Shown here: positions 1 to 36,000 of the stretch, one piece after another
How positions within the stretch are numbered: position 1 is the stretch's first letter
Layout: each line of letters opens with the position of its first letter
IMG/VR virus record: IMGVR_UViG_3300006112_000029
Coordinates: 1 to 36,000 of that record
Source of the DNA: a virus
DNA: 36,000 bases
Reading direction: 5' to 3' (one strand)
Translations under genes and position numbers: made by a program
The notes under the pieces: generated by a model
Told to the model about the DNA's origin: nothing
Databases searched by the model: none
What the model saw: only the letters and a program-made list of their open reading frames with translations

Positions 1-114
1 GCTAAGGCTAAGGCTGACGCTGACGCCGCTATCGCTAAAGCTAAGGCTTCGGCTCAGGCTAAGTTAGCCGCTCTCGGTCTAACGGCTGATGAGGTCGCCG
101 CTCTAGTAGGATAA
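1..114 (+). CDS. C-terminal end of small Ala/Lys-rich tail-module protein (partial)
   Basis: Open in frame 1 from the first base to a TAA at 112-114. It encodes the last 37 residues of the 74-residue protein that is complete at 35664-35888, ending in the same LTADEVAALVG. The DNA matches the other copy exactly until the stop codon, which is GGA TAA here and GGC TAG there. It is the left end of the same gene seen after one turn of the genome, not a second gene. Its function is unknown; see the full-length copy. Confidence 0.8.
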   Translation, partial: AKAKADADAAIAKAKASAQAKLAALGLTADEVAALVG

Positions 115-118
115 GCCA

Positions 119-1246
119 ATGGCTACTTCCTACCGGTATCTCTTCGCGGATCTCGTTACTAATCAGGTTCTCGCAGAGCTACCCCTAACGGGAGTTAGCT
201 TCGGGCAACAGTTAAACGCCGCGGGTACTATGACCGCGCACCTACTTATTTCCGGAGTTAATACCGCGGGGCTAAACGTCCTTAACGCGACGATTCCCGG
301 ACGTACGGCGGTCTATATAGACCGTAACGGTCAGCTCGTATGGGGCGGGGTTCTCTGGCAACGCGAATATACCTCCGGCGACCAAGTTATTAAATTAACG
401 GCTAGAGAGTTTATTTCCTACTTCGAGCGTCGCCGTATTACGACGGGTTCGGGAACAGCCTACGGAGCTTTAGCCTATACGGGTATCGACCAGCTACAGA
501 TAGCGCAGTCGCTTATCTCTAACGCTCAGGGAGCGACTTCGGGCAATATCGGACTTCTTTATAACCAAGACCCCGCTTCTACGAACGTCTCGGGTATTAC
601 CCTCTCTCGCGTTTACTATAACTACGAAGTAAAGACCGTCTTTAACGCCGTCTCGGATTTATCTAAGCAGGTTAACGGCTTCGACTTCGAGATTAGCGTC
701 TACTACGACGGCGGCGGAAACCCCGCTAAGTCGTTTAATACTTACTACCCTCGTTCGGGAACTATGTATAGCTCGACGAACCCTAACGCTCCGGTATTCG
801 AGCTAGGCGGAAATATCTCCGAGTACGACTACCTCGAGGACGGATCTAAAGCGGTTAATCAAATTTACGCTCTCGGAGCGGGTTCTAACGAAGGTAAGTT
901 AATCTCGATTTACGCCGACTCGACGAAGCTCTCCGCAGGTTGGGGTCTACTCGAGGATCAAGCGAACTATTCGGATATTACCGACCCTACGGTTCTTAGT
1001 GGTCTAGCGACGGGTCAGGTTAAAGCGGTTTCCTATCCTCCGATTACTCTAAAGATAGTCGCGCCTCCGTACGTTAACCCGACTTTCGGAAGCTACGAAG
1101 TAGGCGACGAAGTACGCGTCCGTATTACCGACCCGTTCTTCCCTAACGGCTACGACGCTATCTTCCGTATTATTGGTCTTACGGTCGTTCCGGGTGAGGA
1201 CGGACCAGAACGAATTACGCTTACGGTTACGACGGGAACGTACTAA
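119..1246 (+). CDS. Tail protein, siphovirus ReqiPepy6 Gp37-like
   Basis: 375 residues. The N-terminal part (about 1-110) has the pattern of the ReqiPepy6 Gp37-like tail family of Gram-positive phages: a beta-rich start, GxxxxYIDRNGQLVWGG near residue 65, then a LTAREFISYFERRR segment. The C-terminal third (YEVGDEVRVRITDP, then a run of alternating beta residues ending TLTVTTGTY) fits a baseplate or tail-tip protein. It lies after the receptor-binding cluster across the wrap-around point, and its last base starts the next ATG. The family name is from recognised sequence pattern only. A role at the tail tip is inferred from position. The first 108 bases of the gene recur identically at 35893-36000. 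Confidence 0.7.
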   Translation: MATSYRYLFADLVTNQVLAELPLTGVSFGQQLNAAGTMTAHLLISGVNTAGLNVLNATIPGRTAVYIDRNGQLVWGGVLWQREYTSGDQVIKLTAREFISYFERRRITTGSGTAYGALAYTGIDQLQIAQSLISNAQGATSGNIGLLYNQDPASTNVSGITLSRVYYNYEVKTVFNAVSDLSKQVNGFDFEISVYYDGGGNPAKSFNTYYPRSGTMYSSTNPNAPVFELGGNISEYDYLEDGSKAVNQIYALGAGSNEGKLISIYADSTKLSAGWGLLEDQANYSDITDPTVLSGLATGQVKAVSYPPITLKIVAPPYVNPTFGSYEVGDEVRVRITDPFFPNGYDAIFRIIGLTVVPGEDGPERITLTVTTGTY

Positions 1247-1461
1247 TGGGTTATATAAATCACGCTCCGGATATTCGAGAGATTATCGAAGATATTAAAG
1301 CTCGACTTCGTAAGTTAGAAACCGCGCAACGCTTTACCGCGCCTAGCGTTACGACCGACCCGACTAACCCTCGTATCGGCGATATCTGGCTTAATACGAC
1401 TTCTAACGTTCTAAAAACAGTTGATAAAAACGGTACCATTAGAACTATTAACTGGACATAA
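1246..1461 (+). CDS. Small tail-associated protein with N-terminal coiled coil
   Basis: 71 residues, starting at an ATG that overlaps the stop codon of the Gp37-like gene by one base (TAATG). Residues 8-30 (REIIEDIKARLRKLETAQ) form an amphipathic helix likely to make a coiled coil. The rest is a short beta-type segment with PRIGDIWLNTTSN, a motif common in phage tail-fibre-linked proteins that carry a short collar-like repeat. Translational coupling to the tail-tip gene suggests it is a structural accessory of the tail. No enzymatic motif is present. Confidence 0.6.
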   Translation: MGYINHAPDIREIIEDIKARLRKLETAQRFTAPSVTTDPTNPRIGDIWLNTTSNVLKTVDKNGTIRTINWT

Positions 1462-1484
1462 CAATAAATCCGTAAGGTGCAACT

Positions 1485-1742
1485 ATGGTATTTTGGAATA
1501 ACGCCTCGACCGTAAGCAACGCAATCTGGGCAATTTTAGAGAGTATGGTAATAATCGGCGCACCCGTATTTTGGATTAACCGTAGCTTTAAGAAAATGGA
1601 TAAGCGCTTATCGCGTATCGAATACCAGCTATACGAAAATGGCGGCGGGTCTATGAAAGACCAACTTAATCGCCAAGATATGGCTCTACACGAGTTACAA
1701 ATTAACCAAGCGGTCATAAAGACAAAGTTAGAAATCGACTAA
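1485..1742 (+). CDS. Small membrane protein with coiled-coil tail, holin-like
   Basis: 85 residues. One hydrophobic segment spans about residues 10-31 (NAIWAILESMVIIGAPVFWI). It is followed by a basic stretch (RSFKKMDKRLSR) and a charged helical tail likely to form a coiled coil. The N-out TM, basic hinge and coiled coil layout resembles small actinophage membrane proteins coded next to endolysins and often listed as holin-like. An AAGGTG ribosome site lies just upstream. It sits 1 kb before the endolysin, together with a second membrane protein at 2164. Holin function is inferred from position; which of the two is the holin cannot be decided. Confidence 0.55.
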   Translation: MVFWNNASTVSNAIWAILESMVIIGAPVFWINRSFKKMDKRLSRIEYQLYENGGGSMKDQLNRQDMALHELQINQAVIKTKLEID

Positions 1743-2180
1743 ATGGACGCACACGATCAAGTTATTACGAATTCCTACGTCGTCCACTACCCACCGCACG
1801 AGCCTCGAGAATCCGATCCTCACTATAAAGACTTTAACGCCTACCGCGCTCAAACTAAAGACGCGGCTAAGTGCGCTATCGGAGAACACCGCGAGGATTT
1901 CTCCGAGTGCGACGGCGGGCTAGAGCTACACCACGCGCATATCGAATTTAGCCTACAGAACGGCGTCGATCTAAAATGGCTCGAAGCCGACTACCCCGGA
2001 GTATCTAATCCCGAAATCGTCGGGGAGTGGGTAGAATCGGCGGCGAACCTAATATGGCTCTGCGAAAAGCACCACCGAGGCGTCGGCGGAATTCACCACG
2101 CTTCGGCTAGTGACTTCGAGGCGGAGAAGTACGTTCGCAACCTAATTGGAAAGAAGGATAAAAATGGCTCTAAAGATTAA
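1743..2180 (+). CDS. HNH-type endonuclease-like protein
   Basis: 145 residues. It has a first Cys pair (C43 and C55, in KCAIGEHREDFSEC), an LELHHAHIEF segment that would carry the catalytic HH, and ANLIWLCEKHHRGVGGIHH, the Asn/His arm typical of phage HNH folds. The Cys spacing is wider than CxxC, so zinc binding is uncertain. The start follows the previous stop directly (TAA then ATG). It overlaps the next gene by 17 bp. HNH proteins in phages often assist terminase cutting or act as homing-type nucleases, but this one lies far from the terminase. A second, more canonical HNH gene is at 13257. Confidence 0.65.
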   Translation: MDAHDQVITNSYVVHYPPHEPRESDPHYKDFNAYRAQTKDAAKCAIGEHREDFSECDGGLELHHAHIEFSLQNGVDLKWLEADYPGVSNPEIVGEWVESAANLIWLCEKHHRGVGGIHHASASDFEAEKYVRNLIGKKDKNGSKD

Positions 2181-2469
2181 GATTTCAGCTACACAGAAGG
2201 CTCTCCTCGAGCATTACGGCTACGGCGTTATCGCCGCAGGATACGCAACGTTTCAGACCGGACACCGTAGCGTTAAGGAAGTAGCAGTAGGCGCTCTCGT
2301 AGGCGGATTACTCGTACCTATCTTGGCTAAGGTAAACCCTAAGTCTCTCGTTAATCAAATCTCTAGCGTTACCGGCGCTCCTGAATCTATCGTCGCTCCT
2401 GCCGTCGACGCGGCTATCGCAGAAGCTACTAAGGTTGCTAAGGCGGATACTCCTAAAGCTACTAAGTAG
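2164..2469 (+). CDS. Small membrane protein, candidate holin
   Basis: 101 residues from the ATG at 2164, chosen over an earlier in-frame start at 2146 because GAAAGAAGG lies just upstream and the protein then begins MALKIKIS. Two hydrophobic stretches (about residues 19-32, YGYGVIAAGYATFQ, and 38-55, VAVGALVGGLLVPILAKV) could form a hairpin of membrane helices. The C-terminus is Ala/Lys-rich and soluble. It lies immediately upstream of a terminator and the CHAP endolysin, the usual place for a holin. Assignment rests on topology and neighbours, not on a family motif. Confidence 0.5.
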   Translation: MALKIKISATQKALLEHYGYGVIAAGYATFQTGHRSVKEVAVGALVGGLLVPILAKVNPKSLVNQISSVTGAPESIVAPAVDAAIAEATKVAKADTPKATK

Positions 2470-2476
2470 TAAAATT

Positions 2477-2515
2477 AAGTCAGACCCCGTCCTTCGTGGG
2501 CGGGGTTTTTGACTT
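2477..2515 (+). terminator. Rho-independent terminator before the endolysin
   Basis: A nine-pair stem (2484-2492 with 2498-2506, one G-U) closes the loop TTCGT and is followed by TTTTT. A further six-pair outer stem (AAGTCA 2477-2482 with TGACTT 2510-2515) makes the element nearly symmetric, so it may also work for the other strand. It ends the tail/holin transcript just before the endolysin gene. Confidence 0.85.
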
Positions 2516-2527
2516 TATGGGGGCTAA

Positions 2528-3373
2528 GTGGCTAACGCGTTAGATATCGTAAATACCGCACAGAAGCAGACGGGTTTCTACGGCGGTACTACAGACGCGA
2601 ACCCGTACGGGGATTGGTACGGAATCTCGAACGAACCGTGGTGCGCTATGTTCGTCTCGTGGGTATTCGCGCAAAATAATCTCTCTCACCTCGTAGCGGC
2701 GCAGACTCCTAAAGGCTTCGCTTATTGCCCTACGGGTCTTTCATGGTTTCAGCAGAGAAAAGCGGTAGTCGGTAAATACGACGGGCAACCCGGTGACCTC
2801 GTATTCTTCTCGTGGGCGGGTAACGGGCAACCCGACCACGTAGGAATCGTAGTCGCGGCTTCGAGAGACGGAATTACTACCGTCGAGGGAAATACTGGTC
2901 CCGAACACATGACTGACGCTTCGCAGTACGACGGACACGGCGTATACCTTCGCCACCGCTCTTACCTTTATGTTCTCGCTATCGTTCGTCCGGCGTATGC
3001 GGATCCCGTTAAACCTTCGACCTCTCTCGGTACGAATAAGCTCCTCGCTGGCGGTGTAGCTACAACTACGGCTCTCGGCGCGACCGGAGTAGCCGTTACC
3101 CACTCGACGACGCCTCCCGTTAAAGCTACGACTTCCTTCGTTGCCCCTCCCTTTAAGGCGAGCGATTTTAAGACCGGTTCTAAGACGGCAGACGTCCTAG
3201 CGGTAGAACAGGCTCTCTTTAAGGCGGGATTGCTCCCTAGAGCCTACGAAAATAGCGCGTGGTCAAATACTGACGTAACGGCTCTAAAAGCCTTCCAGAA
3301 GGCGAATAAGCTCGTAACGGACGGGGTTATGGGACAGTTAGCCTACGACGCTTTAATGAAGGAGCTACCGTGA
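2528..3373 (+). CDS. lysA: Endolysin: CHAP amidase/peptidase plus peptidoglycan-binding domain
   Basis: 281 residues, GTG start with GGGGG about 6 bp upstream. The N-terminal CHAP domain (about 1-155) has the catalytic Cys39 in EPWCAMFVSWVF and His104 in QPDHVGIV, with GDLVFFSW before it. It cleaves peptide or amide bonds in cell-wall peptidoglycan to release progeny. A linker rich in Ala/Thr/Val (about 168-190) follows. The C-terminal domain (about 213-281; VLAVEQALFKAG, ALKAFQKANKL, DGVMGQLAYDAL) is a PG_binding_1 repeat fold. The last bases overlap the next GTG start. The hydrophobic linker is unusual for a soluble lysin and could act as a membrane-interacting segment. Confidence 0.9.
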   Translation: MANALDIVNTAQKQTGFYGGTTDANPYGDWYGISNEPWCAMFVSWVFAQNNLSHLVAAQTPKGFAYCPTGLSWFQQRKAVVGKYDGQPGDLVFFSWAGNGQPDHVGIVVAASRDGITTVEGNTGPEHMTDASQYDGHGVYLRHRSYLYVLAIVRPAYADPVKPSTSLGTNKLLAGGVATTTALGATGVAVTHSTTPPVKATTSFVAPPFKASDFKTGSKTADVLAVEQALFKAGLLPRAYENSAWSNTDVTALKAFQKANKLVTDGVMGQLAYDALMKELP

Positions 3374-3591
3374 TTCGCGTACCGATTACTAACCCGAAGG
3401 CTCTTAGCCTCGCCGCGGTCGCAGGTCTAGCGGCGTGGAAGGCTTCTAATTTCGCCGTAGATCCGACTCATATTACCGAAGCGATTATCGCCGCTACTGG
3501 CGGAGCCGCCGTACCTCATAACCCGCCGTCTAACCCCGGTGTGCAACCCGAGTCGCATATCATCACGCCGTACGTTAATAACGTCGAGTAG
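3370..3591 (+). CDS. Small hypothetical protein downstream of endolysin
   Basis: 73 residues, GTG start overlapping the endolysin stop (GTGA), so probably translationally coupled. Residues 8-25 (KALSLAAVAGLAAWKASN) are mildly hydrophobic and may be a membrane helix or amphipathic anchor. The second half is Pro/Asn/His-rich and looks disordered. A lysis accessory role is suggested only by coupling to the endolysin. I recognise no family. Confidence 0.6.
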   Translation: MIRVPITNPKALSLAAVAGLAAWKASNFAVDPTHITEAIIAATGGAAVPHNPPSNPGVQPESHIITPYVNNVE

Positions 3592-3609
3592 TTATACTTA
3601 AACCACAAC

Positions 3610-3645
3610 ACCCCTCACGGCTCTTAATATCCGCACCAGAGGGGT
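3610..3645 (+). terminator. Terminator-like hairpin at end of the lysis genes
   Basis: ACCCCTC (3610-3616) pairs with GAGGGGT (3639-3645), with a short inner pairing CGG/CCG in the 22-base loop. The following sequence (TACTTATTT) is only moderately T-rich. It lies 18 bp after the last lysis gene, which fits the end of the late transcript. Confidence 0.5.
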
Positions 3646-3653
3646 TACTTATT

Positions 3654-3675
3654 TCTATATAGAATTCTATATAGA
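3654..3675. promoter_or_regulatory. Double palindrome, operator-like site upstream of early genes
   Basis: Two copies of the self-complementary 10-mer TCTATATAGA (3654-3663 and 3666-3675) are separated by AT, making a perfect 22-bp palindrome with 12 bp between copy centres. The region is much more AT-rich than its surroundings and lies at the boundary between the late genes and the first early gene. It has the look of a binding site for dimeric regulators or of a promoter core. No protein is assigned; the phage's small HTH proteins are candidates. Confidence 0.5.
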
Positions 3676-3714
3676 TTATGGCGTGTCTATTTTCTTTAAG
3701 TGTTTATTTTTTGA

Positions 3715-3740
3715 TTCCTTGCTACCCTTCTCGCAAGGAG
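3715..3740 (+). promoter_or_regulatory. Hairpin covering the ribosome-binding site of the first early gene
   Basis: TTCCTTGC (3715-3722) can pair with GCAAGGAG (3733-3740), with one T-G pair and a 10-base loop. The 3' arm holds most of the AAGGAGG ribosome site of the gene at 3747. It is preceded by a T-rich leader (about 3688-3716). Such a hairpin could lower or gate translation. This is read from base pairing only. Confidence 0.4.
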
Positions 3741-3746
3741 GCACTT

Positions 3747-3980
3747 ATGGCTTTATCTGATTCTATTAAGAAGCACGCGGCTAAAAAAGCCGACGCTTGT
3801 ACCGTAGCCCTACTTATCGAGACTATGCCCGAGGCGGATCGAAAGGTCTTTACGGAACACCTAAAGAACGGGTTTCCTACTAATCCGCTCGTTATGGCTT
3901 TACGCGAAGAAGGCTACAAGATGAGCGATAACACGCTTAACGCTCACCGACAGGGGAAATGTAAATGCGGCAACGTATAG
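3747..3980 (+). CDS. Small HTH-like early protein
   Basis: 77 residues from the ATG at 3747. This start is preferred over an upstream ATG at 3678 because a full AAGGAGG lies 5 bp before it and the upstream extension would be a hydrophobic, T-rich-coded leader. The protein is helical and basic, with TNPLVMALREEGYKMSDNTLNAHRQGKCKC at its end resembling the recognition part of a small helix-turn-helix protein (S-NT-L--HR-G-C-C). It is the first gene of the early run, beside the double palindrome, which makes it a candidate early regulator. It overlaps the next gene by 16 bp. Confidence 0.6.
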   Translation: MALSDSIKKHAAKKADACTVALLIETMPEADRKVFTEHLKNGFPTNPLVMALREEGYKMSDNTLNAHRQGKCKCGNV

Positions 3981-4213
3981 ACGAAATCTTAGAAGAGCGG
4001 CAAGAGAACTACGGGGACGCCGAAGAAGCCTTTATCGCTATCGGTCGTATCTGGGGAGCGCTCCTAAAGATTGACGATATTCCGGCGTATCAGGTCGGGC
4101 TACTTATGGACGCTCTTAAATCCGTCCGCCTATTTAATAATCCGGTACACACCGATTCGTGGGACGATAAAATCGGATATACCCGACACGCTCGAGCGAT
4201 TGTAGATTGCTAA
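3965..4213 (+). CDS. DUF6378-like small phage protein
   Basis: 82 residues. The pattern ENYGDAEEAF, IGRIWGALL, YQVGLLMDALKSVRL and DSWDDKIGYTRHA matches the phage DUF6378 type: a small all-helical protein with acidic residues spaced as in MazG-like nucleotide pyrophosphohydrolases. Whether it has catalytic activity is unknown. Its ATG lies inside the end of the previous gene, and its TAA overlaps the next ATG (TAATG), so the three are probably co-translated. Confidence 0.6.
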   Translation: MRQRIDEILEERQENYGDAEEAFIAIGRIWGALLKIDDIPAYQVGLLMDALKSVRLFNNPVHTDSWDDKIGYTRHARAIVDC

Positions 4214-5247
4214 TGAGCCTAGAAGAGCGTATCGAAGCGCTACCCGAGGGAATCGAATCTAAGGACGTTACCGAACTTCGTAAAGCCTTAATGCGTACGC
4301 AGAAGAAACTAATCGAAGTAAAACAACGTAACGACGAATTAGTAGAAGCTACTCATAACGCGGCTTACGACGCCATGCTCTCGACTGGTCCTATAGATCC
4401 CGTTACTCCTCCGAAGCTAACTAAGGGTAAGAAGAAACCCGAAGTAGCTCTCTGGCACTTAACCGATTGGCAAGGAGCAAAAAAGACTCCTAGCTATAAC
4501 TCGGAAGTAATGAGAACTCGCGTCTTAGATTTCGCAGAAAAGGCAGTAAAAATTACTGACATTATGCGAGCCGACCATGCCGTTAACGAAGTATTTATTT
4601 TATTCGGCGGCGATATGGTTGAGGGACTCTTTAACTTTCCGGGTCAAGCGTTCGAGATTGACTCTACGTTATTCGAACAATATGTAAACGTATCCCGACT
4701 CTGCGTTGATTTAGTACGATATGCCTTAGCGAATTACGACAAGGTAACCGTCGTACCGGAGTGGGGAAATCATGGACGTATTGGCTCTAAGCGCGATAAC
4801 GTGCCTCGCAGTGATAACTTTGATCGAATGTGCTATGAATTGGCTCGACAGTTATTGGCACAAGAAAAACGACTTAACTGGCAAGAATGTCCCGAAGATA
4901 TCCAACGAGTCGAAATCGGAAACTACCGAGCGCTCTTAATTCACGGAGATGAAGTAGGTCGTAACGGCTTCGCTAGTCCAGGAGCTATCGTCCAGCACGC
5001 TAACCGCTGGCGCTCCGGTTCTTATCCGTGGGAATTCCGCGACGTCTATATCGGTCACTACCATACCCACGCGGAGTGGGCTATGGCTAACGGTCTCGGT
5101 AGCGTTTATCAGACTGGTTCTACGGAATCCGAAAATCGTTACGCTAGCGTTAACCTAGCGGCGTCGGCTACTCCGTCGCAACGACTTCACTTTATAGATC
5201 CCGAGAAGGGTCGCGTAACGGCGGCTTATAAGATTTGGCTTGACTAA
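4213..5247 (+). CDS. Metallophosphoesterase, SbcD/Mre11-like phage family
   Basis: 344 residues from the ATG at 4213 (an in-frame TTG lies two codons earlier). After an N-terminal coiled-coil segment (to about residue 48) come the ordered metal-binding motifs of calcineurin-type phosphoesterases: HLTDWQ (Asp85 region), FGGDMVEG (about 131-138), GNHGR (about 185-189), IHGD (about 243-246) and GHYHTH (about 281-286). Phage members resemble the nuclease SbcD and probably act on DNA ends during recombination or host DNA processing. No SbcC partner ATPase is coded in the window. It overlaps its neighbours on both sides by one base. Confidence 0.85.
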   Translation: MSLEERIEALPEGIESKDVTELRKALMRTQKKLIEVKQRNDELVEATHNAAYDAMLSTGPIDPVTPPKLTKGKKKPEVALWHLTDWQGAKKTPSYNSEVMRTRVLDFAEKAVKITDIMRADHAVNEVFILFGGDMVEGLFNFPGQAFEIDSTLFEQYVNVSRLCVDLVRYALANYDKVTVVPEWGNHGRIGSKRDNVPRSDNFDRMCYELARQLLAQEKRLNWQECPEDIQRVEIGNYRALLIHGDEVGRNGFASPGAIVQHANRWRSGSYPWEFRDVYIGHYHTHAEWAMANGLGSVYQTGSTESENRYASVNLAASATPSQRLHFIDPEKGRVTAAYKIWLD

Positions 5248-5780
5248 TGACTACTATCGTCGCGGTTCAGTATTCGGATAAGGTCGTATTTGGGGCAGAC
5301 TCTCTAGTTACCTCTAATAGAAAATATACCCACCCGAAAATGACGAAGATAAATCAGCGAGGCGCTTTTATTATCGCCGGAGCCGGTGAGTCCGCGGCGT
5401 GTGATATCGCGCAACACTTATGGAAACCGCCGACGCCTACCGCGGTCGATAAGAAAGACCTTTATCACTTTATTATCTCTAAAGTAATTCCTTCTCTAAA
5501 AGAGTGCTTTAAGGAGAACGACTATAAGTGGGATAAAGAAACCGAGGGAGACTATAACTTCGCTTTCCTTATCGCCGTCGGCGGAGAGGTATTCGATATC
5601 GCGGACGACTTCGCGGTTAGCCTCGACTCCTCGGGTTTCTACGGCGTCGGATCGGGGTCGTCTTTAGCTATCGGCGCTCTAGAAGCCGGAGCTACTCTCG
5701 AGAAGGCGCTAGAAATCGCTAGTAAGCACGACCCGTATACCGCGGCTCCCTACCTTTATTACGAGCAGGAAAAGGGTTAG
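5247..5780 (+). CDS. Proteasome/HslV-like Ntn hydrolase
   Basis: 177 residues. If Met is removed, Thr1 leads TTIVAVQYSDKVVFGADS. The catalytic triad of proteasome beta subunits and HslV then falls in exactly the classical numbers: Thr1, Asp17 (GAD) and Lys33 (HPKMTKI). A YGVGSGSSLAIGAL segment (about 131-144) matches the GSG-x-x-A-x-GAL helix start, and Asp161 (KHDPYTAAPY) matches the conserved late Asp. There is no propeptide beyond the initiator Met. Length fits HslV (about 175). No ATPase partner is coded nearby, so the role is open: a self-compartmenting protease, or interference with the host proteasome. It overlaps the upstream gene by one base (TAATG), so it is co-expressed with the phosphoesterase. 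Confidence 0.8.
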   Translation: MTTIVAVQYSDKVVFGADSLVTSNRKYTHPKMTKINQRGAFIIAGAGESAACDIAQHLWKPPTPTAVDKKDLYHFIISKVIPSLKECFKENDYKWDKETEGDYNFAFLIAVGGEVFDIADDFAVSLDSSGFYGVGSGSSLAIGALEAGATLEKALEIASKHDPYTAAPYLYYEQEKG

Positions 5781-5968
5781 AAGTCGCCTTCGATTTCTTC
5801 GATAATCGCGTCTCCGTCTATCTTTAGCCCGTTCTCCTTAGCGGCGGCGATAGTCGTCATATAGAGGAAAGAGGCTCGATTACAGAGGTCGTTAATCTGG
5901 TCGGGATAGGCTAACTCAGCTTCTATCTGAATCGTTAGGTTATAAAGCGAAATCGTTACTCGGGTCAT
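5777..5968 (-). CDS. Small hypothetical protein, the only minus-strand gene
   Basis: 63 residues read right to left, ending within the last 4 bp of the hydrolase gene. Composition is protein-like (TRVTISLYNLTIQIEAELAY, then a helix LCNRASFLYMTTIAAAKENG and an acidic end IIEEIEGDF), and no plus-strand gene competes for the space. The ribosome site before its ATG is weak. It could be a small regulator or a leftover. No family is recognised. Orientation opposite to every other gene makes it either special or spurious. Confidence 0.5.
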   Translation of the reverse strand: MTRVTISLYNLTIQIEAELAYPDQINDLCNRASFLYMTTIAAAKENGLKIDGDAIIEEIEGDF

Positions 5969-6019
5969 AGTCGGATTCTGCCAGTAAATCTCTCGGCGCG
6001 TCGCCTTTCGGGTATTAGG

Positions 6020-6069
6020 TAGACCGTAATCTATCCGCTAGTCTCCTCCCGAACGGTCTCTAAGAGACC
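6020..6069. promoter_or_regulatory. Intergenic motif ACCGTAATCTAT and hairpin
   Basis: The gap 5969-6089 holds no gene. It contains TAGACCGTAATCTAT (6020-6034), whose last 12 bases recur twice in tandem at 11185-11208, and a perfect hairpin GGTCTC-TAA-GAGACC (6055-6069). The start of the next plus gene follows 20 bp later. A promoter/operator plus leader hairpin is the likely reading, based on position and repetition. Confidence 0.45.
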
Positions 6070-6089
6070 CCTATGAAACGAGGCAGTAA

Positions 6090-6650
6090 ATGGCAGGTCG
6101 CTTTAATCTCGAAGAGTACGAAACCGTAGAGGAGCGCCTAAAGCGCCTCTATAAGACCTATCCGCAAGCCCGAGTCCTAACCGAACTCGTATATAACGAC
6201 AATAACCGCTTTATCGTAAAGGCGGAGATTTACTTCGATTACCTAGACGGATCCCCCGTCGCAACCGGATACGCCGAAGAAATCGTCGGAGCTTCTCCCG
6301 TCAATAAAACTTCCGCTCTTGAGAACTGTGAGACGTCCGCAATCGGAAGAGCAATCGGCAACTCGGCAATCGGTACGGAGAACGGTAAGCGTCCTAGCCG
6401 CTCCGAAATGGAGAAGGTCGAGCGCTACCAGAACGAGCCTCGTAAGGGTTCGCGTCCCGAGCCTCGCGTTTATAGCGACGTAGAAATCGCCGTAGCCGCC
6501 GCCGAAATCGAAACTCTCGCCGAGGTAACCGATATCGAGAAGCTCCGCGAGATTTATCGTAAGCAGACCGCGATTCTCGATATTCCCGTTAACGGAACGA
6601 CTCTTAAGGACGCTCTTAGCGCTCGCGTAACGGAACTACAAAATGGCTAA
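6090..6650 (+). CDS. Conserved actinophage recombination/ssDNA-annealing-like protein
   Basis: 186 residues, ACGAGG ribosome site. The core (about 25-100) has RFIVKAEIYFD, ATGYAEEI, then ALENCETSAIGRAIGN. I know this signature from a family widespread in actinophage replication modules and related in pattern to single-strand annealing proteins (a Glu/Ser-Ala-x-GRA helix after a three-strand sheet). The C-terminal part is charged and helical. It lies just upstream of a wHTH-like protein and near the Cas4-like nuclease, a pairing used in phage recombination. The annealing role is an inference from pattern and neighbours. Confidence 0.5.
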   Translation: MAGRFNLEEYETVEERLKRLYKTYPQARVLTELVYNDNNRFIVKAEIYFDYLDGSPVATGYAEEIVGASPVNKTSALENCETSAIGRAIGNSAIGTENGKRPSRSEMEKVERYQNEPRKGSRPEPRVYSDVEIAVAAAEIETLAEVTDIEKLREIYRKQTAILDIPVNGTTLKDALSARVTELQNG

Positions 6651-6942
6651 CGTCGCCGAATTTCAGTACCTACTCGACTTCGCGCTAGAAGCGAAACCCG
6701 AGTGGTCGGCTAAAGCCGATAACTGGTTAGAGACCGCGCCTTCGGGCTACGAATTTACTTCGGAGGATTTAACTTCTGCTATCGGCTATCCCGACGAAGA
6801 TAACGGGATAAATTCTAATAACGCTATAGGCGCGAAAGTCCGCTCGTGGGCTAAGTCGGGTCTAACGGAAAAGAACGGTTATATAAATTCGATTAACGCT
6901 CGGTCACACGGTCGAGTCGTAGCTAAATGGAGGAAGAAATGA
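6643..6942 (+). CDS. Winged-helix-like small protein
   Basis: 99 residues overlapping the previous gene by 8 bp. The order FTSEDLTSAIGYPD, NSNNAIGAKVRSWAKSGLTE, YINSINARSHGRVVAKWRKK reads as helix, helix, recognition helix, then a beta wing with a very basic end, as in small winged helix-turn-helix proteins that bind DNA. The target is unknown. Its TGA overlaps the next ATG (ATGA). A regulator or replication accessory is the likely role. Confidence 0.55.
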   Translation: MANVAEFQYLLDFALEAKPEWSAKADNWLETAPSGYEFTSEDLTSAIGYPDEDNGINSNNAIGAKVRSWAKSGLTEKNGYINSINARSHGRVVAKWRKK

Positions 6943-7184
6943 GCGATAAGTCTAAAAAATTCGAGCCGTCTATGGGTTGGATAGTAGCTATTAACTATCA
7001 GCAGGTAGCGGTAGAACGCGTAGCGCGGGAACTCGGTATCGACGCTATCGAACTCGGTAAGGGTCTCGAGCGTTCCGGATATCAACTACAACCCGACCCT
7101 TTCGATTTCTCGGCGGATACGTGGAAAGTCCTCGACGTAGAGAAGCGTAAGACGAACCTCGGAGTCGTTAAAGATGGCGACTGA
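6939..7184 (+). CDS. Small hypothetical early protein
   Basis: 81 residues. The ATG at 6939 is chosen over one at 6927 because GGAGGAAG sits 2-9 bp before it and it forms an ATGA overlap with the preceding stop. There is a helical middle (QQVAVERVARELGIDAIELGKGLERSG) and no metal or catalytic motif. No family recognised. It overlaps the next gene by 11 bp. Confidence 0.6.
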   Translation: MSDKSKKFEPSMGWIVAINYQQVAVERVARELGIDAIELGKGLERSGYQLQPDPFDFSADTWKVLDVEKRKTNLGVVKDGD

Positions 7185-7551
7185 GGCTCCTATCGTTACT
7201 CCCGCACAAGTCGAGAAGCGACTACGGGATCTATCTCACGAAATCGACGAAGCGCATAACGATTTAGTCGCTTCCGAGGCTAACTACTTTTCGATTAAGG
7301 CGGAGTACGAAATTACTTTAGCCCGACACCGAATAACGCTAGCTTCTAAATCCGCTCCTAACGGTAAGAACTACACCGTAGGCGAGCGCGAGGATTTAGC
7401 TCTTATCTCGACGGAGGAATTACACTTCCGCATGGCGACGGCGGAATCGCTCGTACGCTCTTCTCGGGCTAACGTCCTTCGTCTTAAGACGCAGGTAGAG
7501 ATAGCTCGCTCCGTAGGAAGTAACGTCCGAAGCGCAATCGAGGCTCTCTAA
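7174..7551 (+). CDS. Coiled-coil hypothetical protein
   Basis: 125 residues, predicted almost entirely helical with two long heptad-like stretches (about 10-55 and 70-122: QVEKRLRDLSHEIDEAHND; FRMATAESLVRSSRANVLRL) joined by a loop (SKSAPNGKNYTVGEREDL). The layout suggests an antiparallel hairpin-type coiled coil, as in small recombination mediators or assembly factors. It lies in the run leading to the Cas4-like nuclease. No family recognised. It ends TAATG, coupled to the next gene. Confidence 0.6.
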   Translation: MATEAPIVTPAQVEKRLRDLSHEIDEAHNDLVASEANYFSIKAEYEITLARHRITLASKSAPNGKNYTVGEREDLALISTEELHFRMATAESLVRSSRANVLRLKTQVEIARSVGSNVRSAIEAL

Positions 7552-7718
7552 TGGAACTTCTCGATATTCAGCTTAAGTCTTTACGGTCGAAGATAGCTAA
7601 AGACCTAGAGGCTCTCGAAACTCCTACGGATATATCTAGCGACTGGTACGCCGCGTCTAAGCGTACGAAATTAGCGGCTATCGCTATCGTTCTAAACGGA
7701 TTACCGGAGGCGGACTAA
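7551..7718 (+). CDS. Small hypothetical helical protein
   Basis: 55 residues starting at the ATG that overlaps the previous stop (TAATG) and ending in the same way on the next gene, so it is locked into the operon. It begins MELLDIQLKSLRSKIAKDLE and ends KLAAIAIVLNGLPEAD, predicted helical. No recognisable motif. Support is from the coupling and from an uninterrupted frame of the right size. Confidence 0.55.
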   Translation: MELLDIQLKSLRSKIAKDLEALETPTDISSDWYAASKRTKLAAIAIVLNGLPEAD

Positions 7719-7852
7719 TGGCTAACTGTAATTTCTGTAACGTCGCTAATAAGAAGCTCTATAAGAGCCTTTACCAGCACTATAAGGTCTACGCGTGTAA
7801 AAGGTGCGTAGCTAATTTCGAGTTAGAGCTACGCGAGAAGGAGTCGGCGTAA
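7718..7852 (+). CDS. Tiny zinc-ribbon protein
   Basis: 44 residues with two knuckles: CNFC (Cys4, Cys7) and CKRC (Cys27, Cys30), the spacing of a four-Cys zinc ribbon. A basic/aromatic segment (KKLYKSLYQHYKVY) lies between them and an acidic helix at the end. Start and stop overlap both neighbours by one base. It probably binds nucleic acid or a host protein; the partner is unknown. Confidence 0.6.
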   Translation: MANCNFCNVANKKLYKSLYQHYKVYACKRCVANFELELREKESA

Positions 7853-8022
7853 TGGCTACCTACCAATACGAGTGCGAGTTAGACGGAGTATTCGATTATA
7901 CGTTCGTTATCGGAACGGCTCCGGAATCAGCTCCCTGCAAAGTCTGCGGCGGAGAGACCGAGCGGAAATTTAATACTTTCGCGGCGGTATTTAAGGGAAC
8001 AGGTTGGGGAGGATCTAAATGA
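7852..8022 (+). CDS. FmdB-type zinc-ribbon protein
   Basis: 56 residues matching the FmdB-family regulatory zinc ribbon: start MATYQYECELDGVF, a CKVCGG knuckle (Cys29, Cys32), then FxxFAAVFKGTGWGG, which corresponds to the family's FKGxGW end. The usual first knuckle CxxCG is reduced to a single Cys8 (CELDG), so metal binding may use three Cys plus another residue. Bacterial members are small putative regulators common in Actinobacteria. Here it is coupled to the surrounding small genes by one- to four-base overlaps. Confidence 0.7.
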   Translation: MATYQYECELDGVFDYTFVIGTAPESAPCKVCGGETERKFNTFAAVFKGTGWGGSK

Positions 8023-8174
8023 CCGAAGAAACGACTACTAATACCTTCGCGGAGCCTTTAGTACGGGCTAAAATCGCGGGAGAATTAGAGCAAGCGATTA
8101 AGACTCTAAAGCTAACTCCTGATATGGAATTCGCTTTTAACCGCGCTCTAGAGATAGTTAAGGGGCGGCGATAA
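8019..8174 (+). CDS. Small hypothetical protein
   Basis: 51 residues, ATGA overlap with the FmdB-like gene and TAATG overlap with the nuclease gene. Predicted helical (LVRAKIAGELEQAIKTLKL; MEFAFNRALEIVKGRR) with a basic end. No motif recognised. Coupling on both sides supports it as a real gene. Confidence 0.55.
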   Translation: MTEETTTNTFAEPLVRAKIAGELEQAIKTLKLTPDMEFAFNRALEIVKGRR

Positions 8175-8842
8175 TGGATTTACAAGACCTATTATCGAAG
8201 TCTCTAATAGCGCACGATAATAAGCGCGACCGCTCTAAGCAGGTCGAGATTGGTCCTTCCTCCGTCGGAGGTTGCCGTCGGCAGGTCTACCATAAGATAA
8301 TCGGGACTCCGGTAACTAATCCGAATACCGATTCTCTAGCCGCAATTCTTGGGACGTTTATTCACGCCGGAATCGCCGAGGCTATTGTCCGCGAGGATCC
8401 GTTTAAGGATAACTTCCTTATTGAGCAAGAGGTTACTTTTGGGAACCTTAAGGGACACGTCGACCTCTTTATTAAGGACGCGGGTATCGTCGTAGACTGG
8501 AAAACAACGAAGGTAAAGAGCCTTCGCTATTTCCCGAGCGACCAACAACGTATGCAGGTTCAGCTCTACGGATATCTCCTCTCGAAGAACGACTACGACG
8601 TTAAGAAGGTAGCTCTCGTAGCTATTCCTCGAGACGGCGAGATGAGGGATATAAAGGTTCATATCGAGGATTTCGATATAGATATCGCACAAGCAGGTCT
8701 AGATTGGTTAGACGAATTAGATTTCGTCGTCGAGAATAAACTCGAAGCTCCCGCACCGGAGAAGCCGATTCAATTTTGCGCGAACTACTGCGACTTCTAC
8801 GACGCGACGGGAGCGGTAGGTTGCCCCTCTATGCGGAGATAA
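8174..8842 (+). CDS. Cas4-like PD-(D/E)XK exonuclease
   Basis: 222 residues. The RecB/Cas4 nuclease core is present: GTFIHAGIAEA (His64), GHVDLFI (Asp97), VVDWKTTK (Asp108, Lys110) and a QVQLYGYLL helix. Cys34 near the N-terminus and a C-terminal set (Cys202, Cys206, Cys217) fit the four-Cys iron-sulfur cluster of Cas4/AddB-type nucleases. Phage members are exonucleases of the replication/recombination module, producing single-stranded ends for an annealing protein such as the one possibly coded at 6090. The 3' end overlaps the WhiB-like gene by 22 bp. Confidence 0.85.
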   Translation: MDLQDLLSKSLIAHDNKRDRSKQVEIGPSSVGGCRRQVYHKIIGTPVTNPNTDSLAAILGTFIHAGIAEAIVREDPFKDNFLIEQEVTFGNLKGHVDLFIKDAGIVVDWKTTKVKSLRYFPSDQQRMQVQLYGYLLSKNDYDVKKVALVAIPRDGEMRDIKVHIEDFDIDIAQAGLDWLDELDFVVENKLEAPAPEKPIQFCANYCDFYDATGAVGCPSMRR

Positions 8843-9153
8843 ATTGGGACGAAGCCGCTTGTCAAGGTTTCTATACCGACCTCTTTTATAAAATCGAGGA
8901 AGAGACTAAGTTACTTAAGAAGGTCGTTACTATCGACTTCTTTCGTAATCTCTGCCTTAGTTGTCCCCTATGGTCGGAGTGCTTAAACTATGGCTCGAAA
9001 TACGAGAAGTACGGAGTCTGGGGCGGAATGACTACCGTCGAGCGCGATTCGTTTCTTAAGAACTCGAACCTATCGCTACAGACGAAGGTTATTAAGAGCT
9101 TTGAGCTTTTCGGGATCTCGGAAGAAATGATTAGGGAGGTATTAGAAATATGA
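8821..9153 (+). CDS. WhiB-like iron-sulfur transcription regulator
   Basis: 110 residues from the TTG at 8821. The start is set by the WhiB pattern; an earlier in-frame TTG at 8776 would add an Arg/Leu-rich stretch that is only a shadow of the nuclease gene. Four cluster ligands are seen: Cys14, Cys45-x2-Cys48 and Cys54 (CLSCPLWSEC), then the GVWGG turn (65-69), followed by a helical tail longer than usual. WhiB proteins bind a 4Fe-4S cluster and contact the host principal sigma factor. Phage versions can silence host WhiB genes or redirect transcription. The family is confined to Actinobacteria and their phages, so this is the main host clue. Confidence 0.88.
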   Translation: MPLYAEINWDEAACQGFYTDLFYKIEEETKLLKKVVTIDFFRNLCLSCPLWSECLNYGSKYEKYGVWGGMTTVERDSFLKNSNLSLQTKVIKSFELFGISEEMIREVLEI

Positions 9154-9740
9154 ACCTCGGTAAATTTGACTGCGCGACCGGCTTAATTAACGTCCTTTAT
9201 CAGAAGGGAGATTTATTAGTCCGTAACGCTCGAGAGATAGATATAGCTTTTATCGACAAGCTACAGAAGGATAACTCCTATGCCGTAGGGTTTATTCAGC
9301 GAACCGTCTGGGACGACTACGTGTTTGGGGGGGGGCGGAATTTCGTGGTATTTATCTGTGAAAAGAATAACGACCCCGTAGGTTATATCCTCTTAACGCC
9401 GGGTCGCGGAGCGAATAGCTATGTAAAAATTCAGCAGATAGCCGTACGCGACGACGCAAGACGTCTAGATTACGGGTCAGCTTTAATTGCCGTAGTTAGG
9501 GATTTCTGCGAAACCTTCGAGCGTATCGGAGCGAGACTCCGGTGTAGAACCGATTTAGAGTCGAATAAATTTTGGCAAGCGTTAGGGTTTATTAAGTACG
9601 GAGTATGGGAAAAGGGAAAGATAAATCACGTCGGGTTTAAGGCTTCTAAAGATATAAATTTATGGCAGATAGACCTAAATAATAAAATGCTTTCGATTTT
9701 CGATTTTGAGGACTTCGTTAATACGGATAAGGCGGAATAG
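9150..9740 (+). CDS. GNAT-family acetyltransferase
   Basis: 196 residues, ATGA overlap with the WhiB-like gene. The GNAT core is clear: VVFICEKNNDPVGYILLTP (strands 2-4), IQQIAVRDDARRLDYGSALI (motif A; R-x-DYG-x-A acetyl-CoA loop), and SNKFWQALGF near the end (motif B). It should transfer an acetyl group to an amine on a protein or small molecule; the substrate is unknown. A run of nine G (9327-9335) codes Gly-Gly-Gly inside it and could slip. It has an extra C-terminal tail of about 45 residues. Confidence 0.75.
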   Translation: MNLGKFDCATGLINVLYQKGDLLVRNAREIDIAFIDKLQKDNSYAVGFIQRTVWDDYVFGGGRNFVVFICEKNNDPVGYILLTPGRGANSYVKIQQIAVRDDARRLDYGSALIAVVRDFCETFERIGARLRCRTDLESNKFWQALGFIKYGVWEKGKINHVGFKASKDINLWQIDLNNKMLSIFDFEDFVNTDKAE

Positions 9741-9743
9741 CTA

Positions 9744-10538
9744 ATGAGTATTATCCGATCCCCGCGACCCGATAGTAATTTTAGCGTTATATCTAATCAG
9801 GTCGTCCGAGATAGCCGTCTTTCGTATCGGGCTAGGGGAATCCTTCTAGAAATCCTTTCCCGTCCGGATAACTGGCGTATCTCGGCGGAGTCGCTCGCTC
9901 GAACGGGACAGGAAGGTCGTGCGGCGATTCTCGGCGCTCTTAAGGAGCTTCGGATATTCGGCTACCTAAAGACCGTAAAAGAGCGTAACGAGGACGGTCG
10001 CTTCGAGACGAAGAGCTATATCTACGATATTCCTACCGGAGTACGATTACCGAACGCCGGTAAACCGGAATCCGGTAAACCGGAGTCGGAAAACCTGACT
10101 CCTTTAGAAGAACTATCTAAGAAGAACTTAGATATAAGCGATTCTCTTAAAGGCGACTACGAACAGATGTTCGATAAATTCTGGGCGGTCTATCCTCGGA
10201 AGGTAGCTAAGGGAGCGGCGCGTAAGGCATGGGAGAAGATTAGGGACTACGAAGCCGTTATAGCGGGAGCCGAGCGCTTTAGCCTCGATCCGAACCGCGA
10301 AGATACCTTTACCCCGCACCCCGCGACTTGGCTAAATGCCGAGCGGTGGCTAGACGACCCTCTACCACCCCGTAGATTGACCGTAGAAGAGCTAAAAGAG
10401 CGGGAGTTACTCCTCGCACGTAAACGAGACGCCGAGGCTCGAGAGAGGGCGCGACGGGCGTTAGAAGAGGAAGAGGCGAGGAAAGCGCGAGCCGTACCTA
10501 TGCCGGAGGATATTAAGAAGCTACTCGGTCGGGCATAG
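9744..10538 (+). CDS. Replication initiator / replisome organiser with N-terminal winged helix
   Basis: 264 residues. The N-terminal half (YRARGILLEILSRPDNWRIS, ESLARTGQEGRAAILGALKELRIFGYL) is the winged-helix domain of phage replication proteins. The second half holds FDKFWAVYPRKVAKGAARKAWEKI and FTPHPATWLNAERWLDD, the C-terminal signature of the same proteins. The end is a charged helix. It probably binds the origin and loads the host helicase, as no phage helicase is present. Between the domains the gene carries two exact copies of CCGGTAAACCGG, possible origin iterons as in lambda O. Confidence 0.75.
   Translation: MSIIRSPRPDSNFSVISNQVVRDSRLSYRARGILLEILSRPDNWRISAESLARTGQEGRAAILGALKELRIFGYLKTVKERNEDGRFETKSYIYDIPTGVRLPNAGKPESGKPESENLTPLEELSKKNLDISDSLKGDYEQMFDKFWAVYPRKVAKGAARKAWEKIRDYEAVIAGAERFSLDPNREDTFTPHPATWLNAERWLDDPLPPRRLTVEELKERELLLARKRDAEARERARRALEEEEARKARAVPMPEDIKKLLGRA
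10057..10083. repeat. Tandem 12-bp repeats inside the replication gene, possible origin iterons
   Basis: CCGGTAAACCGG occurs at 10057-10068 and 10072-10083, a 15-bp period that codes a GKPES repeat. Each unit is itself an inverted repeat (CCGGT-AA-ACCGG). Iterons within the initiator gene mark the origin in lambdoid phages. Here this is a suggestion, and only two units are exact. Confidence 0.4.
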
Positions 10539-10558
10539 TGACGAAAGCCACTTGCGAA

Positions 10559-10599
10559 GATTACTCGTAACGGTTACGCTTAGACCGTAAGGATTACTC
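10559..10599. promoter_or_regulatory. Intergenic direct and inverted repeats upstream of the gene at 10615
   Basis: The 76-bp gap after the replication gene contains GATTACTC twice (10559-10566, 10592-10599), an inverted repeat CGTAAC-G-GTTACG (10566-10578), and TAGACCGTAA (10581-10590), which is also found at 6020-6029. An AAGGAG ribosome site follows. Likely a promoter/operator; no protein is known. Confidence 0.4.
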
Positions 10600-10614
10600 T
10601 CTAAGGAGCTAATA

Positions 10615-10797
10615 ATGACGCTTACACTCGTAAAGCCTTCGGCTCTCCAATTCGGAGACGTCGTACGGATCGACAACGAGAACTGGATAGTAAAAGCTAT
10701 CGAGCTAGACCGTAACGATACCTACGACGTTTACCTCATCAACGGGCTAAAAGAAGCTCATAAGGTTATCGCGGAGTCCGTTACCCTTATCGGGTGA
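10615..10797 (+). CDS. Small beta-barrel-like hypothetical protein
   Basis: 60 residues after an AAGGAG ribosome site. Short beta strands (FGDVVRIDNENWIVKAIEL, TYDVYLING, AESVTLIG) suggest an SH3-like small barrel, a fold often used for binding protein or nucleic acid. No family recognised. It shares 4 bp with the resolvase gene, so the pair is co-translated. Confidence 0.6.
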   Translation: MTLTLVKPSALQFGDVVRIDNENWIVKAIELDRNDTYDVYLINGLKEAHKVIAESVTLIG

Positions 10798-11168
10798 CTA
10801 AATTTCGTGTAGACGGAGTACCTATCCCGCAAGGGAGTATGAAGGTAATCCACGGGCGAGTTATCCACTCGCAGGGTTCCGCGCTCGCCGCGTGGCGCTC
10901 TTCCGTCTCTCTTTCCGCTAAATTCGCCGGATATAAGCCGTCCGAGAAGCCTATAGCTATCGAAATCGACTTCTATATGCCCCGTCCCCGTACGGTTAAA
11001 CGGGTCTTTCCGACCGTCCCTCCCGACCTCGATAAGCTGATTCGAGGCGTTTTAGACGCTTTAACAGGAATTGTGTACCTAGACGACTCGCAGGTAGTCG
11101 ATATACGGGCTACGAAGGCGTACTCCCCCGAGCCGGGTGCGGATATTAGGATCCGCGAAATGAGCTAA
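10794..11168 (+). CDS. rusA: RusA-family Holliday junction resolvase
   Basis: 124 residues, GTG start overlapping the previous stop (GTGA). It has the RusA layout: early GVPIPQGSMK and the active-site block PPDLDKLIRGVLDALTG (Asp78, Asp80, Lys81) followed by YLDDSQVVDI (Asp97/Asp98). Length matches RusA (about 120). The enzyme cuts four-way DNA junctions, resolving recombination and replication intermediates before packaging. It fits with the Cas4-like nuclease, the annealing-like protein and SSB of this module. Confidence 0.88.
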   Translation: MTKFRVDGVPIPQGSMKVIHGRVIHSQGSALAAWRSSVSLSAKFAGYKPSEKPIAIEIDFYMPRPRTVKRVFPTVPPDLDKLIRGVLDALTGIVYLDDSQVVDIRATKAYSPEPGADIRIREMS

Positions 11169-11184
11169 ATCCCCTACTGGTATT

Positions 11185-11208
11185 ACCGTAATCTATACCG
11201 TAATCTAT
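11185..11208. repeat. Tandem 12-bp repeat ACCGTAATCTAT in an intergenic gap
   Basis: Two exact, abutting copies (11185-11196, 11197-11208) lie in the 83-bp gap before the gene at 11252, about 44 bp from its ATG. The same 12-mer occurs at 6023-6034 in another gap upstream of a gene. A promoter element or operator is likely; TAATCTAT could act as an extended -10. Confidence 0.55.
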
Positions 11209-11251
11209 TCCTCGACAGGGAGCGAACGACTCCCGAGATTAGGGGTAGTAA

Positions 11252-11635
11252 ATGATTACAGTAGGACTCGCTCGTAAGCTAGCTAAGGAAGCTAACGTTA
11301 ACGCCGTAGTAACTAAATTCGGTTCCGGATTAGTACGCGTTCAGCTAATAGATACCGACCTTATTTACGAAGATAAGTTTATTCAGCTCCTACAGGCTAA
11401 CGGTTTCTGGTTAGTCCCTAACGGCGGTAACTATTTCTTTATCGGAACTATTAAAGAAGGCGACCCAGTACGCGTTAGCTCTTTAGCCGGTATCGAATAC
11501 GGTTTAGTAGAAACGGTTAATACGAAACTCGGAAAAGTTGATATCTGGTTCGACAATCATTTCTGCTCGTTTAACTTAGACCAGATTACGCTTCTTACTC
11601 CCGCAGAAGCTCTAAAGGTCGGAGCCGAAGCATGA
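11252..11635 (+). CDS. Hypothetical beta-rich protein
   Basis: 127 residues after the tandem-repeat gap. Alternating strands (GSGLVRVQLIDTDLIYED; KVDIWFDNHFCSFNLDQITLLTP) and EGDPVRVSSLAGIEYGLVE suggest a SH3/KOW-like second half that may bind nucleic acid. No family recognised. It shares 4 bp with the next small zinc-ribbon gene (ATGA), forming the start of a run of small genes to 12577. Confidence 0.6.
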   Translation: MITVGLARKLAKEANVNAVVTKFGSGLVRVQLIDTDLIYEDKFIQLLQANGFWLVPNGGNYFFIGTIKEGDPVRVSSLAGIEYGLVETVNTKLGKVDIWFDNHFCSFNLDQITLLTPAEALKVGAEA

Positions 11636-11790
11636 GCGAGCTACAGTGCTGGTTCTGCGGATCTCGCGGAGGTTGGGCGAATAAGTTAATCGTCTCCTCG
11701 ACCGAACCCGATTTAGACGTCGCTATCGTCGAGTGCGAATGGTGCGCTCGTCAAACTTTCGTTAACGCTACTAAGAATAGGACTAAGTAA
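11632..11790 (+). CDS. Small zinc-ribbon protein
   Basis: 52 residues with CWFC (Cys6, Cys9) and CEWC (Cys35, Cys38), a compact four-Cys zinc ribbon, and a basic tail (NATKNRTK). The ATGA start overlaps the gene before, and the next gene starts directly after its TAA. One of at least five such mini zinc proteins in the early region. Function unknown. Confidence 0.6.
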   Translation: MSELQCWFCGSRGGWANKLIVSSTEPDLDVAIVECEWCARQTFVNATKNRTK

Positions 11791-11928
11791 ATGCTAAAGA
11801 AGATTCTTATATCGGCTCTAATAATCGTATCCGTCTACTATATAAACGACGCTCTTACTCCTAAGCCTTGTAAGGTAAAGGTCGAGAAGATGAGCGAATT
11901 CTGTAAGGAGTTGATTTACTCGAAATGA
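11791..11928 (+). CDS. Tiny membrane-anchored or secreted protein
   Basis: 45 residues. MLKK is followed by a hydrophobic stretch (ILISALIIVSVYYI) like a signal anchor, then a short outside part with two Cys (27 and 38) 11 residues apart that could form a disulfide. The ATG directly follows the previous stop. A superinfection-exclusion or envelope role is possible but is guesswork. Confidence 0.5.
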   Translation: MLKKILISALIIVSVYYINDALTPKPCKVKVEKMSEFCKELIYSK

Positions 11929-12155
11929 GAAAAGCTACCGCTAGCGAATACGAGCTACTCGACTTCGGCAACTCCGAGCTTCTTTACTGCGGATCTTGCG
12001 ATAACGGACAGAACGAGTGGTACGTCCGAGATATGTTAAAAAATGACGACGGGGAAATCGTTACTCCTTGTTGCTTTACTCCGGCTTCGGAGTCGCTTTA
12101 CTCCTACGAACGTAACCGCGAAGAGAATATAAGGACGGGCTATGACCGTATTTAA
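11925..12155 (+). CDS. Small Cys-containing hypothetical protein
   Basis: 76 residues overlapping the previous gene by 4 bp. CGSC (22, 25) and a later CC pair (PCCFTP) could bind zinc. Otherwise acidic, with many Glu/Asp/Tyr. No family recognised. It overlaps the next gene by 14 bp. Confidence 0.55.
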   Translation: MRKATASEYELLDFGNSELLYCGSCDNGQNEWYVRDMLKNDDGEIVTPCCFTPASESLYSYERNREENIRTGYDRI

Positions 12156-12378
12156 GCGCAAGGAAAAAGATATCTACGAAATTATCGAGAGCGTCGATAA
12201 AATTCTCCGGAAAGAGAACGAGGCGACTATCTATCGGGCGTTAAAACTTATGGAGAAAAATCTCCGTAAAGCTCGCCGCTCTAAGAACCTAGAGCTTATC
12301 TGGGCGGTAATGACTAACCTAGACGAACACCTAAGAGGCTATATCGAAGGAGTAGAGGAGATTTTAGATGAGGACTAA
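12142..12378 (+). CDS. Helical hypothetical protein
   Basis: 78 residues with strong charge, predicted to be all helix (YEIIESVDKILRKENEAT, LMEKNLRKARRSKN, LDEHLRGYIEGVEEILDED). Likely a helical bundle or coiled coil. It overlaps both neighbours, by 14 and 11 bp. No motif recognised. Confidence 0.55.
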   Translation: MTVFKRKEKDIYEIIESVDKILRKENEATIYRALKLMEKNLRKARRSKNLELIWAVMTNLDEHLRGYIEGVEEILDED

Positions 12379-12577
12379 GACTTGCCAGTATCGAATTCAC
12401 CTAGTCGTTAACGGAGTAGATGAGTACGACTTTCACTACGATACCGCTATCGAAGCCGTTCACGCGTGGGATAAATTCCGCGACCACGGAGGCGATAAGA
12501 CTCGTACGCTTACCTTTATGGGAGCCGCGGGAGAAATGGCGTTTAAGCAGTTTAAGGATCCGAGCGTTACTGAATAG
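12368..12577 (+). CDS. Small hypothetical protein
   Basis: 69 residues, ATG inside the end of the previous gene. Mixed strands and a helix (YRIHLVVNGVDEYDFHYD, AIEAVHAWDKFRDHGGD, TRTLTFMGAAGEMAFKQF) suggest a small alpha/beta fold. It is the last gene of the run that begins at 11252; a structured non-coding gap follows. Confidence 0.55.
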   Translation: MRTKTCQYRIHLVVNGVDEYDFHYDTAIEAVHAWDKFRDHGGDKTRTLTFMGAAGEMAFKQFKDPSVTE

Positions 12578-12735
12578 TCGTTAAAGCGCTTCGGAAGCGC
12601 TAAGGCTAGCCCGAATACGAGACCCCCTAATCACTCGTAGCTAGACCTGCGACCCGCCTCAGCCCCGCAACCTTTCGGCGGGGCTAAGGTCTAAACTATT
12701 ACCTAACTATTCCCTATCTCCCGAAAGGAGCGAAA
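12578..12735. other. Structured non-coding gap with two hairpins
   Basis: 158 bp without a gene. It holds a perfect hairpin AGCGCTT-CGG-AAGCGCT (12585-12601) and a second AGCCCCGC/GCGGGGCT (12661-12668 with 12678-12685), the latter flanked by TAGACC and GGTCTA that can extend the structure. Neither is followed by a good T-run on the plus strand. Next come two AACTATT copies (12694-12700, 12705-12711), similar in layout to the tandem repeat at 11185-11208. I see no tRNA. It may combine a terminator, a promoter and a leader, or code a small RNA. Confidence 0.45.
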
Positions 12736-12849
12736 ATGAATAGCCTAGAAATCGAAGATAAGAAGGTAGCTCGCTGTAAGTGTGGCGAGTGGCTCTATGC
12801 CGGTAACGCTTGCGAAGTCTGTACGAAACGGGGTAAGGCGCTCCTATAG
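12736..12849 (+). CDS. Tiny zinc-ribbon protein
   Basis: 37 residues after a strong GAAAGGAG ribosome site. CKCG (Cys14, Cys16) and CEVC (Cys26, Cys29) form a short ribbon-like set with a basic end (TKRGKALL). The TAG stop overlaps the ATA that may start the next gene. Function unknown. Support comes from the ribosome site and the metal pattern. Confidence 0.55.
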   Translation: MNSLEIEDKKVARCKCGEWLYAGNACEVCTKRGKALL

Positions 12850-13247
12850 CGCTTATCCGAAAGACCCTCGTAGTCGCCTTATTGGTTGGGTCTTTTCAGT
12901 CGGCAACGGCTCAGGCGGCGAACGCTCCTAAGGTTAATCTCGCTCATAACCCTAAGGCGTACGCGAAACTCCTCGTGGCTAACCCTCGGCAATTCGCTTG
13001 CCTCGACCTCCTTTGGACGTCTGAGAGTCATTGGAACGCTTCGGCTAAATCCCCGACTTCGACCGCCTTCGGGATTCCGCAATTCCTTAACGCGACGTGG
13101 GAGCATTACCACTACCCCGTCCGTCCTAAGGATCCGCTTATGCAGATTAACGCGGGATTAAGATATATTACGGTTCGCTATGGAACTCCCTGTAAAGCAT
13201 GGACGTTCTGGAAAAATCAACAACGACGCGGGAACGCGTGGTATTAA
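12846..13247 (+). CDS. Secreted lytic transglycosylase-like (SLT) protein, start uncertain
   Basis: The SLT core is clear: LLWTSESHWNASAKSP, with Glu as probable catalytic acid (Glu60 counting from 12846), then AFGIPQFL and QINAGLRYITVRYGTPCKAWTFW, as in actinobacterial transglycosylases that cut glycan strands. The first standard start is TTG at 12882, but it would cut through a signal peptide. The frame upstream reads ALIRKTLVVALLVGSFQ, then ATAQA, a textbook basic-hydrophobic-AxA signal, and is closed by TAA at 12834-12836 with no ATG, GTG or TTG. ATA at 12846, overlapping the previous TAG, or ATC at 12855 are the candidates. It may act in lysis, in entry, or in wall remodelling. Confidence 0.7.
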   Translation: MALIRKTLVVALLVGSFQSATAQAANAPKVNLAHNPKAYAKLLVANPRQFACLDLLWTSESHWNASAKSPTSTAFGIPQFLNATWEHYHYPVRPKDPLMQINAGLRYITVRYGTPCKAWTFWKNQQRRGNAWY

Positions 13248-13256
13248 CGAGGTTCG

Positions 13257-13589
13257 GTGGATAAGGCGCTCGTAGAGCTAGTCGAGGGACGTGCCGGGTA
13301 TTACTGCGAAATCTGCGGTTTACCCGCTACGGAGTCTATGGCGCTTCACCACCGGAAACTTAAGTCTCGGGGCGGGAAAGATTCCGCCTCGAACTTAATT
13401 CGGATTCACCACTCGTGCCATAATCTATCTAGTGATAGTGTTCACCTAAACCCGAAGGCGGCAGAGACTAAAGGCTATATGTGTCCGAGTTGGAGCGAAC
13501 CGGACGAATATCCTTTTACTCGACCCGACGGGACGCAAGTATTACTATTAAACGACGGTTCGGTTAAATTACTTATGGAGGCGGAATAA
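13257..13589 (+). CDS. HNH endonuclease
   Basis: 110 residues, GTG start. A CEIC knuckle (Cys17, Cys20), ALHHRKLKSRGGKDS with the catalytic His pair, and SNLIRIHHSCHN give a complete zinc-supported HNH (beta-beta-alpha-metal) domain in the first 65 residues; the rest is a variable tail. Phage HNH proteins commonly help terminase cut or nick DNA. This one lies just before SSB and 3 kb before the terminase. It ends directly at the SSB start. Confidence 0.8.
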   Translation: MDKALVELVEGRAGYYCEICGLPATESMALHHRKLKSRGGKDSASNLIRIHHSCHNLSSDSVHLNPKAAETKGYMCPSWSEPDEYPFTRPDGTQVLLLNDGSVKLLMEAE

Positions 13590-13952
13590 ATGGAAATTAT
13601 CGTAGAAGGCAATCTCGGAACCGATCCCGAGCTAAAGTTTGCGAAAGACGAATCGCTAGCTACTTTCTCTCTCGCGTATACCCCGTATAGCAAGGCTAAG
13701 GGCGAAGGCGAGACCGTATGGCTTCGAGTCGCGTTCTGGAATTCTAAGTCAGACCTCGTTATGGATAGCCTTAAGAAAGGCGACCGTATCCTTCTTAACG
13801 GAATTCTTAAGCAATCGACCTATACGACTAAGGACGGCGTAGAAAAGACTTCTCTCGAAGTAACCGGAAAGAGCTTCGGTATCGTTCCGCGTTCTCCTAA
13901 GAATCAGGCTCCGCACGTCGCTAGCGTTCACTCGGAGGAAGCTCCGTGGTAG
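13590..13952 (+). CDS. ssb: Single-stranded DNA-binding protein
   Basis: 120 residues, ATG directly after the preceding TAA. The OB-fold order is typical of bacterial-type SSB: EIIVEGNLGTDPEL, LATFSLAYTPYS, TVWLRVAFWNSKSD, KGDRILLNGILKQSTYTTKDG, TSLEVTG. The short tail ends EEAPW, an acidic tip resembling the DDxPF end through which SSB recruits repair and replication proteins. It coats single-stranded DNA during replication and recombination. The last bases overlap the small HTH gene. Confidence 0.9.
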   Translation: MEIIVEGNLGTDPELKFAKDESLATFSLAYTPYSKAKGEGETVWLRVAFWNSKSDLVMDSLKKGDRILLNGILKQSTYTTKDGVEKTSLEVTGKSFGIVPRSPKNQAPHVASVHSEEAPW

Positions 13953-14131
13953 AAGAATTCTGGGACTGCGCTACTACCGCCGAATTCCTCGGGGTAAATA
14001 TGAATAACCTTCGGCAACTACAACACCGCGGATCTATTAAGTGGAAGAAACGCGAGGGTAAAGCGGTTTTCTATATCGCCGAGGAAGTTAGAGACTATAG
14101 AGCTAAACGCGAGGCGCGTAAGCAACGATAA
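13946..14131 (+). CDS. MerR/excisionase-type small HTH protein
   Basis: 61 residues, GTG start overlapping the SSB stop. ATTAEFLGVNMNNLRQLQHRGSI is the helix-turn-helix of the MerR/excisionase (HTH_17) class, followed by a wing (KWKKREGKAVFYIAEEVRDY) and a very basic end. Such proteins bind DNA as small regulators or excision factors. There is no integrase in this genome, so regulation of the adjacent modification cassette is more likely than excision. Confidence 0.7.
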   Translation: MVEEFWDCATTAEFLGVNMNNLRQLQHRGSIKWKKREGKAVFYIAEEVRDYRAKREARKQR

Positions 14132-14140
14132 AATGTCTCT

Positions 14141-14350
14141 ATGTTTACGATAGAAGAAGATATAACTCTCGCCGATATCGACGAAGCTATCCGACATATT
14201 TCTATGATGTTAAAAGTAGACGTATTCGGTAACCGTATGACTCGGCAGAGGAAGCAGATTCTTCTAGAGAGCTTAGATGATTTACTAGACGCGAGGATAG
14301 AGGCTAAAAATGCAGAGCAAGCTCGTACGAATCGAGAGCTTACGGTCTGA
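14141..14350 (+). CDS. Small helical hypothetical protein
   Basis: 69 residues, weak ribosome site. Predicted helices (LADIDEAIRHISMMLKV; RQRKQILLESLDDLLDARIEAKN) with no motif. Its 3' end overlaps the ParB-like gene by 41 bp in another frame. It belongs to the run that leads into the DNA-modification genes. Function unknown. Confidence 0.55.
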   Translation: MFTIEEDITLADIDEAIRHISMMLKVDVFGNRMTRQRKQILLESLDDLLDARIEAKNAEQARTNRELTV

Positions 14351-14792
14351 CCCTAAGAACGCTCGGAAGCATAACGAGAAGAATATAAGCGTTATCGCCG
14401 AGTCTCTTAAGCGCTTCGGGCAACGTAAACCGATAGTGATATCAGGCGATATCGTTATCGCGGGTAACGGAACGCTACAAGCCGCGCAGTATCTCGGTTG
14501 GAAAGAAATTACCGTAGTCGAGACTCCGAAGGATTGGGACGAAGAGACTATCCGCGCCTACGCGCTCGCTGATAACCGCTCCGCCGAACTCGCCGAGTGG
14601 GATTTAGAGAGACTATCCGAACAACTGTTCGAACTCGAGGAAACCCTTAACGTCGAGGATTTAGGCTTTAACCTTCCTAAGCTCGATACCGAGGAAGAAC
14701 CTATCGAGGATTTTAAGAGCTACGACGAAACTATGGCTACCTCTCACGCTTGCCCGAAGTGCGGCTACGAGTGGAACGGATCCTCTAAGTGA
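14310..14792 (+). CDS. ParB/Srx-like nuclease-domain protein with C-terminal zinc knuckle
   Basis: 160 residues. It opens with the phage ParB-like signature LVRIESLRSDPKNARKH, then IAESLKRFGQRKPIVI, IVIAGNGTLQAAQYLGW (the ATP/substrate loop, with GNGT in place of the usual GHGR) and TIRAYALADNRSAELAEWD. A CPKCGYEW half-knuckle ends the protein. ParB-like proteins in phages are usually found beside DNA methyltransferases and are thought to bind or nick DNA. Here too it is followed at once by a methyltransferase pair. The start overlaps the preceding gene. Confidence 0.8.
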   Translation: MQSKLVRIESLRSDPKNARKHNEKNISVIAESLKRFGQRKPIVISGDIVIAGNGTLQAAQYLGWKEITVVETPKDWDEETIRAYALADNRSAELAEWDLERLSEQLFELEETLNVEDLGFNLPKLDTEEEPIEDFKSYDETMATSHACPKCGYEWNGSSK

Positions 14793-15487
14793 CCTTCCGC
14801 GATAATATCGTCGCCGGCGATAAGTGGAAGTTTAACGACGAAGTAACCGACGTATTTGACGAAATGCTCGAGCGCTCGATTCCCGACTATTTCGGTATGC
14901 GCCGTAATACGACCGAACTCGCTTTACGCTTCGCGCAACCCGGAACCTCGATAGTCGATTTAGGGTGTTCTCGCGGAACCGGATTAAAGCCGATTATCGA
15001 CGTTCTCGGTAAAGCTAATAGCTATATCGGAGTAGAAGTCTCCGAGCCTATGATAGAAGTCGCTAAGGTAAAAATACCCGAGGCAGATATCCAGAACTTA
15101 GACTTACGAGACGAATACCCGAAAGCTCGCGCCTCGGTTACTCTCTCGATTCTTACCCTGCAATTCGTACCTATCGAGTACCGGCAGAAGATTATCGCTA
15201 ACGTCTTTAAGAATACCGTCGAGGGTGGAGTATTCCTCTTCGTCGAGAAAATCCTCGGAGCCGACTCCTACGCCGACGAATTACTCGTTAATACCTATCT
15301 CGACCGTAAAGGCGAGAACGGATATACGCAGGAGCAGATAACGGCTAAGCGCCGAAGCCTAGAAGGAGTCCTCGTTCCCGTTACCTCGGAGTGGAACGTC
15401 GATTTACTCGAGCGCGCCGGATTTAGCCACGTCGATTCGTATTGGCGTCACCTTAACTTCTCGGGTTGGTTCGGAGTTAAGGAGTGA
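14789..15487 (+). CDS. CmoA-like carboxy-SAM synthase
   Basis: 232 residues, GTG start overlapping the previous stop. It aligns along its whole length with E. coli CmoA as I know it: FNDEVTDVFDEMLERSIPDY, VDLGCSRGTG (SAM loop, 56-65), GVEVSEPMIE, LTLQFVPIEYRQKII, VEKILGADSYADELL, NGYTQEQITAKRRSLE and LLERAGFSHVD. Arg188 falls at the position of CmoA Arg199, which to my recollection contacts the carboxylate of the product. CmoA turns SAM and prephenate into carboxy-SAM. Its usual partner CmoB (tRNA wobble uridine) is absent. Instead the next gene, overlapping by 4 bp, is a C5-cytosine methyltransferase with a changed SAM pocket, which suggests the carboxy-SAM is for DNA. Confidence 0.82.
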   Translation: MTFRDNIVAGDKWKFNDEVTDVFDEMLERSIPDYFGMRRNTTELALRFAQPGTSIVDLGCSRGTGLKPIIDVLGKANSYIGVEVSEPMIEVAKVKIPEADIQNLDLRDEYPKARASVTLSILTLQFVPIEYRQKIIANVFKNTVEGGVFLFVEKILGADSYADELLVNTYLDRKGENGYTQEQITAKRRSLEGVLVPVTSEWNVDLLERAGFSHVDSYWRHLNFSGWFGVKE

Positions 15488-16560
15488 CGTACTCGGTTCC
15501 CTCTATGGCGGAAATCGCTAAGGTAAAAGGCTCTAACGGCTTTACTATGGTCTCGACCTTCTCGGGGTGCGGCGGATCGTGCTTAGGCTTTGAGATGGCA
15601 GGTTTTAATCTTCTCTGGGCTAATGAATTTATCGCCGAAGCTCGTAATACCTATAGAGCTAATCACCCAGGAGTTATTCTTACCGAGGACGATATTCGTC
15701 AGATTACGGCGGAAGAAATCCTTAAGACTCTAGGGCTAGAAAAGGGAGAGCTAGACTTATTCGAGGGTTCTCCTCCCTGCTCGAGCTTTTCTACCGCTGG
15801 CGTACGCGAGAAGGCGTGGGGGAAGGTTAAGAAGTATTCCGATAGCGAGCAACAGGCGGACGACCTCTTCTTCGAGTATTCGCGCCTAGTAGAAGGATTA
15901 CAACCTAAGGTCTTTATCGCCGAGAACGTGACCGGCTTAGTTAAGGGAAAGGCTATCGGCTACTTTAAGCTAATCCTTAAGGAGCTAAAAGCCGCCGGAT
16001 ATACCGTAGAGGCTAAAATCCTCGACGCGAGCTATCTCGGAGTCCCGCAAGCCCGTCAGCGCCTAATCCTTATCGGCGTCCGTAACGACCTCGTAGAGAA
16101 ATTCGGCGTAAAGCCTGAGTTTCCTAAACCCTTTACCTATCGCTACTCCTATAACGACGCCGTAGCTACCCTAGATAAGCCCGAGGATCCGTTTATCGAC
16201 CCCGAGACCGGATACTCGATAGCTCTCGGTAACGCCGTCGGGAAAGAGTGGGAGAACCTAAAGGAAGGCGGACAGAGCGAGAAATACTTTCAGCTCGTTA
16301 AACCTTACGCTTATAAGCCTATCGGGACTATTACCGCCTCGGGAGGAAACGTAGGACTCGCTTCTATTACCCACCCGTACGAGAAGCGGAAGTTTAACCT
16401 TAAGGAATTACGCCGCGTCTCTAGTTTCCCCGACGACTTCGAGCTAACGGGTACTTTCGCGCAACGGTGGGAGAGAATCGGTCGAAGCGTCCCTCCTCTT
16501 ATGGCTAAAGCGATAGCCGAGACTATTCGAGACTCGATACTCCGTAAGGTTACAATGTAA
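15484..16560 (+). CDS. C5-cytosine DNA methyltransferase with Arg in motif X; possible DNA carboxymethyltransferase
   Basis: 358 residues, GTG start in a GTGA overlap with the CmoA-like gene. Motifs in order: I TFSGCGGSCLGFEMAG (25-40), IV EGSPPCSSFS (nucleophile Cys99), VI IAENVTGL (Glu147), VIII QARQRLILIGV (Arg191, Arg193), a short target-recognition region (about 205-300), IX ELRRVSSFPDDFEL and X RIGRSVPP. The last should read GNSVPP; the Asn that lines the SAM pocket is Arg334 (codon CGA at 16483-16485). All catalytic residues are kept, so the enzyme should be active on cytosine. A basic residue here would pair with the carboxylate of carboxy-SAM and give 5-carboxymethylcytosine. Ordinary methylation remains possible. 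Target site unknown. Confidence 0.88.
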   Translation: MTYSVPSMAEIAKVKGSNGFTMVSTFSGCGGSCLGFEMAGFNLLWANEFIAEARNTYRANHPGVILTEDDIRQITAEEILKTLGLEKGELDLFEGSPPCSSFSTAGVREKAWGKVKKYSDSEQQADDLFFEYSRLVEGLQPKVFIAENVTGLVKGKAIGYFKLILKELKAAGYTVEAKILDASYLGVPQARQRLILIGVRNDLVEKFGVKPEFPKPFTYRYSYNDAVATLDKPEDPFIDPETGYSIALGNAVGKEWENLKEGGQSEKYFQLVKPYAYKPIGTITASGGNVGLASITHPYEKRKFNLKELRRVSSFPDDFELTGTFAQRWERIGRSVPPLMAKAIAETIRDSILRKVTM

Positions 16561-16562
16561 TC

Positions 16563-17042
16563 ATGAGCGAACCCGAAGTAATTACCCTCGACGCCGAGCT
16601 AATCGAGAAGGAGCGACAAGTCCTTCGCTACCGTCAAGCGGGATTAACTTTTGACCAGATAGCGACTCGCTTAGGTTACGCCTATCCCTCCGGCGCTCAC
16701 GCGGCGTTTAAGCGGGCTATGGATAGGATTAAGGACGAAACCCTAGCGAACGAGGGAAGAGCGCTTCATAGAGCGAGACTCGAGACGGCGTTATCGGCGA
16801 TATGGAATAAGGTTCTCGCCGGAGACTTACAAGCTATCGACCGTATGCTACGAATCCTCGAACGCGACTCGAAGCTCTACGGACTAGACGCGCCTATTAA
16901 GACCGAGACGGAGGTGACCCAATATGACGGAAACCTTCTACGAGAGAGAACACGCGAGATTATCCAAACTATACGAGCGGTACGAGAATCGTCGGATAGC
17001 GTGGGAGACGGATCTAGCGAGACCCGAGCAATTACCGAGTGA
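16563..17042 (+). CDS. Terminase small subunit-like protein
   Basis: 159 residues. An N-terminal helix-turn-helix (RYRQAGLTFDQIATRLGYAYPSGAHAAFKRAM) is followed by a helical segment (GDLQAIDRMLRILERDSKLYGLDAP) typical of actinophage small terminase or terminase-linked proteins. It binds the packaging site and hands DNA to the large subunit. The last 119 bp overlap the large-subunit gene in another frame. The GGAGGTGA ribosome site of that gene lies inside this one. Confidence 0.7.
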   Translation: MSEPEVITLDAELIEKERQVLRYRQAGLTFDQIATRLGYAYPSGAHAAFKRAMDRIKDETLANEGRALHRARLETALSAIWNKVLAGDLQAIDRMLRILERDSKLYGLDAPIKTETEVTQYDGNLLRERTREIIQTIRAVRESSDSVGDGSSETRAITE

Positions 17043-18294
17043 TGACGAAGATTGGTCTATCTATCTCTATCTAGCGGGTCGCGGAGCGGGTAAGACTCGT
17101 ACCGCCGCCGAGTGGCTAGCGTGGGAAGCTCTATCGAGGAATAACACCCGTTGGGCTATCGTCGCTCCGACCTTTAGCGACGTTCGAGACGTCTGCGCCG
17201 AAGGTGAGTCCGGAATTATAAATATCCTCCGTAGCTACGGGGCGCTCGCCGACTATAACCGCTCTCAGGGTCAGATTACGCTCTCTAACGGATCGCGGAT
17301 AAAGCTCTTCTCCGCCGACGAACCCGACCGCCTTCGTGGACCTCAACACCACGGCGCTTGGTGCGACGAATTAGCCGCGTGGCGCTATCCGGATACGTGG
17401 GACCAGCTCCAATTCGGTTTACGTCTCGGCGACCACCCGAGAACGATTATTACGACGACGCCTCGACCTATCCCGCTTATCCGTAACCTATCGGGGAGAA
17501 CCGACGGAACCGTTAAAGTCGTTCGAGGCTCTACCTTCGATAACGTCGCTAACCTCGCTCCGCAAGCGCTCTTAGAACTAAAGGCTCGCTACGACGGAAC
17601 TCGTTTAGGTCGGCAGGAGCTATACGGAGAAGTCCTCGAAGATACCGAAGGCGCTCTATGGACTCGAGCCTTAATCGAGGAAGCTCGTATCCGTCCCGAG
17701 GACGCTCCGCCTTACTATCGAATCGTCGTCGCTCTCGACCCTGCCGTAACGAGCGGGGAATCGTCAGACGAAACCGGAATTATCGTCGCGGGCGCTACGC
17801 CTGACGGTCACTACTACGTTCTCGAGGACGCGACTATGAAAGGCTCTCCGGAGCTATGGGCGCGTAAAGCCGTCGAGCTATACCGGAAGTGGAAGTGCGA
17901 TCGAATCGTCGCCGAAGTTAATAACGGCGGAGATATGGTTGAAGCAGTCTTGCGCCAAGTCGACTCAAGTATTCCGTATCGAAAGGTAACGGCGTCCCGA
18001 GGTAAGAAGGTTCGCGCCGAACCCGTCTCGGCTCTTAGCGAGCAGAAGCGCTTACACATGGTCGGAGGATTTCCGAAACTCGAAGATGAGTTAGTCTCGT
18101 GGCAACCGGAATCGAATACTTCGCCTGACCGCATGGACGCTATGGTCTGGGCGATAACCGAGTTAATGGGCGGCTCCGTCGCTATGCGTTCTCTTTCGTT
18201 ACTTGCGGATTTCTGCCCGTCGTGTAGATTACCTTTACAACGCGGAACTAAATTATGCCCGCGGTGTAATCACGCTATCATTACTACTGCCTAA
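16924..18294 (+). CDS. terL: Terminase large subunit (ATPase/nuclease) with C-terminal zinc ribbon
   Basis: 456 residues. The ATPase has Walker A GRGAGKT (52-58) and Walker B GAWCDE (144-149). The RNase H-like nuclease has VALDPAV (Asp272), VAEVNNGGD and SPDRMDAMVWA (Asp405). It pumps DNA into the prohead and cuts it. Start at 16924 behind GGAGGTGA, 119 bp inside the small-subunit gene. After the nuclease domain comes CPSC-x10-CPRC (Cys431, 434, 445, 448), a zinc ribbon not usual for TerL; it might bind DNA or the portal. Confidence 0.93.
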   Translation: MTETFYEREHARLSKLYERYENRRIAWETDLARPEQLPSDDEDWSIYLYLAGRGAGKTRTAAEWLAWEALSRNNTRWAIVAPTFSDVRDVCAEGESGIINILRSYGALADYNRSQGQITLSNGSRIKLFSADEPDRLRGPQHHGAWCDELAAWRYPDTWDQLQFGLRLGDHPRTIITTTPRPIPLIRNLSGRTDGTVKVVRGSTFDNVANLAPQALLELKARYDGTRLGRQELYGEVLEDTEGALWTRALIEEARIRPEDAPPYYRIVVALDPAVTSGESSDETGIIVAGATPDGHYYVLEDATMKGSPELWARKAVELYRKWKCDRIVAEVNNGGDMVEAVLRQVDSSIPYRKVTASRGKKVRAEPVSALSEQKRLHMVGGFPKLEDELVSWQPESNTSPDRMDAMVWAITELMGGSVAMRSLSLLADFCPSCRLPLQRGTKLCPRCNHAIITTA

Positions 18295-18323
18295 TTACGA
18301 GGGGCATTACCTAAGGAGAAACC

Positions 18324-20630
18324 GTGGGTCTATTCGACCGTTTCGCTAAAGCAGTAGCAGATAATATAAATAAAGCTCCGTCTAACTTACCCGCAGGAAC
18401 GGTAACTATGACGGAAACCGAAATGCAGACTTCGGCGCAACAGAACCGAAACGTATACGGTCAGCAAGTCCCTCTACCTCGTAACCCTCTTATGGCGGGC
18501 GTTCCCTTTGGTCCGGGTATGCCTATCCTTCCGGGCGCTATTAACCCTCTTCGTCCTGACGGTCGTCCCGATCCACGCCGCTACGAATACCAAGTAGCGC
18601 AGAACCTTAATATCGGAAGCGAGCAGAAGCTCGTACAGTTTAAGACGCTTCGCGGAGCCGCAGAGCAAATAGATATCGTCCGTCGTTGTATCGAAGTATT
18701 AAAGGCGAAAATCTCCGGACTCGATTGGGATATCGTAATCGCCGAGGACGCTTCGGAAAAGATTATCGCCGAAATTGGCGGAGACCACGTTCGCGCTATG
18801 TCCGTCGCACGAGATAAATTCTCCGACGAGATTTACCGACTTCGTAAATTCTGGGAGAACCCAGACCGCGCTAACGGTTTAACTTTTATTGACTGGATGA
18901 TGATGTCTCTCGAGGAAATCCTCGTACTCGACGCGTGGGCTATCTGGCCTCAAAAGACCGTCGGCGGAGACTTATACGGATTCCAAATTCTTGACGGCTC
19001 GACTATTAAGCCTATGCTCGACGAACGCGGTATGCGTCCTATGCCTCCGCAAGCGGCGTACCAGCAAATCCTCTATGGATTCCCTCGCGTCGAATTCCAA
19101 GCTAACTCGGACGACCCTCAGGCAGACGGCGAATTTACCGCTGACGACCTAAGCTATTTCGTACGAAACCGCCGCGCTAACTCGGTCTACGGTTCGTCTC
19201 CGGTCGAGCGTTGCCTACCTATCGCCGACCTTTACCTTCGTCGTCAACAATGGCTTCGCGCCGAATATACCGACGGCGTAGCTCCTGAGATGATGTTAAC
19301 TTCTGACGCAGACTTCGGTAACGATCCGCTCGTTATGAAGCAATACGAGGCGATTATTAACGATAACCTCGCAGGACAGACCGAGCAACGTAAGCGCGCT
19401 CTTATTCTCCCTGCGGGTCTTAAGCCTCAAATGTACGAAGGCTACGGAGAGAAGTTTAAGGATACGCTCGACCACTACCTACTCGAGTCGATTACCGGTC
19501 ATTTCGGCGTTCTTCCTACCGAAATCGGATTCTCTTCTAAGGGTGGACTCGGAGCCTCGGGTCACCAGCAAGGCGAAGCGGAAGCGGCGCAATCTATCGG
19601 CGTAGCTCCTCTCGCTCAGTGGATTTCTAAAATGCTAACGAATATCTCTTATACCTATCTCGGTATGCCACGCGAGCTAGAGTTTAAGTTTATGGTCGAC
19701 GAAATCCGCGATAACGAAACCGCGGCTAAGAAGGCAGACCTCGAACTACGCGGAGCGACTAAGACGATTAACGAGCGCCGTAGCGAACTCGGTCTACCGC
19801 TTCTTGATACGCCAGCCGCCGACCAACCTATCCTCGTAGCGGGTAACGGAGTCTTTATCTTTAGCCCCGACGGAATTATTAACGCGACTTCTTCTACCGG
19901 AGCGCCGGAAAGCGTCGATAGCGAAACCGATCCGATAGCTCCTACTTCTCCGGATTCGACCGACCACCCTGCGGAAGAAGCTAAGCCTTTACCTAGCGAG
20001 ACTAACCCTTTACCTAATGACGCCTCGAAAGCGGGAGTCCCGTCTAAGGCGGAAGTTAAGGACGCTCTCTCGAAGCTCCATATCCTCCCTAACGCGGCAG
20101 GAGACCACCCCGTATCGGATAACCCCGAAGCTCTCGCGGACTCCGTATCTAGCCCGTGGTCTATCGTCGAGACCGAGAACGGTAACTATCCCGTCGACCC
20201 CGACGTATGGTCTAAGGCGCAGTTAACGCTCGTAAACGTAAAAGACCTTTACGGAACCGATACCGCTCTCGACCGCTCTAACGTCGCCGACCATATCGAG
20301 TCTATGGGACAAGCCCTAACTCCTTATCGCGGCTATCCTCTCGTATACGACGACGGCGAGAAGCAAATTATTATCGACGGTCACCACCGCCTCTTCGCTA
20401 TGTGGCTCTTAGGTATGGAGCAAGTACCCGTCTGGCTCGGTACTCCCGATAACGCTAAGGAAGCCGCTAACGAGGTTAAAGCCTTTATGAAGTGGTCGAG
20501 TAAGGGTAAGCGCGCTCGCCAATTCGAGTTTAAGTATCTAGATCCGATAGTCGGAGACGCTCTTAACCGGTGCTATTTCGACGGTGATATCGAGACTATG
20601 AAATCGTTAGCGAAGGCTTATACGGCGTGA
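18324..20630 (+). CDS. Portal protein with fused C-terminal ParB-like domain
   Basis: 768 residues, GTG start after AAGGAG. Residues about 80-520 are the portal: TLRGAAEQIDIVRRCIEVLKAKISGLDWDI, FIDWMMMSLEEILVLDAWAI, NSVYGSSPVERCLPIADLYLRRQQW, and a helical stem (LGASGHQQGEAEAAQSIGV). It forms the ring through which DNA enters and to which the tail joins. An acidic, Pro-rich linker (about 535-610) leads to an added domain (about 630-740) with IIIDGHHRLFAMWLLGMEQVPVW, the loop of ParB/Srx-like folds (Asp685-His-His-Arg). Portals are normally about 450-550 residues, so this is a real fusion. TGA overlaps the next GTG. Confidence 0.85.
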   Translation: MGLFDRFAKAVADNINKAPSNLPAGTVTMTETEMQTSAQQNRNVYGQQVPLPRNPLMAGVPFGPGMPILPGAINPLRPDGRPDPRRYEYQVAQNLNIGSEQKLVQFKTLRGAAEQIDIVRRCIEVLKAKISGLDWDIVIAEDASEKIIAEIGGDHVRAMSVARDKFSDEIYRLRKFWENPDRANGLTFIDWMMMSLEEILVLDAWAIWPQKTVGGDLYGFQILDGSTIKPMLDERGMRPMPPQAAYQQILYGFPRVEFQANSDDPQADGEFTADDLSYFVRNRRANSVYGSSPVERCLPIADLYLRRQQWLRAEYTDGVAPEMMLTSDADFGNDPLVMKQYEAIINDNLAGQTEQRKRALILPAGLKPQMYEGYGEKFKDTLDHYLLESITGHFGVLPTEIGFSSKGGLGASGHQQGEAEAAQSIGVAPLAQWISKMLTNISYTYLGMPRELEFKFMVDEIRDNETAAKKADLELRGATKTINERRSELGLPLLDTPAADQPILVAGNGVFIFSPDGIINATSSTGAPESVDSETDPIAPTSPDSTDHPAEEAKPLPSETNPLPNDASKAGVPSKAEVKDALSKLHILPNAAGDHPVSDNPEALADSVSSPWSIVETENGNYPVDPDVWSKAQLTLVNVKDLYGTDTALDRSNVADHIESMGQALTPYRGYPLVYDDGEKQIIIDGHHRLFAMWLLGMEQVPVWLGTPDNAKEAANEVKAFMKWSSKGKRARQFEFKYLDPIVGDALNRCYFDGDIETMKSLAKAYTA

Positions 20631-21604
20631 AGTGGGGAGCCGATTTAGTAGGCGAGAGGATTGCGGCTAAACACGCGATAAAGATACGCGCCGCTTTAGT
20701 CCAGAGCGTCGACTCGACGGCTATCGTACGAGACTACCTACAGACTCACCCTATCGTTACGGAGTTTATCTCCTACGACCGCGCTCGAGCTAGAGCTTGG
20801 GCTATCCACGCGGTAAAGACGGATAGTAAGACTCTTAAAAATATCCTTTCGCGCCTTTACGCCGAAATGTATTCGACCGGACAGGCGAGCGCCGAAGATT
20901 ACGTCTACCGAACCGTAAAGGCTCGTAAGAAGTCTAACCTCTCGATTAACTGGGATAACTGGCAACCCGGAAACCGAGCGGCTTCGGCTCTTATCGCTCC
21001 TAGCGGCGGGCTAAAAGGACTACTAGATAGAGCGGATATCGTTATTAACTCGATTAACCAAACGAGCTACGACTTACTCGGTACTCAGCTAGCTAACGGT
21101 ATCGCTATCGGAGCTTCGTCTAAGCAAATCGCGGGAATGATTAACGACGCTCTCGGCTCTACTCCTCGCGCTCTCGTAATCGCTCGTACCGAAGGCTCTC
21201 GAGCTTCTAACGCGGCGGCGGCGGATACTTATAACGCTATGGGAATTAGCCAATGGGAGTGGTCGGCTACAGATCCCGTTAACTGCGACTGCGTAGATAA
21301 CGACGGCGAAATCGTCGAAATGGGTCAGGAGTTTCCTTCGGGAGACTTACAACCTCCGGCGCACCCTAATTGCGTCTGTAAAGTCTTACCCGTTGTCCCT
21401 GACTCCGTAACCTTAGATTCTCTACAGACGTATACCGAGCAGAGCGCTCCTTCCGATATGACTCTTGGCGGAATTATCGGAGCTTCGCAAGGATTTACCG
21501 ATAACGCAAATACCGACGACGGCGAAGGTGATAGTTACGCAACCTTCGCACCGCCAAGCGTAAGTAACGTAAAACCTCTACAATCTAACTCTAAACGCAG
21601 ATAA
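20627..21604 (+). CDS. MuF-like minor head protein
   Basis: 325 residues, GTG start coupled to the portal gene. The C-terminal half has the phage Mu F-like signature: ARTEGSRASNAAAADTYNAMG, QWEWSATDPVNCDC, and the end PPAHPNCVCKVLPV with paired Cys/His. MuF-like proteins are minor capsid parts attached to the portal and often injected with DNA. The tail of about 60 residues is acidic and disordered. Its place directly after the portal fits. Confidence 0.82.
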   Translation: MKWGADLVGERIAAKHAIKIRAALVQSVDSTAIVRDYLQTHPIVTEFISYDRARARAWAIHAVKTDSKTLKNILSRLYAEMYSTGQASAEDYVYRTVKARKKSNLSINWDNWQPGNRAASALIAPSGGLKGLLDRADIVINSINQTSYDLLGTQLANGIAIGASSKQIAGMINDALGSTPRALVIARTEGSRASNAAAADTYNAMGISQWEWSATDPVNCDCVDNDGEIVEMGQEFPSGDLQPPAHPNCVCKVLPVVPDSVTLDSLQTYTEQSAPSDMTLGGIIGASQGFTDNANTDDGEGDSYATFAPPSVSNVKPLQSNSKRR

Positions 21605-21613
21605 GGAAATCCT

Positions 21614-21895
21614 ATGGCGCTAAATCATACAAATATCACGGTAGGTACTACTCCAACCCTTCTCGTAACTATGCCTAATGGCGTCGGTTATGTAGCGGTA
21701 CAAGTAAATAACCGCGATAGCGCGGCTGTTTTCTTAGGTGATTCTGCGGTTACTAATACCGTAGGTATTAACGGCGGACAGAACCTAGCGGCTAACGGAA
21801 CCGTACAAATTTGGCTTCACGGTAACGACTCCCTTTACGCGGTATCCGCGGCAGGAACGGCAACCGGCGCAGTATCCGTTATCTACTCTGCCTAA
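21614..21895 (+). CDS. Small beta-rich head-associated protein
   Basis: 93 residues behind AAGGAAAT. Regular short strands (TPTLLVTMPNGVGYVAVQVNN, AAVFLGDSAVT, TVQIWLHGNDSLYAVSA, AVSVIYSA) suggest a small jelly-roll or decoration-type protein. It lies between the MuF-like and protease genes. A capsid surface (decoration) role is possible. No family recognised with certainty. Confidence 0.6.
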   Translation: MALNHTNITVGTTPTLLVTMPNGVGYVAVQVNNRDSAAVFLGDSAVTNTVGINGGQNLAANGTVQIWLHGNDSLYAVSAAGTATGAVSVIYSA

Positions 21896-21904
21896 TAACT
21901 AAAT

Positions 21905-23959
21905 ATGTCGGAAACCTTTACGCCTCCCGCGTCGGTAGCGAGCGCCGCTAAACGCGCACTCGGTTGGATCGCGGACGGTAAAGCCGGAGACGGATTTACT
22001 AGCGCAGGTCGTACGAGAGCGGGACAACTTTCGAGACGCGAAGGAATATCACGCGATACCATTATGCGTATGGTGAGCTTCTTCGCTCGTCATGAAGTAG
22101 ATAAAAAGGCAGAGGGATTTAATCAGGGCGAAAAAGGATTCCCTTCACCCGGGCGCGTAGCTTGGGACGCTTGGGGTGGTGACGCTGGAAAGTCTTGGGC
22201 TGAAAGTGTCGCTTCTAAACTTAACAAGGAGAAAGCAAATATGGCGCAAGACTTCGCAACCTCGTATGCCGAGATTATTAAGTACGACAAGAACGACGAC
22301 GGCACTATTACCGTCTACGGAAAAGCTACGAGCGACGACTTAGATATCGACCAGCAGATTTGCGATAACGACTGGCTATCGAAGGCTATGCCAGAGTGGT
22401 TTAAGTCAGGAGGAAATATCCGTGAACAACACTCCTCTATCGCCGCGGGCGTTGCGACGGAACTCGATACTAAGAGCGACGGTTTTTACGTTACTGCTCA
22501 CGTCGTCGATCCTACTTCTGTTAAGAAGGTCGAGGCGAAGGTTCTTAAAGGATTCTCTATAGGTATTAAAGGTCCACGCGTCGTTCGTGACGAGAAGGCG
22601 GCTAACGGTCGTATTATCGACGGACAAATCGTAGAAGTCTCTCTCGTAGACCGTCCTGCTAACCCTACCTGCCAGCTCGTACTCGCTAAGAGCGTCGGCG
22701 GAGAATCGACTTTAACTCAGGTCGAAGATTTAATCGAAAAGCGCGAATTTTCACAATCAGAACGCGAGGACGCCGCGAGCGCCGGACAAGCTATGCCGGA
22801 CGGCTCGTACCCTATTAAAACTGTGGCAGACCTTAAGAACGCTATTCAGGCGTTCGGACGTGCTAAGGATCCCGCCGCTACTAAGAAGCATATTATCCGT
22901 CGCGCTCGCGCTCTAGGTGCGGTCGACCAACTACCGGAGGACTGGAACGTGAAGAAATCACCTGTAATCGACACTATTATCGAAATGTACGAGAAGGCAG
23001 TAAACGGCGATAAGGTTAAGTTTGACCAAGCCGCGTACGATACCGCTCGTAAGGCGCTCGCTAACCTTATTATCGTCGAAGCCGGCGAAATGGCAGAAGG
23101 CTCGGACGAACGCGACGATATCGAAACTCTTATCGCCGCTCTTAAGCACCTCTTTAACTGGTACGAAGGCGAAGTCGAAGAAGGCGAAGCGATTTCTACC
23201 GACGCCGATATGCTCCAACTCTCCGCTTCTAAGGACGCTTCGGAGGATTGCGACTGCGACGGTTGCGCCGCTTGCGCTAAAGACGGCGGTTGCGATAAGT
23301 CTCCTTGCGTTAAGTGCATGGCGGCTAAGTCAGTTTCTAAGTGCCTCGAGTGCGGTTGCGGCTTAGTAGGACAAGACCACGGACTAGCTACCGTTCAGAT
23401 TGCCGGAAATAACGGCGGTATCTCGACGACCGCTAACGTTTCTACCGCGGCTTCTCTTAATACAGACGGAAATATCAAGTCTGCCGAAGGCGAAGAAGCT
23501 CCCGCCACCGACGCTCCTACCGAGACCGTCGTAGAGGAAGTTAAGGAAGAAGCTCACGCTATCGAAGCCGAGGTCGAACACCTCGTAGCCGAAGCTAAGG
23601 AAGAGCTAAAAGATATTCTCGACGAAAAAGCGGTCTCCGCTATCGTAGAGAAAGCTGTAAAGAGTGCGACTGAATCGGTCAAGGCTGAGATCGCAGAACT
23701 TCACGCGGCAACTAAGGCGGCGGAAGAGAAGGCGGTAGCTCTTGAATCAGAACTCGTAGCAGCAAAGTCGGCAGTAGTCGTCGGTGGTCCTAAGCGGACT
23801 GGTCGTGCGCCTCTTGTCGATAACAACGAGCTACTGTCTAAAGCGGCGGAATACCGCCTAAAGGCACAAGCTACAACCGACCCAATCCTCGTTAAAGGCT
23901 ATAAGGCTCTCGAGAAGGAATTTCTCGCTAAAGCCGGACAAGCTACTGACGAAGAATAA
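21905..23959 (+). CDS. Prohead maturation protease fused to scaffold
   Basis: 684 residues. Residues 1-105 form a domain (ASAAKRALGWIADG, RAGQLSRREGISRDTIMRMVSFFARHE) often fused to phage proteases. The protease (about 120-265) has catalytic His176 in IREQHSS and Ser218 in LKGFSIGI. A second small domain follows (DGSYPIKTVADLKNAIQAFG to ALGAVDQLPEDW). Residues about 449-485 are very Cys-rich (CDCDGCAACAKDGGC, CVKC, CLECGC), as in zinc or Fe-S binding, which is odd for a head protein. The end (about 535-660) is an acidic coiled coil that should act as scaffold. The protease cleaves scaffold and capsid during head maturation. Confidence 0.85.
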   Translation: MSETFTPPASVASAAKRALGWIADGKAGDGFTSAGRTRAGQLSRREGISRDTIMRMVSFFARHEVDKKAEGFNQGEKGFPSPGRVAWDAWGGDAGKSWAESVASKLNKEKANMAQDFATSYAEIIKYDKNDDGTITVYGKATSDDLDIDQQICDNDWLSKAMPEWFKSGGNIREQHSSIAAGVATELDTKSDGFYVTAHVVDPTSVKKVEAKVLKGFSIGIKGPRVVRDEKAANGRIIDGQIVEVSLVDRPANPTCQLVLAKSVGGESTLTQVEDLIEKREFSQSEREDAASAGQAMPDGSYPIKTVADLKNAIQAFGRAKDPAATKKHIIRRARALGAVDQLPEDWNVKKSPVIDTIIEMYEKAVNGDKVKFDQAAYDTARKALANLIIVEAGEMAEGSDERDDIETLIAALKHLFNWYEGEVEEGEAISTDADMLQLSASKDASEDCDCDGCAACAKDGGCDKSPCVKCMAAKSVSKCLECGCGLVGQDHGLATVQIAGNNGGISTTANVSTAASLNTDGNIKSAEGEEAPATDAPTETVVEEVKEEAHAIEAEVEHLVAEAKEELKDILDEKAVSAIVEKAVKSATESVKAEIAELHAATKAAEEKAVALESELVAAKSAVVVGGPKRTGRAPLVDNNELLSKAAEYRLKAQATTDPILVKGYKALEKEFLAKAGQATDEE

Positions 23960-23986
23960 ACCCACCTCTTTACTGAAAGGTAAAAA

Positions 23987-25651
23987 ATGTCATTGAACGC
24001 TCCTAAGGCGACTGACCTTTTTAGTGACGTAGAGTCACCTAAGAAGGCGGCAAAGCGCATGGACGAATACGCCACCGAACTCGGCAAGGCGCTCTCCAAC
24101 GCTTCTACAGTACCCGGACAAGCTCCGGTAGCAGACCCAGTAGCGACTCTCGAAGCTCTCGCGGCTAACAAGTCACTCGCTCCTGACGCTCTCGCAGGTC
24201 TTAACAACGCAATCGCTTCTCAGCGTACCGCTATGCAAGATATCCAGAAGGATATTTCGCTCACCAGCCCATTATCGACTTCTTTTGCGGCTTTCGATCT
24301 TGAAGCACCTGCAAAGCTTTTGACACCACGTCCTACACCACTTCGTAACCGTATCCCTCGCAAGAAGGGCGTCGGCACAAGCCACCGTGTAAAGCGCATT
24401 ACTGGCTATACCGGTACAGGCACAGGCGGACAAGGAAACATCTGGCCTGGCGTAAGTGAGAGCACCACAACTGCTTTCGGTTCGATTAACTTCGAGCGTG
24501 GTCCAAAGATTTCCTACACCGCAGACGATCTAGTCTTGCCATACAACTCATACAGCTTGTCAGATAGCGTTTCATTTGACGCTAACTTCTCAGGCTTGGG
24601 TTACCAAGATCTCCGTCAGCTCTCTTCAACTTCTACTCTCTACGCAACAATGCTTATGGAAGAGCGTATGATGTTGATGGGTCGCGGAACCGCTACAGGT
24701 TACTCAGGCGCACTTTCAGCTCCTGCAACCGTAACTCTTGCGAAGATTTCAGCCGCAGGTTCAGTTACCGCTCTCGCTGATAACACCTACTACATCTACG
24801 TAACCGCTGACGCTGGTATCTCATCTACCGGTTTCGGTGAGTCTGTTGTAACTTCTGTTCAGTCAACAACAACCTCTTCACAGGCGATTACCGTAACTAT
24901 CTCAGCAGTAGCTGGCGCACTCGGTTACAACGTCTACGCAGGTACAACTACTGGTGTAGCTAACGCTCACTATCAGGGTCGTACAACTGGTACCGTCTTT
25001 ACTCTCGGCGGAACCGGAACCTCCTCTACCGGAAACCAAGCTCCATTTACAACTTCCGGCGCTCTAGCTTCTCGCGCTTCGTCTGATACCTCTGCTTACG
25101 CAACAGGCTATGACGGAATCCTTCCAACAGTTTTGGGATCTAACTCAGGTTATATCAACAACATTGCGGGAACCTTCTCTAACTCGAATCCAGGTACTGA
25201 ATTCCAGACCGTATTCGCTGGTCTTTACAACAACGTAAAGGCTGACCCAGACGCTATCTTGATTAACGGTTCTGACCGCAAGCAGTTGTCAGACGCTATC
25301 AAGGGTTCAGCTAACGCTAACTACCGTCTCAACATCACACAAGACGAGACCTCAGGCGCAGTCCTCGGTTCAGTCGTTGGTGGAATCGTTAATGAAGTGA
25401 CCGGCAAGTCTGTTGACTTGATTGTTCACCCATGGCTTCCACAGGGTGTTGCACCTGTAATCTCTTGGACCTTGCCAATTCCTGACACAGAGGTTTCTGA
25501 TGTCTGGTCTAACTACTTGGTGCAGGATTATCTCGGGGTACAATGGCCTGTAACACAGTTCGCGTACGAATTCAGTACGTATTTCCGTGGTACCTTCTTC
25601 TGCGTTGCTCCTGCATGGAATGGCGTAGTTTCAGGAATCACCGCTGCATAA
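23987..25651 (+). CDS. Major capsid protein (HK97-like) with inserted Ig/FN3-like domain
   Basis: 554 residues after AAAGGTAAA. An N-terminal helical region (to about 95) would be removed by the protease. The core has RIPRKKGVGTSHRVKRI, YTADDLVLPYNSYSLSDSVSFDA, LMEERMMLMGRG and, late, ADPDAILINGSDRKQLSDAIKG and VDLIVHPWLPQGVAPVI, typical of the actinophage HK97 fold. Residues about 245-345 (TLAKISAAGSVTALADNTYY, ITVTISAVAGALGYNVYAGT) form an Ig/FN3-like insert likely displayed on the surface. Codon use differs from neighbours (CCA, TCA, GCA, TTG), and the gene holds two of the few GGCC sites in the genome. Confidence 0.88.
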   Translation: MSLNAPKATDLFSDVESPKKAAKRMDEYATELGKALSNASTVPGQAPVADPVATLEALAANKSLAPDALAGLNNAIASQRTAMQDIQKDISLTSPLSTSFAAFDLEAPAKLLTPRPTPLRNRIPRKKGVGTSHRVKRITGYTGTGTGGQGNIWPGVSESTTTAFGSINFERGPKISYTADDLVLPYNSYSLSDSVSFDANFSGLGYQDLRQLSSTSTLYATMLMEERMMLMGRGTATGYSGALSAPATVTLAKISAAGSVTALADNTYYIYVTADAGISSTGFGESVVTSVQSTTTSSQAITVTISAVAGALGYNVYAGTTTGVANAHYQGRTTGTVFTLGGTGTSSTGNQAPFTTSGALASRASSDTSAYATGYDGILPTVLGSNSGYINNIAGTFSNSNPGTEFQTVFAGLYNNVKADPDAILINGSDRKQLSDAIKGSANANYRLNITQDETSGAVLGSVVGGIVNEVTGKSVDLIVHPWLPQGVAPVISWTLPIPDTEVSDVWSNYLVQDYLGVQWPVTQFAYEFSTYFRGTFFCVAPAWNGVVSGITAA

Positions 25652-25669
25652 TAAGTAACACAACAAGTT

Positions 25670-25701
25670 GGGAGGGAGTCGTAATGGCTCTCTCCCTTCT
25701 T
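25670..25701 (+). terminator. Hairpin terminator after the major capsid gene
   Basis: GGGAGGGAG (25670-25678) pairs with CTCTCTCCC (25688-25696) with one G-U, nine-base loop, followed by TTCTT. It would end or thin transcription after the highly expressed capsid gene. The T-run is short, so partial termination is likely. Confidence 0.65.
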
Positions 25702-25722
25702 AATACAAAGGAGGCGTAATAC

Positions 25723-26013
25723 ATGGCACGACTAGTACCACGCGACGGATTCGTTAAAGAAACTAATATCAAGACGCAAGCTGGCGTCGCTCGATATAAA
25801 GCGGATCGCGCAGGTTTATATTCAGTTAATGACCCGGGGCATATTAGAGCGTTAAAGGCAGAGGGTTTCGTAGAAGAGAACCTCGCAAGATTTTCGGCAG
25901 GAGATACCGAGCGCGGGTACACTTGTACCGAGTGCGGTTTCGGTTCGTGGTTCCGTAAGTGCGGACGTTGCGGACACGAATACGACGCAACCCCTAGAAC
26001 CGACGGAGACTAA
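25723..26013 (+). CDS. Small head-tail region protein with zinc ribbon
   Basis: 96 residues behind AAAGGAGG. The end carries CTECGFGSWFRKCGRCGHEYD, a four-Cys zinc ribbon (C-x2-C ... C-x2-C). The first part (DPGHIRALKAEGFVEENLARF) matches small proteins coded between capsid and connector genes in actinophages. Likely a minor head component. No activity is indicated. Confidence 0.6.
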   Translation: MARLVPRDGFVKETNIKTQAGVARYKADRAGLYSVNDPGHIRALKAEGFVEENLARFSAGDTERGYTCTECGFGSWFRKCGRCGHEYDATPRTDGD

Positions 26014-26015
26014 AC

Positions 26016-26909
26016 ATGGCGGCAGTATCACCGATTACACAGTTCCAATCGGGTTCATATCTAACGATTGCCGAGTATAAGAACGCTCCTACGGCTATCG
26101 ACTACTCGAACCTAGTAAACGGCGGTACTCAAGCTCAGCAGGACGCGGAGCTAGCGTCAGTTATCCAGCGCGCCTCTTCGTGGATTGACATTTACGTTAA
26201 TCAGCCTCTTATCGCTCAAAACTTTACCGAACAACAACGGACGCGAATTACGCAAGAAGGCTTCCTCATTATTAGCCCCGACTATAACAACGTCGTCGCG
26301 CTTAATTCCCTTTCCTACGGCGTAACCCCTACGAATATGATTACCGTCCCTAGCTCGACTCTTAGCCAATGCTGGTTCGAGAAGTCGCAGATTATCTACC
26401 CGCTCTCTATGCTCGGCTTAACCTATAGCTCGCAGGGACCACTCTCCTTCGGATTCCCTCCTTCGGTTAGATCCCGTATTTATACGAGCTATAACTACGT
26501 CGCCGGATTCTGTAACGGCTTAATCTCCTCGGCGAGCGCCGGAGCCGCTAGCTTTACTATGGTCGACCCTATCGGTCTAACACCCGGAACGGTCGTAAAT
26601 ATCTACGATGGGCAATATACCGAGCAGGTCGTCGTCTCCCCTAACTATAGCTACGGCTCTAATACCGTCCCTATTACGACTACGCTCCAATATACGCACG
26701 CGGCAGGAGCCTCGGTAGGAAATATGCCTCAGGCGATTAAAGAGGCGGCTATCCTCGTTACGACCGACTTCCTAAAGGTTCGCGGAGATAACTCGCTTAC
26801 TATGGGAGTAACTACTCGCGCTACGAGTGGTCCTTCGGTTCAGTCGATTATCGGTTCCGACCTCGCTCTCGCTAAAGAGCTTCTCGCTCCTTTCCGGAGA
26901 ATGCGTTAA
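26016..26909 (+). CDS. Head-tail connector (adaptor)
   Basis: 297 residues. The N-terminal helix-rich segment (YLTIAEYKNAPTAIDYSNLV, ELASVIQRASSWIDIYVNQPL) and the end (AIKEAAILVTTDFLKVRGDN, ALAKELLAPFRRMR) make up the gp6-like adaptor helix bundle. The middle (about 80-240) is a long beta insertion. It should form a ring under the portal. One-base TAATG overlap with the next gene. Position after the capsid gene supports the call. Confidence 0.7.
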   Translation: MAAVSPITQFQSGSYLTIAEYKNAPTAIDYSNLVNGGTQAQQDAELASVIQRASSWIDIYVNQPLIAQNFTEQQRTRITQEGFLIISPDYNNVVALNSLSYGVTPTNMITVPSSTLSQCWFEKSQIIYPLSMLGLTYSSQGPLSFGFPPSVRSRIYTSYNYVAGFCNGLISSASAGAASFTMVDPIGLTPGTVVNIYDGQYTEQVVVSPNYSYGSNTVPITTTLQYTHAAGASVGNMPQAIKEAAILVTTDFLKVRGDNSLTMGVTTRATSGPSVQSIIGSDLALAKELLAPFRRMR

Positions 26910-27403
26910 TGACGGCAGGAAACCGTACCAACCTTCGGTCGACTCTTTACTCGTACCTTACGGGCGCGAATATCCCGACCTTAAATCAAATCTTTACCTC
27001 GTTTCCAAAGCGTATAAATTTCCAGCTAAACTCGACCGCGGGACAGATGTCTCGATCCGCCGTCGTAATCTTTATTCAGGGAGAACGCGAAACTCGTTTA
27101 GCTATCGGTGGCGCTACGAACGGCTGGAAGCGCGTCGACTATACGGTAGTCCTACAGGTCTTTCACCACTCCTTGCAAAATCTAGCGGAAAACGCTATGG
27201 CTGATTTTGATACACTTATCGACAACATCAAGACAACGCTTCGAGCTGACCATAGATTCGGCGATACGACCGGAAACTACGTTTGGCAAGGTGCAGAACC
27301 GGCGATAGATACCTTCTACGGCGAGCCTGTTACCTCGGATAACGGCGCTACGGAAACGTGGGCAGAGATCCGATTCGACGTGACGCAGATGATTCAGGCA
27401 TAG
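26909..27403 (+). CDS. Tail terminator / head-tail completion protein
   Basis: 164 residues. RSTLYSYLTG at the start, then strands RSAVVIFIQGERETRLAIGG, KRVDYTVVLQVFHHS, a helix DFDTLIDNIKTTLRADHRFG and a closing strand TWAEIRFDVTQM give the alpha/beta plan of gpU-like tail terminators. It would cap the tail tube and join it to the head. ATG shares a base with the previous stop. Confidence 0.65.
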   Translation: MTAGNRTNLRSTLYSYLTGANIPTLNQIFTSFPKRINFQLNSTAGQMSRSAVVIFIQGERETRLAIGGATNGWKRVDYTVVLQVFHHSLQNLAENAMADFDTLIDNIKTTLRADHRFGDTTGNYVWQGAEPAIDTFYGEPVTSDNGATETWAEIRFDVTQMIQA

Positions 27404-27410
27404 GAGAGAT

Positions 27411-27599
27411 ATGGCAACGTTCCAATATACCGGCTCTAGCGAGCGTGAATTTCCTACGCTTGTATTAACTGTTAAGCCCGGAGACACTTTTGACGCACCC
27501 GCTGATTTCGTCGCCGCTGACGTAATCGCCGCGTCAGCTAAAAAAGTACCCGTAACACCAACACCGTCAGCACCGTCTGACACAACGCAAGGAGCGTGA
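27411..27599 (+). CDS. Small structural hypothetical protein
   Basis: 62 residues after GGAGAG. The start FQYTGSSEREFPTLVLTVKPGDTFDAP resembles small phage proteins coded between connector and tube genes; the second half is a Pro/Thr/Ala-rich tail. Function unknown, probably a minor head-tail part. Confidence 0.6.
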   Translation: MATFQYTGSSEREFPTLVLTVKPGDTFDAPADFVAADVIAASAKKVPVTPTPSAPSDTTQGA

Positions 27600-27603
27600 G
27601 TAA

Positions 27604-28584
27604 GTGTCCGTACAAAACACAGCCCGTAGTTATATAGGTCTCGCTAAGGAAACTACTAAAGGCACACCTGTAACTCCTACCGTCTATATTCCGGTAATCG
27701 CTAACTCGGTTAAGCCTCAGGATATCTACGGACCACTCTACGACGAAGGTCTACGCGGATCTCTCGTAAAGAACTACAACTATATTCAGGGTCGCGCTAA
27801 CTCTACTTTTGACTTTAGCGGAGCGGCGTTCGCGGATACTATCCTTTACGCTATCGCGGGTGTCCTCGGTGAAGACGTCGTTACCGGCTCTTCGGCTCCT
27901 TATACCCATACTATTGCGGTAAAGAACTCGGCTACCGCCGCCGCAGACGCTCAGCCTTCTGCCTTTACTATTACCGACTTCTATAGCGCCGCGGTACGCG
28001 CTTACGCGGGTATGCAATTCCACGACTTCTCGCTAAAGTTTAATGCGGACGGTCTACTTATGTACGACGCAAAGGCAACCGGATTCGTCTCGGCTACCGC
28101 CTCTACTCCTACCCCTAGCTTCTCAACGATTCTCCCTACCCCTGTTTGGTACGGAACCGTAAGCGTCGGAGGTACGAGTATCTCTAACTCAACAACCGGT
28201 AATATCGACATCAAGCGTCCGGTTACACCTATCTGGGGTATCGCTAATACCCAGAACCCATACCAAGTATTCGTCGGAGCTACCGAAGTTACCGGCAAGA
28301 TTACTTTCCTTATGGAGAACGATACTCAGCTTACTAACTACCTGACTAACACCCAACCTGCCCTAGTCTTTAACTGGGCGCAAGGCTCGGGTGCTTCTGC
28401 TACGCAAATCCAAGCGACTATGACTAAGGGTGCTTATACCCTCGCAGTTATCGAGCGCTCAAAGGATTTCGTAGAGGTTCTCGTAGACATTAACGCTCAG
28501 GGTAACCTCACAGACGCCGGTTCGGTCGGATACTCACCTATTAAGTGGGTCGTTAAGAACGCCGTAACAACCGCAGTCGTCTAA
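27604..28584 (+). CDS. Major tail (tube) protein
   Basis: 326 residues, GTG start. The start (YIGLAKETTKGTPVTPTVYIPV) is typical of actinophage tube proteins, with GRANSTFDFSGAAFADTILYAIAGVLGED and later GKITFLMENDTQL and VLVDINAQGNLTD. It polymerises into the tail tube. A strong terminator follows directly, as is usual after this highly expressed gene, and the tail chaperones come next. Confidence 0.85.
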   Translation: MSVQNTARSYIGLAKETTKGTPVTPTVYIPVIANSVKPQDIYGPLYDEGLRGSLVKNYNYIQGRANSTFDFSGAAFADTILYAIAGVLGEDVVTGSSAPYTHTIAVKNSATAAADAQPSAFTITDFYSAAVRAYAGMQFHDFSLKFNADGLLMYDAKATGFVSATASTPTPSFSTILPTPVWYGTVSVGGTSISNSTTGNIDIKRPVTPIWGIANTQNPYQVFVGATEVTGKITFLMENDTQLTNYLTNTQPALVFNWAQGSGASATQIQATMTKGAYTLAVIERSKDFVEVLVDINAQGNLTDAGSVGYSPIKWVVKNAVTTAVV

Positions 28585-28592
28585 TCTAGAAC

Positions 28593-28654
28593 GCAGTAGG
28601 GGTAGCAGGTCGATCTTTCCGCCTCGTTAGATCCCGTACCCCTACTGCCCTTTT
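28593..28654 (+). terminator. Rho-independent terminator after the tail tube gene
   Basis: A perfect 12-pair stem (GCAGTAGGGGTA, 28593-28604, with TACCCCTACTGC, 28637-28648) with a 32-base loop is followed by CC and TTTT. The loop itself can fold further (GATCT/AGATC). It separates high expression of the tube from the lower-level tail assembly genes. Confidence 0.85.
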
Positions 28655-28692
28655 ATACTAAGATAAACGAGGCACAACTACAGGAGGCAAAA

Positions 28693-29046
28693 ATGGCAAA
28701 TAAAATCACACTACCTTCCGGAGCTACCGTAACCCTACGCGACCCTTCGTCAATTAGATATAAAGACCGTAAGCGTGTAGTCCGCGCTAGCGAGTCCGAG
28801 TCTGGCGAACTATCTAAGGCGCTCGCTCTTGGTGACGCTCTTATCGCCGTAATGATTGAGGACTGGTCTTTCGACCTAATTATTCCGTCGGTAAAGATTG
28901 AGTCTCTCGACGAACTAACTCCCGGTGACTACGACGCTCTCGTTAAGGCGACGCAATCCTCGAGCGATTACCTATTCCCTCGCGTACAAGATACCGAAGA
29001 GAATAAGGCTGACGCCGATAGCCCTTTAGACAACTCGAACGCTTAA
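28693..29046 (+). CDS. Tail assembly chaperone, short form (G-like)
   Basis: 117 residues behind AGGAGG. Starts MANKITLPSGATVTLRDPS; middle LALGDALIAVMIEDWSFDL and SLDELTPGDYDALVKATQ are typical of actinophage tail assembly chaperones. It ends at TAA 29044-29046. Six codons before the end lies the slippery heptamer C CCT TTA (29022-29028) that shifts part of the ribosomes by -1 into the next frame. The short and long forms together coat the tape measure and guide tail assembly. Confidence 0.85.
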   Translation: MANKITLPSGATVTLRDPSSIRYKDRKRVVRASESESGELSKALALGDALIAVMIEDWSFDLIIPSVKIESLDELTPGDYDALVKATQSSSDYLFPRVQDTEENKADADSPLDNSNA

Positions 29047-29246
29047 AGTGGGTTCTTAAAGGAGGTCTACGAACCGACGGATTTAAGTATCCCGACGAGG
29101 AGTGGATTTACTTTAAGTTTGCGGATCGCTTCGGGTGGACTCCCGAGCAGGTAGATAACCTTCCTGCCGCTAGAGCCGATTGGCTTCTCTCTATAGCCGA
29201 TATCATAGAGGAAGTTAAATTAGAGCAGATAGAGAGCCGTAAATGA
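29022..29246 (+). CDS. Tail assembly chaperone, -1 frameshift extension (GT-like)
   Basis: This frame opens right after a TAG at 29019-29021 and runs to TGA 29244-29246. It has no start codon of its own near the beginning, and continues ...RQLERLKWVLKGGLRTDG, then EEWIYFKFADRFGWTP and ADWLLSIADIIEEVKLEQ, a typical T-domain. Entry by -1 slippage at CCCTTTA (29022-29028) gives a fusion of about 184 residues. Its last bases overlap the next ATG. The frame relation, heptamer and gene place all agree with the lambda G/GT arrangement conserved in long-tailed phages. Confidence 0.85.
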   Translation, partial: PFRQLERLKWVLKGGLRTDGFKYPDEEWIYFKFADRFGWTPEQVDNLPAARADWLLSIADIIEEVKLEQIESRK

Positions 29247-29668
29247 GCGATAACTTACCCGAGGTAGAAGCCGCTCTCGACCGTCTTTTAGTCCGTATCG
29301 ACTCGGGCGCTAATACCGCGGTTAACTATATTTCCGCCGAACTCGACCGATTAGCTACGGCTAACGCCTCGGAAGCAAAGCACCCTATCGGAACGCGTCG
29401 TAAAGAGATAACTACTGGTCCGCAGGTCGTTACCGGAAACTTAATTAACAATATCCGCGCACAACCCGCAGTAAGAATCGGATTCGGTACTTACGTCGGA
29501 GGAGTCGATTCCGGAGCGGTTTATTCTCGCGTCCTAGAAGAAGGCTCCCCTAAGTGGGGTTCTGATGTAAAATACCCTTATATGACTCCTGCGCGTAACT
29601 CGATTATCCAATCGAGAAGAGCAGAACAGTTAGCGGTAATAGCTATTACTTCGGCGATTAGGGGATAA
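29243..29668 (+). CDS. HK97 gp10-like tail/connector component
   Basis: 141 residues, ATGA overlap with the frameshift product. A helical start (EAALDRLLVRIDSGANTAVNYISAELDRLA), VVTGNLINNIRAQP, then VYSRVLEEGSPKWG and YMTPARNSIIQ match the HK97-gp10-like pattern (YxxxLExGxP...PYMxPA). Such proteins join head and tail or complete the tail. Here the gene sits after the chaperones and just before the tape measure, slightly later than usual. Confidence 0.7.
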   Translation: MSDNLPEVEAALDRLLVRIDSGANTAVNYISAELDRLATANASEAKHPIGTRRKEITTGPQVVTGNLINNIRAQPAVRIGFGTYVGGVDSGAVYSRVLEEGSPKWGSDVKYPYMTPARNSIIQSRRAEQLAVIAITSAIRG

Positions 29669-29670
29669 GC

Positions 29671-32286
29671 ATGGCAGGAGAGATCCCCGGTCTACAGATA
29701 TCGGTAACCGTTGATACAAGCGGAGTATCCGCCGGCGTTTCTAAGGCGACCGAAGGACTAAAATCTATTACCGCCGAGGCGGAAAAGACGGGTCTAGGAC
29801 TCGGTAAATTAAAAGACTTAATGCTCGGGGTATTCGGCGGAAACCTCTTAACGCAAGGCGTCATGGGTCTAGAAAAGACTCTTAGCGAGATGAACCTCGC
29901 GGTACAAGACGCGCAGGTAGAGCAGGGTCGTTTAGAAACGGCTATGAATAACGCCGGAGTAGCTACCGCGGCGAATAAGGCTAAGGTCGACGAAAGCGTT
30001 AAATCCTACGCCTCTCTTGGCTTTACCCACGCGCAAGCGGCGCAAGCTATGGGTACGTTAATTACCGCTACGGGTTCGGTTAGCGAATCGACGAAGCTAA
30101 TGTCTATGGCGGCAGACCTCGCTCGATATAAGCATGAGGATCTAAATACCGCGGCTACCACCCTCGCTCGCGGAACGCAAGGCTCGGTAAAGGCGTTTAA
30201 GGAATTAGGTATTACGCTCGATACGAACCTTCCGAAGAACGTAGCTATCGCTAAGGCTATGGACGAATTAAACGCGAAGATTGGCGGACAGGCGGTTGCC
30301 TATACGCATACTTTCGCCGGAGAGATTGCCGCTCTTAAAGAGAAGTTTAACGAAATGGCAGTTAATATCGGTAACGTCGTATTCCCAATAATCTCTAAAC
30401 TTATCTCTATTTTTATGGACGTCGTAAAGGCGCTCGAACCTATCGGTAACTTTATTAAGCAGAACGCCGCCGCCTTCGAGTATTTCGCGGCTATTCTTGC
30501 CGCTACTTTCGTAGCCTTTAAGACTTACGAAATTGCCCTTAACGTATTTAAGGCGGCTCAAATTGCGTGGATTGCCGTTACTAAGGGTATGGAAACCGCG
30601 CAAATCGCTCTTACCTTCGCTACCGCCGCGGGAACCGAAGTAACTAAGTCTATGGCAGTAGCGCAAGCGGCTCTTAACGCCGTTATGGAAGCGAACCCTA
30701 TCGGTCTCGTAGTATTAGCGGTCGCGGCTCTAGCGGCAGGTTTCGTTATCCTATGGAATCACTCCGAGACGTTCCGTAAAGCCGTAACCGCGGGTATCGA
30801 AATTATTATTAAGGCGTTCGGCTATTTAGTAGGCGCTATCGGTAAAGTAATCGAAGCCGCTACGCACCTTCCTTTTATCGGAAGTCACTTTAAGGGAATC
30901 GCGGACGCCGTAAACGGGGCGGCTAAGGATATTGGTAATTTTAGTAATAACCTCGATAGCCTCGCTAATAAGAAGATATCTCTACCTGACCTATTCGGGG
31001 GATCTAAGACGCTCGGCGGAGCTAGCGCCGGAGGAGCTACCGATATCTCTGGCTCGATTCCCGGTGGAGACGTTAGTAAAGCGGCGCTCGCGGCGGCTAA
31101 GAAGTCGGCTACTGAGGCGGCGGCTCTCGTTAAGAAGCAGGTAGCGGAATTAGCGGCTGACCAGAAGCAAGTTAAATCTATTTACGACCAAATGAACGTC
31201 GACCTTCGGGATTACGCGGTCGCCTACCAGAAGCTACAACAGACGCATAACGACGCTATAGCTAAGGCTAACCTCACCTTTAACCAGTCGGTAGCGGACT
31301 CTCAAAAGCGACTAAACGAGGCTAACCTCGCGGCGGCTACGGCTAATAACGACGCTATCGCTAAACTACAACAATCGGCGGCGGATAAGCAGTTAGCTAT
31401 CGTTCAGCAGTCGGAAGCGCTCCTTACTAACGAATTCGCTAACGTAACGAAGATAGACCTCGGTAAGTCGTTCTTTAGCTCGGGTACTACTAGCGGCTTA
31501 ATCGGATCCTTAAAAGACCAGTTAGCAGCTATGCAGAAACTCGCCGCGGACGCTTCTAAGCTCGCGGGTCTCGGATATTCGCAGAACTTTATCCAGCAGG
31601 TCGTCGCGCAAGGTCCACTTATGGGCGACCAAATGGCGCAGAGCCTTATTAACGCGCAACCCGGAACTACGGCGCAAATCCAAAACCTTTTCCAACAGGT
31701 TCAGGATACGTCTACGACGGGTCTTAACGCTTTAGCCGACCAGATGAATCAAGGCGGGCAACTCGCTACGCAAGCTCTAGTCGACCAATATAACAAGGTT
31801 ACGGCTGACTTAAATACCTCTTTAGCGGCTCAGGCGGACTCTTTTAACGACGTTCTTAATAAGAATAAGCAAGCATACGACGACGCCGTAGCGAAGGCTC
31901 AGACGACCTTACAGGACTCGCTAGACGCCTCTCAGCAGTCGTTCGACCAAGCGGCTACCGCTCTTCACGATTCGACTATGACTAAGCTAAACGACCTACA
32001 GACGAAGCTCGAGTCGGTAGCTACTTCTATGGCTAAGGTTAATAGCGCGGGAGTCGGTCTCGGAGCGGCGGCTATGGCAGGATCCGTTGCTACTCCGTAT
32101 ATCTCGGGAAGCTCGTCTCTACCTACCTCTACGGCTACTACGGGACCAGCGGTTGCTTATACTCAAAATAACTATATATCTACTCCGGTCTCGGCTTCGG
32201 ATATCGCTACGGCTACCTACGGCGTTCTTACCTACGGAGTCGCTCAAGGAATCGCCGCTAAACTTAACGCAGGGAAGGCTGGATAA
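29671..32286 (+). CDS. Tape measure protein
   Basis: 871 residues, the longest gene, directly after the chaperones. It starts with an LQISVTVDTSGVSAGVSKATEGL segment common to tape measures. Long coiled-coil stretches (about 500-590 and 690-790) flank a hydrophobic middle (about 265-300 and 335-365; IGLVVLAVAALAAGFVILW) that can cross the host membrane during DNA entry. It sets tail length; at about 1.5 angstrom per residue the tail would be near 130 nm. No lysozyme or peptidase motif seen. Confidence 0.92.
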   Translation: MAGEIPGLQISVTVDTSGVSAGVSKATEGLKSITAEAEKTGLGLGKLKDLMLGVFGGNLLTQGVMGLEKTLSEMNLAVQDAQVEQGRLETAMNNAGVATAANKAKVDESVKSYASLGFTHAQAAQAMGTLITATGSVSESTKLMSMAADLARYKHEDLNTAATTLARGTQGSVKAFKELGITLDTNLPKNVAIAKAMDELNAKIGGQAVAYTHTFAGEIAALKEKFNEMAVNIGNVVFPIISKLISIFMDVVKALEPIGNFIKQNAAAFEYFAAILAATFVAFKTYEIALNVFKAAQIAWIAVTKGMETAQIALTFATAAGTEVTKSMAVAQAALNAVMEANPIGLVVLAVAALAAGFVILWNHSETFRKAVTAGIEIIIKAFGYLVGAIGKVIEAATHLPFIGSHFKGIADAVNGAAKDIGNFSNNLDSLANKKISLPDLFGGSKTLGGASAGGATDISGSIPGGDVSKAALAAAKKSATEAAALVKKQVAELAADQKQVKSIYDQMNVDLRDYAVAYQKLQQTHNDAIAKANLTFNQSVADSQKRLNEANLAAATANNDAIAKLQQSAADKQLAIVQQSEALLTNEFANVTKIDLGKSFFSSGTTSGLIGSLKDQLAAMQKLAADASKLAGLGYSQNFIQQVVAQGPLMGDQMAQSLINAQPGTTAQIQNLFQQVQDTSTTGLNALADQMNQGGQLATQALVDQYNKVTADLNTSLAAQADSFNDVLNKNKQAYDDAVAKAQTTLQDSLDASQQSFDQAATALHDSTMTKLNDLQTKLESVATSMAKVNSAGVGLGAAAMAGSVATPYISGSSSLPTSTATTGPAVAYTQNNYISTPVSASDIATATYGVLTYGVAQGIAAKLNAGKAG

Positions 32287-33152
32287 TGGCTACCGTTACC
32301 TCGCTTAATTACTATTCCTTCGCCTTTAACGGTTTCGTATTCGGCGGAGCTGGTTCGCCTTTCCAGATTCTTGCGGTAGACGGTCTCGAGTCTCTACCTA
32401 CTATTCGTAATCAGGACGATAACCGCGGATATGCCGACGGTATGTTTACCGGAAACGACTTTCTCTCGGGTCGCACGATTACTATTACTATGAACACGTT
32501 CTCCGGTAACGGTAACTCGGCTCAGGCTAACTTTAACCTTCTACAAGCCGCGCTCCTGCCTCAGACTAGCGGAACGACGCCTCTACAATTCCAGCTCTCG
32601 CCAGCGGGCGGACTACAACGCGTTAACGCTCGCGTCCGTACGAATAAGACCGTCGTAGACCCGAACTACACCTACGGCTATATTACAAGTCAGTATTCGT
32701 TCTTCTGCGCGGATCCTCGCTATTACGACGATACGCTACAGACCGCGACCCTCGCCGTCGGTAACCCCCTCGGTCGTCAATATAACCGTACCTATAACCT
32801 CTCTTACGGTGGCGGTTCGTCGACTCTTACGACGACCGTTAATAACGCGGGTTGGGCTACGACCTATCCGGTAATTACCCTTAACGGACCAATTACTAAC
32901 CCGACCCTCGGTAATAACACGCAGGGAACCTATATAACAATTCAGGGAACCTATGCGAATACCGATACTATCGTTATCGACTTAGACCAGAAGCTCATTA
33001 CCCTTAACGGAAACCCTGCCCGTAATCTTATTAACGGCGGCTCTAACTGGTTCTCTGCGCCTCCGGGTAATAACTCATTCTTCCTAGCGGGAACGGGTAC
33101 ACTTATCGGCACTACGGCTGCGACCATTACTTGGCGTAACGCGTATATCTAA
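32286..33152 (+). CDS. Distal tail protein (Dit-like)
   Basis: 288 residues, overlapping the tape measure stop by one base. The start (YYSFAFNGFVFGGAGSPFQILAVDGLESLPTIRNQDDNRGYADG) is the N-terminal ring domain of Siphovirus tail/Dit proteins, which joins tube and baseplate. TSQYSFFCADPRYYDD follows. The C-terminal half is a beta-sandwich (galectin-like in relatives). Gene order after the tape measure fits. Confidence 0.8.
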   Translation: MATVTSLNYYSFAFNGFVFGGAGSPFQILAVDGLESLPTIRNQDDNRGYADGMFTGNDFLSGRTITITMNTFSGNGNSAQANFNLLQAALLPQTSGTTPLQFQLSPAGGLQRVNARVRTNKTVVDPNYTYGYITSQYSFFCADPRYYDDTLQTATLAVGNPLGRQYNRTYNLSYGGGSSTLTTTVNNAGWATTYPVITLNGPITNPTLGNNTQGTYITIQGTYANTDTIVIDLDQKLITLNGNPARNLINGGSNWFSAPPGNNSFFLAGTGTLIGTTAATITWRNAYI

Positions 33153-33161
33153 GGAGAAATA

Positions 33162-34070
33162 ATGGCACTACGTACACCACCGAGTTGGCTTCAGAACGGT
33201 AGCCACCCTGCGGAAAACGACCGCCTAACGACTCAAGCTATCTGGAAAACCTCCGGAATTATTAACGCCGCCGACTTAGCGGTTACCCAGAACTCTCCTG
33301 CTGGTATGTCCGTCCTCGTAGCCTCGGGTTGGGCGGCTATCGTCGGTACTACTCAATCTAATATGGGTACGTATATGGCGTATAACGACGCTACTACGAC
33401 TCTTACCGTAACGACCGCTAACGCTTCTAACCCTCGTATAGATATCGTCGTAGTAACCGTAAACGACGCGTACTACACCGGATCTCTTAATAACGTAACC
33501 TTTCAGGTTATCGCGGGAACCCCTGCCGCCTCTCCCGTAGCTCCTTCGACTCCCGCTAACTCGCTTCTCCTCGCAACTATCGCAGTAGGCGCGGGCGTTA
33601 CTTCTATCGTTACCGCAAATATCACGGATAACCGCGTAAAGGCTACTTCGCCTATCGCCGGTATCGCTACTAACTATGCCGTAACGGGACTTCTCGAAAC
33701 CGCTAATATCGTCGGTACGGCTATCGCTAGCTCGCAGAATATAGACATCATTACCTCGACCGCTTGGTGGTTTACTACCGCGGCTACGGCTAACTTCACG
33801 CTTAACTTTCGCGGAAACTCCTCGACTACCCTTAACTCGGTTCTCGCTACGGGGCAGACCGTAACTATTGCCGTAGCTAATACGAACGGATCTACGGCTT
33901 ATTACCCTACGGCTTTTACTATTGACGGTACTTCGGTAACCCCTAAGTGGCAAGGCGGAACCGCTCCTAGCGCCGGAGACGCTTCGGCTATTGACGCTTA
34001 TGTCTTTACTATCCTAAAGACCGCTTCGGCTACTTATACCGTTCTTGCCTCCGCGACTAAATTCGCGTAA
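33162..34070 (+). CDS. Minor tail / baseplate protein
   Basis: 302 residues behind AAGGAGA. The start (LQNGSHPAENDRLTTQAIW, GMSVLVASGWAAIVG) is found at the head of many actinophage minor tail proteins; VTVNDAYYTGSLNNVTFQVIAGTPA follows. The rest is beta-rich and Thr/Ala-rich, likely trimeric. Codon use is like the phage average, unlike the three genes after it. Confidence 0.7.
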   Translation: MALRTPPSWLQNGSHPAENDRLTTQAIWKTSGIINAADLAVTQNSPAGMSVLVASGWAAIVGTTQSNMGTYMAYNDATTTLTVTTANASNPRIDIVVVTVNDAYYTGSLNNVTFQVIAGTPAASPVAPSTPANSLLLATIAVGAGVTSIVTANITDNRVKATSPIAGIATNYAVTGLLETANIVGTAIASSQNIDIITSTAWWFTTAATANFTLNFRGNSSTTLNSVLATGQTVTIAVANTNGSTAYYPTAFTIDGTSVTPKWQGGTAPSAGDASAIDAYVFTILKTASATYTVLASATKFA

Positions 34071-34080
34071 GGTCTAGCTT

Positions 34081-34650
34081 ATGTCTCCGTTAATTACTAC
34101 TAAAGCGAGCGCCTCTGCGCAGGGATATGGCCTGTTCTCGCCAGCTTTGGTGACGGGCAATTTTCAGTCTATTCAGACGGTGACTGTTGGCGCTGGTGGA
34201 GCATCAAACATTACTTTTTCCAGCATTCCTAGCACTTTCACGCATTTACAGTTGCGTTGGATTGGGTTAGATAGTTACGCTTCTGGCGATAGCCTTTATA
34301 TGCAATTCAATGGCGATACTGGTTCTAACTATGTCCAACACGCACTTTATGGAAGTGGCTCAAGCGCAGTGGGTGCTTACACCGCCGCAACAACTGGCAT
34401 GCCTATTGGATATTCCAATACAAATTCTTATCCATTTGTGGGCGTATCTGATATTTTAGATTACACCTCAGTAAATAAAAATAAAACCGTTAGAACTTTA
34501 GATGGTCAAGACGCTAATGGTTCTGGCTATGTTTTCTTGCACTCGGGCTTATGGTTTAACACTCCGCAAGCAATTACTAGTATTAAGCTGTATTTTGGCA
34601 GCGGAACTTTTGCTCAATTTTCTTCTTTCGCACTTTATGGGGTGAAATAA
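34081..34650 (+). CDS. Receptor-binding-like tail protein, paralogue 1
   Basis: 189 residues. After about 25 residues it has NITFSSIPSTFTHLQLRWIGLD, a DSLYMQFNGDTGSNY segment, and ends FAQFSSFALYGVK. The same start (TFSSIP-TYTDL) and end (LYGI) are seen in the next two genes. This beta-sandwich type is common at the tips of actinophage tails and is probably used to bind the host surface. The gene is richer in A/T and uses codons such as GCA, ACA, TTG and AAT, unlike most of the genome. It ends TAATG, coupled to paralogue 2. Confidence 0.65.
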   Translation: MSPLITTKASASAQGYGLFSPALVTGNFQSIQTVTVGAGGASNITFSSIPSTFTHLQLRWIGLDSYASGDSLYMQFNGDTGSNYVQHALYGSGSSAVGAYTAATTGMPIGYSNTNSYPFVGVSDILDYTSVNKNKTVRTLDGQDANGSGYVFLHSGLWFNTPQAITSIKLYFGSGTFAQFSSFALYGVK

Positions 34651-35150
34651 TGGCCGCTGGTTCTACTTACACGCCGATAGCAACGCAAACGCTAGCTTCG
34701 GCAACCACCACAGTAACCTTTTCATCCATACCGCAAACTTACACCGATTTAATTTTAGTTTTTAGCGGAGCAAGCACGGGAACGCAAGGATACAGAGTTG
34801 GTCTTGGAAATGGTTCTATTGACACCGGAACAGATTATTCAGAAACCTTTTTGAGCGGAAGTGGTTCTGCTGCTTCTAGCGGTCGGCGAACTGGGTATCC
34901 GGCCATTGTTGACCCAACAGTTTATACAGACCAACAAACAATAATTCATCAGTTTATGAATTATTCCAATACATCGACTTACAAAACTGTTTTGTATCGT
35001 TCTAATAGTGCGGGAAATGAAGTCACCTCTGGCGTTGCTTTATGGCGCGCTCCTAGCAACGCAGCCATAAATATCATTACCGCCACGGCTTATACACAAA
35101 ATTTTGTTGTTGGTTCTACCTTCACCCTTTACGGAATCGCGGCGGCATAA
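34650..35150 (+). CDS. Receptor-binding-like tail protein, paralogue 2
   Basis: 166 residues. TVTFSSIPQTYTDLILVFSGAS at the start and VVGSTFTLYGIAAA at the end match its neighbours; the middle (about 45-140) is quite different, as expected for a host-contact region. Overlaps both neighbours by one base (TAATG), so the three are one translational unit. Low GC and foreign codon use as in paralogue 1. Binding partner unknown. Confidence 0.65.
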   Translation: MAAGSTYTPIATQTLASATTTVTFSSIPQTYTDLILVFSGASTGTQGYRVGLGNGSIDTGTDYSETFLSGSGSAASSGRRTGYPAIVDPTVYTDQQTIIHQFMNYSNTSTYKTVLYRSNSAGNEVTSGVALWRAPSNAAINIITATAYTQNFVVGSTFTLYGIAAA

Positions 35151-35650
35151 TGGCTAATACATACACGCTTATTGCAAGCACAGCAATTTCTTCAAGTGTT
35201 GCTTCTTATTCGTTTAATTCTATTCCTGCCACTTATACCGACTTGAAATTGGTAGGTTCAATTAGAACCGATAGAGCTGGAAATGAAGATTACATAAATA
35301 TCACCTTTAACGGAGCAACAACTTCGCAAAATGCCATTATGGTGGTCGGTGCAGGAAGTTATTCAGCAAGTTATTCAACGACAAATAACTGGACTTTTAT
35401 TGCTGATTCGCCGATATTTACCGTTAATACATTTACTAATTTTGAGGTATATATTCCAAATTACGCATCCAGTAATAACAAATCTTTTTCAGTTGATTCA
35501 GCGGCCGAAAATAATGCTACGACAGCTTATGATGTTTTATCAGCCGGACTTTGGGCTAATTCTGCCGCAATCAACTCTGTCAAAATTCAAGGCGTTGGCA
35601 ATCTTGTTCAGTATTCAACATTATATTTATACGGCATTAAAAACTCATAA
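35150..35650 (+). CDS. Receptor-binding-like tail protein, paralogue 3
   Basis: 166 residues. SYSFNSIPATYTDLKLVGSI at the start, YINITFNGATTSQN in the middle (compare paralogue 1 LYMQFNGDTGSNY) and LVQYSTLYLYGIKNS at the end tie it to the other two. It is the most AT-rich of the three. The set looks like tandem duplication followed by divergence, or swapping of cassettes. Likely a receptor-binding or tail-decoration protein. Confidence 0.65.
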   Translation: MANTYTLIASTAISSSVASYSFNSIPATYTDLKLVGSIRTDRAGNEDYINITFNGATTSQNAIMVVGAGSYSASYSTTNNWTFIADSPIFTVNTFTNFEVYIPNYASSNNKSFSVDSAAENNATTAYDVLSAGLWANSAAINSVKIQGVGNLVQYSTLYLYGIKNS

Positions 35651-35663
35651 CTAAGGAGCAATC

Positions 35664-35888
35664 ATGGCAGATGTAATCGAAGTAAATTGCGAGACAGGCG
35701 AAGTTACTACTCGTCCACAAACTGACGAAGAGATCGCCGCCACTAAAGCCGCCGCCGCACAATATGAGGCGGACGCTAAGGCTAAGGCTGACGCTGACGC
35801 CGCTATCGCTAAAGCTAAGGCTTCGGCTCAGGCTAAGTTAGCCGCTCTCGGTCTAACGGCTGATGAGGTCGCCGCTCTAGTAGGCTAG
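35664..35888 (+). CDS. Small Ala/Lys-rich tail-module protein
   Basis: 74 residues after AAGGAGC. MADVIEVNCETGEVTTRPQT is followed by EEIAATKAAAAQYEADAKAK and a long Ala/Lys helix, then KLAALGLTADEVAALVG. This layout (a short beta start citing a gene-end context, an Ala-rich helix, an LGLTxDE-x2-AL end) is seen in small proteins just after tail fibre genes, perhaps chaperones or trimerisation helpers. The second half is duplicated at 1-114 because the genome wraps around. Codon use returns to the phage norm about midway, where the AT-rich island ends. Confidence 0.7.
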   Translation: MADVIEVNCETGEVTTRPQTDEEIAATKAAAAQYEADAKAKADADAAIAKAKASAQAKLAALGLTADEVAALVG

Positions 35889-36000
35889 GGCAATGGCTAC
35901 TTCCTACCGGTATCTCTTCGCGGATCTCGTTACTAATCAGGTTCTCGCAGAGCTACCCCTAACGGGAGTTAGCTTCGGGCAACAGTTAAACGCCGCGGGT
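35775..36000 (+). repeat. Terminal copy of bases 1-226
   Basis: Bases 35775-36000 repeat 1-226 with only three differences, all within 6 bp at the end of the small Ala/Lys-rich gene (111 A/C, 114 A/G, 116 C/G). This gives a genome length of about 35,774 bp. It marks circular permutation, terminal redundancy or a concatemer. The two ends may come from different members of a phage population. Confidence 0.85.
35893..36000 (+). CDS. Start of the Gp37-like tail protein (second copy, cut by window end)
   Basis: The first 36 codons of the gene at 119-1246, identical base for base (35893-36000 = 119-226). It is open to the window edge. It represents the same gene after one full turn of the genome. 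Confidence 0.8.
   Translation, partial: MATSYRYLFADLVTNQVLAELPLTGVSFGQQLNAAG

Follow-up and report, generated by a model that had tools for sequence, protein, structure and literature searches.

The closest described system is that of Synechococcus phage S-B43, whose CmoX is PDB entry 8YF3 (Yang et al., Nat Commun, Dec 2025, PMC12783734). In this phage CmoA produces carboxy-SAM, CmoX carboxymethylates cytosine C5 in GC motifs to give 5-carboxymethylcytosine (5cxmC), and CmoY then attaches glycine to 5cxmC (PMC12783734). Wild-type SpCmoX accepts carboxy-SAM as its sole donor and holds the carboxylate with Arg350, which corresponds to Asn304 in M.HhaI, and 5cxmC blocks HhaI (PMC12783734). The SPPC motif was the criterion of the CmoX screen of these authors, who also noted ParB neighbours family-wide (PMC12783734).

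Two other systems are related in part to the one described here. Engineered M.MpeI N374K shares the C5-methyltransferase fold, a basic residue in place of the motif-X Asn and carboxy-SAM as donor, but, unlike our enzyme, it is an engineered protein, prefers CG and is uncoupled from a phage CmoA (PMC12783734). The E. coli CmoA/CmoB pathway for tRNA cmo5U contains a homologous CmoA, in which Arg199 is the carboxylate-binding residue (PMC3663124); however, its acceptor is tRNA ho5U, whereas in our case it would be DNA cytosine and CmoB is missing.

We analysed a 36,000-nucleotide stretch (hereafter the window) of a freshwater phage record from IMG/VR. The features that concern us are the following:

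14310..14792, + strand: ParB-like protein, 160 aa, with a ParB N-terminal (CTPase-type) fold and a C-terminal zinc ribbon CPKCGYEW (Cys148, Cys151); third conserved cassette member.
14789..14792, + strand: GTGA overlap of the ParB and CmoA genes, read from the sequence; putative translational coupling.
14789..15487, + strand: CmoA-like carboxy-SAM synthase, 232 aa, with 4gek and TIGR00740 matches and Arg188 (codon 15350-15352).
15484..15487, + strand: GTGA overlap (4 bp) of the CmoA and CmoX genes, read from the sequence; putative translational coupling.
15484..16560, + strand: CmoX-like DNA cytosine C5-carboxymethyltransferase (predicted), 358 aa, best PDB match 8yf3, with Cys99 (codon 15778-15780) and Arg334 (codon 16483-16485).
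16563..17042, + strand: terminase small subunit (TerS), the flank of the slot and outside the system, kept with TerL in CmoX-negative kin.
1..36000, no strand: genome-wide depletion of CA/TG with an excess of CG and TA (rho(CA)=0.45, codon-boundary counts, non-coding rho 0.40).

Thus, the two overlapping reading frames of the original prediction, a CmoA-like gene and a C5-cytosine methyltransferase gene, are both found where they had been placed. The absence of a CmoB-like gene also stands, as a family search found no PF08003 member in the 36 kb record. Like the S-B43 system, the window combines CmoA and CmoX in overlapping genes, with SPPC and the carboxylate-binding Arg and without CmoB; unlike S-B43, it has no CmoY.

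Regarding the methyltransferase, Pfam DNA_methylase matches residues 20-348 of 358 (E=2e-59). Its top PDB match is 8yf3 (E=1.2e-72; runner-up 3e-26), and the identity to the S-B43 CmoX is about 41%. The catalytic Cys is Cys99 within SPPC, Arg334 occupies the position of SpCmoX Arg350 (M.HhaI Asn304), and Phe26, Glu48, Phe49 and Asp70 correspond to the SpCmoX carboxy-SAM contacts Phe25, Glu47, Phe48 and Asp69. Cys99, Arg334 and the four cofactor residues are invariant among 15 aligned CmoX members.

In a PDB search, residues 11-229 of the 232-aa CmoA-like protein align with E. coli CmoA 4gek (E=1e-28), and the protein also matches a PHROG annotated as tRNA methyltransferase (E=3e-70). NCBIfam TIGR00740 (CmoA) gives 138 bits (E=4e-40), which is under the curated equivalog cut-off of 193.3. 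We nevertheless call the protein CmoA-like because of this homology and because its Arg188 aligns with Arg199 of E. coli CmoA (QKR/AKR). This threshold was probably set with cellular CmoA in view, given that SpCmoA, a proven phage enzyme, shares only about 29% identity with the window protein.

Searching IMG/VR by sequence, we obtained 26 loci, a set which an alignment-based search widened to 104 CmoX loci. SPPC is present in 104/104 of them, and ERxGRx in motif X in all except one truncated locus. All 39 CmoX loci with 2.5 kb on each side have CmoA, 35 of them have ParB and 18 have a CmoY-type ligase. The original prediction had proposed looking in phage genomes for CmoA adjoining a C5-methyltransferase with a basic motif-X residue, and in this set CmoA accompanies CmoX in every fully flanked locus. 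Since the pair recurs across IMG/VR, the pairing is not due to chance. The window belongs to the half, approximately, of these 39 loci that lack CmoY, and the CmoA-CmoX route is apparently used, in a compact and ligase-free form, by phages distant from cyanophages. A tblastn search of GTDB genomes confirmed no CmoX relative and thus gave no clue to the host. As a side observation, the CmoX-like gene of Erwinia phage Yoloswag (L195, 14986-17094) appears, from its translation inspected by eye, to be split by an intein at the SPPC catalytic Cys.

These data bear on a simpler explanation, in which the window methyltransferase is an ordinary SAM-using 5mC enzyme and CmoA serves another purpose, e.g. 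host tRNA modification or SAM depletion. The enzyme does fall within the Pfam C5-methyltransferase family. However, an Arg replaces the motif-X Asn across the CmoX relatives, wild-type SpCmoX takes carboxy-SAM only (PMC12783734), CmoA accompanies CmoX in all the well-flanked loci and CmoB is absent from the record; we therefore regard this explanation as very improbable. In the CL131 group of conventional phage C5-methyltransferases, most members have Asn in place of the motif-X Arg and lack a neighbouring CmoA.

Thus, the window very probably carries an operon for the carboxymethylation of phage DNA, of the CmoA-CmoX kind. Gene identities, residues, operon and synteny come from the sequence, and the chemistry from homologues elsewhere; protein activity, the role of ParB and the end product are what we infer. 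CmoA would convert SAM and prephenate into carboxy-SAM. CmoX would flip a cytosine out of the phage DNA, Cys99 would attack C6, and the carboxymethyl group of carboxy-SAM, held by Arg334, would be moved to C5, yielding 5cxmC. The ParB-like protein, with its CTPase fold and zinc ribbon, probably aids in loading or guiding CmoX on phage DNA, and the carboxymethyl modification would hide restriction sites. Both central claims of the original prediction, the transfer of carboxymethyl from phage-made carboxy-SAM onto cytosine C5 and the resistance of the modified base to restriction, have been demonstrated for the S-B43 homologues (PMC12783734). The mechanism is well supported for the window because its proteins keep SPPC, Arg334, the cofactor contacts and the equivalent of CmoA Arg199. 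The idea of carboxymethylation is no longer a new prediction, its chemistry being published for S-B43 (PMC12783734). Judged by its genes, the system is the known CmoA-CmoX kind in a form without the CmoY amide ligase.

Because the window encodes no CmoY ligase, 5cxmC is probably the final base in this phage. It might instead be a mere intermediate, decorated further by an unrecognised enzyme or by a gene beyond the record, in the way that CmoY adds glycine in S-B43. CmoY does occur in sister cassettes of the same terminase family (L120, L153, L160), and many small ORFs of the window match no known family. Nevertheless, a family search of the 36 kb record, which is possibly incomplete as a genome, found no Asn_synthase gene (PF00733, the family of CmoY-type ligases), and in L001-L018, the near and mid relatives, CmoX has no CmoY beside it. 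Further decoration is accordingly unlikely in our opinion.

The original prediction had also proposed neighbouring HTH and ParB-like genes as parts of the cassette. The HTH gene has to be removed from it, because 16563-17042 is TerS, which relatives without CmoX also keep beside TerL. The ParB-like gene can be retained: it overlaps CmoA, and ParB recurs in the flanked CmoX loci as counted above. The protein matches PHROG 620 ParB-like (E=6e-36), and its matches to Pfam ParB_N (E=5e-4) and to the TFIIS zinc ribbon (E=0.01) are both below the cut-off. The AlphaFold2 model has a pLDDT of 86.7, and the top Foldseek matches of this model are ParB/Noc/KorB/PadC, with E down to 1e-7. A zinc-ribbon-like CxxC tail at the C-terminus is present in 92/92 ParBs linked to CmoX (CPKCGYEW in the window), but in only 5 of 42 ParB-like ORFs of CmoX-negative loci, and all five adjoin a Mom-family gene. 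The probable third partner of CmoA-CmoX is thus this ParB-like protein, which ends in a zinc ribbon and deserves attention as a candidate third component.

We made three minor observations around this gene. The ribbon reads CPKCxYEW beside CmoX (14751-14792 in the window) and has the variant CPQCSFEW beside Mom (ParB of L032 and L048). The window gene at 5247-5780 has weak proteasome/HslV-like (Ntn-hydrolase) matches. A gene resembling it lies in L120 (6816-7295), directly upstream of the ParB-CmoY-CmoX-CmoA cassette.

Among the terminase relatives the order SLT - HNH - SSB - HTH - small ORF - ParB - slot - TerS - TerL is largely retained, and the content of the slot changes. It holds CmoA-CmoX in the window clade and in L116, and CmoY-CmoX-CmoA in L120, L153 and L160. 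In other relatives it holds Mom (L048, PF25680 E=4e-47), a TET-associated glycosyltransferase (TAGT; L039, PF20691 E=1e-35), or the Tet_JBP, P-loop kinase (Ploopntkinase3) and amino-acid:DNA transferase (ADDT) families (L070, L068, L074, L051). In L050 and L061 the ParB is fused to a longer C-terminal region which resembles, by eye only, a DNA methyltransferase. The Mom and TET/ADDT cassettes, of which Mom is known from phage Mu, thus share with CmoA-CmoX the slot and the same kind of ParB neighbour, although they act on other bases by other chemistry. This exchange with other hypermodification cassettes supports a DNA-modification role of CmoA-CmoX independently of PMC12783734, and makes it one among several exchangeable cassettes of a single genomic slot. 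Modules of the Mom, TAGT, TET/ADDT or ParB-fusion types were seen upstream of TerS, in place of CmoA-CmoX, in L032, L036-L048, L050, L051, L055, L070 and L074.

Regarding composition, the window is purged of CA/TG (rho 0.45) and enriched in CG (1.56) and TA (1.35). At codon boundaries we counted 179 C|A against 898 expected from synonymous-codon shuffles (0.20) and 361 T|G against 1141 (0.32), both with z about -37. Translation or codon usage can be discarded as the cause, because the shuffles fail to reproduce the loss and the non-coding DNA of the window shares it (rho 0.40). A longer motif is ruled out as well, since the depletion appears in every flanking context. So is C-to-T deamination as the sole cause: the four synonymous transition classes (C|A to T|A, NTG to NTA, NCA to NCG and T|G to C|G) shift about equally, and therefore selection against the CA/TG dinucleotide fits better. 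It is not a sample artefact either, as kin from the same metagenomes (L036, L047, L054) are normal. Two regions of the otherwise purged window, the genes at 23987-25651 and 34081-35650, have normal CA and look recently imported. Our literature search on CA/TG purging in phages found no paper. Separately, GGCC is nearly absent from the coding DNA of the window (7 sites against about 94 expected from codon shuffles). There are zero GATC sites over stretches of 4-12 kb in L006, L007, L009-L018 and L024, which points to restriction at GATC by the host or to some comparable pressure.

The purge accompanies CmoX in several comparisons. CmoX-negative kin have a portal protein 85% identical and a TerL 82% identical to those of the window, with CA at 0.90 and 1.00, against 0.39 and 0.40 in the window. 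Within the TerL family, CA/TG odds are lower in the CmoX lineages (5) than in the CmoX-less ones (11 or 23; one-sided Mann-Whitney p=0.014 or 0.008). An unrelated phage group whose CmoX is 60% identical (L016-L018) is also purged (0.35-0.38), whereas its terminase kin L196 (74%) and L197 (83%), without CmoX in the examined DNA, are normal (1.30 and 1.22). The third purged lineage, L120 (0.44), has its cassette assembled in another way, with CmoY and a CmoA of a different type. Log2 odds below -4 occur in 11 CmoX loci of three lineages, against 0/174 CmoX-negative loci (minimum -2.03), although these controls are terminase kin plus one C5-methyltransferase group and not a random phage sample. 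In a quick CmoX tree the purged lineages are not gathered in a single clade.

These comparisons are a post hoc association, in which causation and a CA motif are hypotheses. Tentatively, the CmoX of this clade may target C in 5'-CA-3', and not in the GC of S-B43, and so select CA/TG out of the whole genome, coding and non-coding. We hold this to be possible but on the doubtful side. If true, the motif of a DNA modification could be read from the footprint that the purge leaves, and 5cxmC would be costly or would expose the phage, e.g. to modification-dependent restriction. A purge tied to CmoX would mean that modification motifs can be read from genome composition, and would be the first hint of a fitness cost of 5cxmC. 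We give roughly even chances to the purge being unrelated to CmoX, with a shared host-specific pressure (e.g. a nuclease or host composition) also favouring the carriage of CmoX. Actually, CmoX is not sufficient for the purge, because most of its carriers are unpurged, even some with similar enzymes (log2 odds ratio +0.5 in L010 against -2.0 in its near kin L007). A host pressure has to be reconciled, however, with the purge of three separate CmoX lineages, which span two unrelated terminase families, with the lack of purging in all the CmoX-negative loci, and with unpurged kin, some from the same samples, whose proteins are 74-85% identical. The features most worth following are this composition signal and the slot beside ParB with its exchangeable content.

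GC, the verified S-B43 motif, is not depleted in the window (rho 1.07), unlike CA/TG, and composition alone is insufficient to fix the CmoX motif. S-B43 differs from the window in having a mild GC depletion in place of the CA/TG purge. In two CmoX cyanophages the GC rho is 0.70 and 0.72, against 0.80-0.92 in seven kin, and the boundary RY log2 odds are -1.7 in S-B43 and -1.1 in S-CRM01, against -0.3 to -1.1 in kin. Self-motif avoidance is thereby validated only weakly, for S-B43 is the lowest among its kin, yet mildly so. The CmoX carriers L110, L027 and L192 (S-B43, S-CRM01) are mildly depleted of GC when compared with their cyanophage kin, which matches the verified S-B43 motif.
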